Shown: positions 1 through 64,000 of the stretch, in pieces
Layout of the letters: every line of letters begins with the position of its first letter
Position numbering within the stretch: position 1 is the first letter of the stretch
Assembly: GCF_003258315.1 (NCBI RefSeq)
Contig: NZ_CP030032.1
Span: forward strand, 658,001 to 722,000
Length of the DNA stretch: 64,000 bases
Origin: Bradymonas sediminis
Lineage (GTDB): Bacteria > Myxococcota_A > Bradymonadia > Bradymonadales > Bradymonadaceae
Direction: 5' to 3'
Notes under the pieces: generated by a model
The model's input: the letters and a program-made list of their open reading frames with translations, nothing else
Told to the model about the DNA's origin: nothing
The model's database searches: none
Translations under genes and position numbers: made by a program

Positions 1-2532
<2,532 letters not shown>

Positions 2533-2622
2533 TCTGTGCTGCTGATATAGATGCCCGCGTCGCCGCCAACCTGCCCATCTGGGCCGGCGCAGCGACGCAG
2601 GCATATGAGCAATAGCATTGAA

Positions 2623-2654
2623 AACCGCGCCCAAATCTAGGGCGCGGTTTTTTT
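2623..2654 (+). terminator. Intrinsic terminator after rpoC
   Basis: A perfect 10-bp GC-rich stem (aaccgcgccc / gggcgcggtt) with a 7-nt loop is followed by seven T residues. It lies 90 bp after the rpoC stop. Confidence 0.9.
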
Positions 2655-2753
2655 GATTAAGTTTCAGACATGTTGAATATTGAGTGGGGCTAGAATGTTG
2701 GTCTCTGCGCTGCAGGGAGTTTCGGCGGCCTTGATGTACATAAGGAGAGGTAT

Positions 2754-3623
2754 ATGAGCGACGAGAATAAAGATGCGGGTGCCGGCGAAGGCGAGGATAT
2801 CGAGGCGTTCTTGCGAAGCCTTGAGGAGGCCGAAGTGCCGGATGTCCCGGCCGGTGCCACACCCAAACCCGTGACGACCGCTCCGGATACCGAGGACCTG
2901 GACGCGCGCTTTGACGCGCTCAATGATTTGGTGCCTGACGAGCTGCCGGCCAAGCAGCCCGAGCCCGCCGCCGAAGCCAAGGAAGACGGCAAGAAAAAGA
3001 AGAAGACCCGGAAGGAACGAGCGGCCGAGAAGAAGGCCGAGAAGGAGCGCTTAAAGCAGGAGAAGATCGCGGCGCGAGAGGCCGCCGAGGCGGCGACGCC
3101 GGCCTGGAAGCGCGGGCTTAAAAAGGGCGGCCTGTGGGCCGTGATGATGATCCCGATGTTCGTCTTCGTCTGGATCCTCGGCGCATTTTTGGCCCATGTT
3201 ATCTCGGCGGGTTGGCTCATCGCGCTCCTCGCCCTCATCGTCGCCATCGGGTTGCCGATCGTGGTGGCGAAGGTCGTCAATCGCGGCAAAATTGCCTGGT
3301 GGGCGGCGGGATTGGGTATCATCCTGACCGCGGCGCTGGTCGCGCCGATGCCCAAAGTCGTGGGCACATCACTTACCCATTATGGCCATTGGCCGACCGC
3401 CGTGGTCGGCGAGGTCTCCGGATGGGAGGCCGATAACGCGCTGGCCAACGTTGGTGCGGCGGTCGCGCGACTCTTCGGCAGCGCGCTGGGCGCGGAGGCC
3501 TCCGGCGCCTTGCGGCTTGGCACCGAGACGCGTCTCGACGGCTCGGTGATGCCCGAGGACCCGACGCCGACCGAAGAGGGCGGCGAGGGCGTCGCGCCCG
3601 AAGCTGACACGCCGGCCGAATGA
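2754..3623 (+). CDS. Hypothetical membrane protein with charged N-terminal region
   Basis: A 289-residue protein with a good Shine-Dalgarno (aaggagagg) 5-6 nt before the ATG. The first ~75 residues are acidic and Pro-rich. Residues ~78-115 are a Lys/Glu/Ala-rich stretch (KKKKKTRKERAAEKKAEK), probably a cytoplasmic coiled coil. Three hydrophobic segments follow (about residues 127-148, 155-176 and 184-202), then a ~85-residue C-terminal region rich in Ala, Gly, Glu and Pro. I recognise no family. It stands alone between the rpoC terminator and the oxidoreductase gene. Cytoplasmic N-terminus and inner-membrane location are inferred from the positive-inside pattern. Confidence 0.75.
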   Translation: MSDENKDAGAGEGEDIEAFLRSLEEAEVPDVPAGATPKPVTTAPDTEDLDARFDALNDLVPDELPAKQPEPAAEAKEDGKKKKKTRKERAAEKKAEKERLKQEKIAAREAAEAATPAWKRGLKKGGLWAVMMIPMFVFVWILGAFLAHVISAGWLIALLALIVAIGLPIVVAKVVNRGKIAWWAAGLGIILTAALVAPMPKVVGTSLTHYGHWPTAVVGEVSGWEADNALANVGAAVARLFGSALGAEASGALRLGTETRLDGSVMPEDPTPTEEGGEGVAPEADTPAE

Positions 3624-3674
3624 CCGACGCGCCCTTTAAGTAATCAACGCATTCTATTTGAACGTCATAAAACT

Positions 3675-4991
3675 ATGAGAATTAAATATCTTATCGTCGG
3701 CGCCGGGATGTCCGGGCTGGCCTTCGCGAACTTTATTGATTCGGACGACTACCTGATTCTCGAGCGCGACTCGGAGATTGGTGGTTGGTGTAAGACGGTC
3801 AAAAAGGAGGGATTTGTCTGGGACTATTCGGGGCATTTCTTCCACTTCAAGCACCCCGATATCGAAGCCTATCTGCGAAAGCGCATGCCCGACGATGAGG
3901 TGAGCACGGTCGAGAAGAGCTCGAAGATCCGCTATAAAGACGCGCTCATCGACTTCCCGTTCCAGAAGAATATCCACCAGCTCGCCAAAGATGATTTTAT
4001 CGAGTGTCTCTACGACCTCTTCTTTCGCGACGAGGTCGCGGCGAGTTTTGACGCCTCGAGCTTTAAGGGGATGCTCTACGAGAAGTTCGGCCGCGGCATC
4101 AGCGAGAAGTTTCTGGTGCCCTATAACGAGAAACTATACGCCTGCGACCTCGAGGAGCTCGACCGCGGGGCAATGGGGCGCTTCTTTCCCTTCGCCGATA
4201 TCGAGGAGATCGTGCGCAATATGCGCCGCCCGGATAACGCGTCCTATAACGCGACGTTCACCTATCCGAAGAACGGCGCGATTATGTACGTCAACGCGCT
4301 GGCGTCTGAGGTCGACGAGAGTAAGATTTGGCTTGACCAGGCGCTGGTCAACGTCGACCTGAACCGAAAGATTGCGACCCTGTCGGACGGGCGAACCATC
4401 GGGTTTGACCACCTTATTTCGTCGGCGCCGTTCGACCGCCTGCTGCCGATCTGCGGGGTCGAGCCGGAGCCGGGTGTCTTCTCGTATAATAAGGTTCTGT
4501 GCTTCAACCTGGGCTTCGATAAGAAGGGCATCGAGGGGGTTCATTGGATCTACTTCCCGGAGAAGAAATATAGCTTCTACCGGGTCGGCTTCTACGACAA
4601 TATTTTGGCGGGTGCCTCCGGCGGCAAGGGTGACGACGCGGCGGGTTCGCGCATGAGCCTCTATGTCGAGCTGGGCTACGAAAAGGACGCCGAGGTCGAC
4701 GTCGAGGCCGCCAAAGCACAGGTGCTGGCAGACCTGGAGGCGGCCGGAGTCATCGACGGTCACATACTCGTGGCGGACCATCATGTCGTATTGGACCCGG
4801 CCTACGTGCATATCACCGAAGATTCGCAGGCCGCCTTTGACGAATTGAGCTCCATGCTTAGCCTCTGTGGCGTCGAGACCATCGGTCGCTATGGCGGTTG
4901 GACCTATTGCTCCATCGAGGACAATATCGTCGAAGCGCGCGCGCTCGCCGCGAAATTCAACACCCTCGAGGCGCTGGATTCCAAGGACTAA
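3675..4991 (+). CDS. FAD-dependent amine-oxidase/protoporphyrinogen-oxidase-like protein
   Basis: A 438-residue protein opening with a dinucleotide-binding Rossmann motif (YLIVGAGMSGLAFANF), an acidic strand end (LILERDSEIGGWCKT) and the second glycine cluster typical of NAD(P)-binding_8/amino-oxidase enzymes. The C-terminal FAD-contact region (TIGRYGGWTYCSIEDNI) resembles UDP-galactopyranose-mutase-like and desaturase-like flavoproteins found in polysaccharide or LPS clusters. The substrate cannot be read from the sequence. The neighbouring genes (aldo/keto reductase, hmgA) do not define a pathway. Length and motifs are intact. Confidence 0.8.
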   Translation: MRIKYLIVGAGMSGLAFANFIDSDDYLILERDSEIGGWCKTVKKEGFVWDYSGHFFHFKHPDIEAYLRKRMPDDEVSTVEKSSKIRYKDALIDFPFQKNIHQLAKDDFIECLYDLFFRDEVAASFDASSFKGMLYEKFGRGISEKFLVPYNEKLYACDLEELDRGAMGRFFPFADIEEIVRNMRRPDNASYNATFTYPKNGAIMYVNALASEVDESKIWLDQALVNVDLNRKIATLSDGRTIGFDHLISSAPFDRLLPICGVEPEPGVFSYNKVLCFNLGFDKKGIEGVHWIYFPEKKYSFYRVGFYDNILAGASGGKGDDAAGSRMSLYVELGYEKDAEVDVEAAKAQVLADLEAAGVIDGHILVADHHVVLDPAYVHITEDSQAAFDELSSMLSLCGVETIGRYGGWTYCSIEDNIVEARALAAKFNTLEALDSKD

Positions 4992-5105
4992 TTTTTGGGC
5001 GCGAAAGAATAGGCGCGGCGACTGGTTTGTTGGGTCGTCGTGCGGGGTGGGGGGACCGCTGTAGTTTTATTGAGTGATTATTCATTTCCTAATTGGGTGA
5101 GATTA

Positions 5106-6065
5106 ATGACGAATTCGAAACAAAAGACGCTTATTCTTCGTGACGGAACAAAAATGCCGGCGCTCGGCCTGGGCACCTGGTTGTCGCGCCCCGGTGAGGT
5201 CTATGACGCCGTGCGCATCGCCATCGAGGTTGGCTATCGGCACATCGACTGCGCCGCGACCTACGGCAACGAGGACCAGGTGGGCCGGGCGTTTGAGGAC
5301 GCTTTCGCGGCCGGTGACGTCAAGCGCGAGGACCTCTGGGTCACCTCGAAGCTGTGGAACGACTCGCACCGCCCCGAGGACGCGCGTCGCGCGATCGAGA
5401 AGACACTCAAAGACCTGCGACTGGATTATCTGGACCTCTACCTGATTCATTGGCCGCTCGCGGTGCGCAACGGCCTGGGCATGGCGAAGACCCCCGAGGA
5501 CTTTCTTACGCAGGAGGATGTCACCCTTGAGGAGACCTGGGGCGCGATGCTCGAGTTCCGGGACGCCGGGCTGACACGCCAGGTCGGCGTGTCGAATATG
5601 GGGCCAAAGCGCATGGAAGCGCTGGCCGCGGCCACCGGCGAGATGCCGGCTGTGCTGCAGGTGGAGGGGCACCCGAAGCTGTTGCAACAACCGCTCTTCG
5701 ACTTTTGTCAGAAGCATAAGATTGGCTACACCGCCTACTCGCCGCTTGGTTCGCCGGGGCAGGCAAATCGCAAAGAAGGAGAGCTGACCCTGCTCGAGGA
5801 GCCGATCATTAAGGAGGTCGCCAACAGCCTGGACGCCACTCCGGCGCAGGTGCTCATCGCCTGGGCGCTGGCGCGCGGAACCTCGACGGTGCCGAAGTCG
5901 GTCAACCGCGGCCGCATCATCGAGAACCTGGCCGCCGGCGAGCTTGAACTGAGCGATGAACAGGTCGCCAAAATTTCTTCGCTTGACCAGGACCGTCGCT
6001 ATGTCGACGGCACCTTCTTCGAGGTCGAAGGCGCGTCGTTTGAGGCGTCGAGTCTGTGGATCTGA
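5106..6065 (+). CDS. Aldo/keto reductase
   Basis: A 319-residue (alpha/beta)8-barrel NADPH-dependent reductase. The catalytic tetrad is visible: Asp and Tyr in HIDCAATYGNE, Lys in WVTSKLWN and His in YLIHWP. The C-terminal cofactor loop IPKS-type sequence appears as TVPKSVNRGRI. I chose the ATG at 5106 (MTNSKQKT), because the family starts about 8 residues before the first strand (LRDGTKMPALGLGTW); an in-frame start at 5040 would add an unrelated leader. Physiological substrates of this family are broad (sugar and keto aldehydes), so none is assigned. Confidence 0.93.
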   Translation: MTNSKQKTLILRDGTKMPALGLGTWLSRPGEVYDAVRIAIEVGYRHIDCAATYGNEDQVGRAFEDAFAAGDVKREDLWVTSKLWNDSHRPEDARRAIEKTLKDLRLDYLDLYLIHWPLAVRNGLGMAKTPEDFLTQEDVTLEETWGAMLEFRDAGLTRQVGVSNMGPKRMEALAAATGEMPAVLQVEGHPKLLQQPLFDFCQKHKIGYTAYSPLGSPGQANRKEGELTLLEEPIIKEVANSLDATPAQVLIAWALARGTSTVPKSVNRGRIIENLAAGELELSDEQVAKISSLDQDRRYVDGTFFEVEGASFEASSLWI

Positions 6066-6164
6066 TGGCTTGCATCGCTCCGATCGCTGGCGCATAATCC
6101 GGGCCAATCACAGCATTGGTTGGTTCGGATTTTAATGATGACGCCGGCGTGAAGGAGTGATGAG

Positions 6165-7478
6165 ATGACATCGAAATATATGACGGGCTTTGGCAACGTA
6201 TTTGAGACGGAGGCGCTCCCCGGGGCGCTTCCCCTGGGGCGCAACTCTCCGCAGAAGGCCCCTTACGGACTTTATGCCGAGCAACTCTCCGGGTCGCCTT
6301 TCACGGCCCCGCGGAGCACCAACGAGCGCTCCTGGCTCTATCGGATTCGCCCGTCGGTGCGTCATGTATCGGATTTTGAGGCGCATTCTTTGCCTCTATG
6401 GCGCAGCGCTCCCACACCACATGAGGGCGGCCTTCCTATCGGCGCGCGGCGCTGGGACCCAGTGCCGATGCCCGAGGCGTCCACCACTTTTGTGGAGGGC
6501 ATCCGGACGATCACGACCGCGGGTGACGTAAGCGCTCAGTCGGGCATGGCCTCGCATGTCTATGTGGCCAACAAGTCGATGGAGGACGAGTATCTGCTCA
6601 ACGCCGACGGCGAACTTCTATTTGTGCCTGAGCATGGCGATATTCGGCTGTGCACCGAGATGGGCGTCATTGAGATTGAGGCCGGTGAGATTGCGGTCAT
6701 CCCGCGCGGGATGATCTTCCGGGTTGAGCTCGTCGACGGCCCGGCCCGAGGGTACCTCTGCGAGAATTACGGCGGAAAATTGGCGCTCCCTGAGCGCGGC
6801 CCGATTGGCGCGAATTGCCTGGCGAACGCGCGTGATTTCAAGACACCGGTCGCAGCCTTTGAAGATAGGGAAGTGCCGTCGACCATTTTTGTGAAATGGT
6901 GCGGCCGGCATTATCGCACCGAGATTGGGCATTCGCCCCTCGACGTCGTCGCCTGGCACGGCAACTACGCGCCCTATAAATATGATCTGCGCGATTTCTC
7001 TCCGGTGGGGGCCATCCTCTTTGACCACCCGGACCCCTCGATTTTTACCGTGCTGACGTCACCCTCGGCCGAAGCTGGCACCGCGAATATCGACTTCGCC
7101 ATCTTCGGTGAGCGTTGGTTGGTCGGCGAAAATACCTTCCGACCGCCGTGGTATCATCGCAATATTATGTCGGAGTTTATGGGCCTGGTTTACGGTCAAT
7201 ATGACGCCAAGGAAGAGGGCTTCGTGCCCGGCGGCATGAGCCTGCATAATATGATGTTGCCGCATGGGCCGGACTTTGGCGCCTTCGAGAAATCATCGCG
7301 CGCCGACCTCAAACCACAGAAGCTCAGCGGCACCATGGCGTTTATGTTTGAGACGCGTTTGCCGCAGCATTTGACGGAGTATAGCGCGGGGCTTGAGACC
7401 CTTCAGGACGATTATACGGATTGCTGGAAAGGACTTCAGAAACATTTTGATGGCACTCCCGAAGGGAATTGGGACTGA
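6165..7478 (+). CDS. hmgA: Homogentisate 1,2-dioxygenase
   Basis: A 437-residue protein of the usual family length. It opens the ring of homogentisate to maleylacetoacetate in tyrosine/phenylalanine catabolism and uses Fe(II). The N-terminus ([17 protein letters not shown]) and the iron-ligand region are canonical: His and Glu in [13 protein letters not shown], and His in [13 protein letters not shown] Shine-Dalgarno (aaggagtga) precedes the ATG. Maleylacetoacetate isomerase and fumarylacetoacetase are not adjacent, so the pathway is probably dispersed. A terminator follows 32 bp after the stop. Confidence 0.97.
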
Positions 7479-7510
7479 CATCACCGCAGCGCAGATCCCG
7501 CGATTGCGGG

Positions 7511-7547
7511 AGCGGCCGAGCACAATATTGTGTTCGGCCGCTTTTAT
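7511..7547 (+). terminator. Intrinsic terminator after hmgA
   Basis: A long near-perfect palindrome (agcggccgagcacaa / ttgtgttcggccgct, one G-T pair) runs directly into tttt. It begins 32 nt after the hmgA stop. Confidence 0.85.
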
Positions 7548-7779
7548 TTCTTGGTGCCGGGACCGGGGGGCCGACGCGTCGATTTGACGCCTCTCACCGC
7601 TGCTCTTTTGGCAGAGATCCATTGCCGCTAGAAAAATCCGTTCCCACTACGAGTTGGTCTTGGAAGCATGGGTTTAATTCCTCTTTTTTGACCCGATCGC
7701 ATTGCAATGCCTGGTGCGTGCTTATTCTGGATGCACCTAGACGTCATGATTGGCATTTACTGCTATTGGGGAAATTATT

Positions 7780-10700
7780 ATGGGTGACCATTATTGTTTG
7801 GCTGTGCGTGTTTCTTGTGTGAGGCCGGTTCGCTCCGCGAAATTTCGGCGTTTGCTCGCGTCCCTGGTCGTCTTGATGGCGATGGGGGTGACCTCTGTCG
7901 CGACGGCCGGCGCGCCCTTACTCACCGGGTTTGGTGGTCCGGCGGGAGTCGGGCCCAGCACGGGGCTCGAGAATGATGACCGTCCGAGCCTGAGGGTCGA
8001 CCTGGACGCGGCGTTTCCATATGGGTTGAATTTCTATGGGAATGTTTACGACGCGTTGTGGATCAACACCAACGGTAACGTGACTTTTAATGCGGCGATG
8101 TCGACCTATACGCCGCAACCCTTTCCCATCGCCTCGCAGCCGATGATCGCGCCCTGGTGGGGAGACGTAGACACCCGTAATCAGTCGAGCTCCTTCGACA
8201 ACCAGATATATTCCTATACCGATGTGGCGGGTGGGCGATTTATCGTCACCTGGAATGAGGTTGGCTATTATAGTTATCGGGTCAACCTGGTGAATACGTT
8301 CCAGCTTATTCTCACCGACCGCTCGGACGTGATCGTGGGCGATTACGACGTTGAGTTTCGCTATAATCGCTGCGAGTGGACCTACGGTAGCGCGAGCAAT
8401 CGGACACCCGCCCAGGCGGGGTTTGATGCCGGAGACCAGACCAATTACACGCAGCTTCCGGGCTCGCGCACCAAGAAGGTCCTGGAGTTGTGCGATAAGT
8501 CGAATGTTGGGGAGCCCGGGGTCTGGCGCTTCCAGATTCGCAACGGCGGCGTCGCGGAGTGCGGCAACGGCGCGCGCGAGAGCGGCGAGGAATGCGACGA
8601 CGGCAATACCGATAATGACGATATGTGCACGGCCGATTGCCAGATTAACGAGGCGCCCATCGCCGAGGACCAGACCGTCACGATTCCCGAAGATGGGTCG
8701 GCCAACTTCACGCTGACCGCGACGGACCCAAACGGTACGCCGATCACCGATTTCACCGTCACCTCGCCGCCGGTCGGCGGCACGCTGAGCGGCAGCGCGC
8801 CGAGCCTAATTTATACGCCCGAGCCGGATTTCAACGGCACGCGGACCCTGAAATTTAAGGTCAATGACGGCTATTGGGATTCGGCCGAAGGCACCGTCAC
8901 CTTCGTGGTGGAGCCGGGCAACGACGCGCCGTACTTCACGAGCGCGCCGGTGTTGAGCGCCACCCAGGAGCTTCCCTATTCCTACGCGATCACCACGGTC
9001 GATATCGACGCGGGTGACACGCGCGCCATCACGGCGGGCGCGCTGCCGAGCTGGCTCTCATTGCTCGATAACGGCGACGGCACCGCGTCGCTCAGCGGCT
9101 CGCCGCAAAATGCGGACGTCGGCCCGCATCAGGTTCAACTCATCGTCACCGACGCCGGCGGCTTGTCGGGGACGCAGAGCTTTGTCATTGAGGTCGCCAA
9201 CGTCAATGACTTGCCGGTCTTCATCGCGCCGACGCCTGAGCATCTCGTGACGCTGCAAATCTCCGAGCCGAATACCCTCGAGTTCACCCTGGTCGCCGAG
9301 GATATCGACGGGGACGTGCTCTCCTATTCGGTCGAGCCGATGCTGCCGAACGCGACGCTTGGCGCGAACTCGGGCGTCTTCTCCTGGACGCCGAGTTGGC
9401 GCGACGCGGGCTCCTATGACCTGACCCTTCGGGTGAGCGATGGCGTCGGCGAGGACACCCGCCAGATCACGGTGGTCGCGCACTACCTTGACGAGGACCA
9501 GGACGGCTTGCCCGATACCTGGGAGGTCGCCAACGGCCTCGACCCGACCACGCCGGACTCCGATGGCGATAATATCTCCGACTTCGAAGAGGTCGGCCCC
9601 AACCTCGATAGCCCGCGCGATACCGATGGCGATGGCGTGCTCGACGCCCTCGACCTGGACTCCGACGGTGATGGCATTCCAGATATCGAAGAAGCCGGCG
9701 ACGACGATCTTTTGACCCCGCCGGTCGACACCAGCGGAAACGGCATCCCTGATTATCGTGACCCCGACTCCGACGGCGACGGTATCTTTGACGACGTCGA
9801 CAATTGCCGCCTGGTCGCCAACCCCGACCAGACCGACACCGACGGCGACGGCGTCGGCGACGCCTGCACCGATGACGCCGATGGCGACGGTGTGCTCGAC
9901 CTCGACGATAATTGCCCGTTGGTCGCCAACGCCGACCAGGCCGATATGGACGGCGACGGCGTGGGTGACGCCTGCGATCCGGATAGTGACGGTGACGGGG
10001 TCGACGGCGAGCAGGATAATTGCTCGATGGTCTTCAATCCCGAGCAGACCGACGCGGACGGCGATGGGGTGGGCGATGCATGTGACCCGGATGTCGACGG
10101 CGATGGCATCGATGATGAGGACGATAACTGCCCGTTGGTCGCCAACCCCGACCAACTCGACACGGATGGCGATGGCGCAGGCGATGCCTGTGACGGCGAC
10201 GCCGATGGCGATGGCTTCCCCGATGAGGACGACAATTGCCCGACGGTCGCCAACCCCGACCAGATTGACACCGATGGCGATGGAGTAGGCGATGCCTGCG
10301 ACCCCGACGCCGACGGAGACGGTGTGCCCGATTTTGAGGATAACTGCCCGGGCGTGGAGAACCTCGACCAGGCGGACTCTGATAATGACGGTGTGGGCGA
10401 TGCCTGCGACGAGGATCTTGACGGCGACGGTATCCCCAACGACGTGGATAATTGCCCGGGGGTGTCGAACCCGGACCAGGCCGACCAGGATGGCAACGGC
10501 GTGGGCGATGTCTGCGACGAAGATGTCGACGGCGACGGTGTCCCCAACAGCGAGGATAATTGCCCGGGGGTGTCGAACCCGGACCAGGCCGACCAGGATG
10601 GCAACGGCGTGGGCGACGCGTGCGACGACCAGGACAGCGACGGCGACGGCATTCCAGATTGGATGGATAATTGCGGCAATCTGATCAACGCCGATCAGGT

Positions 10701-10899
10701 CGACAGCGACGGCGACGGTGTAGGCGACGTCTGCGACGGGGAGAGGACCTCCGACCTGGGCGACGGCAGCCACGGTCTCGAGGAAGGCTGCGGTTGCGCG
10801 GCGAGCGGCGACGCTCCCGTGGACGCAAGCGTGCTGCTCCTGCTGTCCTGCGCGGGACTTATTATGGCGCGGCGCCGACGCAAGGGCAAAAGCCTCTAA
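7780..10899 (+). CDS. Large secreted protein: nidogen-like, cadherin/Ig-like and nine thrombospondin type-3 repeats, MYXO-CTERM-like tail
   Basis: A 1039-residue exported protein. A long signal peptide (about residues 1-43, ending SVATAG) is followed by a nidogen-like domain ([23 protein letters not shown]). Next comes a Cys-rich DUF4215-type motif ([16 protein letters not shown]), then cadherin-like and Ig-like (He_PIG type) modules. From ~residue 570 there are calcium-binding repeats, including nine ~36-residue thrombospondin type-3 units built on DxDGDGxxDxxDNC...[12 protein letters not shown] (nt ~9767-10740). The C-terminus has a Cys-Gly motif (EEGCGCAA), a hydrophobic helix ([12 protein letters not shown]) and an Arg-rich end ([10 protein letters not shown]), matching the MYXO-CTERM sorting-signal plan. 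The ATG at 7780 was preferred over an upstream TTG at 7750. Likely role: cell-surface adhesion (inference). Confidence 0.85.
9767..10742 (+). repeat. Nine 108-bp-class coding repeats (TSP type-3 units)
   Basis: Nine direct repeats of about 108 bp encode the calcium-binding units. Units 7 and 8 share a run of about 62 identical bases (10447-10508 and 10555-10616), which points to recent unit duplication. The repeats also keep antisense frames open for long stretches. Confidence 0.9.
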
Positions 10900-10917
10900 G
10901 TCTGGCTGAGGATATGA

Positions 10918-10984
10918 AAACGCCCGCCCGGGCGTTCCGCCACGAATCACAGGGTTCGTGGCGGGGCGTCAGGGGCGGGCGTCT
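10918..10984. terminator. Bidirectional hairpin between convergent genes
   Basis: A long interrupted palindrome has an outer arm acgcccgccc / gggcgggcgt and an inner arm ccgccacgaa / ttcgtggcgg. It lies between the stop at 10899 (+) and the stop of the minus-strand gene at 11027. On the minus strand it ends in a T-rich run (gttttcat). Confidence 0.7.
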
Positions 10985-11026
10985 TCACTCTTGGGCGACC
11001 GGTGTGGATGCGGGCGCTCGCGCGGC

Positions 11027-11650
11027 TTAGTCGATGCCGGGAATCGAGGTCCACGACGACACGGCCTCCTGGACCTTCTCGACTTTCTCGCCGTCCCATT
11101 TCCACAGATGCTGCGCGCCGCGACCGGCGTTTGGCGCCAGCGCGAAGCCTTCCTCATGAACCCAATATTCGACGCCATCTTCGGCGGCGCGGCTCAGCGG
11201 GATGTCGGTCTCGTACTCCCATTCCGGGTGCAGGTCCTGGTGCCAGACACTCCAGAACTCGAAATGCTCCAAAAATAGCGAGTCGTCATCGCGGGTCTCG
11301 TCGGCGAGCCAGTCGCGCCACTCGCTTTTGAGGATGCATAGGGCGTGCTCGCTGTCGGGCTGCATCAATTCCTGGCCGGCCACCGCGCCGGGCAGGTCGG
11401 TGATGAAGAGGAACGCGCGCGAGTGCAGCGGGAATTTCTCCAGCGCGATCGCGAACATATCGAGCGCCTCGCCGCCCTGCAAAAAGTCCAGGAATTGCAG
11501 CAAAACGCCGCCGCTGGCGCGTCGCTTGAAGTTGTCGAACGGGCCAAGGTCATGGCCGTTGGGAATCTCGAGGTTCGCGCGCTGCTCTTTGGTGAATGCG
11601 CGTAAATCTTCGAGCCAGGTCGTGGCGGGCGGATCGTTGGGCTGTGTCAT
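11027..11650 (-). CDS. Hypothetical protein
   Basis: A 207-residue soluble, acidic protein rich in Trp, Phe and Glu, with no signal peptide or membrane segment. The N-terminal half (FKRRASGGVLLQFLDFL...FITDLPG) and the repeated WxxW-type positions recall immunity/SMI1-like scaffolds, but I cannot support a family. Start ATG at 11650; a weak purine-rich stretch (gatagaag) precedes it. It converges with the TSP3 gene across a shared hairpin. Confidence 0.65.
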   Translation of the reverse strand: MTQPNDPPATTWLEDLRAFTKEQRANLEIPNGHDLGPFDNFKRRASGGVLLQFLDFLQGGEALDMFAIALEKFPLHSRAFLFITDLPGAVAGQELMQPDSEHALCILKSEWRDWLADETRDDDSLFLEHFEFWSVWHQDLHPEWEYETDIPLSRAAEDGVEYWVHEEGFALAPNAGRGAQHLWKWDGEKVEKVQEAVSSWTSIPGID

Positions 11651-11847
11651 AGCTTCTATCGGTGTCGTAGGCGGATGGCGTTCGAATTTTTAGATGGGAC
11701 GATGCGCGGCAGGATTCTCGGGCCGCGCGCGCAAAGATGTACTCCCGAGGCGAGGGGAACGTCAACTGGTGGCGTTTTGTGGAGGAATTCTGGGGGACGG
11801 GCTGAGGGCGATGAGGCCGGGAAGGGCTCCCGGCCTCGACTCAGTGC

Positions 11848-12810
11848 TCAGCGGGCGAGGTAGAGCTCGTCGCCGACGCGCTTCTCGCAGGTCTGGCGAA
11901 GGTCGATATTCGCCGGGACGGCCTGGCGGCAGAACTCCGGGATGTTGAGGATCTGGTAGGAGGCGGCCATCTTGCGCAGCAGGGTCGACTGGCCGGAGTG
12001 GCCGTTGCTCGCCTCGGCGGCGATGGCGACTCCGGCGAGCTCCGCCAGAGATTCGCGCTCGCCCTCGTGAATCTGGTCGATGCAATCAAGCGCGATATAG
12101 GTGCGAATCGCACGTTGCACGCTCTGGTCCGCGACGCTGCGCAGGATCGAATTCGACCCGTCTTCGATGCCAGGGCTCTCCAGAGTCTCGCCGATCAGGA
12201 ATTGAGTCCAAATATCGGTCTGGCGGACCTCACACAGGTCCTCGCGGGCCGGCGTTGGCAGGCGGCTCGATAAATCTTCGAGGCTTCGGATCTCGTCCAG
12301 GTCGCTCTCCTTAGCGCGCCAGACCAGCGCGCGCCGCAGGCGATGCACGAGCTTGCCTTCGACCACGCCGAGCCCGTTGACCGCGCTTCGCAAAAAGTCA
12401 ATCTGCTGCTCCAGCGGGGCGATGGCCTTGAGATAGTCGGACTTTCGCAGCGCCAGCGCCGGCTTCAATCCCACGCGCGAAATCGCCTTATTCGCCTCGC
12501 CCAGGAGCACCCGATTCGGGTAGCTTCGCGCCTCCATGCAGTCCAGATGGCGCACCCATTTGGCGGCGGACCATTGCCTCTCGGGGGCTGTGAGATCGCA
12601 GGGTGGTTCCGGGCTATGATAGCTCAAGCGCGTCACGCTATGCGTCGGCGCGGGCATGACAAGCGGCGCTGAATAAGCCGGCGGCTGGGCAGGTTGAGAG
12701 CGCTGGGCGCCCAGGATGATCCCCAACACCGCGACCAACCCGATGGAGGCCAGCGAGAAGACCGTGAAGGAGATGGGCTGCGAGAGGACTGTTCGAGGTG
12801 TGATTGCCAT
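11848..12810 (-). CDS. Hypothetical membrane-anchored protein
   Basis: A 320-residue protein with one N-terminal hydrophobic segment (about residues 12-34, FTVFSLASIGLVAVLGIILGA). A Pro-rich linker follows, then a helical, charged periplasmic-type domain with six Cys residues (for example PPCDLT, HLDCME, EDLCEV, LDCIDQ, FCRQ, QTCEK). I took the ATG at 12810 (MAITPRTV), with GGAG upstream; an in-frame upstream start at 12894 adds an implausible basic leader. The even Cys count suggests disulfides outside the cytoplasm. No family recognised. Confidence 0.68.
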   Translation of the reverse strand: MAITPRTVLSQPISFTVFSLASIGLVAVLGIILGAQRSQPAQPPAYSAPLVMPAPTHSVTRLSYHSPEPPCDLTAPERQWSAAKWVRHLDCMEARSYPNRVLLGEANKAISRVGLKPALALRKSDYLKAIAPLEQQIDFLRSAVNGLGVVEGKLVHRLRRALVWRAKESDLDEIRSLEDLSSRLPTPAREDLCEVRQTDIWTQFLIGETLESPGIEDGSNSILRSVADQSVQRAIRTYIALDCIDQIHEGERESLAELAGVAIAAEASNGHSGQSTLLRKMAASYQILNIPEFCRQAVPANIDLRQTCEKRVGDELYLAR

Positions 12811-12871
12811 CCGTGACTCCGTGTGTGTCGCCCTAAATAATCTGCAAGCCAGTCGTCTGCTGCAGCACCCG

Positions 12872-12888
12872 CGTCTAATTATAAGACG
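12872..12888. promoter_or_regulatory. Imperfect palindrome overlapping a minus-strand -10-like box
   Basis: cgtctaattataagacg has CGTCT/AGACG arms and contains TATAAT on the minus strand, about 65 bp upstream of the minus-strand start at 12810. It sits in the 242-bp divergent intergenic region shared with the gene at 13053, so it could be an operator or promoter element. This rests on pattern only. Confidence 0.25.
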
Positions 12889-13052
12889 AAACACTGCATT
12901 GTGTATCCAAGATGATACTAAACTATTGGTTCAACTTCCAACGGATGCCCTTGAGGTTGCCACGTTGAGTCGAGTACAACAGTGGCGTTGGACGAATTTG
13001 TGTCGAGTGAATCTGTCGAGAATTACGGCTCGCGCCAGGGTTTTGAGCATCG

Positions 13053-14591
13053 ATGCCTGACTTGGAGTTTAAAGCAAAAAATCAGGGCCAGACGCCCCGG
13101 CTTGGCCGCGCGCTCGTCATTGGCGCGGTTATTTTGGCGAGCCTCGCGGGGGCGGGGCAGCGGGCCGAGGCGGCGCAATTTCGGGTGCAGTCGATCAGCA
13201 TCGGGCGCTCTGCCCAGTATTTTCGGGCCGACCGCAGCGTGTTTGCGCCGCGCGTCTTTACCCAGGGGATGAGCCTGTGGGGCTACGACTTGCTCGACGA
13301 CAAGACCGGCTCGCTCAACCTGCACGTGTCGATGCGCTATACCAACGACTTCTCGCTGGATTATGCCGAGCGCCATCACCCGTATTTCGACCGAAGTTGG
13401 AATGAGCTGACCCTCGACCTGGCGTATCTCGACTGGCGGCCTTACCGCGCGCTGCGCCTTCGGCTGGGGCGCCAGTGGAGCGGCGGGGCGCTGGGCACCC
13501 GCGACTTCGACGGCGTATTGTTGCGCTTTAGCCCGCGCATCGCACCGGCGACGCGCGCCGAATTCGAGGGCTACGCCGGGCGCGACATTCAGAGCGCCTA
13601 TAGTCAATGGTTTGACCCGGAGCATTTCGACGTGCAGGGGCTCCCGATTGACCCGCAATTGAGCCTCGTCGGCGACTCGGGGGCGCATCTGATCGCCGGG
13701 GCGAGCGCCGGGCTAAAGTGGGGGCGCGACGGGGCGGTGGCGCTGAGTTGGCGGCGGCGTTGGAGCGAGGGCGTCACCTCCGAGGCGCTGCAATCTGTGA
13801 GTGATTCGACCCGCGTCGTCGGCAGTGAGCGCGTCGGCGTGGCCGGGAGCGCGTCGGTGCATCCGCGCCTGGTGACCTCGGCCTGGGGCGTCTATAACGC
13901 GCCGATGCGTGACGTCGACCGCGCCGGCCTGCAGCTCGCCTGGCGCATCCCCGCGCTCGAGAGCAGCCTGAGCGCGGGCCTTGAGCACCAGCGGCCCTGG
14001 TTCGACAGCTCCAGCATCTTCAACCTCTTTGGCCCTCGCGCCCACCAGCAGGCTTTTGCGACCTACCAACATCGCGCGCCCGGGCTCGACACCGACTTCC
14101 AGGCGCGCGCCTGGGGGCGCTATTATCCCGGCTCAAACGGCCTCAATCGCGGGGGCGACCTTCGCTACGCCGTCGACGATATTCGCGAGCGCGCCGTGGG
14201 CGTCTCGTTGCGCCACCTCACGCGGCTGCGTGTGTGGGAGCGCAAGCTGACCTGGAGCACCATGACGAGCTGGCAGGCGAGCCTCGACCGCGGGAGTGAT
14301 CAGTGGATGGGGCAGGTTCAGCTGCGCATGCCGGTATGGGGCGACGACCTCTTTGTCTCGGCGCGCGGCCTGCTCCTGGCCGCGACGCAAGACGCCGATC
14401 GCGGCGCCGAGAGCGGCTTTATTCGCCTGCTGCCAGGGGCGATTGGTTTTGCGAGCACCGGCGTCATCGGCCTGGACCTGCCGGTCGGTAACCTCGGCAC
14501 GCTGAGCGCCTCGACGGTCACCAGCGGCGGCAATATTTATCCCATCGACACCAGCATATATGCGAGCTTTCGCGTGGAGCATTGGCCATGA
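13053..14591 (+). CDS. Outer-membrane beta-barrel protein (porin-like partner of the heme protein)
   Basis: A 512-residue exported protein with a basic N-terminus and hydrophobic core (ALVIGAVILASLAGAG) ending in a signal-peptidase-I-like QRAEAAQ. The rest is alternating polar/aromatic strands with short turns, typical of outer-membrane barrels (LNLHVSMRYTNDFSLDYAERHH, LRLRLGRQW, DTDFQARAWGRYY). It ends in a strand with a near-terminal Phe and Trp (YASFRVEHWP). The stop overlaps the start of the next gene (ATGA), so translation is coupled to the multiheme cytochrome. By analogy with porin-cytochrome conduits it may sheath the heme protein in the outer membrane; that role is inference. Confidence 0.7.
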   Translation: MPDLEFKAKNQGQTPRLGRALVIGAVILASLAGAGQRAEAAQFRVQSISIGRSAQYFRADRSVFAPRVFTQGMSLWGYDLLDDKTGSLNLHVSMRYTNDFSLDYAERHHPYFDRSWNELTLDLAYLDWRPYRALRLRLGRQWSGGALGTRDFDGVLLRFSPRIAPATRAEFEGYAGRDIQSAYSQWFDPEHFDVQGLPIDPQLSLVGDSGAHLIAGASAGLKWGRDGAVALSWRRRWSEGVTSEALQSVSDSTRVVGSERVGVAGSASVHPRLVTSAWGVYNAPMRDVDRAGLQLAWRIPALESSLSAGLEHQRPWFDSSSIFNLFGPRAHQQAFATYQHRAPGLDTDFQARAWGRYYPGSNGLNRGGDLRYAVDDIRERAVGVSLRHLTRLRVWERKLTWSTMTSWQASLDRGSDQWMGQVQLRMPVWGDDLFVSARGLLLAATQDADRGAESGFIRLLPGAIGFASTGVIGLDLPVGNLGTLSASTVTSGGNIYPIDTSIYASFRVEHWP

Positions 14592-15373
14592 GCTTTGAGA
14601 AGAAGACCCGCTCCCGACGATGCCACACGCGGCGCGCGCGCGCGGCCGACAAGCGAAAAAACTACCTGAAAGTTGGCCTCGCCCTGCTGCTCGCCTCGGC
14701 CTTTTCGAGCTATTGCATGGCGCCGGATTCGCAGGTCCCCGCGGCTCAATATAGCGGCACGAATCACGCCGGCGCCTACCACTCGTTGCGCGGCCCGGAC
14801 GCCCCGGCCAAGCGCGCGCAGGGGACCAAACGCCTGCGCCCGGCCAACCACGACGTCGCCTGGATGGAGCGCCACGCCGGGGTCGCGCGCGCTAACTCCA
14901 GCGACTGCGCGAGCTGCCATAAGGAGCAGGACTGCGTCGCCTGCCACACCGCCGACCTCGGCGAAGCCTTCCAGGTGCACCCGCCGAATTTCGCGATTGT
15001 GCACTCGATCGACGCCAAGATTAACGCCCAGGATTGCACAAGTTGCCACCAGCCGCAGAGCTTTTGCGCCGAATGTCATATGCGAAGCGGCGTCAGCGCT
15101 ATCGACGGGTTTCGCCCGCCGGTGCGCGCCGAATTCCACCCGCCCGGCTGGAGCGATCCGGCCCAGCCCAATAACCACGGCGTCATGGCCCGGCGCGATA
15201 TCAACGATTGCGCGAGCTGCCACCAGGAGCGCGATTGCGTGACCTGCCACGTCAATATCAACCCGCACCCGCCGGAGTTTCAGCTCAATTGTCGCGGGTG
15301 GATAAGCGCGGACCCGAGGTCGTGCGCGCAATGCCACGGGGACCTCGCGGCGCTTAAGCAATTGTGTCTTTGA
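14588..15373 (+). CDS. Multiheme c-type cytochrome with seven CxxCH motifs
   Basis: A 261-residue protein with a basic N-terminus and one hydrophobic export segment (about residues 26-43, YLKVGLALLLASAF). Seven heme-attachment motifs follow: CASCH, CVACH, CTSCH, CAECH, CASCH, CVTCH and CAQCH. They are arranged as three close pairs (residues ~107-120, 150-164, 208-221) plus one at ~246-250, with conserved extra His residues as likely distal ligands. It overlaps the barrel gene by the ATGA stop/start. I preferred the ATG at 14588 to a TTG at 14582. The last ~117 bp reappear at 19695-19811. Predicted periplasmic electron carrier. Confidence 0.9.
   Translation: MSFEKKTRSRRCHTRRARAADKRKNYLKVGLALLLASAFSSYCMAPDSQVPAAQYSGTNHAGAYHSLRGPDAPAKRAQGTKRLRPANHDVAWMERHAGVARANSSDCASCHKEQDCVACHTADLGEAFQVHPPNFAIVHSIDAKINAQDCTSCHQPQSFCAECHMRSGVSAIDGFRPPVRAEFHPPGWSDPAQPNNHGVMARRDINDCASCHQERDCVTCHVNINPHPPEFQLNCRGWISADPRSCAQCHGDLAALKQLCL
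15257..15373 (+). repeat. 117-bp repeat, copy A (3' end of the cytochrome gene)
   Basis: The terminal 117 bp of the cytochrome gene, including its stop codon. It is repeated in the same orientation at 19695-19811 with two mismatches (both T/C changes, near the stop). Similarity ends exactly at the stop codon on the right. Confidence 0.95.
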
Positions 15374-15671
15374 ACAAAAAAAGCCCCTATCTCGGATATA
15401 CTTGAGCTAATGATAGCCAAAGCAGCCGACCCGAATCACAACAGATTCGGCTCACATGACATACTGAGCGCAATACCGTTGGCTCGCACGGGCGTTTCGT
15501 CTGTTTGGAGGAGGTTGCTGCTGAACTGAGCACGAGTAATGCGAAGTGCAAACGGACTTCCGGGGCAATAGAGTTTAAATGAGTGGTTTGACAAAGGTTT
15601 GCGCTTCCCCCAAGCTAAGAAGAAGCCGATAGTTGGATTTATCTAGTTACTGCTTCAAATTGGAGATTCTT
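15374..15671. other. Non-coding leader of the interrupted gene
   Basis: This 298-bp stretch has no credible gene. It contains a short A-run after the cytochrome stop, a small inverted repeat (ccgaatcaca / gattcgg, near 15432-15453), a TTGACA hexamer near 15589, and a good Shine-Dalgarno (ttggaga) just before the ATG at 15672. Confidence 0.6.
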
Positions 15672-15695
15672 ATGGGGAAAAACATGTTTTTGGGT

Positions 15696-17254
15696 GCAAC
15701 CGTTCAGTGGGTCTACCCAAAATAGGGCTGAAACGCACTTTTGGGGTTGTCTAAGTCTCTCGGGTTCCGACACTTGATGTGATGGATATACTACCCGACG
15801 AACGCGATGCGCGCATCGCCGAACTGGAGGCCGAAAACGCGCAGCTTCGCGCGGCGTACATCGATTTGCTTGCGCAACTCGAACGAGCGCTTGCTCGTAT
15901 CGCCGACCTCGAGCGCCAGCTGGACCTGAATTCGCAGAACTCCTCGAAGCCGCCGTCGAGCGATGGACCGAAACAGCGCGCCGAGCGTAAAAAAAAAGAA
16001 AACGGAAAACGCGTCCCGGGCGCTCAGAAGGGGCACCCGGGCCACCACCGTGAGCTGTGGCCGCCGGAAAAAGTGGACCATCACAAACAGTATTTCCCCA
16101 CGAATTGCTCAGAATGTGGGCTCGAGCTAACGGCTGAAGATGCGCGCGGCGAGCCGGTGCGCCATCAAGTTTTTGAGGTTCCGCCGAAGCTTATCGAATG
16201 CACCGAACACCAGCGCATGGCCTGTGAGTGCCCGGGGTGCGGGCATCGAACGCGCGCAAAGCTGCCCGAAGCGGTCGAAAAAAGCGGTTGGGGGCCGCGC
16301 CTGGTGGGGCTGTTGGCCACCCTCGGCGCGCTCACTTCGGATACACGCCGCCAACTCGACTGGTTTGTCGGCGAGGTGCTCGGCGCGCCCAGCTCGCTCG
16401 GGTGTGTGCAGCGCCATCTTGAGGAGGCGAGCGCCGCGCTTAAGCCCGGATTCGACCAAACGTGCGAGACAGTGCAACAGGCCGAACAGGTCGGGGTCGA
16501 TGAAACAGGTTGGCGAAAGGGCTCGCTTCCACACTGGATCTGGGTCATTCAAAGCCCGCAGGCCGCCGTCTATCGGATCCGCCCAGGACGCACCAAATCG
16601 GTCGCTCAGGAGGTGATCGGCCAGCCGGGCGCGCGTATTTTCGTCACCGATCGCTATGGCGCGTACTCATTTTTGGCGGCCGAACGTCATCAGATCTGTC
16701 ACGCGCACCTACTGCGGGAATTTGTAAAAATGTCCGAAATGGACGGCGAGATCGGGCGCATTGGCAAGGATTTGGAAGAATTGAGCCGCGAACTTCAGGG
16801 CCAATGGGCCCGGATGTGCGCCGGGGAAATGGCACGAGAAAAATGCGTCGCATGGATCCGAGAAAAGGTGCGCCCGAAGTGGGAAGCTTTGCTCAAAAAG
16901 GCGGCGGCCCACGGGAAAGCCGCGCCAGCGATGGTTCGCTGGCTTCTAAAAGAAGAATATCTGCAGATGGCCTGGGTTTTTCTGGGGCACCCCGGCCTTG
17001 ATCTGACCAACAACGCCTCTGAGCGCGCGCTTCGAGGGCCCGTGATCCAGCGGAAGATCTCCTGGGGCTCGCAATCCGACGCCGGACTGCGGATGATGGA
17101 GCGGCTGTGGACCATCGCCGAGACATGCAAACGCCAGTCGAGCAGCGTGCTAGGCTACATTACCCGGGCTATTGAGGCGCTGCGAAGCAAGGCCGCCGCC
17201 CCGCTTCTAATTCCGTGATTAGCTGACTTTTAGGTCGACCCACTGAACGCTTAC
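15696..17254 (+). mobile_element. IS66-family insertion sequence, single-ORF type (1559 bp)
   Basis: The left end gcaaccgttcagtgggtct and the right end (read inward) gtaagcgttcagtgggtcg form terminal inverted repeats; the right end carries the 5'-GTAA typical of IS66. An identical 8-bp sequence ttttgggt flanks both ends (15688-15695 and 17255-17262), the target-duplication length expected for IS66. It carries only the DDE transposase and no small accessory ORFs, like the ISBst12 subgroup. The element appears intact and possibly active. Confidence 0.93.
15782..17218 (+). CDS. IS66-family transposase (TnpC-type)
   Basis: A 478-residue DDE transposase. It has an N-terminal coiled-coil leucine-rich region (residues ~10-50, IAELEAENAQLRAAYIDLLA), then the IS66 signature NSSKPPSSD and a zinc finger (CSECG ... 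CPGCG). The catalytic core has Asp in GVDETGWR, Asp in VTDRYGAYSF and Glu in NNASERALRGP. ATG at 15782 was taken; a GTG immediately precedes it. The length is full and no frameshift is seen. Confidence 0.96.
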   Translation: MDILPDERDARIAELEAENAQLRAAYIDLLAQLERALARIADLERQLDLNSQNSSKPPSSDGPKQRAERKKKENGKRVPGAQKGHPGHHRELWPPEKVDHHKQYFPTNCSECGLELTAEDARGEPVRHQVFEVPPKLIECTEHQRMACECPGCGHRTRAKLPEAVEKSGWGPRLVGLLATLGALTSDTRRQLDWFVGEVLGAPSSLGCVQRHLEEASAALKPGFDQTCETVQQAEQVGVDETGWRKGSLPHWIWVIQSPQAAVYRIRPGRTKSVAQEVIGQPGARIFVTDRYGAYSFLAAERHQICHAHLLREFVKMSEMDGEIGRIGKDLEELSRELQGQWARMCAGEMAREKCVAWIREKVRPKWEALLKKAAAHGKAAPAMVRWLLKEEYLQMAWVFLGHPGLDLTNNASERALRGPVIQRKISWGSQSDAGLRMMERLWTIAETCKRQSSSVLGYITRAIEALRSKAAAPLLIP

Positions 17255-17262
17255 TTTTGGGT

Positions 17263-17290
17263 TTGTTCTTTGTTCTTTGTTCTTTGTTCT
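17263..17290 (+). repeat. Heptanucleotide simple repeat (ttgttct)x4
   Basis: Four perfect tandem copies of a 7-bp unit lie inside the signal-peptide codons of the interrupted gene. Since 7 is not a multiple of 3, gain or loss of a unit changes the frame. Three copies keep the signal peptide in frame with the downstream protein; four do not. Confidence 0.9.
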
Positions 17291-17547
17291 TTAGCGCTTA
17301 ATGTTTCCGACGCAAGCGCTCAGTCTCAAAGTTGCGTTGATTTTGAATCCTTCTCTAGCACACTAGCGTTGCCCTCGCCCGTTGTTGCTCCTCCCGGTGA
17401 TTTTATTCCTTCCGATTTCCATTTTTATGCTGATGGTGATGGTGATCCGGTCTCGAATAACGATGAGTACGCTTTTTTATCATGGGTGAACCCTTCACCT
17501 CAGTATACCGGAACCTTTTTGGCCGTGGATGGTACATTCCCATCTGC

Positions 17548-17568
17548 GTAGACCCACTGAACGCTTAC
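17548..17568. repeat. Isolated IS66-type terminal repeat
   Basis: On the minus strand this reads gtaagcgttcagtgggtc followed by tac, matching the inverted-repeat ends of the intact IS66 element. It has no element attached. One side abuts the truncated secreted-protein gene and the other a truncated IS630-like gene. Probably the scar of a second copy lost by deletion. Confidence 0.75.
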
Positions 17569-17716
17569 AACCAGATTCACGTTTGAGCTTAATCCAACGC
17601 TCGACGCTGGACGGGCTGACATTAAAACGTTCGGCGATAGCCGCCTGAGACCCTTCGTTGGCCTCCCAGGCGTCGACAACTCGTTTGCGAAGAATGATGG
17701 AATATGCGTCGGGCAT
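17569..17716 (-). pseudogene. IS630-like transposase, N-terminal fragment
   Basis: About 49 codons (MPDAYSIILRKRVVDAWEAN, then a helix-turn-helix ending SVERWIKLKRESG) match the N-terminal DNA-binding part of IS630-type transposases. The frame then runs into the isolated IS66-type end and becomes nonsense, so the catalytic domain is missing. Confidence 0.65.
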
Positions 17717-17826
17717 CGTGTGCCTTTTTCGGCAGGGAACACCCTGTAAGTGTCTAAAATATATCAGCTATTTCGGCTGGTTTCGTAGTGAGCACGAATG
17801 GGCCATTTAAAGGGGTAAGATATTTT

Positions 17827-19656
17827 ATGAACATCGATTGCATACGCGTATTTTTATTTCTGGTGTTTTTACAAGTTATTGCCGTTAATATCGCATGCTC
17901 CGATAGTAATAAAACCTTGAGGGACGTTGGCGACGTTGGTCATCAATCCGATGGCGATCAGGCGGATGTCACCGCAGATCAGGATATTCGAGAGGACGAA
18001 GGCCGACATATTGCCCAGTTGGTGGTTCTGCCCCGTACCATTGCGATGGCCCCTACAGGCGTCGTCCAGGCGAGCATAAAGGGGTATGATTCAAGGGGCG
18101 TTGAATTGGAATTGGAAGCGGGCCAAGTGGTATGGGAGGTCGAAGACCCGCAGGTCGCGACCGTTGATCAAAGCGGAAAGATAACGGGTCTGCAAACTGG
18201 CACAACGCAACTTTTGGCCAGTGCGCAGGAAGCCGTGGATTCGGTCGAGGTGCATGTTAAGCGCGTTGAGCACATTGAAATTATCCCCAATGGGGGCGAA
18301 GTGGCCCTAGGGACGCCGCTACAACTAGAGTTGCGTGCGTATAGCGCAGATGGAGCGAGGCTACCAGTTGGGACGCAAGGTGTTTGGGCTAGTGACCCTG
18401 ATGAAATTGCCGAGGTCGATTCGAATGGTGTTCTGAATAGTCAAAATCCCGGAATGGTCGAGGTCCAAGTAACTCTTGGCGCTCTACAGGCCGCAGCGGA
18501 GTTTCGTGTTGAAGTGAAGTTCCGGTCGATGCATTGCAAAGGAACATTTTGTTGCATGACATCAACTCAATCCGACATGTATTGTTGGGGGCGAATGGGG
18601 AGTGGGTCTGAAGATAACCCGGGTATGTTCTTTATGGAGTCTTCCATTACAAAGATTGAAACGGATTTGGAGTTTATATCTTATGATTGGGAAGCTTTGG
18701 CTGGTTGGGGCGCGCTCTGCGGGTTAACGGAACTGGGAATCGTCTACTGTTGGGGCACAAACTTTTATAAAATGGTCGGTAGAGAAGACTTTTTGGCGAT
18801 ATATGAGACCCCTCAGGAGTTGGAAACGGAAGTTCATTTCCAGGATATCGCAATGGGAACGGGCGCCGCTTGCGGGCTAACCTTTGAAGGCGACCTCTAT
18901 TGCTGGGGCGCGAAGCCCTTTTACGGATATTCAACCATGGGAGTGTCTCCTGAAAATGCGCGCGCCCAACCCTATCTTGTCGTCGAGGGGCCGTTCACGG
19001 AATTTCGGATGAGTAATGGCGTGATATGTTTGCTTGGTTTGGATAGTCGGTGGTCATGTATCGGAGATGACCTATTTGGTTTGATCGGCGACGATGGTAC
19101 TGGTGTATCGCAGCTGACGGCGATCAGCGCCCCTGAGCCACTTGTAGACGTCTTGCCACCAAATAGTCCATCTGGAGCCGCGTATTGCGGGTTGAATTCT
19201 AAGCGTCGGGTCTATTGCTGGGGCTCTAATCTTTATCAAACTCTGGGCCACCCGCCTGCTGCAGATGGGTCCGTGCTGATCACCCAAGCGCCCCAACCGA
19301 CTCTGTGGGATCTTAGGTTTTCAGAGTTAAGGGGGAATAGTCACTCGAGTCGCTATTGCGGCCTGAATATGGGCGTAACCGCTATTGCATGTTGGGGGAG
19401 TAATTTTGGTCCGGGAACGCGCGGCTGTGGACTCGGGCCGAGAGTTTCTTCGGCTTTGAAATCGACCTATATTCCTCAATATATTGACGGTCTTCCCGAA
19501 GATATTGTTGATTTTAGTGTAACCGACAGCGGTGGATGTGCGCTCACCGAGGGCGGAGATATCTGGTGCTGGGGGCTTTACGGCGATGGCTCACTTGTCC
19601 GCGAAGACGCGTTTGATTTCTGTGAACAATCGCCCCAGCGTGTGTCGACCTTTTAG
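17827..19656 (+). CDS. Lipoprotein with Ig-like (BIG2) domains and RCC1-like repeats
   Basis: A 609-residue exported lipoprotein: hydrophobic leader FLFLVFLQVIAVNIAC with a lipobox Cys, then an Asp-rich linker. Two bacterial Ig-like (BIG2) domains follow at ~residues 60-145 and 150-230 (VVLPRTIAMAPTG..., VEHIEIIPNGGEV...). Residues ~240-605 are RCC1-like repeats, each carrying a Cys-Trp-Gly motif (YCWG, six copies). The ATG at 17827 has an aaagggg ribosome site; a GTG at 17788 is less likely. Base composition is more AT-rich than the chromosome around it, consistent with being island cargo. Likely a surface beta-propeller protein; ligand unknown. Confidence 0.85.
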   Translation: MNIDCIRVFLFLVFLQVIAVNIACSDSNKTLRDVGDVGHQSDGDQADVTADQDIREDEGRHIAQLVVLPRTIAMAPTGVVQASIKGYDSRGVELELEAGQVVWEVEDPQVATVDQSGKITGLQTGTTQLLASAQEAVDSVEVHVKRVEHIEIIPNGGEVALGTPLQLELRAYSADGARLPVGTQGVWASDPDEIAEVDSNGVLNSQNPGMVEVQVTLGALQAAAEFRVEVKFRSMHCKGTFCCMTSTQSDMYCWGRMGSGSEDNPGMFFMESSITKIETDLEFISYDWEALAGWGALCGLTELGIVYCWGTNFYKMVGREDFLAIYETPQELETEVHFQDIAMGTGAACGLTFEGDLYCWGAKPFYGYSTMGVSPENARAQPYLVVEGPFTEFRMSNGVICLLGLDSRWSCIGDDLFGLIGDDGTGVSQLTAISAPEPLVDVLPPNSPSGAAYCGLNSKRRVYCWGSNLYQTLGHPPAADGSVLITQAPQPTLWDLRFSELRGNSHSSRYCGLNMGVTAIACWGSNFGPGTRGCGLGPRVSSALKSTYIPQYIDGLPEDIVDFSVTDSGGCALTEGGDIWCWGLYGDGSLVREDAFDFCEQSPQRVSTF

Positions 19657-19977
19657 AAATAGGCCGCTTTACATACATGGTCGTCGGTCTGTAGATCAAC
19701 CCGCACCCGCCGGAGTTTCAGCTCAATTGTCGCGGGTGGATAAGCGCGGACCCGAGGTCGTGCGCGCAATGCCACGGGGACCTCGCGGCGCTCAAGCAAT
19801 TGTGTCTCTGATGCCGGTTCTATGAGTCGCCTAATGGCCAGCGTGGCCTGCAATATTTGCGCGGCTTGCCAACGAGCGCTATGATGAGCATCGCTTCTCC
19901 TGAGAGACGTCGATGGTGTTTTATATGCTATCCGGTCGCGAAATCCCTCAATCATATAAATAAAGCAGTGTGATGAT
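19657..19977. other. Intergenic region containing the repeat copy B
   Basis: This 321-bp stretch holds no complete gene. Bases 19695-19811 are the second copy of the cytochrome 3' end. The remaining 166 bp before the next gene resemble ordinary intergenic sequence and are probably the original downstream flank of the cytochrome gene. Confidence 0.7.
19695..19811 (+). repeat. 117-bp repeat, copy B (orphan cytochrome 3' end)
   Basis: 115 of 117 bases are identical to 15257-15373, in the same orientation, and the copy ends at the same stop codon. It encodes the CAQCH heme motif and C-terminus but has no start, so it is a gene fragment. Confidence 0.95.
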
Positions 19978-21606
19978 ATGAAGAGACGACTTGTTATGAT
20001 GTCCGCGGGGCTTCTATTGATGCTTAGCGTCCCGGGGTGTAGCGACGCGCCAGCCGCGCGCAATGGAGACGATGCAGACGCCCGCGGAGACGTGTCCTCG
20101 CCCGATGCGCTCGGTGACGTGTCTTCGCCCAATATTCATGAGTGCGTCATCACCGACCCCAACGACCTGCCGGGGGCGAATATCTTGGAGGATAATTGCG
20201 CAAAAGACGGCGCGACCGTCATTTTTGTGGATCCCAAGGAGGGCGATGACGCGCGCTCCGGAGAGACCCCGTCGCAGGCCGTGAAGTCGCTGGCCGTGGC
20301 CCTCGTGAAGGCTACCGGGGCGCGCATCTATATCCTCGCCGCAGCGGGCACCTTTAAGGAGCGGGTCGCGCTCAAGGATGGGGTCAGCATCTTTGGGGGC
20401 TATGACGCCGCGGATGGATGGGCGCGAAATAAAAATGACGTGCTTACCGAGATTGACCCGTCGGGTGATGCCTCGGCGTTTGATGATACGACGACCGATT
20501 ATATCACCGTCGTCGCCCAAGATATTGACAAGCCCACGACCCTGGACCGCCTCACTATTCGCGGCGTGGACGCGGTGAACCAGGGCGCGTCGAGCTATGT
20601 CATCTGGGCGCATAACGCCGATGGGCTGCGCGTTAGGGACGCGATTATTGTCGCCGGAAAGGGCCAAAAGGGTCGCGACGGCGAAGCCGGGCTCAAGGGC
20701 GATGAGCGCAGCTGCGAGGCTGGCGGTGGTGAGGGGGCGGACAATAACGATTCGCAGGCGCAGCCGGATTGTGGGGCGCCCAACGGCGTGTATGGCGCGG
20801 CGGCCGGTGGCACCGATGGCAGCGGTGGTATATCTGAAAATGGCGAGCACCAGGCGTCTTCGGGCGGCGGAGTGGGCGGAGACGGCGGGGCGCATGCCTG
20901 CCCCAGAACTCTTGCGGGCTGCTCCGTCGGAGTTGGCGATGGTGTTGATGGGGGCGCCGGTGAGCCTGGCCAGCCAGGTGCTCATGGCCAGCCTGGCTCG
21001 CCTGCAGGCCACGTCGTCGCGGATGGGTTGTGGCGGGGCGATTGGGGTGAGTCGGCCACCGATGGCGAGAATGGAGGCGGCGGTGGAGGCGGCGGCGCCG
21101 GTGGGATTTGCTCTTACAATGGCGGAAAAAGCCTGGGCGACAATGGGGGCCATGGCGGCGATGGCGGTTGCGGGGGGACGCTGGGCGAAAACGGGCAGCC
21201 AGGTGGCGCGTCCTTCGGCATCTTCGCGAGTAATTCGGATCTTTCGCTGAGCGCCGTCATCGTCGAGTTGGCAGAGGCCGGCGGCGGTGGCAACGGGGCC
21301 AAAGGTGGCGACGGGCAGGAGGCCACAAATCAAGGCATCTCGGTGGCGACCGGCCGCAACACGGGTGGCGGAAGAGGCGGCGATGGTGGGTTTGGCGGCG
21401 ACGGCGCCCCCGGCGGCGACGGCGTGGGTGGCTGCGGCGGACCGTCGGTCGGCATCGCAAAATACGCCAGCGACTTCGAGGTCGCGGCCGAGACGAGCTT
21501 TACGCAGCCATCGGAGCCGTCGAAGGGCGGCGCGCACGCGATGAACGCCGGCGCCCCGGCGCGCTGCGATGGTCTGCTGGCGGACCAGTATGAGTTTGGT
21601 AATTAA
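19978..21606 (+). CDS. Glycine-rich lipoprotein with DUF1565/pectate-lyase-like N-terminal part
   Basis: A 542-residue lipoprotein with leader MSAGLLLMLSVPGC and a lipobox Cys at ~22. Residues ~60-200 resemble right-handed beta-helix DUF1565 proteins (DDARSGETPSQAVKSLAVAL, VSIFGGYDAADGW, LTIRGVDAVNQG). Residues ~220-500 are Gly-rich, collagen/PGRS-like (repeated GGxG and GxxG with Asp and Asn), including GENGGGGGGGGAGG. The C-terminal ~40 residues are not Gly-rich. The start could also be the Met at 19999. Members of this class are common on myxobacterial surfaces; function unknown. Confidence 0.8.
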   Translation: MKRRLVMMSAGLLLMLSVPGCSDAPAARNGDDADARGDVSSPDALGDVSSPNIHECVITDPNDLPGANILEDNCAKDGATVIFVDPKEGDDARSGETPSQAVKSLAVALVKATGARIYILAAAGTFKERVALKDGVSIFGGYDAADGWARNKNDVLTEIDPSGDASAFDDTTTDYITVVAQDIDKPTTLDRLTIRGVDAVNQGASSYVIWAHNADGLRVRDAIIVAGKGQKGRDGEAGLKGDERSCEAGGGEGADNNDSQAQPDCGAPNGVYGAAAGGTDGSGGISENGEHQASSGGGVGGDGGAHACPRTLAGCSVGVGDGVDGGAGEPGQPGAHGQPGSPAGHVVADGLWRGDWGESATDGENGGGGGGGGAGGICSYNGGKSLGDNGGHGGDGGCGGTLGENGQPGGASFGIFASNSDLSLSAVIVELAEAGGGGNGAKGGDGQEATNQGISVATGRNTGGGRGGDGGFGGDGAPGGDGVGGCGGPSVGIAKYASDFEVAAETSFTQPSEPSKGGAHAMNAGAPARCDGLLADQYEFGN

Positions 21607-21654
21607 CGAACTCTTTGGCGTTTAATGCGCCGAGCGGGCCTAGAGTAAAGTGAA

Positions 21655-21694
21655 TAAAAAAAGCCCCATCACAGCATGTGATGGGGCTTTTTCT
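21655..21694. terminator. Bidirectional intrinsic terminator
   Basis: A perfect stem (aaagccccatcaca / tgtgatggggcttt) with a 3-nt loop, A-run on the left and T-run on the right. It serves the plus-strand lipoprotein gene and the minus-strand S1-like gene. Confidence 0.92.
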
Positions 21695-21710
21695 ATCAAG
21701 TTAAATTAAC

Positions 21711-23633
21711 TCAATCCTTGCCGAAATTCTTCTTGAGCAAATCAGCGAAGGTGCCCAGGCTCTCGGACTTCTGGTCGACGAAGTTGCGCGGGCCACCGCT
21801 GGGCTCCGACGGCGCGTCCGACTTCGACTTGCGCCGCGCCGGGGCGTCGCTGGAGGCCTGGATATCGCCGGCGGCCTTCTCGGTGAGCGCCATCTTGCGC
21901 GCGACCGGGTCGACGTTGAGCACGCGCGCGGTGGCGGTGGTGCCGGTGGTGTATTTGCGCTGCGGGGTGGAGCCGCCGGGCAGGTCCATCTCGCTTCGGG
22001 GGATCAGCGCCGTGATGCCCGACTCAAGCCGCACAAACGCGCCGAAGTCCTGCACGTTCTCGACCTCGCCGCTGACCTCCATGCCGACGGTGTAGCGGTT
22101 CTCGGCGCCGTCCCACGGGTCGTTCTCGACCGCCTTCATGCTCAGGCTGATGCGCTGGCGGGTGAGGTCGATGTCCTGGATCTCGACGCGGATTTTCTGG
22201 CCGTTTGAGAGCACGTCGCTGGGGTGCTTGATATGCTGCTTCCAGCTCATCTCGGAGACATGGACCAGGCCGTCGATGCCAGGCGCAATTTCGACAAATG
22301 CGCCAAACGGGGCCAGGCGCACGACGACGCCCTCGACCTGGCTGCCGATGGCGAATTGCTCGTTGACCCGCTCCCACGGGTCGTCCTGGGTCGCCTTGAT
22401 CGACAGGCCGATGCGCAGGTCGCCGCGCTTTTGCTCTTCGATATTGAGGATTTTGACCTGGACGGTGTCGCCCTCGGAGACCACATCCGAGGTCTTGTCG
22501 ACCGCGCCGTAGCTCAGCTCCGAGATATGCACCATGCCCTCGATGCCGCCGATGTCGACGAACGCGCCGAAGTCGAGCACGCGGGTGACCTTGCCGCTGA
22601 CGATCTCGTCGACCTTGAGGCGCTCAAGCGTCTCTTTGCGGCGCTCGGCGCGCTCTTCTTCGAGCAGGGCGGTGCGGCTGACGACGATATTTCGGCCCTC
22701 TTCGGCGATCTTCTCGACGCGGAAGCGGTAGGTATTGTTGAGGTGAATCTCGGGGTTGTCGGTGTAGCCGAGCTCGATCTGGCTGACCGGGCAGAAGGCG
22801 CGCACGCCGCCGATGGCGATCTCAAAGCCGCCCTTGTTGGTCTCTGCGACGCGGCCCTCGATCGGCATGCCGGTGGCGTGGGCGGTGTAGATGGCCTCCA
22901 TCGCGCCGTCGCGCCCGGACAACTTCTTGCCCATGCGGATCTCGCCGCCTTTGGTCGAGAGCACGAAGAGCTCGAGCGGGTCGCCGACCTCGACGGCGAC
23001 GTTGCCCTCTTCGTCGCGCACGTCGTCGATCTTGACCATGCCCTCGGTCTTGGAGTTGCTAAAGGACACAAACACGAAGTCTTCGCCGATGGCCACGATG
23101 GTCGCGTCGACCTTGTCGCCCGGGCTCACATACGAGTTGACCGGGGCGCTGGCGGCGGCGCCTTCGCCCATCAGGAGGGCTTCGAAATCGGCGGTGGTGA
23201 CGTCTGGCAGGGCGGGCGTATTGATCTGGATATCCTTGGGCGGATGCGAGGTCGAGGTGCGGTCGGATTTCGGGGCTTTCGGCGCGCTTCTGGGGGCCGA
23301 CTTGGCGGCGCGGGTCTCGTCCTGGGGACGCGGGCTGCGCTTGTCGCCTTTTTTGGCCTTCTTGGCCGGCTTTTCGCTCTTGGGAAGCGGCGTCAGGTCC
23401 GGCTTCTCCACGGCGCGCGCCACGCGGACTTTGCCGCCGGCGCTATGCTCGGTTTTAAAGGCGCCATCGGCTTTCACGGTGTCGGATTCGCTGGATTGCG
23501 CATCTTTACTCGCGGCGGCTGGCTTTTGACCGGCAGGTTCATCAACCAACTGCACGCGTTTTCGCGTGCGCGGTTTGGTATCGTCCGTTTCGCTGGTCTT
23601 CACGTCCTGGTTCTTCGACTCTTTATCCGACAT
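21711..23633 (-). CDS. rpsA: Ribosomal protein S1-like, five S1 domains and charged N-terminal extension
   Basis: A 640-residue protein with a ~150-residue Lys/Ser/Pro-rich disordered N-terminus. It carries five S1 (OB-fold) RNA-binding domains at about residues 167-237, 253-322, 342-412, 428-500 and 515-585. Domains 3 and 4 have the classic DFGAFVDI...GMVHISEL and PFGAFVEI...GLVHVSEM sequences. It should help 30S subunits recruit mRNA. Classical S1 has six domains and no such extension, so this may be S1 itself in this lineage or an S1-family paralogue. It forms its own unit, with a shared terminator at its 3' end. Confidence 0.85.
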   Translation of the reverse strand: MSDKESKNQDVKTSETDDTKPRTRKRVQLVDEPAGQKPAAASKDAQSSESDTVKADGAFKTEHSAGGKVRVARAVEKPDLTPLPKSEKPAKKAKKGDKRSPRPQDETRAAKSAPRSAPKAPKSDRTSTSHPPKDIQINTPALPDVTTADFEALLMGEGAAASAPVNSYVSPGDKVDATIVAIGEDFVFVSFSNSKTEGMVKIDDVRDEEGNVAVEVGDPLELFVLSTKGGEIRMGKKLSGRDGAMEAIYTAHATGMPIEGRVAETNKGGFEIAIGGVRAFCPVSQIELGYTDNPEIHLNNTYRFRVEKIAEEGRNIVVSRTALLEEERAERRKETLERLKVDEIVSGKVTRVLDFGAFVDIGGIEGMVHISELSYGAVDKTSDVVSEGDTVQVKILNIEEQKRGDLRIGLSIKATQDDPWERVNEQFAIGSQVEGVVVRLAPFGAFVEIAPGIDGLVHVSEMSWKQHIKHPSDVLSNGQKIRVEIQDIDLTRQRISLSMKAVENDPWDGAENRYTVGMEVSGEVENVQDFGAFVRLESGITALIPRSEMDLPGGSTPQRKYTTGTTATARVLNVDPVARKMALTEKAAGDIQASSDAPARRKSKSDAPSEPSGGPRNFVDQKSESLGTFADLLKKNFGKD

Positions 23634-23815
23634 AATTCGCTGTCTGTGGGGGTGGAAATCCAGTAAATAACATGCTCTAGGCCGGGATGTGTCTAACCCA
23701 GCGCGCAGGCTCTCGCAACCCTGAGCCTCAGGGATTCGTATGAATCATGCATAATTAATGCGTTTTGTGCGCAAATTGGCAAGCTCTCGATTGATTCTGT
23801 CGGGCTTCGCCCGGC

Positions 23816-25300
23816 TTATTCGCCGGGATCTCCCGGGTGAGAAAGCCGCGCCACCAGCATCGTATGATAGGTCGCCGGGTGGATATTGGCCGCGCCCAGC
23901 GTGTCGAGCTGCCAGCCCATTTCGCGCAGCTCCGCGATATCACGGGCGGCCGACGCCGGCGACGGCCCAAGATAGACCAGCCGGCCGATGCCCAATTTCG
24001 TCAGGTAGCTCAGGGCCCGGCGCCCCAGCGGCTCGCGCATCGGGTTGATGGTCGCCGCGTCGAAGCGGCGCCCGTCGAGCAGCAGGTTTCGCAGCGCGTT
24101 CTCCCAGCCGCCCACCATAAACTCGACCGGGCAGCGCTTGCCCGTGGCGTTGTCTGCCAGGGAGTTCCCCAGCGCGTTGAGCCGGGCGCTGGCGACCGAG
24201 TGGCGGTTGATGTCGAGCCCGACGACCTCGCGCACGCGGGCCGCGGCGAGCAGGGCGATCGTGCCGATGCCCGAGCCGATATCGAGGAACGCCTCGTCTT
24301 CTTGCAGATCCAACAGGTCCAGGACCCGCGCGTAGAGCGCCTCCGAGGGCGCGAGCGTCGCCGGGAACCAGTCGTCATAGCCGACCTCCAGGCGCAGGCC
24401 CGCCAGCGGGATCACCAGGCGCTCGGGGTCCTTGAGGATAACGCGCCGATTGCTGGTCGACACCGCCAGCCCAACCTCGTCGCCCAGCGTGTCACCCAGG
24501 CGCTCGAAGAGTTGTTGCAGCGCGCCCTCGACCACCGCGTGCTCGAGCAAATCCTCGTCCTCCGACTCGCACAGGCACACCTCAACGCGCCCCCGACCGA
24601 CCACCGGTGAGGCGACCCGCACGCTTCGAATCGCCGGCGGGTTGCCCGGTTTGTGGCCGGCCTCGCGCGCCATTTCCTCGTCCCAGGGCATCTCGTCGAG
24701 CGAGGCGAAGACCTGCTGGACCGTCGTCACCAGGCGCCGCATCGGCGTGGTGAGCGCGGGGCAATCGAACATCGGCACGAGCGCGTCTTGCACCGGCGAG
24801 CGCAGGCCCAACTCGAATCCCGGCCCGTCATCGTCGTCGGTCTTTGGTAGGCATCGATAGCTCAGGTTTGAGCGCACCCGAAAAGCGTCGCCGCGCGAGA
24901 TGGGCTGCGGCGAGATAATCTCGGTCGGCGGGAGCTCCTCGCGCGGGACGCCGCCGAATTTCTCCAAAACTTCCTGCACGGTGCGCACATGGAAGCTCAT
25001 CTCTTCGTCGATAGTGGTCGCGCGAAGTTGGCAGCCGCGGCAGACCTGGTCGCGTTTGCACAGCGGGTCGCGCCGCGCGTCCGATGGCTCCAGGACCTCC
25101 AGAAGATCGCCGAAAACCCGGCGGCCTCGCCCAATACCCGAGCTCACCCGCACCCGCACCAATTCGCCGGGCAGCGCGCCGGGCACCGACATCCAGCCGT
25201 CCGCGACCCGCACAAAACCCTCGCCGGTAAAGCCGTAATCGTCGATTCGAATGTCGACGATTTCCGCCGCGCATATTTCGTCTAATGTGCGTTCTTCCAA
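23816..25300 (-). CDS. TRAM/SAM-dependent RNA uridine methyltransferase-family protein lacking the catalytic cysteine
   Basis: A 494-residue TrmA/RlmD-type protein. The N-terminal TRAM domain spans residues ~8-70. Fe-S-type cysteines are present (CKRDQVCRGCQL). The SAM-binding motif is good (FLDIGSGIGTIALLAAA, VVGLDINRHSV). The active site is altered: the usual DPPR-type loop reads INPMREPLGRRAL, and the nucleophile motif VSCNP, normally containing the catalytic Cys, reads VYLGPSPASAARD. No start ATG is available, so a TTG at 25300 is used; a later GTG is possible. Probably a non-catalytic or neofunctionalised paralogue. Confidence 0.75.
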   Translation of the reverse strand: MEERTLDEICAAEIVDIRIDDYGFTGEGFVRVADGWMSVPGALPGELVRVRVSSGIGRGRRVFGDLLEVLEPSDARRDPLCKRDQVCRGCQLRATTIDEEMSFHVRTVQEVLEKFGGVPREELPPTEIISPQPISRGDAFRVRSNLSYRCLPKTDDDDGPGFELGLRSPVQDALVPMFDCPALTTPMRRLVTTVQQVFASLDEMPWDEEMAREAGHKPGNPPAIRSVRVASPVVGRGRVEVCLCESEDEDLLEHAVVEGALQQLFERLGDTLGDEVGLAVSTSNRRVILKDPERLVIPLAGLRLEVGYDDWFPATLAPSEALYARVLDLLDLQEDEAFLDIGSGIGTIALLAAARVREVVGLDINRHSVASARLNALGNSLADNATGKRCPVEFMVGGWENALRNLLLDGRRFDAATINPMREPLGRRALSYLTKLGIGRLVYLGPSPASAARDIAELREMGWQLDTLGAANIHPATYHTMLVARLSHPGDPGE

Positions 25301-25410
25301 ACCAATTTTTCTCGCGTGCTGGTGTCGCGGATCGCTAAACCCGGCCTACTTGGGAGCCACCGATCGCAGCTCGATGGCCCAGGCTACGATTGTATATAGC
25401 GATTCTGGGC

Positions 25411-26736
25411 CTAGTTATTCAAATTTGTTTCCAAAACCGTATCATAGATTCGGAAAATCTGGTCCTCGATATGCTGGCGGTTGAATCGGCGCATCGCCAG
25501 GGCGACCGCGCGTTTGCCGTATAATTGGCGGCGCGCCGGGTCATCGAGGGCCGCGCGCGTGGCCGCGACCAGCCCGCCGACATCGCCGCAGTCGACCAAC
25601 TCGCCGGTTTGCCCGTGCTCAATGGCGGCCGACATATCGGCGATATGATAGGCGATCGCGGCGACTTCGGTGGCCGCCGCCTCCATGACCTGGCGCGCCG
25701 CGCCGTGGGTTCGACGCGGCGACACAAAGAGATCGAGCGCGCGATAAAAGCTCGCCTCCTCGAACTCCCGCTGCTTCGCGCTGGTGGCGACGGTCGGGCG
25801 CGGCGCGTCCTCCAATAGATGCACGCGGTCACGCTGCAATTGGGCCTGCAACCTAAACAGCGCGCGTCGCGCGGCCAGCCCGCGCAGCGCGCTGGTGTCC
25901 AGGTCTAAGAGCCAACCGGTGGTCGGGTGGGTGCGCTCAACCTCTTCGATGCACTCGCGCAGGTCATCGCATTCGGCGGCGCTATAAAGCGTGCCGCGAA
26001 ACCCGATGATATTTCGCCACGCGCGCGGCAACCCGAGCGCCTGGCGGGCTTGTTCGCGGGTCGGAAACGCGTCGTCTTTGACGTTGAATTTTGTCAGGTC
26101 CACGCCGTCGCCGCCGACGAGCATCTCAAGCTTATGATAGGGCACGAGCTGCAGCTCTTGGAGCATGCGCAGGTCGTGCTCGTTGCTGACCAGATATTTG
26201 TCGACCAGCAGCGAGATCAGCCGATAATAGGACAGCCCCTTAAGCGCCAAGAGCTGCGGCAGGCGCGCCTCAATATTTTCGCGTACGACCTGCGGCAGGC
26301 GCGCCTCGAGCTGCGCGCCCAGCGACTTCAACCTCTTCTTTACCCGACCTTTTTCGAAGTCATGCCCGTCGGCGCTGAGCACAATCACGTCGACGTCGGC
26401 CGCCGCCGCGGCCAGCACCCCGAGGGTCCCCACCGCGCCGTTCATCGCGTGCACCAACACCGGCTCCTGCTCGATCAAATACGCCTGCACGATAAAATAC
26501 GCGCCGATAAGCCCAGCGATATTTCGGGAGTGCAGCACCGGGATGGGTTTGACGATGACCCCGCGCGCGCGCAACTGCGGGATGCCGCCGTCGTCGCCGC
26601 ACAGAAGATGCACCTCAAAGCCCTCGTTGATCAGGCGGGCGAGGCGGTCGCCATAGTCGCGTTCGAGCTGGGCTGAGCTGCGTCCCACATAGACCAGGCG
26701 GTAGATTTTTGCTGCGTTTTCGGTTGCTGAAGTCAT
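25411..26736 (-). CDS. Glycosyltransferase, GT4-like
   Basis: A 441-residue two-domain (GT-B) protein. The N-terminal acceptor domain has GDRLARLINEGFEVHLLCGD and VHAMNGAVGTLGV. The C-terminal donor domain includes EASFYRALDLFVSPRRTHGAARQVMEAAATE and EHGQTGELVDCGD, the usual nucleotide-sugar-binding region with Glu (normally EX7E). I chose the ATG at 26736 (MTSATENAAK). The frame stays open upstream to 27645, but that part is antisense to the response-regulator gene and is not coding. Neighbours do not identify the polysaccharide. Confidence 0.82.
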   Translation of the reverse strand: MTSATENAAKIYRLVYVGRSSAQLERDYGDRLARLINEGFEVHLLCGDDGGIPQLRARGVIVKPIPVLHSRNIAGLIGAYFIVQAYLIEQEPVLVHAMNGAVGTLGVLAAAAADVDVIVLSADGHDFEKGRVKKRLKSLGAQLEARLPQVVRENIEARLPQLLALKGLSYYRLISLLVDKYLVSNEHDLRMLQELQLVPYHKLEMLVGGDGVDLTKFNVKDDAFPTREQARQALGLPRAWRNIIGFRGTLYSAAECDDLRECIEEVERTHPTTGWLLDLDTSALRGLAARRALFRLQAQLQRDRVHLLEDAPRPTVATSAKQREFEEASFYRALDLFVSPRRTHGAARQVMEAAATEVAAIAYHIADMSAAIEHGQTGELVDCGDVGGLVAATRAALDDPARRQLYGKRAVALAMRRFNRQHIEDQIFRIYDTVLETNLNN

Positions 26737-26940
26737 GAGCGTTTGGGCAAATATCGTCGGGACAAAAAATGAGAAGACGCGTGCGAGCCGCGGGGGCCCC
26801 GCAGGCCTCGCCAGTACTAGTGCAGCCATCTTCAAATGTGCAAGCGCCGCCCCTTTTGGGGCGGGTGCGTTGACGTGCTCCAAGCGATGGCAGACGATGG
26901 GGTGTCTTTGACCTGTTTCGAGCAAGATCGAATTTGAATT

Positions 26941-28317
26941 ATGGAAAAACTGCGCATTTTGATCGTCGATGACGAGGAGAATATCCGGCATATGTTGTCG
27001 ATCTTGCTCCGCAAAGAGGGCTATGAGGTCAGCGCGGTCGGCGACGGCGAGGAGGCGCTTAAATCGCTGCTCGCCCAGCAGTGGGACCTGGCGCTTTGCG
27101 ATGTGCGCATGCCGAAGATGGGTGGGCTGGAGCTGATCGACGCGGTGGTCGAGCGCGATATTTCGACCACCGTCATCGCGATGAGCGCGTTTGGCAATCG
27201 CGAGATGGCGGTCGAGGCGCTTAAGCGCGGCGCCTATGACTATATCGACAAGCCCTTTAAGCGCGATGAGATCCTCTTGACCCTGGCCAAGGCCGAGGAG
27301 CGCCTGCAACTTAAGCGCGAGAACGCGTCGCTGCGCGGGGGCGAGGCGGACGGCGTTTTTCAGGGGTTGGTCGGCTCGAGTGAGCCGATGCGCGCGCTGT
27401 TTGAGACGCTGTCGAAGGTCGCGCGCTATAAGTCGACCGTGCTGATCACGGGCGAGTCGGGGACCGGCAAGGAGTTGGCGGCGCGCGCCGTCCACACGCT
27501 CTCGCCGCGCGCTCAAAAGCCCTGGGTGGCCGTCAATTGCGGGGCCATCCCCGAGAACCTGCTCGAGAGTGAGCTCTTTGGCCACGTGCGCGGCGCGTTC
27601 ACTGACGCCACCCACGACAAGCTCGGGCTCTTCGAGCAGGCCCACGAGGGGACGCTATTTTTGGACGAGATCGGCGAGATGCCGCCGAGCTTGCAGGTCA
27701 AGCTGTTGCGGGTGCTTCAAGAAGGTGAGGTGCGCCGGGTGGGCGGGACGCGCAATATCCCGGTGGATGTGCGCGTGGTCGCCGCGACCCTGCACGACCT
27801 GGGCGAGCGGGTCGAAGAGGGGCATTTCCGCGAGGACCTCTATTATCGTCTCAACGTCATCAATGTGACTCTGCCGCCGCTTCGCGAGCGGGCCGAGGAT
27901 ATTGGCGAGCTGGTTCGTTATTTTGTCGACAAGCAAAATAAGCGCCTGGGCACCGCGATCAACGGCGTGAGCGCCGAGGCGATGAAGATCATCCTCGACT
28001 ACGCGTGGCCGGGAAATGTGCGCGAGCTGCAGAATTGCATCGAGCGCGGCGTGGTGCTCGCCAACGGCCCAAAGATCGACGCCTCGGTGCTGCCCCAGCG
28101 CATCCTGGAGGGGAACGACGAGCTGCAGCAACTCTTCGACAGCGATGAGCTCTCGATCAAGAAGATGAGCGCCGATTTGGAGCGTATATTGATCCGCCGC
28201 GCGCTCGAGAAGACCGGCGGAAACCGCACCCACGCCGCTAAGCTGCTCGAGATCAGCCATCGGACGCTGCTCTATAAGATCAAGGATTATGACCTGGAGA
28301 CGGTGGGCGTTGAGTAG
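26941..28317 (+). CDS. Sigma-54-dependent response regulator (NtrC family)
   Basis: 458 residues in three domains. The receiver (1-120) has Asp pair DDEE, phospho-acceptor Asp in LALCDVRMP, and Lys in YIDKPF. The AAA+ activator domain (~140-370) has Walker A GESGTGKE, Walker [10 protein letters not shown] and the arginine finger region. The Fis-type HTH (~415-455) is [20 protein letters not shown]. The sigma-54-contact loop reads GAFTDA rather than the consensus GAFTGA. The cognate histidine kinase is not next to it, so the signal is unknown. The gene is divergent from the glycosyltransferase across 204 bp. Confidence 0.95.
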
Positions 28318-28339
28318 GTGCGTGCGCGCCGGAGACGGA

Positions 28340-29287
28340 CTATTTCGGCCCGGATGACGCCGCGCGATCCTGCTCGGCCACGACCTCCTCGACCTGGCGT
28401 CTTAACCACTGATGACTGGCATCCGTATAGCTTCGCCGGTGCCATACCATGGACACCGTCCCGCGGAGCAGGTCGATGGGCGGATCGAAGATGCGAAGCG
28501 CCAGGGCGTCGGCGTATTTTTCGGCGACGCTTCGCGCCGTGGTCAGGATCATATCGCTATTGGCGACGAGAAATGGCGCGACCATAAAATGCGGCACGAC
28601 CACCGCGACGTGGCGCTTGCGCCCCATTTCGGCGAGGGTGAGGTCGACCACGCCGACGTCATCGGCGAGCGGGGAGACCAGAATATGCGAGAGCTTGCAA
28701 TAGGTGTCGAGGTCCAGCGCATCGCCGACCTGCGGGTTGTCCGCGCGCACCAGGCTCACCAACTCCAATTGAAATAAATCGCGCCGGTAGAGCGTGTCGG
28801 GGACATCTTCGGGCAGCCCCAGGGTGAGCGCCAGGTCCACCGCGCCGGTGGCCAGGCGGTCGGTCGGCGGTTCGGCGCCGAGTTCGCGGATGCGCAGGTC
28901 AATGCCGGGGGCGCGATGCTGGAGTTTCTCGATAAGCGCGGGCAAAAAAACGAATTGCACATAATCGCTGGTGGCCAGGCAAAACTCACCCTGCGCGCTC
29001 GCCGGGTCAAAGGCCTGGGGCGTCTCGATGGCCGCGGCCAATTGGCTCAACGCCTGCTGCAGCGGGGCCCGAAGCTGCTCGGCCCGCGCCGTCGGCACCA
29101 TGGAGCGGCCTGCGCGCACTAGCAGGTCATCGTCGAAGAGCTCGCGCAGCCGATTCAGGGCGTGGCTGGTGGCGGACTGGCTTAACCCCAGCTCCTTCGC
29201 AGCCTTGGTCACGCTATTGTGGCGCAGCAGCGCGTCCAGCGCGTTTAATAGGTTTAGGTCGATGGTGTGTAGATGCATGGCGTGCAT
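28340..29287 (-). CDS. LysR-family transcriptional regulator
   Basis: 315 residues with an N-terminal winged HTH (DLNLLNALDALLRHNSVTKA, then LSQSATSHALNRLRE) followed by a two-lobed effector-binding domain (~95-300). The start is 29287 or 29278 (Met-His either way). It is divergently transcribed from the YceI-like gene with 117 bp between them, the usual arrangement in which a LysR regulator controls its neighbour. Confidence 0.93.
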   Translation of the reverse strand: MHAMHLHTIDLNLLNALDALLRHNSVTKAAKELGLSQSATSHALNRLRELFDDDLLVRAGRSMVPTARAEQLRAPLQQALSQLAAAIETPQAFDPASAQGEFCLATSDYVQFVFLPALIEKLQHRAPGIDLRIRELGAEPPTDRLATGAVDLALTLGLPEDVPDTLYRRDLFQLELVSLVRADNPQVGDALDLDTYCKLSHILVSPLADDVGVVDLTLAEMGRKRHVAVVVPHFMVAPFLVANSDMILTTARSVAEKYADALALRIFDPPIDLLRGTVSMVWHRRSYTDASHQWLRRQVEEVVAEQDRAASSGPK

Positions 29288-29307
29288 GTCTCGGATGAAT
29301 ATAATCC

Positions 29308-29337
29308 ATTAGGTTAATGAGGTATCCCGTCTATAAT
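29308..29337 (+). promoter_or_regulatory. Candidate LysR site and promoter for the YceI-like gene
   Basis: attaggttaat (29308-29318) has ATTA/TAAT arms like a short T-N11-A-type site. TATAAT at 29332-29337 could be the -10 box about 70 bp before the YceI start. The -35 position would overlap the dyad. Pattern only. Confidence 0.35.
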
Positions 29338-29404
29338 AGCCCTTGTCAATCGGATGACGGTTGCATCCATCAACTCAATTCATTCAAACCAACGGAGTTT
29401 GACC

Positions 29405-29938
29405 ATGGCTATTCAAAATTGGACGTTCGACTCGGCACATTCTGAAATCTCCTTCAAGGTCCGTCATATGATGTTCTCGAAGGTGACCGGCTACTTCAGC
29501 GAATGGGAGGGCGAGTTTGCTTTTGACCCCGAGAACCCGGCCAACGCCAAGACCACGGTGACTATCGCGGTCGATAGCATCGACACCAAAAACGCGGACC
29601 GCGACGCTCACCTCAAAAGCGGCGACTTCTTCGACGCCGAGGCGTTCCCCCAAATGCGTTTCGACAGCACGTCTTTCGAGCAGGTCGACGGCGCCGATCT
29701 CAAGGTCCACGGCAATTTGACCATCCGCGATAAGACCGTGCCGGTCACGCTGGACGTGGAATACCACGGCAAAGGCATCGACCCGTGGGGAAATGAGCGA
29801 GTGGGCTTCTCGGGCAAAGTGGACTTGGACCGCGAGGCGTTCGGGCTGACCTGGAACCAGGCCCTGGAGGCCGGCGGCGTGCTCGTGGGTAAGAAGGTCG
29901 AGGTCGAACTGCAGGTCCAGGCGACCCTGGCTGGCTAA
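29405..29938 (+). CDS. YceI-family lipocalin-like protein
   Basis: A 177-residue YceI protein (single beta-barrel that binds isoprenoid or amphipathic ligands), with the family signatures WTFDSAHSEISFKVRHMMFSKV, NADRDAHLKSGDFFD and RVGFSGKVDLDREAFGLTWN. The ATG at 29405 (MAIQNW) has a ggag-type ribosome site; an upstream in-frame GTG/ATG at 29354 is less likely. There is no signal peptide, unlike E. coli YceI, so it may be cytoplasmic. Probably regulated by the divergent LysR gene. Confidence 0.93.
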   Translation: MAIQNWTFDSAHSEISFKVRHMMFSKVTGYFSEWEGEFAFDPENPANAKTTVTIAVDSIDTKNADRDAHLKSGDFFDAEAFPQMRFDSTSFEQVDGADLKVHGNLTIRDKTVPVTLDVEYHGKGIDPWGNERVGFSGKVDLDREAFGLTWNQALEAGGVLVGKKVEVELQVQATLAG

Positions 29939-29964
29939 GGCAATTTGAGTATTTAGGCATGACG

Positions 29965-30001
29965 AAGCCGCCTCGCAGGCATCTGCGAGGCGGCTTTTTT
30001 A
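29965..30001 (+). terminator. Intrinsic terminator after YceI-like gene
   Basis: Stem aagccgcctcgcag / ctgcgaggcggctt with a 4-nt loop, followed by tttttt. Confidence 0.92.
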
Positions 30002-30241
30002 TGTGTGGGGGCGGGGCTTCGGGCGGCGTTCTCGTCTGAATCGAAGCCTGGATACCGACGGCTTAATTCACCTGACGACGACTCACCTGCTATTTTGAAC
30101 CGCTCGTCGGAATATTGTAGAACGTGGCGCCTTCGATGCTCTATAGGATATCCTGCGCTCTTATCGCCGCCGCGCATATGGTGTCGCGAAATGGAATAGA
30201 GCAGTCCAAGCTGACCTTTTATTTTGCCTGGGATATCTAGC

Positions 30242-31681
30242 ATGTTGCAGTCGATCGCGCTTAAAGACAAAACGCACGTTGATTCTGACCTTGATTTCGA
30301 CGCCGAAGTCGAAGTACCTGAGCCTATTGAGACGGCTTCACAGGATATAAGAGTGCAAGAACAAGTTGTAGAAAAAGTACAGGCGACCGAGGCCGCGCGG
30401 CCGTCGAGTCGTATCTCTGGGTTCTATAAAATGTCGTTGGGCGCGCGGCTGGAGTGTCTGGTCGAGCGCGGGATCATCGACGCCGAGGGCGCCGAGCTTC
30501 TGCGCGACCGGGACCAGGGGCTGGCGGCTGAGACCGCGAACGATATGGTCGAGAATTGCATCGGTCTTTTGGAGCTTCCGCTCGGGCTGGGGCTCAACTT
30601 CAAGATCAACGGGCGCGATTATATCGTGCCGATGGCGGTGGAAGAGCCGAGCGTCATCGCGGCGGTCAGCCACTGCGCGCGCCTGGTGCGAACGAGCGGC
30701 GGCTTTGAGTCGCGCTGCGACTCCAACGTGATGATCGGGCAGGTCCAGGTCGTCGGGTGTGAGGATTTTGAGACCGCGCGCCTGGCCATCCTCGACGCCC
30801 GCGCCGAGCTCCTGGACCTGGCGAATTCCTTTGAGCCGAATATGGTCGCCCGCGGCGGCGGCGCCAAAGAGCTCGAGGTGCGCCTGCTCGACCAGGGCAA
30901 TTACCGCAAGATGCTGGTCGTCCATCTTCATATCGACGCGGTCGACGCCATGGGCGCCAACCTGGTGAACACGATGGCCGAGGGCATCGCCCCGCGCATC
31001 GAAGAGCTCACCGGCGGCACCGTCTTTTTGCGCATCCTCTCCAACCTCGCCGACCGCCGCCTGGTGCGCACCACCTGCCGGATCCCGTTCGCGGATCTGG
31101 CGTGGCGCGGCTTCACCGGCCGCGAGGTCGCCGAAGGCATCGAGCACGCCAGCCAATTCGCCGAGCGCGACCCCTACCGCGCGACCACCCACAATAAGGG
31201 CGTGATGAACGGCATCAGCTCGGTGTGCATCGCCACCGGCAACGATTGGCGCGCGGTCGAAGCCGGCGCCCACGCCTATTGCGCCCGCGACGGCCAATAC
31301 CGCCCGATGGCCATCTGGTATGTCGACGGCGAGCACCTTGTTGGGGAGCTGGAAGTCCCGATGCAGGTCGGCACCGTCGGCGGCCCGATCAAGCTGCACC
31401 CCACCGTCCAACTCGCCCACAAAATCCTGCGCATCAACGGCGCCCGTGAACTCGCCGAAGTCATCGGCGCGGTCGGCCTGGCCCAGAACCTCGGCGCGCT
31501 CAAGGCGCTGTCGACCGAGGGCATCCAGCGCGGCCATATGTCGCTGCACGCGCGCAGCGTCGCCGCCACCGCAGGCGCCACGGCCGATGAGATGCAGTTA
31601 GTCATCGACGCGATTATTGCCTGCGGTGAGGTGAAAGTCAGCAAGGCGGTCGAGGTTCTGGCGGAGCTTAGGGCGGTGTAA
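30242..31681 (+). CDS. mvaA: Hydroxymethylglutaryl-CoA reductase, class II
   Basis: A 479-residue protein. Class II HMG-CoA reductases interconvert HMG-CoA and mevalonate, either as the committed step to isoprenoids or, in some bacteria, for mevalonate breakdown. Catalytic residues are all present: Glu in AVEEPSVIAA, Lys in THNKGVMNGI, Asp in GNDWRAVEAG and His in GHMSLHARS. A ~65-residue acidic N-terminal extension precedes the conserved start (RISGFYKMSLGARLE). I chose ATG 30242; an in-frame TTG at 30224 is also possible. Its last ~908 bp are repeated at 35230-36137. Confidence 0.93.
   Translation: MLQSIALKDKTHVDSDLDFDAEVEVPEPIETASQDIRVQEQVVEKVQATEAARPSSRISGFYKMSLGARLECLVERGIIDAEGAELLRDRDQGLAAETANDMVENCIGLLELPLGLGLNFKINGRDYIVPMAVEEPSVIAAVSHCARLVRTSGGFESRCDSNVMIGQVQVVGCEDFETARLAILDARAELLDLANSFEPNMVARGGGAKELEVRLLDQGNYRKMLVVHLHIDAVDAMGANLVNTMAEGIAPRIEELTGGTVFLRILSNLADRRLVRTTCRIPFADLAWRGFTGREVAEGIEHASQFAERDPYRATTHNKGVMNGISSVCIATGNDWRAVEAGAHAYCARDGQYRPMAIWYVDGEHLVGELEVPMQVGTVGGPIKLHPTVQLAHKILRINGARELAEVIGAVGLAQNLGALKALSTEGIQRGHMSLHARSVAATAGATADEMQLVIDAIIACGEVKVSKAVEVLAELRAV
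30774..31681 (+). repeat. mvaA 3' duplication, copy A
   Basis: The part of intact mvaA that is repeated, in the same orientation, 4456 bp further on. By eye I count about 33 differences in 908 bp (about 96% identity). They are concentrated at the 3' end, and a ~250-bp central stretch (about 31091-31340) is identical. Confidence 0.9.
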
Positions 31682-31713
31682 ATTGGAGCCCGACCCTCTG
31701 GGTCTGTCAGATA

Positions 31714-31751
31714 AAAGGCCATCCTCGGAATTCGGAGGATGGCCTTTTTTT
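31714..31751 (+). terminator. Intrinsic terminator after mvaA
   Basis: Stem aaaggccatcctc / gaggatggccttt followed by a T-run. Its ccatcctc/gaggatgg core recurs in the hairpins at 35048 and 36184. Confidence 0.9.
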
Positions 31752-31957
31752 ATAAAACCTTAATATGACAAAAACGATGCGTTTGGACTACGCTCAAGGT
31801 TATCAGCATCCCATTGCAGCTTCAGTCGCTGCCATACTCAAATCAACAAACCTGAGCGATGTCGTGCCGACTGCCTGGATCTGTTGAATTCGTGTTTCAA
31901 TAATAAATTAAATCCTTTAAAGCCTTCGCTAATAGTGGTTATGTCAGCGGCCGATTG

Positions 31958-33142
31958 ATGTTCTATAATGCTCAAGGCAACTATTGTCCGAACAGCCGCG
32001 ACTGTATAGGAGCGAAATATGTTCAAGCGGATTTTAACAAATATTTACCGGTGTCCGACGCGAGAGTATATATATATGAATCCGCAATGAATACTCTAAT
32101 TGGTCAAGGGATCACTGATTCTGGTGGTCACTTCACGATCCGATGGGATACATTTTTTTATAATATACCTATGTATATTCGCTGGAGGCCGATCCAAAAG
32201 GATGGGCGTTTTGCAATCCGTACACCATCGGGTGGGCAATGGAATTTTAATACAGGTCTTATACAGCCGGATACGAACACCACTCTCTCATCACCTCAAA
32301 TATTGGGGGCATTTTATTGGGGGTCATCTTCATCACCGGAACCAGTGTCGAATCTATATAACGGCGCCTGGCGGATGTGGTATTACGCCCTGAATTCATC
32401 TTCAAGAATGAGGGCATATTTCAACGATGTTGAGATTCGAGCCGATAGTGATAAGGGAGGAAAATGCCCCACGAGTTGTGCCAATGGTGGCCAGAACCGA
32501 ATTGATATTGACTCGGTTAATTCCATGTACGCGCCGCAGGCTCGGATCCTTCACGAGATGGGGCATATCGCGTCATATCGCGCCAGCTATCACCAGAATT
32601 ATAAATATGGTGGTGATTATGAGTGGCCAAACACTGGCAAAAACGGAAGTTGGTCTTTAACAAGCTCCGAATGGGGGGCCGCTCAATTCGAGGAGGGATT
32701 GGCCACGTTTTACGGTGACCGGGCGATTTATTGGCAAGCCGCCACCGAACCACACACATGCTATGCTTCTAAACTTCCTTGCTCAAATGGTTCATATAAT
32801 ACTGAGAGCAGCAGCGGCGCTGGCAGTGGTTGCGCCTTCAATGAGGATAGATTTCCCATTAGCGTTGTTCGTTATCTGCGTGATTTATACGACAGTAACG
32901 GAGACACGGGGATCTCCGCATCCTATTCTGAATTTTTTGAGACAATTGAGGATTTCCCTGGGGGAATCAGCAACGGCGACAAAGATGAGCCATTTTGCGA
33001 CTCAGCCATTCCGTTTATGCCCGATTATCTCTGTGATCGTCATGGTCGTTCGGCACGCGACTTTCGCCGTCACTTTGAGGCCCGAACCGGGGAAAATACC
33101 CTTTCTGAGTGGGCATGGAATTGTGTACCAGTCGGCGACTAA
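31958..33142 (+). CDS. HExxH metallopeptidase-like protein, probably 5'-truncated
   Basis: A 394-residue reading frame from the first ATG. The N-terminal ~70 residues resemble a transthyretin/carboxypeptidase-regulatory domain (DARVYIYESA...GITDSGGHFTIRW). The zinc motif LHEMGHIASY lies at ~residue 196, with a downstream QFEEGLATFYGD that could supply the third ligand, as in gluzincins. There is no signal peptide, though eight Cys residues and the neighbours imply export. The open frame continues upstream to 31907 with domain-like residues (SGYVSGRLMFYN), then hits a stop. The true 5' end was therefore probably lost at the island edge. Confidence 0.6.
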   Translation: MFYNAQGNYCPNSRDCIGAKYVQADFNKYLPVSDARVYIYESAMNTLIGQGITDSGGHFTIRWDTFFYNIPMYIRWRPIQKDGRFAIRTPSGGQWNFNTGLIQPDTNTTLSSPQILGAFYWGSSSSPEPVSNLYNGAWRMWYYALNSSSRMRAYFNDVEIRADSDKGGKCPTSCANGGQNRIDIDSVNSMYAPQARILHEMGHIASYRASYHQNYKYGGDYEWPNTGKNGSWSLTSSEWGAAQFEEGLATFYGDRAIYWQAATEPHTCYASKLPCSNGSYNTESSSGAGSGCAFNEDRFPISVVRYLRDLYDSNGDTGISASYSEFFETIEDFPGGISNGDKDEPFCDSAIPFMPDYLCDRHGRSARDFRRHFEARTGENTLSEWAWNCVPVGD

Positions 33143-33228
33143 GTTGATGTCGCATCCCTGCCGGCATAAAAAAGTGGGTAGGGATGAGGTTTATAGCCAT
33201 TATTTGTCGTTCTTAATTAGAGGCTTGA

Positions 33229-34134
33229 ATGAAATCTCGACGCCATCAAAGAATTGTCTATATATCGATAAAATTAACGTTTTTGGCTTCACTCGTTGCG
33301 GTTCTCCTATTTAACTACGGGTGCGAACCCGATTACGAGGACATTATATTATGTGATGGCAGCGACGACGTCCGCCTAGCCTATCGCATGCAAAGCTCAG
33401 TGGGTCGTATTCCACCCGGAGAACAAGTTATGGTCGAGAATGGATATTCATTTTTGTACCTCGACGGCCAGTGCCGCTACTGGGCTTTTCCGCGAGAATA
33501 TGACGGAAGTTCTGATAGCATTTGGAGTGACGTCGTGACGGGCAAACTTACCCCGGGCCAGGAAGCAAAACTCAAGGACGATTTGTCGGTGATACAATGG
33601 CAGGCTTGGGACCAAAAACACTTTCATGAGCCCGGTCTCTTCGACGCAGGTACGGCCACATTTTGGACTCCAATGGCGATGTTTCAGTGCTCGGGAGACT
33701 GTGGGAGCAATTTAAGAGAAGAAATCTACACAAATACTCGCACGTGGATTCGGACACTCGCTGAACAAGGTGATCCTGTCGAGGGCGCGGTGCGTGTGGC
33801 CGCGATAATAATGCCCGATGAAGCCCTTCCAAATCCTCTTCAACCCGTACCGGAGGATATTGATCTTCGAGAGCACGCTGTGTCCTTTGGTGATGCCTAT
33901 AACATCTGTTTTGGCGACGGAATCCTAGTGACTGGTGACGTCGCCGATACGTTGCGGCGTTATCGCCGTGAATATTACGGTGGAAAATACGGAAATTTTG
34001 ACTATCGATACTTACCCCTCGAGGCCGCAGACGGACAGAAATATATGGTCTATGTCCGCGACACCACGCCACCCGAAGGTGACAACGGACTCGTTCAACT
34101 CGAAGGTATTTCCACCTCAATATGCCCCGACTGA
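33229..34134 (+). CDS. Lipoprotein of unknown function (paralogue of 36291-37190)
   Basis: A 301-residue lipoprotein with leader LTFLASLVAVLLFNYGC and a lipobox Cys. A ribosome site (agagg) precedes the ATG. It is clearly homologous along its length to the product at 36291: ILCDGSDDVRLAYR, FLYLDGQCRYWAFPRE, TLRRYRREY, YMVYVRDTTP. Identity by eye is about half. Conserved Cys residues include CSGDCG. It has no known family. The copy lies in the AT-rich island; the other has host-like composition. Confidence 0.78.
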   Translation: MKSRRHQRIVYISIKLTFLASLVAVLLFNYGCEPDYEDIILCDGSDDVRLAYRMQSSVGRIPPGEQVMVENGYSFLYLDGQCRYWAFPREYDGSSDSIWSDVVTGKLTPGQEAKLKDDLSVIQWQAWDQKHFHEPGLFDAGTATFWTPMAMFQCSGDCGSNLREEIYTNTRTWIRTLAEQGDPVEGAVRVAAIIMPDEALPNPLQPVPEDIDLREHAVSFGDAYNICFGDGILVTGDVADTLRRYRREYYGGKYGNFDYRYLPLEAADGQKYMVYVRDTTPPEGDNGLVQLEGISTSICPD

Positions 34135-34215
34135 GAATGACGGTTTTGGAGAGATGATGAAATCTCAATAAACATTCATTTAAGGCTATTGGGCTGTTTT
34201 TATAAGGACATATTC

Positions 34216-34965
34216 ATGGATAATCGACGCATCCGACCTGTATTTATCCTCTTAATGGTGTTGGTATGTGTGCTCGCCGGGGTGCTAATTCGCTGGACTT
34301 GGGACGCCTTCAAACCCGCTCCAGCCAAACAATTTACTCAGACCATCTCTACCGATAAACTTCAACAAAATCGTTTACCAAAAAACAACACATCCAAACC
34401 TACAAAAAGATTTTCAAATTCCCAAATGCAAATCGCCGGCACAATGGATTCGGATTCGCGTCCACCAGGTATCGACCCACCTCCTGAGTACTTTCCGCGC
34501 GACTCTAAGGAATGGCAGGGCATGCGGATCGATATAAATCTCCAGCCTCCATGCTCCGAATCAGCAAATTGTGGCCTGGCGCGTGCATGTAACGACGGTA
34601 AATGCGGTCCTTGTATGACCGACCGCGATTGCGACGGCTCCGAGATATGCGCTCTCGAGCATTGCGTGAAGGCTGAAGACACCGAATGCCAGAGCAAGAA
34701 TGATTGCGCGCAAGACGAACTCTGCATTCTTAGCGGATATTCGACGGGTGTTCGGGGCAACGAGGAGATGACGGCAAAATGTATAGAACCTGGCGCAGAA
34801 CCTGTACTCAGCGAAGAAGAAGAACAAGCCATCATGGACGCAAATCCTATCGAGCGCATCGAGGCTCCAACTCCCACGGTCGCTATGGGCGATTTAATGG
34901 ACACACTGCGTAACAACGCTGATGATTCCTCGGAAGACTTCGAAACCGGTATAAATTCTCCGTAA
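34216..34965 (+). CDS. Membrane-anchored Cys-rich protein
   Basis: A 249-residue protein with one N-terminal membrane segment (FILLMVLVCVLAGVLIRW) and a polar linker. Residues ~115-190 form a Cys-rich region with about twelve Cys in CxxxxxC/CGPC-type spacing (CNDGKCGPC, DRDCDGSEIC, CQSKNDCAQDELC), as in Dickkopf/EB-type modules of myxobacterial surface proteins. The acidic C-terminus lacks Cys. ATG 34216 has aagga upstream; TTG at 34189 was rejected as the start. Island cargo. Confidence 0.7.
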   Translation: MDNRRIRPVFILLMVLVCVLAGVLIRWTWDAFKPAPAKQFTQTISTDKLQQNRLPKNNTSKPTKRFSNSQMQIAGTMDSDSRPPGIDPPPEYFPRDSKEWQGMRIDINLQPPCSESANCGLARACNDGKCGPCMTDRDCDGSEICALEHCVKAEDTECQSKNDCAQDELCILSGYSTGVRGNEEMTAKCIEPGAEPVLSEEEEQAIMDANPIERIEAPTPTVAMGDLMDTLRNNADDSSEDFETGINSP

Positions 34966-35047
34966 CGGACTCGATTTCGCCACTTTGCGTTGAATCAGGG
35001 CAGGGATGCCCTGACTCGTATTTTGGACGGGACTTCGTCTTTGTAAA

Positions 35048-35087
35048 AGAGCCGCCACCCTCATTGCGAGGATGGCGGCTTTATTTC
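35048..35087. terminator. Hairpin terminator within island 2
   Basis: Stem gccgccaccctc / gaggatggcggc with one mismatch, then tttattt. It lies after the Cys-rich gene and next to the 3' end of a minus-strand gene remnant, so it may have served both directions. Confidence 0.75.
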
Positions 35088-35107
35088 TCAACTCATCGCC
35101 CTACCCA

Positions 35108-35215
35108 TCAGCGCACAAAGACCACGCCAAACGCACGCAGGTCGACGTTGCCGTTATCGAAGCGCACATTGCAGCCGGCCGAATGTCCGATGTGGCCGCA
35201 GTGGGGTGGGGCCGC
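35108..35215 (-). pseudogene. C-terminal remnant of an unknown minus-strand gene
   Basis: On the minus strand the frame GCNVRFDNGNVDLRAFGVVF then VR and stop (stop at 35108-35110) looks like the C-terminal strand of a secreted protein. Its upstream sequence is replaced by the truncated mvaA copy. Only about 30 codons remain, so this is suggestive rather than certain. Confidence 0.3.
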
Positions 35216-35229
35216 CCGCGCCACCGATG

Positions 35230-36137
35230 CCGCGCGCCTCGCCATCCTCGACGCCCGCGCCGAGCTCCTGGGCCTGGCGAATTCCTTCGAGCCGAATATG
35301 GTCGCCCGCGTCGGCGGCGCCAAAGAGCTTGAGGTGCGCCTGCTCGACCAGGGCAATTATCGCAAGATGCTGGTCGTCCATCTTCATATCGACGCGGTCG
35401 ACGCCATGGGCGCAAACCTGGTGAACACGATGGCCGAGGGCATCGCCCCGCGCATCGAAGAGCTCACCGGCGGCACCGTCTTTTTGCGCATCCTCTCCAA
35501 CCTCGCCGACCGCCGCCTGGTGCGCACCACCTGCCGCATCCCGTTCGCGGATCTGGCGTGGCGCGGCTTCACCGGCCGCGAGGTCGCCGAAGGCATCGAG
35601 CACGCCAGCCAATTCGCCGAGCGCGACCCCTACCGCGCGACCACCCACAATAAGGGCGTGATGAACGGCATCAGCTCGGTGTGCATCGCCACCGGCAACG
35701 ATTGGCGCGCGGTCGAAGCCGGCGCCCACGCCTATTGCGCCCGCGACGGCCAATACCGCCCGATGGCCATCTGGTATGTCGACGGCGAGCACCTGGTCGG
35801 CGAGTTGGAAGTCCCGATGCAGGTCGGCACCGTCGGCGGCCCGATCAAGCTGCACCCCACCGTCCAACTCGCCCACAAAATCCTGCGCATCAACGGCGCC
35901 CGTGAACTCGCCGAAGTCATCGACGCGGTCGGCCTGGCCCAGAACCTCGGCGCGCTCAAGGCGCTGTCGACCGAGGGCATCCAGCGCGGCCATATGTCGC
36001 TGCATGCGCGCAGTGTCGCGGCGACCGCCGGCGCGACGGCCGATGAGATGCAGCTCGTTATCGACGCGATCATCGCCAGTGGTGAGGTGAAGGTCAGCAA
36101 GGCGGTCGAGGTTCTGGCGGAGCTACGGGCTTCCTGA
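35230..36137 (+). pseudogene. 5'-truncated duplicate of mvaA
   Basis: This fragment corresponds to codons ~179 to the end of mvaA and keeps THNKGVMNGI, GNDWRAVEAG and GHMSLHARS. It lacks the N-terminal ~178 residues, including the catalytic Glu (EEPS) and the dimer/substrate region, and has no proper start; the frame opens only through a non-homologous leader from 35064. Nearly all differences from the intact copy are synonymous, so it is either young or homogenised. It should not make an active reductase. Confidence 0.9.
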
Positions 36138-36183
36138 TGGGGAGCCCGACCTTCAAGGTCTGGCAGGGAGATCAGCTATAAGA

Positions 36184-36217
36184 ACGCCATCCTCATTGCG
36201 AGGGTGGCGTTTTTTGT
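36184..36217 (+). terminator. Intrinsic terminator after truncated mvaA copy
   Basis: Stem acgccatcctc / gagggtggcgt with loop attgc, then tttttt. It is related in sequence to the terminators at 31714 and 35048. Confidence 0.88.
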
Positions 36218-36290
36218 TGAAGTCCTCATAGCGAGCTGACATGCTGCCCCGCATATCGAACTAAATTACCACCATTTGGGGGCCCGAAGC

Positions 36291-37190
36291 ATGAAATCAT
36301 TGAATAGTCGCAACGCCATCGCCATCACCCGACGCCTCGGCGGCGCGGCCCTGCTTTTGGGGCTTCTAAGCGCGAGCTACGGCTGCCTGGACGACGTCAC
36401 CCTATGTGACGGCAGCGAAGATATCCGCCTGGCTTATCGCACCGGGGGAGGTGGCATGATTTCGCCCGGCCACAAGCTTATGTCCGAGAATGGGTCTTCC
36501 TTCTTATATGTCGACGGGCAGTGCCGCTATTGGGCGTTTCCGCGGGAGGACGACGGCGTCTCGGATAATACGTGGAGCGAGGTGGCGACCGGCGAGCTCA
36601 GCGCGGAGCAGGAAGCAGAGCTCAAAGATGAGTTGTCGGTGGTGGAGTGGCAGCGCTGGGATCAGGAAGGCTTTCAAGAAAACCCTGCGAATGATGGAGG
36701 TGCGGCCACCTTTTGGATGCCCAATACCACATTCTCATGTTCGGGCGGCTGTGGGAGCGGTGAGCGAAATGAGATTCACCAAAATGTGCGCAGTTGGATG
36801 GGGAAGCTGGCAAAGCGGGGGGAGCCGGTCCGGAGTGATGTGCGGATATTGGCTGAGGTGGTGCCTGAGAGCGTGCTCAGGCAGAACCGTGAGCATCCTG
36901 TGCAACCCGCGCCGGCCGGGCTCGATCTTGGGGCGCACGCCTTTGAAGCGGGCGACCATTATTGCGCGGGTAACGGGGTATTGGTGAGCGGTGAGGCGGC
37001 GAATACACTGCGTCGGTATCGCCGTGAGTATGCGCATGGGGAGCACGGCGCTTTTTGGTATAGTTATCTGCCGATCGAGGCCGTCGATGGCCAGCAATAT
37101 ATGGTCTATATGCGCGACACGACGCCGCTCGAAGCCGCCAATGGCCTGGTCAAACTCGACGGGATTCGAGCCGAGTTCTGCGCTCAATAA
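36291..37190 (+). CDS. Lipoprotein of unknown function (paralogue of 33229-34134)
   Basis: A 299-residue lipoprotein (GGAALLLGLLSASYGC, lipobox Cys at ~28) with GC-rich, host-like codon use. It shares with the island copy the blocks TLCDGSEDIRLAYR, FLYVDGQCRYWAFPRE, ELKDELSVVEWQ.WDQ, TLRRYRREY and YMVYMRDTTP. The start at 36291 gives a normal signal peptide; an upstream TTG at 36276 is not needed. Each paralogue lies downstream of an mvaA 3' end, so the gene order mvaA-lipoprotein occurs twice. Confidence 0.8.
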   Translation: MKSLNSRNAIAITRRLGGAALLLGLLSASYGCLDDVTLCDGSEDIRLAYRTGGGGMISPGHKLMSENGSSFLYVDGQCRYWAFPREDDGVSDNTWSEVATGELSAEQEAELKDELSVVEWQRWDQEGFQENPANDGGAATFWMPNTTFSCSGGCGSGERNEIHQNVRSWMGKLAKRGEPVRSDVRILAEVVPESVLRQNREHPVQPAPAGLDLGAHAFEAGDHYCAGNGVLVSGEAANTLRRYRREYAHGEHGAFWYSYLPIEAVDGQQYMVYMRDTTPLEAANGLVKLDGIRAEFCAQ

Positions 37191-37372
37191 GGCCCGGCGC
37201 CCCGTCGAGAAAAGATGGGTTTTGGGCTTGAGCGAGGCGGCGTTGCTTTCGATGGCTTAGATCACGCAATTGGGCGCTTGGGGGACGGGGTATAGATTAT
37301 GTGCATAAATGCACGCTTGATACCTCGACAGGGGGGGAGCGAAACGAAGACCTCGCCGTCCAAGGACCCGCT

Positions 37373-39517
37373 ATGAGTCATGCCATCCCAGCGAGTTTGC
37401 CCGCGCTCCCGGCGCTCCCCGCCGATTTTGCGCAGTGGTCGGAGTGGGCAAAAGCCGAGTTTCGGGTGCAGCGCGCGCCCACCTTAAGCGTCCCAGACGT
37501 TGAGCTTGCGCGCGAGGAGCGCCAGCGGATTGAGATGAGCTGGCGCGCGTTGATCGCGGAGTGGGCCAAGGGGCTGAGCGTTGCGCCGGATGATTCGGCG
37601 CGGGCGGCTCAATATTTCTTCCAAAACGCGCAGCAGGCGCCGCCCTTTGTGCTGCGCGCCGCCCAACTTCTGTGCGATCGGGCGATGGAGGACGGGGCCA
37701 CCTCGCCCGACGTCCTGCACCTCGTCGGGGCGTTTGTGTGGCCGCTGCGCGATATCGACGCGAGCTTCTCGCAACTATGCTGGGATTATCTGGTCTACGC
37801 GCCCTGGCAGACCGACTCGGCGGCGCTCGTCGACCTCTTTGGCGCCGCCGATAGGGCGCAGGCGCTGGGGGATGGGCGCACGATTTTGGACCTGGCTGAG
37901 GCGCAGCTTGGCGCCCAAAATGCGTATCTTGCGCGCGAGACGCTCGAAGCTGTGGTGCTGATCCAGACCGGAAAAGACCACCTCGACCAGGTGCTCGGGG
38001 CCGGGGAGTTTTCGAGCAAAGAGAGGATCACGGGCGCGGCCGAGGCGCTGCGCCGCCTGGCCGAGATCTACGTCAAAGCCGGCGACGCTCAGATCCACGC
38101 GCGCGAGGTGATCCGCTGGGTGGCCGCACAGCAAAAGGCGCCGCGCGCGTTGACCGAGGTTCTTGAGCGGCGCGTCTGGGACTTGCCCTATGAGGAGACC
38201 TATCAGTGGGCGAAGGCCGGGCCGAAGCTCGGCGAGATCGACGCGCAGATCGCCCAGGCCCTGAGCGCCGACCAGCCGCACCACGCCCGCCGGCTCGCCG
38301 AGTCCGTGGTCACCGCCCATTATGACCCGGTGGTGTGGGGCGCGATTTTACCCAATATCAAAAAGGCGAATACGAAGTTTAGGGCGGCGGATCCCAAGGA
38401 TATTCGCGAGCATCACCCGTCGCGCCACGCGGCCTCGCATCTGGCGCTGCTCTATGTGCAGACAAATTTCACGACCCGTCGGGCCGAAGAATTTGTCGAA
38501 AAAATCCTGCAATTGCCGCGCTTTGTCGGCGTCGGCGCGCCGCTGCATGCGGTGCGCGGTGACCTGCAGCGGTTCCTGGTCGAGAGCGACCCCTACACCC
38601 TGCTCAACGCGCAAAATAGGGCCTTAGAGCGCATCGACGGGCGCGACGCCGAGAAGCACGCGCGCGACGCGGTGATTCAGTGGTTTGACCGGCGATTCTC
38701 AAGCGAGGCGCCCGACCTTTTTGACACCGCGGTCGACGTCATCACCGCGCCTCTGGCGGGGCTCGCGAGCATCGTGTCGGATCTGCCGATGATCGAGCAG
38801 TCGATCGCGGCGACCTTCCACAAGCTCTTTGGCTGCAGCGCCTGGCTCACCGGGGACTTAAGCGACCTGCGCCGAGAGGGGGCGAGGCGTCGCGCCGAGG
38901 CCGGCGTGAGCCCCGAGCTGATGGGTTTTGCGCGCAAGGAGACGATGTATATGCGAGGGGGCGCGGCGGCCGTGTCGGCCGCGACCTGCTTGCTGCCGCC
39001 CGGGTTCGCGATGGTGCTGGGCGGCGCGGCCGACCTGAGCACCACGCTGCTGCTGGCCTTTCGCGCGATCGCCCGGGTGGGCGCGATCTTTGGCATCGAC
39101 GTCAACACCTGCGAGGGATTCCAATTCGCCCTGGACGCGTTCACCATCGGCTGCTCCAGCGACGGCGGCGAGGGGCTGATCGCGTTTTTGAGCAGCAAAA
39201 AACGCGGGGTGCTCTCACAGGTTAGCGTCGGCGGAGTGAGCTACGGGGCGGCGGCGCTCAGCAAGCACCTCTGGTCGACCCCGCGCGGCGACGCGCGCTG
39301 CGCCGCCGAATATTCGATTCATTATATCGCGCGCCTGTGCGGATTCGAGCTCAGCCAGAGCGCCGCCGGCAAGTTCATCCCGGTCGCCGGCGCGCTCTAT
39401 TCGGGCGTGACCACCTACGCGCTGGTGGAGCAAATCGTGGACGCCGCCATTCATATCGCGGCGCGCAACGCGCTTATGGGATTGCTGCCAGCGGAGCCCG
39501 GCGAGGCGCGTCGATGA
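37373..39517 (+). CDS. EcsC-domain protein
   Basis: A 714-residue protein. The N-terminal ~450 residues are helical and Ala/Arg-rich, without a recognised domain. Residues ~465-700 match EcsC-family proteins: hydrophobic Gly/Ala-rich helices (ITAPLAGLASIVSDLPMIEQ, GGAADLSTTLLLAFRAIARV, FGIDVNTCEGFQFALDAFTI, AGKFIPVAGALYSGVTTYAL). The ATG at 37373 (MSHAIPAS) has aagga upstream; a GTG at 37301 was rejected. The stop overlaps the next start (ATGA), so it is co-translated with the metallophosphoesterase. EcsC function is not established. Confidence 0.78.
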   Translation: MSHAIPASLPALPALPADFAQWSEWAKAEFRVQRAPTLSVPDVELAREERQRIEMSWRALIAEWAKGLSVAPDDSARAAQYFFQNAQQAPPFVLRAAQLLCDRAMEDGATSPDVLHLVGAFVWPLRDIDASFSQLCWDYLVYAPWQTDSAALVDLFGAADRAQALGDGRTILDLAEAQLGAQNAYLARETLEAVVLIQTGKDHLDQVLGAGEFSSKERITGAAEALRRLAEIYVKAGDAQIHAREVIRWVAAQQKAPRALTEVLERRVWDLPYEETYQWAKAGPKLGEIDAQIAQALSADQPHHARRLAESVVTAHYDPVVWGAILPNIKKANTKFRAADPKDIREHHPSRHAASHLALLYVQTNFTTRRAEEFVEKILQLPRFVGVGAPLHAVRGDLQRFLVESDPYTLLNAQNRALERIDGRDAEKHARDAVIQWFDRRFSSEAPDLFDTAVDVITAPLAGLASIVSDLPMIEQSIAATFHKLFGCSAWLTGDLSDLRREGARRRAEAGVSPELMGFARKETMYMRGGAAAVSAATCLLPPGFAMVLGGAADLSTTLLLAFRAIARVGAIFGIDVNTCEGFQFALDAFTIGCSSDGGEGLIAFLSSKKRGVLSQVSVGGVSYGAAALSKHLWSTPRGDARCAAEYSIHYIARLCGFELSQSAAGKFIPVAGALYSGVTTYALVEQIVDAAIHIAARNALMGLLPAEPGEARR

Positions 39518-40476
39518 GGTGGATTCACACGCGCGATTTTTCGATTCAGCAGCAGGCAAAATGTCGGGAATGCGGGGCCGACCACTACCTCTATATCCCC
39601 TATTGTCGAAGGTGTAAGACTCCCAAAATAACGGACACGGGCGAGGTTGATTTGAGCCGCGCCTTCGCGCATAAGCTCGCCGGGGCGGTGCGCATCGCGC
39701 ATCTGACCGACCTGCATATCGGCAGCGGGAGCAACGAGATTCGCTGCTTTCGCCGCTGGCTTTGCCATTTGAAGCAGGCCGCGGTCGACGTGGTCGTGGT
39801 CTCGGGCGACCTGGTTCACGTGCCCGGCGACCGCTACAACCTGGAGCACGCGCGTCGGCTCCTGGAGGATTGCGGGATGGCGTGGTGCGTGGTCCCGGGC
39901 AATCACGATGTCATTCAGCCCGACGGCGAGGGCGCCTTCTACGACGTCTTCGGGCAGTATCCGCGGGTCGAGATGCACGCCGGGGTGGAGTTCGTCCTCG
40001 TCGATAGCATGGCGGGATTGCCGGTGGAGCAGCGCGCGACGCTGGAGAAGATCGTTCGCATCGGCAGCAATTGCTATACCGAAGGCATGCTCGGCCAGGT
40101 CCAACTCAGTCAACTCGCCGACCAGCTTGGGTCCTCGGGCGCCGCGCGGGCGCGCGTCGGCGTGCTGCACCATCATGTGTCGTATCAGGCGGCCGAGGCG
40201 GTCGTCGCGCAGCTTCCCTGGATTCGCGAAGACCACGTCGGCACGATGAAGGCGCTCTTTGACGCCGACGCGTTTTTGTCACTCGCGCGCGCTCAGAATA
40301 TCGGCGTGATGCTCCACGGGCATCATCATCGCTTTCAGCGGCCGGGGACGCGGCGGGGGCATATTTTGGTGATGAATGGTGGAAGTTCGACGTTGGGGGA
40401 GCGGGTGAATTATGTGCGGGTTATCGACCTCTTGGGCGAGACGCGCGTGGTTCATTTGCTCGGATTGGCGAATTGA
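39514..40476 (+). CDS. Calcineurin-like metallophosphoesterase with N-terminal zinc ribbon
   Basis: A 320-residue protein. The N-terminal treble-clef-like CRECG ... CRRC pair (residues ~17-36) is followed by a class III phosphodiesterase-type domain. All metal-binding motifs are visible: DLHIG, SGDLVH, PGNHDV, LHHHV and HGHHH. Family members hydrolyse phosphodiesters (cyclic nucleotides, nucleic acids or lipids); the substrate is unknown. Coupled to the EcsC gene by an ATGA overlap. Confidence 0.88.
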   Translation: MRWIHTRDFSIQQQAKCRECGADHYLYIPYCRRCKTPKITDTGEVDLSRAFAHKLAGAVRIAHLTDLHIGSGSNEIRCFRRWLCHLKQAAVDVVVVSGDLVHVPGDRYNLEHARRLLEDCGMAWCVVPGNHDVIQPDGEGAFYDVFGQYPRVEMHAGVEFVLVDSMAGLPVEQRATLEKIVRIGSNCYTEGMLGQVQLSQLADQLGSSGAARARVGVLHHHVSYQAAEAVVAQLPWIREDHVGTMKALFDADAFLSLARAQNIGVMLHGHHHRFQRPGTRRGHILVMNGGSSTLGERVNYVRVIDLLGETRVVHLLGLAN

Positions 40477-40493
40477 TTTTTTGCGTTCATTTG

Positions 40494-40520
40494 GGGGCCA
40501 GACCTTCAAGGTCTGGCCCC
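40494..40520. terminator. Hairpin between convergent genes
   Basis: Perfect palindrome ggggccagacct / aggtctggcccc with a short loop, lying between the metallophosphoesterase stop and the 3' end of the minus-strand dehydrogenase. It lacks a T-run, so it may be a weak or factor-assisted stop. The accttcaaggtctgg core also appears at about 36147-36161. Confidence 0.5.
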
Positions 40521-40542
40521 GGTGGTGGTGGGGGAAGTTGGC

Positions 40543-41985
40543 TTAAACGCCGGGGCCTTCGCCGCGGTCCTGGGGTTGGCAATGGCCGGCGATGCGCAGG
40601 CTTTTGGCGAGGTCGCGCAGGCCGGTGCGCAGGCCTTCTTCGAAGACAGGGTGGTAGACCGGCATGGCGATCAATTCGGGGACGGTGGTGTTCTGCTGGA
40701 TGGCCCAGGCGAGCAGGTGGGCCATATGTTCCATGCGCGGGCCGAACATCTCGGCGCCGACCAGGCGACAGTCCTGTTTGGTGGCGTACAGGCGCACCAG
40801 ACCCTCGTTGACGCCCATGACGCGTGAGCGGCCCTGGTTGGCGAAGGAGACTTCGCCGCTGACCACCTCGTCGTGGTCGAGGTCGGCCCAGCGGTTGCCG
40901 ACGATGGCCATCTGCGGCGAGGTGAACGCGATCTCTAAGGTGGTCTTGCGGATATAGGCCTGGACGTCGGGGAAGCGCAGGGCGTTGGCGCCGGCGATGC
41001 GGCCTTCGTCGGAGGCTTCGTGCAAAAGCGGGCGGTGGCCGCTGACGTCGCCGGCGATGAAGATCGGCGCGTCGCCGCATTGCAGGGTGCGCGGGCTTGA
41101 GATGGGCAGGCCGTGCTCGTTGAGGGGGATGCCGGTCTTCTCGAGGTCCAGGTCTGAGACATTCGCGCGCCGGCCAGTGGCGTTGAGGATGGCCTCAAAG
41201 GTGCGCGTGTGCGCCTCGCCGTCGCGGTCGGTCCATTCAATGCGGAAGCCGCCGTCGACCTTTTCGACCGCGCTGACGTCGGATTTCAGGTGCATCGTGA
41301 GTTGTTCGTCGAAGCTTCGGTGGGTCTCGGCGACGACCTTCGGGTCGCTGAATCGGCCGATATCCTCGAAGGGGTTGAAGAACTCAATCGCGACGCCCAA
41401 TTGCGCGAACGCCTGGCCGATCTCGACCCCAATGATGCCGGTGCCGAAGACGGCCATCGACGCGGGGAGGTCTTCCATCTCGAAGATCTCGTCGCTGGTC
41501 AGCACATCATCGGCGACGCCCTCAAGCTGCGGCGGGGTCCAGGGGCTGGAGCCGGTCGCGATGACGATGGCCTTGGCCTTTACCTCAATCGTATCGTCCT
41601 TAGCGTCGACGATGAGGGTGTTCGGGCCGCTGAAGCGGGCGCGGGCGCGGATCAGGTTCTCGGGGTCGAAGGATTCGACCGTCTCTTTGACGAAGCCCGC
41701 GAAGCGGTCGCGCTCGCTGCGCACACGCTTGAGCACCGCGGGGCCGTCGACCTTCCAATCATTGACCTGGATGCCAAACTCGGCCGCCCCGGCGATGGTA
41801 TGGGCGCGCTCGGCCGCCGCGATCAGCAATTTGGAGGGCATGCAGCCGACGCGCGCGCAGGTCGTGCCGTAGGGGCCGGGGTCGATAATCACCCAGCTCT
41901 TGCCGGCGCGGTGTGCCTCGCGGCTCGCGTTCAATCCGGCGGTGCCGGCCCCAATAATTGCGATATCTACCTGGCGGGTTTTCAT
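40543..41985 (-). CDS. lpdA: Dihydrolipoyl dehydrogenase-like flavoprotein disulfide reductase
   Basis: A 480-residue protein with FAD motif IAIIGAGTAGLNA, redox disulfide CARVGC in TTCARVGCMPSK, NAD motif VFGTGIIGVEIGQ, second FAD motif IFIAGDVSG, and C-terminal His-Glu pair in YHPVFEEGL. A clear ggaggt ribosome site precedes the ATG at 41985. No 2-oxoacid dehydrogenase genes are adjacent, so it may instead be a stand-alone pyridine-nucleotide disulfide reductase of the same family. Confidence 0.85.
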   Translation of the reverse strand: MKTRQVDIAIIGAGTAGLNASREAHRAGKSWVIIDPGPYGTTCARVGCMPSKLLIAAAERAHTIAGAAEFGIQVNDWKVDGPAVLKRVRSERDRFAGFVKETVESFDPENLIRARARFSGPNTLIVDAKDDTIEVKAKAIVIATGSSPWTPPQLEGVADDVLTSDEIFEMEDLPASMAVFGTGIIGVEIGQAFAQLGVAIEFFNPFEDIGRFSDPKVVAETHRSFDEQLTMHLKSDVSAVEKVDGGFRIEWTDRDGEAHTRTFEAILNATGRRANVSDLDLEKTGIPLNEHGLPISSPRTLQCGDAPIFIAGDVSGHRPLLHEASDEGRIAGANALRFPDVQAYIRKTTLEIAFTSPQMAIVGNRWADLDHDEVVSGEVSFANQGRSRVMGVNEGLVRLYATKQDCRLVGAEMFGPRMEHMAHLLAWAIQQNTTVPELIAMPVYHPVFEEGLRTGLRDLAKSLRIAGHCQPQDRGEGPGV

Positions 41986-42093
41986 CAAAGACCTCCAAAA
42001 CAGCTTTAGTATATCGAGTCATCCAAGACAGGCGGATATGTTAAGCACCGCTGCTAGAATTCAAGGCCCTAAATAATTTAGTGAGGCGCTCGC

Positions 42094-42651
42094 TTATTGA
42101 AAGCGTCGCCAAATCTCGGCGATGGCCTCGGCCCCGAGGGCGTTGAGGCGCGCGATATTTTGCTCGGGGATGGCGCCCGGGTTGGGGTGGCGCGCGATGA
42201 CCTCGCTCATCTCGTCTTCGCGAAGAAGGTGCAGGATAGGGAAGGGCGCGCGGTTGGTGAAGTTCTCCAGCGCCTCGGGCGTGGTGCCGTCGAATTGGTA
42301 GTCCGGGTGGAAATGGGCGAGCTGCAGATAGTCGGCGGCGCCGGTCTGCTCGAGCAATTCGTCGACGGCGTGGATGGCGTCGACGAAGTCATCAAAGTCG
42401 CCAAGCACGCCGCGCACCACGACAAGCGTGGTGACGATCTTCTCGGGCGAGGCGCTCAATAGCACGTCGACCTCGTCGAAGGTCTGGCGCAATACGTCCT
42501 CGAAATCCTCGCAGTCGACGATGCTGATGCGCACCTGATCGCGGGTGTAGGGCGAGCGCGCGAAGGGGCAGAGGTTTAAGCCGATGACGGCGTCCTCGAC
42601 CCAGCGGCGGACTCTCTCTTCGATATGCTCGGGGCTCTGCGTCGAGGGCAT
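42094..42651 (-). CDS. DUF1415 family protein
   Basis: A 185-residue protein with the family signatures WVEDAVIGLNLCPFARSPY and LAHFHPDYQFDGT. Function of the family is unknown; it is common in proteobacteria as a single-copy cytoplasmic protein. Its start overlaps the preceding stop (TAATG), so it is coupled to the membrane-protein gene upstream. Confidence 0.9.
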   Translation of the reverse strand: MPSTQSPEHIEERVRRWVEDAVIGLNLCPFARSPYTRDQVRISIVDCEDFEDVLRQTFDEVDVLLSASPEKIVTTLVVVRGVLGDFDDFVDAIHAVDELLEQTGAADYLQLAHFHPDYQFDGTTPEALENFTNRAPFPILHLLREDEMSEVIARHPNPGAIPEQNIARLNALGAEAIAEIWRRFQ

Positions 42652-43808
42652 TATAGGTCCTTTTTTCGCGCTTTCGTGACGTCATGAAATACCGGGTCAA
42701 CCCGAAGCGATTCAAGCTCTATTTGAGGGCGCCAGAGGCCAAAGGTCCAGCGCGAAATATGCCAGGGTTTGCGCAACCAGAGCGTGTCGCCCGCCTGGTA
42801 GCTAAGACCCTGTATATCGGTTGGGCCCGCGATGCGCACCAGCGACGTCTTTTCCCAGGGCGCCGACGGGTCGTGCACCACGGTGCTCCCCGGCGGCAGG
42901 ACGCCGACTCTGGGGATGGTCACGGGTTCAGCGAGGGTATATTCGACCATCTTGCCATCGCGGTCAAAAAAGATGGCCTGCTGCCCGTCAACCCGTCGCT
43001 CCTCGAGTTTAATGGGCGCGTCGAAGCCGCCTTGGACGCCGACGATTTTGTAGTGCTCTCGAAAGATAAGCCGCGCACCTTTCTGGATCTGCAGCCCCCA
43101 GGGGAGTTCGGTCGCCTCGGCGCAATCTATGGCGTTGAGAATATCTTCGCGCCGCGGATCTCGCCAGCGCCCGAAATAACCCTCATCAAAATGAAGGAGC
43201 GAGTCGACGGGAATTTTGACTCCGAATAGCTCAAAAGTCTGCGTAGATCTTGCGGCTTTGGGGCGGCCATCAAAACACCAGGCGGTGATTTGAAGTGCGT
43301 CGGCATGTGGAGTGAGTGGTGTGGAGTGCAGCGTCGAGGAGGGCTGCGGAGAAAGGCTGCGAGCTTGGTGGAGGACGGCGCTTAATTGCTCGCACAGCCG
43401 CGTCTGGCGTTCTAGCGAAAAATAGGGGCCAAAGACATCGCTCTCGGGCTCGGGGGTCCCTGATGTTGCGATAAAGACACCTTCGGGGCGCGTACTTTCC
43501 CATGCTTCGTAGAGTTCAAAATTGGCGTCAAGCTTATACTCACGGCGCTCGATGGGCCAAAAGAAGAGCACCTGTCGGGTCAGAATGATCCCGGTCGCGT
43601 TCACCTCGCAGCGGTAGCGATTGCCGAGGGCGACGACGAGGTTTGCGCCAAGCAGCGCCGCCACGAGCGTGAAGCTCTGAGCGATGATCGCCGGGAACAA
43701 ATAGATGAGCGGGGCGAAGGCCCAGGTGGACGCGCTAAGCTCGTTAAGCCCTCGAAAGACCCGCGGTAGGTCGGGCGTTGGCTCGTTGGGGGGCACGGTC
43801 ATTTGCAT
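42651..43808 (-). CDS. Hypothetical membrane protein
   Basis: A 385-residue protein with two adjacent hydrophobic segments near the N-terminus (WAFAPLIYLFPAIIAQSFTL and VAALLGANLVVALG). A large soluble region follows, with beta-rich character (VEYTLAEPVTIPRVGVLPPG, LVRIAGPTDIQGLSYQAGDT). No family recognised. Start 43808, or the Met two codons on. It shares an operon-like minus-strand run with the CAP genes (58-bp gap). Confidence 0.7.
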   Translation of the reverse strand: MQMTVPPNEPTPDLPRVFRGLNELSASTWAFAPLIYLFPAIIAQSFTLVAALLGANLVVALGNRYRCEVNATGIILTRQVLFFWPIERREYKLDANFELYEAWESTRPEGVFIATSGTPEPESDVFGPYFSLERQTRLCEQLSAVLHQARSLSPQPSSTLHSTPLTPHADALQITAWCFDGRPKAARSTQTFELFGVKIPVDSLLHFDEGYFGRWRDPRREDILNAIDCAEATELPWGLQIQKGARLIFREHYKIVGVQGGFDAPIKLEERRVDGQQAIFFDRDGKMVEYTLAEPVTIPRVGVLPPGSTVVHDPSAPWEKTSLVRIAGPTDIQGLSYQAGDTLWLRKPWHISRWTFGLWRPQIELESLRVDPVFHDVTKARKKDL

Positions 43809-43866
43809 CCTCTGGGGCCCGGCGATCGCCGCCTGTCAAGTCTGGGTGGGCGCTTGGCAGGACAGA

Positions 43867-44418
43867 TCAGTTCGCGAAATTCTGCACCCAGATCGGCTGC
43901 CCATTGCACGGCGCGTAGCCGACGCCCAGGCGCGAGAACACCGGGCGAATGATATTTTTGCGGTGCTCGGGGCTGTCCATCCAGCCGGCGTGAACCTCGG
44001 CCGGGGTGGGGTGTCCCATGGCGATATTTTCGCCGATGGCCCGAAACTCAAAACCCGCCTCGTTGACCCGATCCTCCATGGTGCGACCGTCTTTGGAGGT
44101 GTGGGAAAAATAGCCCTTTTTGCACATATCATTGGCGTGCTTCAGGGCGATCTTGTCGAGCTCGGGGGAGCAATAAACTGGGGGCTGACCGGCGTCTTTT
44201 CGCGCCTGATTGGTCCATTTAACCACGTCGCGGTTGCGCGTGGAGGTGCAGGCGGCCAGCGGGTCACCGCTGGTGTGGGTGCGCGGAATCGCTTGCTCCT
44301 CGTTTGATACCGCGCCCATCGGGGCGCAGGCAAATTGCGGGGCCGCCGCGCTCAGCATCGTGAGGATGATAAGCGCGGCAGGAGCGGCGCGGCGCCGGCT
44401 TGTGGAGGTGTTCTTCAT
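43867..44418 (-). CDS. CAP (SCP/PR1) domain lipoprotein, copy 1
   Basis: 183 residues: lipoprotein leader (ALIILTMLSAAAPQFAC) and one CAP domain with the signatures HANDMCKKGYFSHTSKDGRT, ENIAMG, GWMDSPEHRKNII and LGVGYAP. CAP proteins are extracellular; the conserved His and Glu residues form the cavity. Start taken at 44418 (MKNTSTSRR); the frame's upstream extension is antisense-like filler. It lies 13 bp after CAP copy 2. Confidence 0.9.
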   Translation of the reverse strand: MKNTSTSRRRAAPAALIILTMLSAAAPQFACAPMGAVSNEEQAIPRTHTSGDPLAACTSTRNRDVVKWTNQARKDAGQPPVYCSPELDKIALKHANDMCKKGYFSHTSKDGRTMEDRVNEAGFEFRAIGENIAMGHPTPAEVHAGWMDSPEHRKNIIRPVFSRLGVGYAPCNGQPIWVQNFAN

Positions 44419-44431
44419 GGGGATAGCCGAA

Positions 44432-45001
44432 TCAGTCCGCGAAGTTTTGCACCCAATAGGGGTAGCCGTCGCATAAATAATAGCCCACGCCCAGGCGGCC
44501 AAAGCCCTCGGTTAAGATATTCTCGCGATGTCCGGGGCTGTCCATCCAGGCCTGGTGGACCTCGGCGGCGTTGGACTGGCCGTAGGCGATATTCTCGCCG
44601 ATCATCCGCCACTGCACATTGGCCGCGTTGACGCGCTCTTTGAGGGTTCGTCCGTCGGCCGAGGTGTGGGAGAAATAGTCCAGGTCGCACATATCTTTGG
44701 CGTGCAATTGGGCCGACTCGGTCAGCCCCGGGTCGCACTCCAGCGCGCCGAGTCCTTCGGCGGCGCGGGCTTCGTTGGTCAACTCCAGCACGCGCGCGGC
44801 ACGTTTGGTCAGGCAGGTGTCTTCCTCGGCGTCGGCGACGTCCTGGTCCCCGGCGTCGCCGCCCGCGTCGTGGCCGGCGTCGGCTTCAGTGATATTGTCG
44901 CCTGTGGTGTCGGTGTCGTCGTCGCCGCAGGCGGTCGCGCCGAGGCTAAAGACCAGCGCGCAGAGCAGGATTTGCAGGTGGGTTTTTTGCAGGTCGAGCA
45001 T
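44432..45001 (-). CDS. CAP (SCP/PR1) domain lipoprotein, copy 2
   Basis: 189 residues: leader LCALVFSLGATAC with a lipobox Cys, then an Asp/Ala-rich linker (~40 residues). The CAP domain carries HAKDMCDLDYFSHTSADGRT, ENIAYG, AWMDSPGHRENILT and LGVGYYLC. ATG 45001 was chosen over the frame start at 45085. Paralogous to the copies on both sides. Confidence 0.9.
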   Translation of the reverse strand: MLDLQKTHLQILLCALVFSLGATACGDDDTDTTGDNITEADAGHDAGGDAGDQDVADAEEDTCLTKRAARVLELTNEARAAEGLGALECDPGLTESAQLHAKDMCDLDYFSHTSADGRTLKERVNAANVQWRMIGENIAYGQSNAAEVHQAWMDSPGHRENILTEGFGRLGVGYYLCDGYPYWVQNFAD

Positions 45002-45139
45002 GGGACAATCTCTTTGATATGATGAGGGTAAATCGAGGAGGTGTGTTTCTGGCAAATGCGCGGGGAGGTGAGCCACGCGCCACAACCTTATAGCAGGTTA
45101 TAGCGCGTTTGTGTTTTCAAATCCTTCTTTGGGGCGAAA

Positions 45140-45979
45140 TTAATCGGCGAAGGTCTCGACCCAATAATGGGAGTATTGCGCGCTGCTGCAGGGCTTAAAG
45201 CCAACGCCCATGCGCTGGTATTGGCCGTTCATAATATTGGCGCGGTGCCCGGGGCTGTTCATCCAGCGTTGGTGGACCTGTGCGGCGGTGGAGCTGCCGG
45301 CGGCGATATTCTCGGCCATCGCCCCGGCGCTGACGCCCTGGGCGCGGATGCGCTGGTCGAAGGTGCGACCGTCGTCCGAGGTGTGTGAGAAATAGTTCAG
45401 GGCGCACATATCCTCGGCGTGGAGCTGGGCGGCGCGGCCCAGGCCCTCGTCGCAGCTCAACGGGCCGCGCCCCTCGGCCGCGCGCGACGCGTTCACCAGG
45501 GCAAAGAGGTCCTGGACGATGCCGGTGGCGCAGTTAGAGCTGGGTTCGCCGGAGGTGTCGGGTTCACTGGAAGAATCGGGTTCGCTCGAAGCATCCGGCT
45601 CACTGCCCGTATCGGGCTCGCCGGAAGAATCGGGTTCGCTGGAAGTATCGGGCTCGCCGGAGGTATCGGGTTGCGGTTGCTCGGTGGCGTCCGGTTCTTC
45701 TTGCGTGGTGTCGGGGATGTCGCCGCCGCTATCGCCGGTGTGCGTGTCGGGGGGCGCGCCGGCGTCGGCGGCGGGAGTCGTGGTTGAGTCCGGGGTGTCA
45801 TCGCCAGTCTGCGCGTCGCCCGGTGAGTGACCCGCGTCGGTCGTGGTCGCGTCGTCTTCTTGGGAGGTGGCTGTTTTGTCTTCCAGGGGCGCGTCGTCGC
45901 TGCAACCAACCTGGAAGCCGGCGAGTAAAAGGGCGGTGAGGAGGGCGAGCATGGGGCGGGTCATCGTGCTTGGTTTCAT
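45140..45979 (-). CDS. CAP (SCP/PR1) domain lipoprotein, copy 3, with long acidic repeat linker
   Basis: 279 residues: leader LALLTALLLAGFQVGC (lipobox), then ~115 residues of Asp/Ser/Pro/Thr-rich linker containing tandem GEPDTSSEPDSS-type units. The C-terminal CAP domain has HAEDMCALNYFSHTSDDGRT, ENIAAG, RWMNSPGHRANIM and MGVGFKPC. The start at 45979 overlaps the recG stop by ATGA and has ggag upstream. The linker probably lifts the domain away from the membrane. Confidence 0.9.
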   Translation of the reverse strand: MKPSTMTRPMLALLTALLLAGFQVGCSDDAPLEDKTATSQEDDATTTDAGHSPGDAQTGDDTPDSTTTPAADAGAPPDTHTGDSGGDIPDTTQEEPDATEQPQPDTSGEPDTSSEPDSSGEPDTGSEPDASSEPDSSSEPDTSGEPSSNCATGIVQDLFALVNASRAAEGRGPLSCDEGLGRAAQLHAEDMCALNYFSHTSDDGRTFDQRIRAQGVSAGAMAENIAAGSSTAAQVHQRWMNSPGHRANIMNGQYQRMGVGFKPCSSAQYSHYWVETFAD

Positions 45980-48126
45980 CCGGCGTCTCCAAGGAGTTCT
46001 CTTCGCGCGTCGCTGCGCGCCCATTCGATGAGTTTGATATCACGGAGTATATCGGCAAAACGAAATTCTGGCATCCCTGCCTGGCGGACGCCCAAAAATT
46101 GGCCGGGGCCGCGAATTTCGAGGTCAACTTCGGCCAGCGCGAAGCCGTCTTCGGTGCTGGCGAAGGAGTCGAGGCGCTGCTGGGCGTCGTCGGTGAGGGC
46201 GAATCCCGCGAGCAAAATGCACATCGAGTCGGCGCTGCCGCGCCCGACGCGCCCGCGCAACTGGTGGAGCTGGCTTAAGCCGAAGACCTCCGGGCTCTCG
46301 ATGACCATTATCGTCGCGTTGGACACGTCCATGCCCACCTCGACCACCGTGGTCGCGCACAATACCTGGATCTCGCCGGCGCCAAATTTCTGCATGGTGC
46401 GGTCTTTGGCCGCGGCGTCCATGCGCCCGTGCAACACGCCCACGCGCAGGTCTTTAAACGGTCCATTGGCCAGCGCCGCGGCCGAGTCGGTCACGTTCTC
46501 GCGCCCCGCCACGGCCTCGCTCGCCTCGACCATGGGGTACACAAAATACGCCTGCTCGCCGGTCTCAACGATGCGATCGCGCACATATTGATAGACCTTT
46601 GGGGCGGCGGCGCGGTCGCGCAAAAAGGTGCGAATGGGCTTTCGCCCCGGGGGTTTTTCGGCGATCACGCTTAAGTCCAGGTCCCCGAAAACCGCGTGGG
46701 CCAGCGAGCGCGGGATGGGCGTGGCGGTCATGGCCAAGAGGTGCGGGTCCTGGCCCTTTTGGAGCAAGTCGCGGCGCTGCTCGACGCCGAATTTGTGCTG
46801 CTCGTCGATGATCACCAGGCCCAGGGAGTCGAACGCGACGTCGGCCTGGAAGAGAGCGTGGGTGCCGATAATCAGGTCGATGCGCCGGGCCGCCCCGGCC
46901 GCGGCGGCCGGGGCAAACAGGTCCTGCTCGCCGATCTGGGGGCCGCGGCTGTCGGTGGTTTTCTCGGCCTTCAGGCGCTCGAGCACCGCCTTTCGCTCGC
47001 TGGCCGGCTGCGAGCCGGTGAGCACGCCGATCTCGATCGGCAGACCCTCGAAGACCTCAAGGGCGCGGCGGAAATGCTGTTTGGCCAGGATATCGGTGGG
47101 GGCCATCATGGCGACCTGGTGGCCGCTGCCGATGGCGATGGCCGCCGACATAAAGGCCACCACGGTCTTTCCGCTGCCGACGTCGCCCTGGAGCATGCGG
47201 CGCATCGGCGCGCGCCGGCCCAGGTCCTCGGCGATGGTCGCGATGGCGGCGCGCTGGTCGCCGGTAAGCGTGTAGGGCAGGGCGCGCACGAATTCGCGGC
47301 CCAGGTCGCGCTCGGTGCAGCGCGGCGCGCGCGCGGCGCGTCGCTCGGTGACATAGTCCTGGGCTAATTTGCGCTGAAGGGTATAAAACTCCTCATAAAC
47401 CAGGCGGTTACGCGCGCGCGTGAGCTCCTCGCGGAACGCCTCGACCCCCTGGTCTTCGCCGCGCCCGTTGAGCATATGGATGGTCTCAAACGCGTCCTTG
47501 ATGCTCGGCAGATCGTATTGCTTCAGGATTCGCTCGGGGATGATATCGACGGCCAGCGGCAATAATTTGGCCGCGGCGTCCTTCAGGGCGCCGCGCATCG
47601 CGGCGTCGCGGATACCCTCCATCGAGGTATAAACCGGCTCCAGGCGAATCTGCGGGGCGGGGTGCTCGGGTTCGTTTCGCCCGATGACGTCGAAATTCGG
47701 GTGCGCCAGCGACGCCCCGCCGCGCTCCCAGTCGACCTTGCCCTCGACCTGCAGCCACAGGCCGATGTCGAAGAGGTTGGTGAAATGGCGTCGGTTCATA
47801 TTGAACCAGATGAGCTTAAACGCCTGGCCGTCGACCTCGACGGTGACCTCGACCGGCGCGCGGCTGTGCGGCGGGGGGATATTGACGCGCACGACCTGGC
47901 CAAAGAACTCCACATGGGTCGCGTTCAGCCGCAGCATCTCGGCCCCCGACACGTGGCGATATAGCGGGCGATATTTGCGCGGGATAAATAGGAGGACATC
48001 GCTCGGCGAGGTGATCCCGCGCTCGACGAGGCGCTCGGCCGTCTTTTTTCCGATGCCGCTCAGCGCGGTGAGCTTGAGCGTCGGCGGCGTCTCGAAGGTC
48101 AGGTTGAAGCGACCGGGTATCGTCAT
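45976..48126 (-). CDS. recG: ATP-dependent DNA helicase RecG
   Basis: 716 residues. An N-terminal helix-hairpin-type segment and OB/wedge domain (residues ~20-190) precede the SF2 helicase core. Walker A is GDVGSGKTVV, Walker B is IIDEQHKFG, motif III TATPIPRSLA, and motif VI QLRGRVGRG, with the RecG TRG-like tail (DILRDIKLIEWAR). RecG remodels stalled replication forks and Holliday junctions. It is the promoter-proximal gene of the minus-strand run, with CAP copy 3 coupled to its stop. Confidence 0.97.
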   Translation of the reverse strand: MTIPGRFNLTFETPPTLKLTALSGIGKKTAERLVERGITSPSDVLLFIPRKYRPLYRHVSGAEMLRLNATHVEFFGQVVRVNIPPPHSRAPVEVTVEVDGQAFKLIWFNMNRRHFTNLFDIGLWLQVEGKVDWERGGASLAHPNFDVIGRNEPEHPAPQIRLEPVYTSMEGIRDAAMRGALKDAAAKLLPLAVDIIPERILKQYDLPSIKDAFETIHMLNGRGEDQGVEAFREELTRARNRLVYEEFYTLQRKLAQDYVTERRAARAPRCTERDLGREFVRALPYTLTGDQRAAIATIAEDLGRRAPMRRMLQGDVGSGKTVVAFMSAAIAIGSGHQVAMMAPTDILAKQHFRRALEVFEGLPIEIGVLTGSQPASERKAVLERLKAEKTTDSRGPQIGEQDLFAPAAAAGAARRIDLIIGTHALFQADVAFDSLGLVIIDEQHKFGVEQRRDLLQKGQDPHLLAMTATPIPRSLAHAVFGDLDLSVIAEKPPGRKPIRTFLRDRAAAPKVYQYVRDRIVETGEQAYFVYPMVEASEAVAGRENVTDSAAALANGPFKDLRVGVLHGRMDAAAKDRTMQKFGAGEIQVLCATTVVEVGMDVSNATIMVIESPEVFGLSQLHQLRGRVGRGSADSMCILLAGFALTDDAQQRLDSFASTEDGFALAEVDLEIRGPGQFLGVRQAGMPEFRFADILRDIKLIEWARSDARRELLGDAG

Positions 48127-48461
48127 GGTTGAGCTGTCGTTAAGGGCGTGTGGTCACATCTAATTATTGGTTAATTGGGTGGCGAATACCAGAGGAATCC
48201 GGCGATGAGGCGGACCTTGGGGTAGGTGGTTCTGAGCGGTCGCGAGCCTCCCGAATCGGTCGGCGCCCGTGTGTTCTGGCTCGGCGAGCCTCCGGAGCCG
48301 GTCGGCGCCCGTGTGTTTTGGCTCGGCGAGCCTCCGGAATCGGTCGGAGACCGTGTGTTTTGGGTCGGCGAGCCTCTTCAGACGGTCCGAGACCGTCGGA
48401 TTGGGCTCAGCGAGCCTTGTGCAGGCGGTCCGTGACCGTTTGCGCCCGCTCAGAACAGCGC
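48127..48461. other. Intergenic region with 42-bp tandem repeats
   Basis: 335 bp without a gene between recG and the amidohydrolase gene. It is dominated by the tandem array described separately; the first ~115 bp (48127-48241) should hold the recG promoter. Confidence 0.7.
48242..48440. repeat. Tandem array, 42-bp unit, about 4.7 copies
   Basis: The word gcgagcc recurs at 48242, 48284, 48326, 48368 and 48410, exactly 42 bp apart. Units 3-5 contain a small dyad (cggtc-nnn-gaccg), so each can form a hairpin. Although 42 is a multiple of 3, no supported gene covers it. Confidence 0.9.
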
Positions 48462-49679
48462 TCAGGGCGTGGCGACCCGTTTGGCCTGCGCGGCGACCCG
48501 CCGGGCCGCGCGCCGAGCCAGCCAGGGCGCAAAAATCAGGCGCTCGGCGTTGGTCAAATAGAGCTTGTCGAGCAGGTTTTGCTCCAGGTGAACCGGATGG
48601 ATCTTCCAGCGACCCTGGATGGGAATCGGGTGGTCGATGGCCTTGTCGTCGGACTCAAAATAGCGCCAATGCTGGTCATAGAAGCCGGCGATATCGTCGA
48701 GGCTGGGCGGCTCGTCGCTCACGCTGCCCAGGGTCACCCGGTATTCCATCCCCTGCGGGGAGGGGCGCGCCTGCAGGCCCAGGTCGGTGGCGAAGAGCAC
48801 GCGATCCTGGTGCTTGGCGAAGAATTTGCGCACCTTTTTGACCGGGTGGCGCCCGATCTCGGCCAGCCGCGCCGACACATCCACCACCGTATTCGGGTAG
48901 GTGTCCATGAGCTGGTCGACCGCGTCGATATCCTCGGGGTTATTGGCCAGGTGCAGCAGGATGAACGTGGTGTCCGGGTGCTTGGCGATGACGCGGTTTC
49001 GCGCGTCGAGCAGCGCCTTTCGCGACGGAAACTCATCGCCATAAAAGCTCCAGCTCGGGGCGAGCTTAAGCTCATCCCAGCGCTCGTTTTCGGGGGTGGG
49101 CTCCTCGAAAAACGCCTTCGGGTCGCTGGTGTGAATCCCCACCGGCACCCCCAACTCGCCGGCCTTCGCCCAGACCGGGTCAAAGCGCGGGTCGTCGATC
49201 TTGATGAGCTCCCCGGCGGCGTCGCGCGCCCCAAGCCCCAGGTGTTTCGAGATTTTGACGCCCGCGAACCCGGCCCGCACCGCCGCCTCCAGCTCGCGCG
49301 CCATCTCCTCGCCGAAGCCCGGCTCGTTCACCCGCCGCCAGTCCAGGTTAAAGAAGAGCGCAAAGCGCCCCGAATACGTATCGGCCATGCCCAGATTTGC
49401 CGCCCGATACTCCGCCGCCGACCCCCCGCTCATATTCACCATGCGAAAAATGCCGCTCTGATCCATCGCCTTAATGGCCAGCGAATACGCCGCCGGCGAC
49501 AGATGCGCGTGGGTGTCGCTGGCCTTCCACTCGGATTGCCCCGCGGCGGCCGGCTCGGGCTTGGTCTGAGCGGCGGTCGCGACGTGGGTCTTCGCGGGTT
49601 CGGGGGCTTTTTTGTCGCAGCCCATCAGGGCGGCGGCGAGGAGCAGGCTGAGGGCGGCGGTGTGGGTGTTGGGGTGCAT
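48462..49679 (-). CDS. Amidohydrolase-family lipoprotein
   Basis: 405 residues: leader AALSLLLAAALMGC (lipobox), Ala/Pro-rich linker, then an amidohydrolase_2-type TIM barrel. The metal motif DTHAHLSP is at ~residue 55; later His residues are in VGIHTSD and ILLHLANNP, and the final Asp in FATDLG. Family members hydrolyse or decarboxylate small molecules. A lipid-anchored, exported form is unusual. Substrate unknown. Confidence 0.82.
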   Translation of the reverse strand: MHPNTHTAALSLLLAAALMGCDKKAPEPAKTHVATAAQTKPEPAAAGQSEWKASDTHAHLSPAAYSLAIKAMDQSGIFRMVNMSGGSAAEYRAANLGMADTYSGRFALFFNLDWRRVNEPGFGEEMARELEAAVRAGFAGVKISKHLGLGARDAAGELIKIDDPRFDPVWAKAGELGVPVGIHTSDPKAFFEEPTPENERWDELKLAPSWSFYGDEFPSRKALLDARNRVIAKHPDTTFILLHLANNPEDIDAVDQLMDTYPNTVVDVSARLAEIGRHPVKKVRKFFAKHQDRVLFATDLGLQARPSPQGMEYRVTLGSVSDEPPSLDDIAGFYDQHWRYFESDDKAIDHPIPIQGRWKIHPVHLEQNLLDKLYLTNAERLIFAPWLARRAARRVAAQAKRVATP

Positions 49680-49746
49680 AGGGGCTCCGGGCGGAAGTCA
49701 TTTGGGCGTGATTCTACACGGCGCGGTCGGGCTGTGAAAGTGGGCA

Positions 49747-49790
49747 TAAAAACGCCGCCCCTCATGGGCGTGAGGGGCGGCGAGGCGCGT
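49747..49790 (-). terminator. Intrinsic terminator for the 49825-51162 gene
   Basis: Read on the minus strand: stem gccgcccctcacg / catgaggggcggc followed by gtttttat, about 40 bp after the minus-strand stop. Confidence 0.88.
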
Positions 49791-49824
49791 TAGCGCTTAA
49801 GCAATTGTTCTGTGGGCGTGAGGG

Positions 49825-51162
49825 TTATTGGTTCTGGAATAGCCCACCCGCTTGCCAGTCCGCCCATGAGGAGACCGTTCTGTTATAACCACCGCTCACC
49901 GAAGAAGAGTTGCCATCGGCTGTATTTTGGACTCCCCCACTGACCGTGGCGTTGGATCCCGATGCGATATTATTTGAGCCTCCGCAGACCGAAGCGGAAG
50001 AGTATTGGGCTTCGTTCTTATATCCACCACTCACCGAGGAATAGAAGCCGCTGGCGGTGTTCAATCGTCCACCGCTAACCGAGGAAGACTCCCCGGACGC
50101 TACGTTTTTCCAGCCGCCACTGACCGAGGCGTGCATTTCAGTAGACTGGTTCTCCCTGCCTCCGCTTACCGAAGAGTACAAACCTGATGCTGTATTTGAA
50201 ATGCCGCCACAAACGGCGCTCGACTGCGCCGATGCTGTATTAACTGCACCGCCTCCAACCCACGCGCTATAGGCTGATGATGTGTTGCCTGCGCCGCCAC
50301 TGATCGAGGATTGGTTGCCCGATGCTGTGTTATCTGCGCCGCCAGTAATGCTGGCATATTCACCGGTAATCGCATTGCTATGCCCCGCAACAAAACCGCC
50401 GAAGCTCGTATAGTCGTGTCTTATCCCGACGATAATATTATGTGAGCCGGTCTTGGTATTGCCAGAGGGCCATGCCTCATCATAGCCAACGACCAGGTTG
50501 CCGAGCCCATTCACCGGGCCGTCCGTGGTGCCGGTGCCGTTGCGCACGTGGAAGTTGACGCCGGTGAAGGTCACCGCCGTCTTGTTGTTAATGGTCGTGC
50601 GCTCCATATCTTGGGTGAGCGCTTCAAGCGCGGCGACGCGCGCGGCGAGGTCGTCCAGGGCGGCCTGGACGTCGGTGGCGTTTAGCCCGGAGGTGGTGTT
50701 GTCGTAGGAGGTCGTCGCCGCGGTGCCGCCGCCGGCCGCGTTGATGAGATCGGCTGCGGTGTGGCCGCCGACCGTATTGGCGTCGTTGGCGCGGAAGGCA
50801 TAGGGCACCGTCTCAAGCGGCGTGCGCGGGCTGAGCGTCTCACCCTGGATGGTGATCTCAAGCCAATAGGGCTCGCCGTTGAAGACGGGCTCCAGCGGCA
50901 TCATCGTACCCATCTGGACTCGGAACTCCCCGTTTTGCACGTTGATCCCGGAATAGTTTTCGGCCCAGACGCCGTTGCCGCCGGTCGGGGCGTCATAGAT
51001 GCGAAATGTGCTGTTCACGACGCCCACCACCGGCGCGCCGTTCGGCGCGTTGAGCTGCCCGGTGTAGGTCATCGTATGCGGGACATTGGCCTGAGCGTTT
51101 TGGGAGAACCCGAGGCAGAATAATAGGGCGAATAGGGGCGCGAGCGACTTGCCGAGTTTCAT
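49825..51162 (-). CDS. Secreted protein with YadA-head-like beta-roll repeats
   Basis: A 445-residue protein with signal peptide (MKLGKSLAPLFALLFCLGFS, cleavage near AQA-NV). A beta-sandwich region follows (TYTGQLNAPNGAPVVGVVNS ... PLETVPYAFRAND), then a short coiled coil (VQAALDDLAARVAALEALTQ). From ~residue 265 come about twelve ~14-16-residue repeats of the form xSSVSGGxxNTASG, as in trimeric-autotransporter heads. There is no membrane-anchor barrel at the C-terminus, so it is probably a phage-tail-like or surface fibre head rather than a true autotransporter. Start 51162 with gaagga upstream. Confidence 0.8.
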   Translation of the reverse strand: MKLGKSLAPLFALLFCLGFSQNAQANVPHTMTYTGQLNAPNGAPVVGVVNSTFRIYDAPTGGNGVWAENYSGINVQNGEFRVQMGTMMPLEPVFNGEPYWLEITIQGETLSPRTPLETVPYAFRANDANTVGGHTAADLINAAGGGTAATTSYDNTTSGLNATDVQAALDDLAARVAALEALTQDMERTTINNKTAVTFTGVNFHVRNGTGTTDGPVNGLGNLVVGYDEAWPSGNTKTGSHNIIVGIRHDYTSFGGFVAGHSNAITGEYASITGGADNTASGNQSSISGGAGNTSSAYSAWVGGGAVNTASAQSSAVCGGISNTASGLYSSVSGGRENQSTEMHASVSGGWKNVASGESSSVSGGRLNTASGFYSSVSGGYKNEAQYSSASVCGGSNNIASGSNATVSGGVQNTADGNSSSVSGGYNRTVSSWADWQAGGLFQNQ

Positions 51163-51232
51163 CGGTATATCCTTCAAAGTATCAATATTTATTGGGTAAA
51201 ACATCGTGTTCAATGAGCGCATTTTGACAGGC

Positions 51233-51592
51233 TCAAGGATCCGTGGTCATTGCTTTGCCGGTGAGCCTAAAGTGCGGGCTGGAGCTCGTCGTTTTGGTGA
51301 GGCCAGGGTCCACGCTGCCCGACAAGACGAAGTGATTGCTCACCGAAACGTGACCGCCGGGGACGACCTCGGCGGTGAGCCTGAACTTGGCTGTATTATC
51401 CAGCGCTGCTCGCTCTGTTTCGTATTGGGAGTTGTTCCCGTGGGGACCGGTGGATTCGGCACCCGAGGTTGAATTGGCGGAGCCGTTGTCGGCGCGCGAC
51501 CCTTCCAGGTCGACGCAGCCCGAAGCCGCCAGAAATAATAAGACACCTAGCCACAGCCCCGCGCTGCGCGCCCGGCATCGTGCGTAAGTCAT
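51233..51592 (-). CDS. Small lipoprotein
   Basis: 119 residues: leader LWLGVLLFLAASGC with a lipobox Cys, then a Ser/Asn-rich, probably beta-type region (FRLTAEVVPGGHVSVSNHFV). A ggag site precedes ATG 51592. It lies 70 bp upstream of the beta-roll gene, in the same direction, so the two may be co-expressed. Confidence 0.7.
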   Translation of the reverse strand: MTYARCRARSAGLWLGVLLFLAASGCVDLEGSRADNGSANSTSGAESTGPHGNNSQYETERAALDNTAKFRLTAEVVPGGHVSVSNHFVLSGSVDPGLTKTTSSSPHFRLTGKAMTTDP

Positions 51593-52445
51593 AAGCTCTC
51601 CGTAGGATAATAAGCCTGGCCAAGTCCTCAACGCTGACGTTGAACGGCCAAAGCATTTTGAATGAGCGGCTTGCCTAGCACGAATCAGAGATGCGGTTCA
51701 ACTTTTCGCCCGGCTGGCATGGAGTCTGTCGCACCGGCGGGGCAAGCCCGCCGGGGGCGGTTGCACGCTCGCAGGCCTCGCTGGCCCGCAGTCCTTTGCG
51801 CCGGCGGGGCAAGCCCGCCGGGGGCGGTTGCGCGGTCGTAGGCGTAGCTGGCATGGAGTCTGTCGCACCGGCGGGGCAAGCCCGCCGGGGGCGGTTGCAC
51901 GCTCGCAGGCCTCGCTGGCCCGAAGTCCTTTGCTCCGGCGGGGCAAGCCCGCCGGGGGCGGTTGCGCGGTTGTAGGCCTCGCTGGCATGGAGTCTGTCGC
52001 GCCGGCGGGGCAAGCCCGCCGGGGGCGGTTGCACGCTCGCAGGCCTCGCTGGCCCGAAGTCCTTTGCTCCGGCGGGGCAAGCCCGCCGGGGGCGGTTGCC
52101 GCTACGGGATTCTGCACCGAGACCGGCCGTCAGCAAAGACCCCCGCCGGCTTGCCCGGCGGGTGAAGCGGACTGAGAGCCAGCGAACGTCACGGTGCAGC
52201 AGACCCCCGCCGGCTCGCCCGGCGGGAGCGTCACCAGCGTCACGGAGCAGCAGCAGATGGCAGCCAACCAGCGTCACGGAGCAGCAGACCCCCGCCGGCT
52301 CGCCCGGCGGGAACGTCACTGGCCGCCCAACGTCTTTTCTCGTAAAGTTTTGCTCTATCGAAGTTTCTCCCAGCACCCCACCGCTCGACGAAGCCTGAAG
52401 AAGGCTTCGCTGTGTCGTCGGCAATCCAAACTGGAGCGCCACGCC
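51593..52445. other. REP-rich intergenic region left of the RAYT-like gene
   Basis: 853 bp with no supported gene; frames that appear open here only reflect the GC-rich repeats. It contains the 67-bp-period array and several inverted single REPs. Confidence 0.8.
51715..52330. repeat. REP/BIME-like palindrome array, left side
   Basis: Six palindromes (core ccggcggggcaagcccgccg) start at 51734, 51801, 51868, 51935, 52002 and 52069, exactly 67 bp apart. Two different spacers alternate: one with gctggcccg.agtcc, the other with gctggcatggagtctg. This makes a 134-bp higher-order unit, as in BIMEs. Three more palindromes in the other arrangement (acccccgccggct.gcccgg) follow at about 52139, 52204 and 52288. 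Confidence 0.93.
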
Positions 52446-53249
52446 ATGTCTATCGAACCGTATTACACCCCTGAACGTACCAAATGTGCTTATCGATTAT
52501 ATTATAGTTGGCTCGGCTGGCCTTCTATGAACACCGCATTGCCTGAACTCGAAGGGCCGGCGATCGCGGATCTTCGTGATGCGTGGGAAGTTGACGGGAT
52601 TCGCCTGCTGGAGCGGGCGTATTCGCCGCGAGAGGTAAGGATGCTGAGCAGCGTCAAACCGAGTGTCTCGCCGGTATTATTCACCGCCCGAATGAAGGGG
52701 CGCCTGGACCACGCAATGCGACAGCGGCAGGCGTGCGTGAAGTTTAGCCGCAAGGTCGCCATGGTTAGCGTCGGCAATAATATCCAGGCCGTTGTTGAGC
52801 GATATGTGGCGAATCAGGCCCGCAAGGAGCCCCTCGCCGACCCACGTAGCAACGTGTTTTTGCAACAATTTACAGTGGTTGATTCGACGGTTGATCTCGC
52901 GATGCCGACCTGCAGCAACGCGGGGCGCTATTGGTATAACCTCCACCTTGTACTGGTAACGCGCAATCGAATTCGGATCCTCGACGCGCGTCGTTTAGGT
53001 ATGCTTCGGGATGGATGTCTTCGGGTTGCTGCCACCCGCGGGCATCAGATCTCCCGGCTCGCGGTGGTTTTCGACCACCTGCACATCGCGCTTCGCGGGG
53101 CGATTGACCAATCCCCCGCGGAGATCGCCCTGTGTTATATGAATAACCTCGCCTATTTTCTGCGCCAGGACGCGCTATGGCAGCCGTCGTATTATGTCGG
53201 GACTTTCGGGCAATATAATTTGGGGGCGATTCGGTTAAATTGTCGATAG
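52446..53249 (+). CDS. REP-associated tyrosine transposase-like protein (Y1/HUH)
   Basis: A 267-residue protein. Its C-terminal half resembles IS200/REP-associated transposases (RAYT): RYWYNLHLVLVTRNRIRILD, the HUH pair in VVFDHLHIAL, and a downstream Tyr in SYYVGTFGQYNLGAIR that could be catalytic. The N-terminal ~130 residues (YYSWLGWPSMNTALPELEGP, LLSSVKPSVSP-type) form an additional domain seen in extended members; role unknown. Start ATG 52446 with ctggag upstream. REP palindromes lie on both sides, the diagnostic setting for a domesticated RAYT. Confidence 0.8.
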   Translation: MSIEPYYTPERTKCAYRLYYSWLGWPSMNTALPELEGPAIADLRDAWEVDGIRLLERAYSPREVRMLSSVKPSVSPVLFTARMKGRLDHAMRQRQACVKFSRKVAMVSVGNNIQAVVERYVANQARKEPLADPRSNVFLQQFTVVDSTVDLAMPTCSNAGRYWYNLHLVLVTRNRIRILDARRLGMLRDGCLRVAATRGHQISRLAVVFDHLHIALRGAIDQSPAEIALCYMNNLAYFLRQDALWQPSYYVGTFGQYNLGAIRLNCR

Positions 53250-53498
53250 GCTGGCCCGCAGTCCTTTGCGCCGGCGGGGCAAGCCCGCCGGGGGCGGTTG
53301 CACGCTCGCAGGCCTCGCCACGAACCTGCAGAAGACCCCCGCCGGCTCGCCCGGCGGGGCAAGCCCGCCGGGGGCGGTTGCCGCTACGGGATTCTGCACC
53401 GAGACCGGCCGTCAGCAAAGACCCCCGCCGGCTCGCCCGGCGGGTGAATCAGACTCATAGCCAGCAAACGCCGCGAACCAGCAAAAGACCCCCAACCA
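53250..53498. repeat. REP array, right side of the RAYT-like gene
   Basis: It holds one direct palindrome at about 53271, a head-to-head pair at 53337-53373 and one at about 53420-53444. The segment around 53371-53445 nearly duplicates 52091-52162 on the left, and 53250-53317 matches array units on the left. The RAYT gene is therefore bracketed by direct repeats. Confidence 0.9.
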
Positions 53499-54998
53499 TC
53501 ACGTCAACAAGAAAATACCCGACGCCGCGTTAATCTCGTCCGCGTCCAGATCGATGGAATGAGCGATCTCGATATCCGCAAAGCGCGGCTCCGACAAATC
53601 AATAACCGTCGGGTTGGCGCGGTCCAAAAGGCGCACGACCGGGCGGCGCGGGTCCGATGACGGCGCCGGGGTGCGGATGACGATGGCGTTCTCGCCGCTG
53701 CTCAACTGCACCGTGGTGCCGATGGGGTGGATGCCCAAGGTCGAGACCAGCAGGTCGACCAGCGTGGGGTCAAAGGACATGCCCGCGCGGCTCTGGATAT
53801 ATTGGATGGCCAGGTCGGGGCGGCGCTGCTTATAGCCCTGCAGGCCCTGGATGAGCAGGTCGTAGGCGCGCGAGATGTCGATGATGCGCGTGATAAGATG
53901 CAGGTGGCGCTCGGCGCGGTAGAACGGGCGGCCGATGGGGCGGTCGAAGTCGCAGCCGCGCTCATAGGCCAGGAGCACGCGCAGGGTCGAGACCACGTCG
54001 CCGCGCACCCGCTCGAGCATCTGGGCGACGTCGCGCAGGTTGGACTGAAATTGCTGCTTGTCGGTCAGCGGCTCGTCGTGGTCGCGCCGGCCCACGGTGA
54101 CGCCCATCAGGCGGTCGAGGTCCTGGTAGATAATCGTCATGCCGACATAGGACACCGTGTTGGCGTCCAGGCCGAGGCGGTCGGCCAGCAGCATCGCGTA
54201 GATGGCGGAGTTGAATGAATGCGAGCTCAGGTCCGGCGGCACCAGCCGCAGCGGCAGCAGCCCCAGGATGGTGAAGTCCTCGTCGCCCAGAAGCCCGGTC
54301 ACCGACTGCATGATGCGCCGGATGACGCCGGTGGGGATGTCGGCGGTCTGGCGGTCGCGCACGGTGTCGTGGGCGTTGCGGGTCTTGACCAGCCCGCGGA
54401 TATACATATGCGCGATATACATCGACTTATTGACGTCGGCGATGGCCTCGCGCAGCGAGCGGGTCGGCGAGCCGTGCTCGATATTGATATTTGGGACTTC
54501 GACCCCGACCATATTGCCCGGGCCGTCGGTGGCCGAGGCCGCCTTCAGGGCGCTCAGAAACCGCACCATATGCTCGGTGCCCAGCCCGCGCGCCAGCAGC
54601 AATCCGCGAATGTCGGCCGCCGCGAATAGGTCGCGCAGCTCGTTATGGCGGGTCTGCTCGCGCCGGCGCAGCTTGAGCGTCTCGCCGTTGACCACCGCCA
54701 ACTCGTCGCGGATGACCACCGAGATCGCGCCGTTCTCGGCGTAGGTCACCGCCTCGGCGAAGCTCTGCATGAACTCGTCGATCGCCAGGCGCGTCTGGTT
54801 ATGGTCGATATTATAGATCGAGGCGACCTTTAGGATCTTATAGATGCTGCCGATAAAGATCTTGCCGAAAACCTGCGGGTCGCGAAGGTCCACCTGGCCG
54901 GGTTGGGCAAGCGCGGCGTCGAGCGCCGGCGCGGCCGCCTCCGCGCCAAAATCAGGCGTCATATTGTCGCTATTCGCTGCGTTGAATTCGTCGCTCAT
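53499..54998 (-). CDS. Degenerate HD-GYP-like domain protein
   Basis: 499 residues. The N-terminal ~125 residues form a helical/beta module (FGKIFIGSIYKILKVASIYN ... VIRDELAVVNGETLKL) similar in plan to the start of the upstream neighbour. The C-terminal half follows an HD-GYP layout: SHSFNSAIYAMLLADRLGLD, FYRAERHLHLITRIIDISRAYDLL, FDPTLVDLLVSTLGIHPIGT. The catalytic HD and GYP residues are replaced (YQDLDR where HDIGK is expected, RPIGRPF for GYP). Probably a non-catalytic signalling scaffold. 74 bp after the HEAT-like gene. Confidence 0.75.
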   Translation of the reverse strand: MSDEFNAANSDNMTPDFGAEAAAPALDAALAQPGQVDLRDPQVFGKIFIGSIYKILKVASIYNIDHNQTRLAIDEFMQSFAEAVTYAENGAISVVIRDELAVVNGETLKLRRREQTRHNELRDLFAAADIRGLLLARGLGTEHMVRFLSALKAASATDGPGNMVGVEVPNINIEHGSPTRSLREAIADVNKSMYIAHMYIRGLVKTRNAHDTVRDRQTADIPTGVIRRIMQSVTGLLGDEDFTILGLLPLRLVPPDLSSHSFNSAIYAMLLADRLGLDANTVSYVGMTIIYQDLDRLMGVTVGRRDHDEPLTDKQQFQSNLRDVAQMLERVRGDVVSTLRVLLAYERGCDFDRPIGRPFYRAERHLHLITRIIDISRAYDLLIQGLQGYKQRRPDLAIQYIQSRAGMSFDPTLVDLLVSTLGIHPIGTTVQLSSGENAIVIRTPAPSSDPRRPVVRLLDRANPTVIDLSEPRFADIEIAHSIDLDADEINAASGIFLLT

Positions 54999-55072
54999 GG
55001 GCTTCCTATGAGGCAGGTTCTGAGGGCAAACCGTATGAATCTAAGATGCTTGATGGGGCGCAAACGCCGGGG

Positions 55073-56854
55073 CTAAAGCTTGAGCAGGTCGGCGACTTCC
55101 TGGCAGGTGCCGCGGATGCGTTTGGGGACCAGCCAGTCGCCCGAGACGCTCTCGAGCAGCTCGATGACGTGGGGCCTTGGGGTGCGCACCAGCGCGCGCG
55201 CGATGGTCACCGCGAGCTCCTGCTCGCCGGCGCTGACCACGCCGCGGCGCCGGATCAATGACTTCAGGTGCTTGGTGGCTTCCGGGCCGCCGTGGGTCGC
55301 GAAGAGCCCGACGATCTCGCGGACCTCGTCTTCGGGGCGCTTCTGCAGGCGGGTGTCGATATGCGCGCTCATCACGCGCGCGACGTGCTGCGGGGCGGAC
55401 TCGCAGAAGCTGCGCATCGCCTCAAGCTGCAGCGGCGCCTCCGGGGCGTCGAGCAGGGGGACCAGCAGCTCGCGGATCTCGGCGGCGTCCTTCCAGGTGC
55501 CCTGCAAGCCTTCGAGCACGCGCAGTTGGCTCGCGGTGTCGCGCGGGTTGCGCAAATAGTCGACGAGCATCGGGCGCGACTGGGGCATCTTGGTCAGCAG
55601 GATCTCAAGGATAGACCCGACCTGGTCGTCCGGGGCGTTGGCGAGCACCTCGGCCAAAATATCGAGGTCCAGCCCGGCTTGCTTGCGGATATAGGCCATG
55701 ATGTCGGTGCGCGCCTGCGGGTCGAGCTCCCAACCGAGCACCGTGGCGATGCTCATCGTCGCCTTATTCAGGCGCAGCGCGTCGAACATCTTGAGGATGG
55801 CGCGGCGCTGGGACTTATCGCCGGCGGCCACCAACTTCAGCAGGCCGCTCAGGCGCACCTGGGTGAAGCAGTCGCGCACCACCGACTTCAGGTCATCGCT
55901 GGTCTGCGGGGCGAAGCGGTCGCGCCAGGTGTGGATGATCTTCAGGAAACTCAGCGCCTCCCAGGGCTCATCGGTCTCGACCAGCCCGCCCATCACCTCG
56001 CCAATCTGGGTGATGCACTCACGCTGAAGTTGGGGTTTGGGGCGCGCGCCCAGCAGCGCTGAGAGGATCTCGCCCTCGCGATGCTCAAGCTCGCGATGCT
56101 GGGTGAAGCCGCGCTTGAGGTCGATAAGGTGGGTCTGGGATTGCTGGGAGAGCGACAAAAATTGGCGAGAGCCGACCTCGAGCTTGCGCTGGCGCTCGTG
56201 GCGCATCTGCATGCGCAATTGGAAATGCTCATCCATGGAGCCTGCGCCCATCGCCTTATCTTGCATCGTCTCGGCGTCTTTGAACGCGTCGTTGAACATC
56301 TCCTCGATCATCTCGCGCTCATCGGCGGTGTCGCGGTCGCGGATGTCGGCGTCGATGCCGGCCAGGGCGGCCAGCGATTCATCGAGGGCCTCGTAGGCGA
56401 TATAGCTAAAATTGCCCTCGAACATCAGCGTGACCGCGTCGATGCTCAGGTCAACGGGGTTGAGCAACTGGTTCAAAATACTGATGAATCGGCGCAGCTC
56501 GGCGCGGGTAATGCCGGCCAGAAGGTGGATCAAGAAGACGCCGTCGCGGCTGAGCATAAAGCAGAAGTCGCGCGGCTCGGCGGTCTCCCACACGACCAGG
56601 TCGCTGCCCGGCAGCAGCATCGAGTGCGGGTCGACCTGCACGGTGAGGCGGTCGCTGAGCTCGAAGAATTCGTAGAGCGCGTCGTAGGCGTTGGCCACCG
56701 ACTGCATCACTACCGGGTGCCCGTCGGGGTAGCTCGACAGCAGGGTGCTCATGCGGTCGATCTGGGAGAAGAAGCGGCGAGCGAGCCGCGACTCTTCCTT
56801 CATTTCTGCGGTGATCTCAACCGCGGAGTCGCTGGGGGTATCGGTGGTCTGCAT
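55073..56854 (-). CDS. HEAT-like repeat protein
   Basis: 593 residues. The N-terminal ~180 residues resemble the module in the downstream gene (FFSQIDRMSTLLSSYPDGHP ... LTVQVDPHSMLLPGSDLVVW). From ~residue 270 there are helical HEAT-type repeats (SGLLKLVAAGDKSQRRAILKMF, VGSILEILLTKMPQSRPMLV, EIRELLVPLLDAPEAPLQLE). No catalytic domain, no membrane segment. Likely an interaction partner of the HD-GYP-like protein encoded next in the same operon (inference). Confidence 0.75.
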   Translation of the reverse strand: MQTTDTPSDSAVEITAEMKEESRLARRFFSQIDRMSTLLSSYPDGHPVVMQSVANAYDALYEFFELSDRLTVQVDPHSMLLPGSDLVVWETAEPRDFCFMLSRDGVFLIHLLAGITRAELRRFISILNQLLNPVDLSIDAVTLMFEGNFSYIAYEALDESLAALAGIDADIRDRDTADEREMIEEMFNDAFKDAETMQDKAMGAGSMDEHFQLRMQMRHERQRKLEVGSRQFLSLSQQSQTHLIDLKRGFTQHRELEHREGEILSALLGARPKPQLQRECITQIGEVMGGLVETDEPWEALSFLKIIHTWRDRFAPQTSDDLKSVVRDCFTQVRLSGLLKLVAAGDKSQRRAILKMFDALRLNKATMSIATVLGWELDPQARTDIMAYIRKQAGLDLDILAEVLANAPDDQVGSILEILLTKMPQSRPMLVDYLRNPRDTASQLRVLEGLQGTWKDAAEIRELLVPLLDAPEAPLQLEAMRSFCESAPQHVARVMSAHIDTRLQKRPEDEVREIVGLFATHGGPEATKHLKSLIRRRGVVSAGEQELAVTIARALVRTPRPHVIELLESVSGDWLVPKRIRGTCQEVADLLKL

Positions 56855-56985
56855 TGCACTATCTCGGATAAGGCGTTGGAGGGCCGCGCGGCGGCGCCCA
56901 GCTTACTGGCGAGGTTGGCGGGGTGTCAATTAAGCGACATGATCCGGCGCGGCGGGGCGCAACGCGAATCGACGCATAAAATCAA

Positions 56986-57022
56986 AGAGGGCGCCCCCGG
57001 CGACGGCTCGCCGGGGGCGCCC
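56986..57022 (-). terminator. Terminator-like hairpin after the coiled-coil lipoprotein gene
   Basis: Very GC-rich perfect stem agggcgcccccggcga / tcgccgggggcgccct with a 4-nt loop. On the minus strand it is followed by ctttgatttt. Confidence 0.75.
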
Positions 57023-57046
57023 TGAAGGCTGGTCGCCAGGCGTGCG

Positions 57047-57724
57047 CTAGTCCTGGGTTTCCTCGGCTTTTTGCAGCTCGCGGCTCAGGTTCTGGGCCAC
57101 GTTATCCCAGGAGTTTTTGAGTTGCTCGGCGCTCGCTTTATACACATCGTCGAGCGCTTCGATATCCATGTCGGATTCTTCTTTCATCTTGTCATATTGT
57201 TTGCGTAGATCCTTGGCGTTGTCCTGGACCTGTTCGTAGCGCAGCCGGGTGGCGGCGCTGATCTTGTCGCCGGCGTCGTCGACCGGCTTTTTATAGCGCT
57301 GGGCGCTGGCGTCGATGGAGTCGATGATCGCGATGGTCTCGCTCTCGACGGGGCCGCCGCCGATGCCGATGCTCTCGGCGGCGTCGGTGACCTGGTCAAG
57401 GTTTCGCGCACGTTGCTTCTGGGCGTTCTCTCGGGCTTCGGGGTCTTTGGTTCCGGTCAGGGTCTGGGCGACGGTCTCGATGGCCTCGCCGGTCTCGCGC
57501 ACCGTGGCCGCGGCGGCGGAGCGGACTTGTTCGCCGGCGCTGGGTTCGTCGTCGCGCTCGGCGGCGTTGGCCTGGGCGGCGGCGTCGTCGCTGCCCTCGG
57601 TGCTGCGCTCGGCTTGGGCGGTTTGCTGTGTGTTTTGTGCCTGAGTCCCGGCGCAGGCCGAGAGCAAAAGCATCGAAGCGAGCCCCATGACGAGGCCGGT
57701 GATGCGCGCGGCGTGGCTTCTCAT
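57047..57724 (-). CDS. Coiled-coil lipoprotein
   Basis: 225 residues: leader GLVMGLASMLLLSAC with a perfect lipobox. A Gln/Ala/Asp-rich linker follows, then long amphipathic helices (residues ~70-110 and 140-220, e.g. YEQVQDNAKDLRKQYDKMKE). No known domain. Single-gene unit with its own terminator. Confidence 0.78.
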   Translation of the reverse strand: MRSHAARITGLVMGLASMLLLSACAGTQAQNTQQTAQAERSTEGSDDAAAQANAAERDDEPSAGEQVRSAAAATVRETGEAIETVAQTLTGTKDPEARENAQKQRARNLDQVTDAAESIGIGGGPVESETIAIIDSIDASAQRYKKPVDDAGDKISAATRLRYEQVQDNAKDLRKQYDKMKEESDMDIEALDDVYKASAEQLKNSWDNVAQNLSRELQKAEETQD

Positions 57725-58034
57725 AACTTCCTCCCTGGTAAATACGAAGGCGGCTGATGTGAGTATCGCGGTGCTTGCTATGGCAACGTCGCAACTCCTG
57801 CTGTCTTCTAACCTTTACTCTGGTGTTCAACATGGTGCTGTCATCAGCGAGGCCCTGGAGTACGGACAGCTATGGCTAAAGGGTAGACGCGGCGGCGCCG
57901 GTGTCGACCCGTGTGTGAGCGCGGGGCGGTGCCTGGCCAAAGTGGGCACAAAAAAAATCCCCGCGCGCCAGATGGCACGCGGGGATTTTACTCATCGATG
58001 CTCAGCGCCGACTAGGCCGGCGCTTTCGCGATGA
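57725..58034. other. Intergenic region
   Basis: 310 bp with no credible gene. It should hold the promoter of the coiled-coil lipoprotein, and it contains the metalloprotease terminator at 57951-57990. Nothing else stood out. Confidence 0.7.
57951..57990 (-). terminator. Intrinsic terminator for the metalloprotease gene
   Basis: Stem aaaatccccgcgcgcc / tggcacgcggggatttt (one mismatch), with a T-run on the minus strand. Confidence 0.88.
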
Positions 58035-61000
58035 TTACGGCGCGTACGGGTTGCCGTAGCTCATCTTCGGTGAGAGGTCAGCGACGACCTTGATGAGCTC
58101 AATATAGTCTTTGAGCCCCTGGGTCGCTTTGATCACCTGACCGCTGTCCAGGCCAGGGACACAATCGTCCACGGTGGTCGGCGTGCTCGAGGTGTTGTCA
58201 CACATGCTCGAGCGACTAAGCAGGAGGTTGGCGCGATTGATCATCGCCTCACCACTGCCGTCTTGAGCACTTCCGTGCTCCATCTTGCCGGCGCCGTAGG
58301 TGTATCCGGTCCACGGATCCTTCAGCGTCACAAGACGGCTCGGGTCGATGTCCGGAGCGCTGCCGGTGCCGACCAGGAAGATGCGCGACTCGTCCAGGAA
58401 GTTGCGCGAGTACGCGTCCGGGAAGCGAGCCTGACCGAGCACCTGCCAGTAGAGCTGGATGGTGAAGGTCGCGAACGGGTCAACCGGCTTGGCGTGCACC
58501 GGAAGAGCCGGGTCGGTGTAGTCGGGGAACATGACGTTGTCGCCGTCGAGGTAGGGTGCAAATTTGTCCCACTTCTGCGCCATGATCGCGCTGTTGAGCT
58601 CGAGAATCTCGTTGGGGAAGGTGTTGGCATAGCCGACTTCCCACTCACGGATATCCTCGGGCGTGGAGCGCGCCACGAAGTTGGTCTCGGTGTCGGTGAG
58701 CGCCTCGATGGCCATGATCTTGTCGAGGTAATACCCGATGTGATGGAAGCACTCCCACCAGAAATAACCGCACTCGCGTGCGCCGCCTCTCCATGCGCTG
58801 GAGTAGTAGCGGCCCTGGGTGATGTCGAGCTCCTTGGTGACGTAGCGCTGAGCACCGGTCAACAGCGTGGTGCCGTCTGCCATCTCAAGCTCTTCGAATT
58901 GACCAGCGTTGGGCATCAGGATGGTCTGAAGCAGGTAGTTGAACGCGTTCTTGATAGCCCACGTTTTTCCACCCCAACCGGTGCCGGGACGCGTCAGGAA
59001 GTCCTCGACAATGCTTGCCTGGTAGATGGTCGGAAGGATCTCGGCGTACAGACCGTAGACGTCGTTCCAGCTCTTAAGGCGACCGTAGATACGGCCGTAG
59101 TTCCCGGCGACATAGCCCCAGGAGGAGCGGCCAACGGAACCGCGCGGGAAGGCGCGACTGATGTACCAGGTGTTGAGGTCATCAATCATATTCTTCATGC
59201 GCTCATAGGAGTCTGCACCGTAGTCACGGGTCAGGCAGCTATCGCTGATGTTGAGGCTGGTGTGCGAGCAGTACACGTACGGAACGCGCGAGTACTCGAC
59301 GCCGTCGACCACCGCGGTGGACCAGTCGGGCTGGCCAAGCGAGTTGGTTTTGAGGTCAGCAACGTCAACGACCATACGGTTGCTTTCTTCATAGAGCTTG
59401 GGTCCCATTTCTTCGTAGAATTTGGTGTAGTGATACGCACTGGGCCCAAAGCCGCCGAAGGAGAGGATGTCTGCGCGCGACTCGAACCAGTCCTCGAAGG
59501 TCTTGGCGCGAACGTTGCCGCGGTCTTTGAAGACCTCGATTTTGCCAGCATAGCCGTAGAGGATGGCAGCGCGGTCATATTTAGCAACGCCCAATCCGTC
59601 GATGGTATAACGGCCGGCGTAGTCCATGATGGAGCTGTAGGCGTAGTTGTAGATCTTTTGGTCGATCTCGTCCTGCGTGATCGGGTCGATCATACGCGGG
59701 CCGACGTTGCCGTCGTCACGAATCTTCCAATAATCGTCGAAGTAGTTCACGGCGTCTTCAGAGCCGGCGAAGTTATGCATCAGACCCAGCGAGTGACCGA
59801 CCTCATGTGCGAACACGGAGGTGTAGATCGAGGTGCGGATGATGTCATAGACTTCTTCGGGAGCGGCGTCTTGCAGCTCTTTGGCCAGACCCATCAGGGC
59901 GTCGTCGGTCATCTCGGGCAGGTACATATTGCGCTGCTCGGCGAAATGCTCGCGAATCTTGGCGCGGTTCATCTCGTGCTTGGCGAAACCACCACGCACA
60001 ACACTGGCGGCGGCGAGGTCCTGGTCGGTGACCGGGGCGCCGGGCTGATGACCGGTGGCCAGAAGGATCTCATCGTTGATCAGCAGATCTTCGATATAGG
60101 TTCCCGCAAGGCCGGCCAATTTACCTTTGGCGGCGCTGCGCTGTCCGTTGAGCTGTCCGCGATGGAACATCGCGTCGATGCGGGGGGTGATGAAGGCGTC
60201 GAAGCCTTGCTCTTCCTGAATCCGCAGCTCTTCTTCGGTGATGGGCATCAGGTCGCCGCGGTTACGCGCCGCGATATTCTTGACGAAAGATTCGTCCGGG
60301 CTGATGTCGAAGGTACGAGCCGGAGCGCTCGACGGGTCGTTGACCTGACGGACCCATTCCTCGAGGTTCACACCGTCGATATACTCTTGGGGGTTGATAT
60401 TGCCGTTGAGCAGCTGAACCATCTCAGCGGTACGCTCGGCGGCCGAGTTGTTCCAGTGGTAGACATACGCCATGCCACTGATGATCTCACCGGTCTCGGG
60501 ATCGTTATTTGACGGTCCAAGACCCAACAGACCGTAGTCCATGAATTTGGGGATATAGGCCATGAAGGAGTAACGGATGTCACCGATACGCGGCGAGTGT
60601 CCGGGGGCTCCACATGCTGCGGGGTCGCCTTCGCGGACCGGGTTGTTCTCGCAGAGGATGAAGGTGCGCTCGTCGGCCTTGAGCGGGTAGCCAGCTTCGC
60701 GGACAGCGTCGTTGAAGACTTTGTTCCACTGGTCGGCAACGGTGCGCGTCATCGGCTTGATGTCGTCAGGCATGTCGCGGTTGACGAAATAGACGATCGG
60801 GCGCAGTTCACGTTCGGCGACCGGAATCAGGTTGCCGTCCTCGTCGTACCAGTTAACCCAGAGGTTATGGCGGTTGAGGTAACGCTTTTTGTTCTGCTCA
60901 CGGATGCCGTTTTTGTCGGTGTAGACGTCACGCTCGGTCGTGAAATAACCGAAGACTTCGGTCTCTTTGCCCTTGTAGGGCTGCGGCACGTACTGGTGGT

Positions 61001-61802
61001 CCGGGTCGATACGCTTGAAGCTGTTGCGGATCGTGTACTCACCAGCGCCACATTCCATGAACTCAGCGCCACGCAGCCAGCAAAGCGGAATCACGCCGTA
61101 GCCGGGGTAGTAGAACGTACCGGCGCGCGCGAAGATGCGGTTGGTGATATCGAAATATGCCAACTCATCTTTGTTGCCTTTCTTCTCATAATCGAAGACA
61201 GGCGCGTCCGGGTTGGGGACGAGCTCACCGGTGACCGGGTCGAACTCTTCCTGGACGTAGTAGGGGACCGGCTCGGTGGCTTCGGCTTCGAAGTCGAGCT
61301 GGTAGTTGGTCACAAGGTTCTGCGACCAGTCAACGCGCATATACTCGCGCTCATACCAGGGACGGTCACTCGAGTTCTCGACGATGACGTTGGTCTGCTC
61401 GCCGGTGCTCGGGTTGTATTGACGCTGGATGTCGAAGTGGCTGCGGATGCGGTACACCGCGATCGCCTCACCGCGATAATCTTCGCCTTCTTCGGCTTTA
61501 TTATCGGCGCCTTCGATCAACTCGGTCTGACGGCGACCATAGAGGAAATTCTCTTGAATCTCCCATTTGATCTCTTTCATACCGCTGTGGTCGGTATTAC
61601 CAACGAAGGTGAAACCGTCGGAAGCCGGCACGTCAACGACCGTACGTTGGTAATGCCAACGTCCTTCCAGATCGGTTTTCTTGATCGCATTGGGCTGCGT
61701 GCGATCGATGTCCCCGACATCCTGGGCACAGCCCGCGGATATCGCGAGCGCCAGCAACAGCGGCACTCCGAAATAAGCTAATTTACGCGTGTTTTTCATC
61801 AT
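58035..61802 (-). CDS. Very large zinc metalloprotease lipoprotein (metzincin-like)
   Basis: 1255 residues: leader LAYFGVPLLLALAISAGC with a lipobox Cys. The zinc motif HEVGHSLGLMHNF (HExxHxxGxxH) is at about residue 680. About 65 residues later comes a Met-turn-like SSIMDYAGRY and then KYDRAAILYGY, as in the DUF5117/DUF4953-type extracellular zincins. The flanking ~600 N-terminal and ~500 C-terminal residues are unassigned. Start at 61802 or the next codon (ATGATG), with gagg upstream. The protein should be outer-membrane-anchored and degrade extracellular protein (inference); this fits a predatory or saprophytic life style. Confidence 0.88.
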   Translation of the reverse strand: MMKNTRKLAYFGVPLLLALAISAGCAQDVGDIDRTQPNAIKKTDLEGRWHYQRTVVDVPASDGFTFVGNTDHSGMKEIKWEIQENFLYGRRQTELIEGADNKAEEGEDYRGEAIAVYRIRSHFDIQRQYNPSTGEQTNVIVENSSDRPWYEREYMRVDWSQNLVTNYQLDFEAEATEPVPYYVQEEFDPVTGELVPNPDAPVFDYEKKGNKDELAYFDITNRIFARAGTFYYPGYGVIPLCWLRGAEFMECGAGEYTIRNSFKRIDPDHQYVPQPYKGKETEVFGYFTTERDVYTDKNGIREQNKKRYLNRHNLWVNWYDEDGNLIPVAERELRPIVYFVNRDMPDDIKPMTRTVADQWNKVFNDAVREAGYPLKADERTFILCENNPVREGDPAACGAPGHSPRIGDIRYSFMAYIPKFMDYGLLGLGPSNNDPETGEIISGMAYVYHWNNSAAERTAEMVQLLNGNINPQEYIDGVNLEEWVRQVNDPSSAPARTFDISPDESFVKNIAARNRGDLMPITEEELRIQEEQGFDAFITPRIDAMFHRGQLNGQRSAAKGKLAGLAGTYIEDLLINDEILLATGHQPGAPVTDQDLAAASVVRGGFAKHEMNRAKIREHFAEQRNMYLPEMTDDALMGLAKELQDAAPEEVYDIIRTSIYTSVFAHEVGHSLGLMHNFAGSEDAVNYFDDYWKIRDDGNVGPRMIDPITQDEIDQKIYNYAYSSIMDYAGRYTIDGLGVAKYDRAAILYGYAGKIEVFKDRGNVRAKTFEDWFESRADILSFGGFGPSAYHYTKFYEEMGPKLYEESNRMVVDVADLKTNSLGQPDWSTAVVDGVEYSRVPYVYCSHTSLNISDSCLTRDYGADSYERMKNMIDDLNTWYISRAFPRGSVGRSSWGYVAGNYGRIYGRLKSWNDVYGLYAEILPTIYQASIVEDFLTRPGTGWGGKTWAIKNAFNYLLQTILMPNAGQFEELEMADGTTLLTGAQRYVTKELDITQGRYYSSAWRGGARECGYFWWECFHHIGYYLDKIMAIEALTDTETNFVARSTPEDIREWEVGYANTFPNEILELNSAIMAQKWDKFAPYLDGDNVMFPDYTDPALPVHAKPVDPFATFTIQLYWQVLGQARFPDAYSRNFLDESRIFLVGTGSAPDIDPSRLVTLKDPWTGYTYGAGKMEHGSAQDGSGEAMINRANLLLSRSSMCDNTSSTPTTVDDCVPGLDSGQVIKATQGLKDYIELIKVVADLSPKMSYGNPYAP

Positions 61803-62164
61803 TAAATCCTCAAACGAATCGGTGATAGGACGTTTCTCGTCTGGCCATAATAGCAACGGGAAATGACCAATAATTGACAGCGGTATGAACTAAAGCAAGA
61901 ACCGTTCCGTTCACTAGTTAACGGTGCGTGTTTTTGCCGTTCATGCCCGCTGCGTGACTACTGCGGTTACAAAATGAATCGCTTTCCAGGCAGCCAGGCA
62001 AGGTTTGCCTCTGCCCGCCCAACATCTTCGGTGGATGTGCAGCCCAGAATTATTCGGCTCTCTTTACCATATTCTTGACGCTTTCCAAGCACGTTGTTAA
62101 AGCAATCAGCCCGCCCGGTCTATTAGACCGGAAAAAACCTCCCCAGACTAGTAGGATTCCGAGG
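61803..62164. other. Divergent intergenic region
   Basis: 362 bp between the divergent metalloprotease and glutamate dehydrogenase genes. No gene is seen. It should hold both promoters; a TTGACG hexamer at 62075 is the only -35-like element noted, without a convincing -10. Confidence 0.6.
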
Positions 62165-63520
62165 ATGCCAAGCGACACGAACAATCGCGATGAAAAAGCG
62201 GTCCAGTTCGCCCAGAAGATGGAAAGTTCATTGGACGCAACGCTCTCTGGCGCCACCGATGCAGGGGATGCCGGCTTCTATCGCACCCATCGCGCCCAGA
62301 TGCAGAAGGCGATGGAACATCTGGACGTGGCCCCTCATGTGCGGGCGATATTGGCGGAGCCAAGAAATGAGCTGATCGTGAATTTCCCGGTCCGCATGGA
62401 TAATGGGGAATATAAATTATTCACCGGCTACCGCATTCAGCACAATAATATGCTGGGGCCCTATAAAGGCGGGCTGCGTTTTCATCCCGAGGTGACCCTT
62501 GAAGAGGTCAAGGCCCTCGCCTCGGTGATGACGGTGAAATGTGCGCTGGTTCAGGTGCCCTTTGGCGGCGCCAAGGGCGGGATTAGCATGTCGCCGGGGG
62601 ACTATTCGCGCGATGAGTTGGAGCGGATCTCGCGGCGCTTTGTCCACGACCTGGGCAATAATATCGGGCCCGAATACGATATTCCGGCCCCGGATGTGGG
62701 CACCAATAGCCAGATTATGGTCTGGATGATGGACACCTACCTCAACACCCATAGCCGCAAGGATAAGAACGCGCATAAAGGGGTGGTGACCGGAAAGACG
62801 CTGTCTTCCGGCGGCAGCCGCGGGCGCAGCAAGGCGACCGGGCAGGGCGCGGTCTATTGCATTCAGGAGTGGGCCAGCGAGCATAATGTGCGCCTGGAAG
62901 GGTGCCGCTATATCGTGCAGGGCTTTGGCAACGTCGGCAGCAAGACCGCGATTTTGTTGGAGAAATTGGGCGCGAAACTCGTCGGCGTCCAAGACCACAC
63001 CGGCAGCATCGCCTTCGCCGACGGGATCTCGGCCTCCGGGCTGGCAGAGTATGTCGCCGAGCACCGCGGCGTCGCCGGGTTCGCGGGCGCCCAGCCCATC
63101 GACAATGACGCATTCTGGGATCTCGACTGCGAAATCTGCATCCCGGCCGCCCTGGAGGCCCAGATCAACTCCGCGGTCGCCCGCAGGCTCAGGTGTAAAT
63201 TGGTGGTCGAGGGCGCGAACGGCCCGACCACCCTGGGCGGCGAGGCCGTGCTGCAGGAGCGTGGCGTCGAGGTCATCCCCGACCTGATGGCCAACGCCGG
63301 CGGCGTGGTGGTCAGCTATTTCGAGTGGCTCCAGAATAAGCGCACCGAATCCTGGCCGCTCGAAAAGGTCGACGCACGCCTGGGCCAGATGATGCGCCAG
63401 GCCTATAAGGAGATGCGCACCTTCGCGATTGAGCGAGGTGTTGATAATCGCACGGCTGCGCTGGCGGTCGCGATTCAGCGAATTAACCAGGTCTATTTGG
63501 AGCGTGGAATCTTCCCGTGA
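62165..63520 (+). CDS. gdhA: Glutamate dehydrogenase
   Basis: A 451-residue Glu/Leu/Phe/Val dehydrogenase converting glutamate to 2-oxoglutarate and ammonia. The substrate motif is MLGPYKGGLRFHPEV, with catalytic Lys in PFGGAKGGI and Asp in YDIPAPDVGTNSQIM. The Rossmann motif is VQGFGNVGSKTA. I took ATG 62165 (MPSDTNN) with a gagg/aggatt site; the upstream start at 62075 adds a poor leader. The stop overlaps the next GTG start. Cofactor preference cannot be read with confidence. Confidence 0.93.
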   Translation: MPSDTNNRDEKAVQFAQKMESSLDATLSGATDAGDAGFYRTHRAQMQKAMEHLDVAPHVRAILAEPRNELIVNFPVRMDNGEYKLFTGYRIQHNNMLGPYKGGLRFHPEVTLEEVKALASVMTVKCALVQVPFGGAKGGISMSPGDYSRDELERISRRFVHDLGNNIGPEYDIPAPDVGTNSQIMVWMMDTYLNTHSRKDKNAHKGVVTGKTLSSGGSRGRSKATGQGAVYCIQEWASEHNVRLEGCRYIVQGFGNVGSKTAILLEKLGAKLVGVQDHTGSIAFADGISASGLAEYVAEHRGVAGFAGAQPIDNDAFWDLDCEICIPAALEAQINSAVARRLRCKLVVEGANGPTTLGGEAVLQERGVEVIPDLMANAGGVVVSYFEWLQNKRTESWPLEKVDARLGQMMRQAYKEMRTFAIERGVDNRTAALAVAIQRINQVYLERGIFP

Positions 63521-64000
63521 ATAACCCGACTACACCCAAGCCGCAGCCTACTCCCACCGCCCAAGACTCCCCCGGCGACCGGCGCCAGGTCGCGGGTGTA
63601 GACACCGGGGGCACCTTCAGCGATATCATTCTGCGCGAGGACGCCCCCGACGGCTCCAGCCGGGTGGTGATTCACAAGACACTCTCCACCCCGGAAGACC
63701 CCTCTCGAGCCATCGCCCAGGGGATTGCGCACGCCGCCGCCGACCTTAAACCGGCGGCGTCGCTGCATCTAATCCACGGCACCACGGTCGCCACCAACGC
63801 CTTGCTGGAGCGCCGCGGCGCGCGCGTCGCGCTGGTGACCACCGCGGGGTTTGAAGACCTGCTGGAGCTGCGCCGCCAGGACCGCCCCGAGCTCTATAAT
63901 TTTCAGATCAAGCGCGAGCCTCCGCTGGTCGCCGCGCCCCAATGCTTCGGGCTGCGCGAGCGCATGGCCTATGACGGCGAGGTCTTGGGCGCATTAGAAG
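63517..64000 (+). CDS. Hydantoinase/oxoprolinase subunit A, N-terminal part (cut by window edge)
   Basis: A frame open from a GTG at 63517 (GTGA overlap with gdhA) to the window end, 161 codons. After a ~25-residue Pro/Thr-rich leader it shows the ATP-dependent HyuA/oxoprolinase N-domain: QVAGVDTGGTFSDIIL (phosphate-binding motif), LIHGTTVATNALLERRGARV and LVTTAGFEDLLELRRQDRPE. This family opens cyclic amides such as 5-oxoproline or hydantoins. Coupling to gdhA hints at glutamate/5-oxoproline metabolism (inference). Confidence 0.9.
   Translation, partial: MNNPTTPKPQPTPTAQDSPGDRRQVAGVDTGGTFSDIILREDAPDGSSRVVIHKTLSTPEDPSRAIAQGIAHAAADLKPAASLHLIHGTTVATNALLERRGARVALVTTAGFEDLLELRRQDRPELYNFQIKREPPLVAAPQCFGLRERMAYDGEVLGALE

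Follow-up and report, generated by a model that had tools for sequence, protein, structure and literature searches.

Why is an intact mvaA gene followed, beyond 3.5 kb of AT-rich DNA, by a second copy of its own 3' end? The arrangement is found in Bradymonas sediminis, in a 64,000-nucleotide stretch of contig NZ_CP030032.1 (the window, to which the coordinates below refer; features lie on the plus strand unless stated otherwise). The HMG-CoA reductase gene mvaA (30224-31681; Pfam HMG-CoA_red, 8e-108), whose true start may be at 30251 or later, is the only intact mvaA copy in the genome, and is hereafter called F. The segment 30774-31681 is repeated downstream in T, a 5'-truncated copy (35217-36137) made up by the last ~303 codons and the stop. 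Self-BLAST pairs 30774-31765 with 35230-36230, and bears out the order intact gene, AT-richer cargo, truncated gene, described earlier by a reading based on sequence alone. The repeat lies where that sequence-only reading put it, but homology starts a few bases earlier, at about 30757 and 35217. F is followed by a terminator hairpin (31709-31751, GGCCATCCTC...GAGGATGGCC plus a T run, letters read directly; RNA fold -25.8 kcal/mol, z -5.9), T by another (36180-36214; -23.6 kcal/mol, z -6.2), and both hairpins are intact in the RNA folds. A third terminator hairpin, identified by RNA fold and loop search, is located upstream of T (35048-35082); its loop, CCTCATTGCGAGG, was found elsewhere only in the terminator following T (2.06 Mb scanned). 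Abutting T is what may be the 3' end of an unrelated gene on the minus strand (35108-35213), single-copy in the genome.

The cargo (31690-35210, ~3.5 kb in the GC profile) has a GC content of 0.49 vs. 0.61, the F and T copies themselves 0.68. It encodes a HExxH (HEMGH) metallopeptidase-like protein (31913-33142; 38% identity to its homologue in the genome G001), the lipoprotein lip1 (33229-34134) and a Cys-rich protein with an N-terminal membrane segment (34189-34965; Pfam DUF7107, 1.6e-06). The metallopeptidase-like gene has an in-frame stop just upstream, and the G001 homologue begins with a signal peptide; the gene apparently lacks its own signal peptide, and the left edge of the cargo looks rearranged, indicating that there was more than one event. 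DUF7107 homologues adjoin lip homologues in G001. The cargo genes form a set that has relatives in a different genus. The lipoprotein gene at 36291, which follows the truncated copy as reported earlier, is lip2 (36291-37190), a paralogue of lip1 (54% identical).

F and T (30774-31681 vs. 35230-36137) differ at 34 sites over 908 bp, with no gaps (96.3% identity, the earlier estimate being about 96%). Codon position 3 holds 24 of the 34 differences; counted by codon, 28 changes are silent and five alter the amino acid, mostly at positions variable among relatives, so the earlier statement that nearly all changes are silent stands. The catalytic Glu motif ENCIG is found in F only, DAMG and GTVGG in both copies; the earlier argument that T is not a spare enzyme is supported. 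An identical centre of ~250 bp and a more diverged 3' end, both noticed previously, were recovered as a 257-bp identical tract (31082-31338) and 21 of the 34 differences crowded within the last 133 bp. Under uniform placement of the 34 differences a run of this length has P = 0.0002, yet P = 0.07 when the first 775 bp are taken alone, and the real anomaly at mvaA is therefore the diverged 3' end. A U-shaped divergence profile, considered as a general rule, was dropped, being only loosely seen at the loci analyzed. The left side of the repeat carries 13 differences, three of which are replacements; being so few, they leave room for the first 770 bp to reflect, in part, ordinary divergence of a duplicated copy.

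The mvaA island is probably a scar left when DNA from a relative was inserted in a one-sided, homology-anchored manner. The incoming DNA would have carried an mvaA allele and the donor's downstream genes. The donor allele would have paired and recombined with resident mvaA as anchor, so that F would be the resident gene continued by the 3' end and terminator of the donor allele. At its other end the donor DNA, lacking homology, would have been joined illegitimately within resident mvaA; the 3' end of the resident gene (T), with its terminator and lip2, the gene formerly downstream, would thereby have become a displaced tail. Patchy conversion, later or concurrent, would have erased the differences in the middle part of F and T, and such conversion after insertion is likely. 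The silent bias and the intact terminator hairpins of both copies argue for two separately evolved functional alleles, donor and recipient. Of the two origins proposed in the sequence-only reading, a close-relative donor or ongoing gene conversion, the former is backed by these features, and the patchy identity fits later or concurrent conversion. Who the donor was, the route of uptake and the illegitimate nature of the left junction of T are inferred. Upstream of T no residual mvaA homology was detected (score within shuffles). Natural transformation is a plausible route, since comEC and dprA homologues are present in the genome and type IV pili occur in the family; many control genomes match comEC and dprA too, both genes being present in numerous bacteria with no known competence. 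The search for a donor genome among relatives, plasmids, phages and viral contigs came up empty, as did that for a donor or vector of the 36291 lipoprotein in genome contigs. An empty site, with mvaA followed directly by lip2, was found in no relative; around mvaA the relatives have no neighbourhood in common with the window, and the nearest one has no homologues of the window neighbours beside mvaA.

The same form recurs across the genome, which, like the lip1/lip2 paralogy and the relatives of the cargo gene set, the sequence-only reading had missed. Repeats were scanned in 2.06 Mb of the genome (41%), to which all counts refer; the reading also covered two relatives (0.76 Mb) and, from a third, two contigs, all scanned genomes falling within the family. 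A full gene, cargo and a 3' fragment of the same gene were found in this order at seven loci in the 2.06 Mb, about one scar per 295 kb; the count leaves out the 1032155/1040412 repeats along with several short repeats. The 3' fragment is always downstream, with no truncated-5' counterpart at the seven loci, and only direct repeats occur, no inverted ones passing the filters in the 2.06 Mb. Cargo is usually AT-rich (GC 0.49-0.54 at five of the seven loci). Repeats measure between 117 and 1598 bp and can begin at any point of the gene; target genes are unrelated, and the anchors include housekeeping genes (mvaA, nfu, yjbQ, a cytochrome and a GTPase). On the right, homology runs out at the stop codon or terminator, or just past it; a donor and a recipient with the gene in common but different DNA behind it would produce such an end. 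Besides mvaA, another of these islands resides in the window, as had been noted. In this island 1 an intact multihaem-cytochrome-like gene (14582-15373) has a 3' end, at 15257-15373, that is 98.3% identical over 117 bp to a displaced fragment at 19695-19811, which follows an IS66 transposase and a RCC1-like lipoprotein (self-BLAST, Pfam) and, like its partner, ends on the stop codon.

Over six loci (mvaA and five similar ones) 69 of 90 differences are silent and 21 are replacements, a bias not expected under a neutral-copy model (P = 2e-10; P = 1e-6 for mvaA alone), and codon position 3 holds 69 of 96 differences (P = 1e-14). The overwhelming share of silent differences implies that most date from a time when the two copies were each a functional allele, and did not result from decay. 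At nfu a U-A pair of one terminator is C-G in the other, both sides of the pair having changed, and the hairpin is preserved in both. The nfu T copy retains a decayed, more 5' piece, so here at least later deletion has shifted the 5' edge away from the original junction. Patchy identity was also observed at the HK-X locus.

Among the alternatives, a Campbell-type integration is unlikely, though it deserves some weight. A circle carrying the 3' segment of mvaA and the cargo would recombine with resident mvaA by a single crossover to give F, cargo and T, with the left part of T and the right part of F from the donor, the left part of F and the right part of T from the resident gene. The exact topology is obtained with no illegitimate step in the recipient. 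Silent differences flanking an identical crossover tract are predicted, and are found on both sides of such a tract at mvaA, yjbQ and nfu; the HK-X repeat R, an unbroken 1.6-kb piece of host DNA across two convergent genes, is accounted for as well. A circle made up by a random gene fragment and cargo is required, however, while the cargo tested has no plasmid relatives (DNA or protein), the cargo proteins tested no phage or viral-contig relatives, and none of the mvaA cargo genes is one for replication or mobility. Once integrated, the circle could be excised and move on, which would make the unit an integrase-free mobile element. That gene-end repeats and cargo form such units, excising and re-inserting by RecA recombination at the 3' end of the anchor gene that each carries, is improbable; if true, they would provide a general, integron-like stacking of accessory genes behind housekeeping genes in Bradymonadales.

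A tandem duplication of mvaA and the downstream lipoprotein gene, the second mvaA decaying from the 5' end while conversion keeps the rest similar, is improbable and largely disfavoured. Homologous lipoprotein genes and similar terminators do follow both copies, the nfu copy did undergo 5' decay by deletion, and tandem duplication is found in this genome (2000106-2009009). Yet divergence between the lipoproteins far exceeds that between the mvaA copies, and the downstream match includes the terminator and the lip genes only. At the other seven loci no homology was detected between cargo and post-fragment genes. The silent bias at mvaA rejects a neutral second copy, and no residual mvaA 5' homology was detected upstream of T. 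A relative with two full-length mvaA genes, which the sequence-only reading took as the sign of simple duplication, was not encountered: mvaA is matched in 52 of 58 relatives, none featuring a second mvaA of comparable score.

The prophage e14 at icd is an integrase-mediated island in a gene 3' end, which restores the full gene and displaces the 3' fragment to the far end. A remnant of an island of this type would share the topology, the displaced fragment and the silent character of the changes that separate the old end from the new, but is very improbable: no integrase, recombinase or phage domain was found in the three mvaA cargo proteins or in the other cargo proteins scanned, and, unlike e14-type islands, the loci feature no fixed core and repeats of up to 1.6 kb, starting anywhere in unrelated targets. 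A composite transposon or IS-borne unit was rejected: the mvaA cargo has no transposase match (Pfam), and an IS66 and a DDE transposase reside inside two other islands, not at both ends. Misassembly of partial repeats can happen, but an assembly artefact is scarcely credible, the contig being complete and single, the 34 differing sites showing coding structure, and the form recurring independently at several loci and in another genome.

The one-sided insertion favoured here resembles known processes. In homology-facilitated illegitimate recombination (HFIR), described in the naturally transformable Acinetobacter, Pseudomonas stutzeri and Streptococcus pneumoniae, and in E. coli conjugation (PMC3240628), one end is anchored by homology, the other has at most a short microhomology, and foreign genes are added beside a conserved gene. 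The homologous junction of HFIR has its match in the 908 bp shared by F and T, with their allele-like silent differences. HFIR is rare and known mainly from laboratory selections, whereas here seven loci carry scars in 41% of one genome, with an illegitimate junction that we infer. Events of this kind have also been proposed for Vibrio cholerae T6SS effector-immunity modules, subject to sequential displacement (PMC5361080). There, as with orphan Rhs 3' ends, the incoming module inserts at a conserved anchor upstream, and the old 3' end and its partner gene are pushed downstream; the displaced lipoprotein of the mvaA locus is likewise a paralogue of the incoming one. Yet the anchors include housekeeping genes, not secretion or toxin genes, and paralogy of old and new genes is found at mvaA only. 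Judged on sequence, the lip1/lip2 paralogy and the HExxH partner may fit a displaced effector-immunity array in outline; profile searches of the mvaA cargo matched no toxin or immunity family. The lipoprotein structure model is of moderate quality (pLDDT 68, pTM 0.69), the best matches in the fold search are unconvincing (E 0.02, TM 0.2-0.3), the metallopeptidase model, built from two sequences, is useless (pLDDT 33), and no PDB sequence relatives were found. Repeats also flank the products of transformation in S. pneumoniae merodiploids (PMC3784515); these are 100-900 kb duplications between pre-existing repeats, while here a 0.1-1.6 kb gene end flanks a few kb of non-duplicated cargo.

The recurring scar suggests that the bacterium gains new genes by one-sided recombination with the DNA of relatives. 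If this is right, 3' fragments record, in a form readable from sequence, the acquisition of genes without a mobile element, and a density of about one per 295 kb would make one-sided recombination a main route of gene gain in this predatory lineage; a predator lysing its neighbours would have donor DNA within reach. The genome-wide scan, for unique direct repeats ending at a stop codon and flanking AT-rich DNA, is usable on any complete genome to gauge the extent of this route. In the P. caeni-like genome G010 no locus of this form was found in 400 kb, a sample too small for a significant difference. One was detected in G005, representing a second genus of the family, at an alcohol dehydrogenase gene beside sugar-biosynthesis genes.

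The intact mvaA (window 30224/30251-31681) is the sole full HMG-CoA reductase gene of the complete B. sediminis genome (5,045,683 bp, GC 0.61). Next come its terminator, 3.5 kb of DNA with a GC content of 0.49, a 5'-truncated mvaA copy (~35217-36137) with its own terminator, and the lipoprotein gene at 36291. Between the two copies, 34 of 908 positions differ (by codon, 28 silent changes and 5 replacements), which bears out the ~96% identity and mostly silent changes reported by the sequence-only reading; the identical centre and more diverged 3' end described there correspond to a 257-bp tract free of changes and to the last 133 bp, where 21 of the 34 differences reside. The claim made there that the truncated copy is no spare enzyme is supported: lacking the ENCIG motif, it should not work alone. 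At its left edge homology ends abruptly within the gene, and no residual mvaA 5' part is detectable upstream.

Loci made up by a full gene, cargo DNA and a 3' fragment of the same gene were sought in 2.06 Mb (41%) of the genome, as unique direct repeats 0.3-25 kb apart and as repeated gene ends. Seven were found. In addition to mvaA, Pfam assigns nfu (contig positions 448826/453837, 310 bp repeat), a dynamin-like GTPase gene (1092674/1089346, 170 bp) and yjbQ/UPF0047 (2083556/2082334, 249 bp); the others are the multihaem cytochrome gene of island 1 (673257/677695, 117 bp), a lipoprotein gene (3779167/3778129, 277 bp), and HK-X, a histidine-kinase-like gene recognized by eye from its sequence, where the 1598-bp repeat (999022/1003094) also takes in the 3' end of the convergent gene next to it. 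The fragment is downstream of the full gene at all seven loci. No 5'-fragment islands were seen in the scan of repeated gene ends, and no inverted repeats of matching kind passed the filters in the 2.06 Mb. At five loci the cargo has a GC content of 0.49-0.54 between repeats of 0.57-0.71, the exceptions being the GTPase (0.63) and kinase (0.58) loci. The same form was detected in 360 kb of G005, from another genus of the family, where a zinc alcohol dehydrogenase gene is followed by new methyltransferase and acyltransferase genes, the gene fragment, and sugar-nucleotide biosynthesis genes. No such locus was found in 400 kb of the relative G010.

Six loci taken together show 96 coding differences, 69 of them at third codon positions, and the ratio of silent to replacement changes is 69:21. 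Under a rough null model, in which the fragment is neutral since duplication, the full gene constrained, and 28% of random changes silent, replacements would make up ~56% of the changes, vs. 23% observed (P = 2e-10). This deficit indicates that most differences date from a time when the two sequences were under constraint as alleles of separate lineages. Of the five replacements in mvaA, four hit residues also variable among relatives, the fifth residing at the C-terminus, in a region without alignment to relatives. Each copy has a terminator that folds well, and in the nfu pair the stem is preserved although both of its sides have changed, from U-A to C-G. Both the placement of replacements and the intact terminators agree with a putative two-allele origin. 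On the right, homology extends to the stop codon or slightly beyond the terminator, the point at which sequences shared by donor and recipient would cease. Of the close-relative donor and gene conversion proposed earlier, the silent bias supports the former, with donor and recipient alleles from two lineages; the patchy identity at mvaA and at HK-X (a 12-difference cluster amid long identical tracts) fits mosaic recombination or later conversion.

One-sided insertion most likely accounts for these observations in the fewest steps. A donor allele of the anchor gene would recombine with the resident gene, bringing along the donor's downstream genes; the free end of the donor DNA would join inside the resident gene, whose 3' end would be displaced downstream with its old neighbour. 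No recipient DNA is duplicated, one working anchor gene is kept, and the 3' fragment is left without a promoter. The lack of 5'-fragment islands may reflect selection, because such fragments would be expressed and would split the gene from its promoter. The main rival is a single crossover between a circular molecule and the resident gene. Tandem duplication followed by decay is disfavoured but could have contributed at nfu, where the fragment retains a decayed, more 5' piece. Searches of relatives and for a donor turned up neither an empty site nor a donor, and no relative at strain level. Natural transformation is a candidate uptake route for one-sided insertion: the genome has comEC- and dprA-family genes, and the family bears type IV pili (PMC7460792).

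The mvaA cargo encodes an HExxH metallopeptidase-like protein, a lipoprotein (lip1, 33229) and a Cys-rich DUF7107 protein. All three have homologues that are grouped, in different order, on contig C668 of G001, a 46%-GC relative from a second genus, and a partial set lies on its contig C834; this clustering marks the cargo as a gene set that recurs, not a random stretch of DNA. The two copies seen in G001, one full and one partial, are a minimum, and suggest a mobile or recurrently duplicated module. The cargo metallopeptidase apparently lacks the signal peptide of its G001 homologue because of an in-frame stop just upstream, and so may be inactive. The displaced 36291 lipoprotein (lip2) shares 54% identity with its paralogue lip1. 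Old and new versions of one family flank the mvaA scar, which resembles Vibrio arrays that take in a new effector-immunity module while retaining the earlier immunity gene (PMC5361080). That these lipoproteins are immunity-type proteins is a guess; family, fold and PDB searches gave no supporting match.

Other repeats were observed. An RCC1-like lipoprotein gene and its neighbour lie in tandem at contig positions 2000106-2009009, with copies 94% and 82% identical; this is duplication of the ordinary kind, unlike the islands. Another such gene with its flanks is duplicated in tandem at 3688033-3694019 (99.7%), very recently. A 236-bp direct repeat (89%) lies on both sides of a type I restriction-modification-like region (1032155-1040647), which is left out of the count of seven loci. 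In the window, a large ORF carries eight 108-bp tandem repeats of in-frame length (9650-10705), and a tandem array of a 67-bp unit with a palindromic CCGGCGGGGCAAGCCCGCCGG core spans 51641-53483, a detached copy lying 1.2 kb off. Three adjoining minus-strand genes for related secreted CAP-like proteins (43867-46024; mutual nucleotide identity 66-70%) are an older local gene family.
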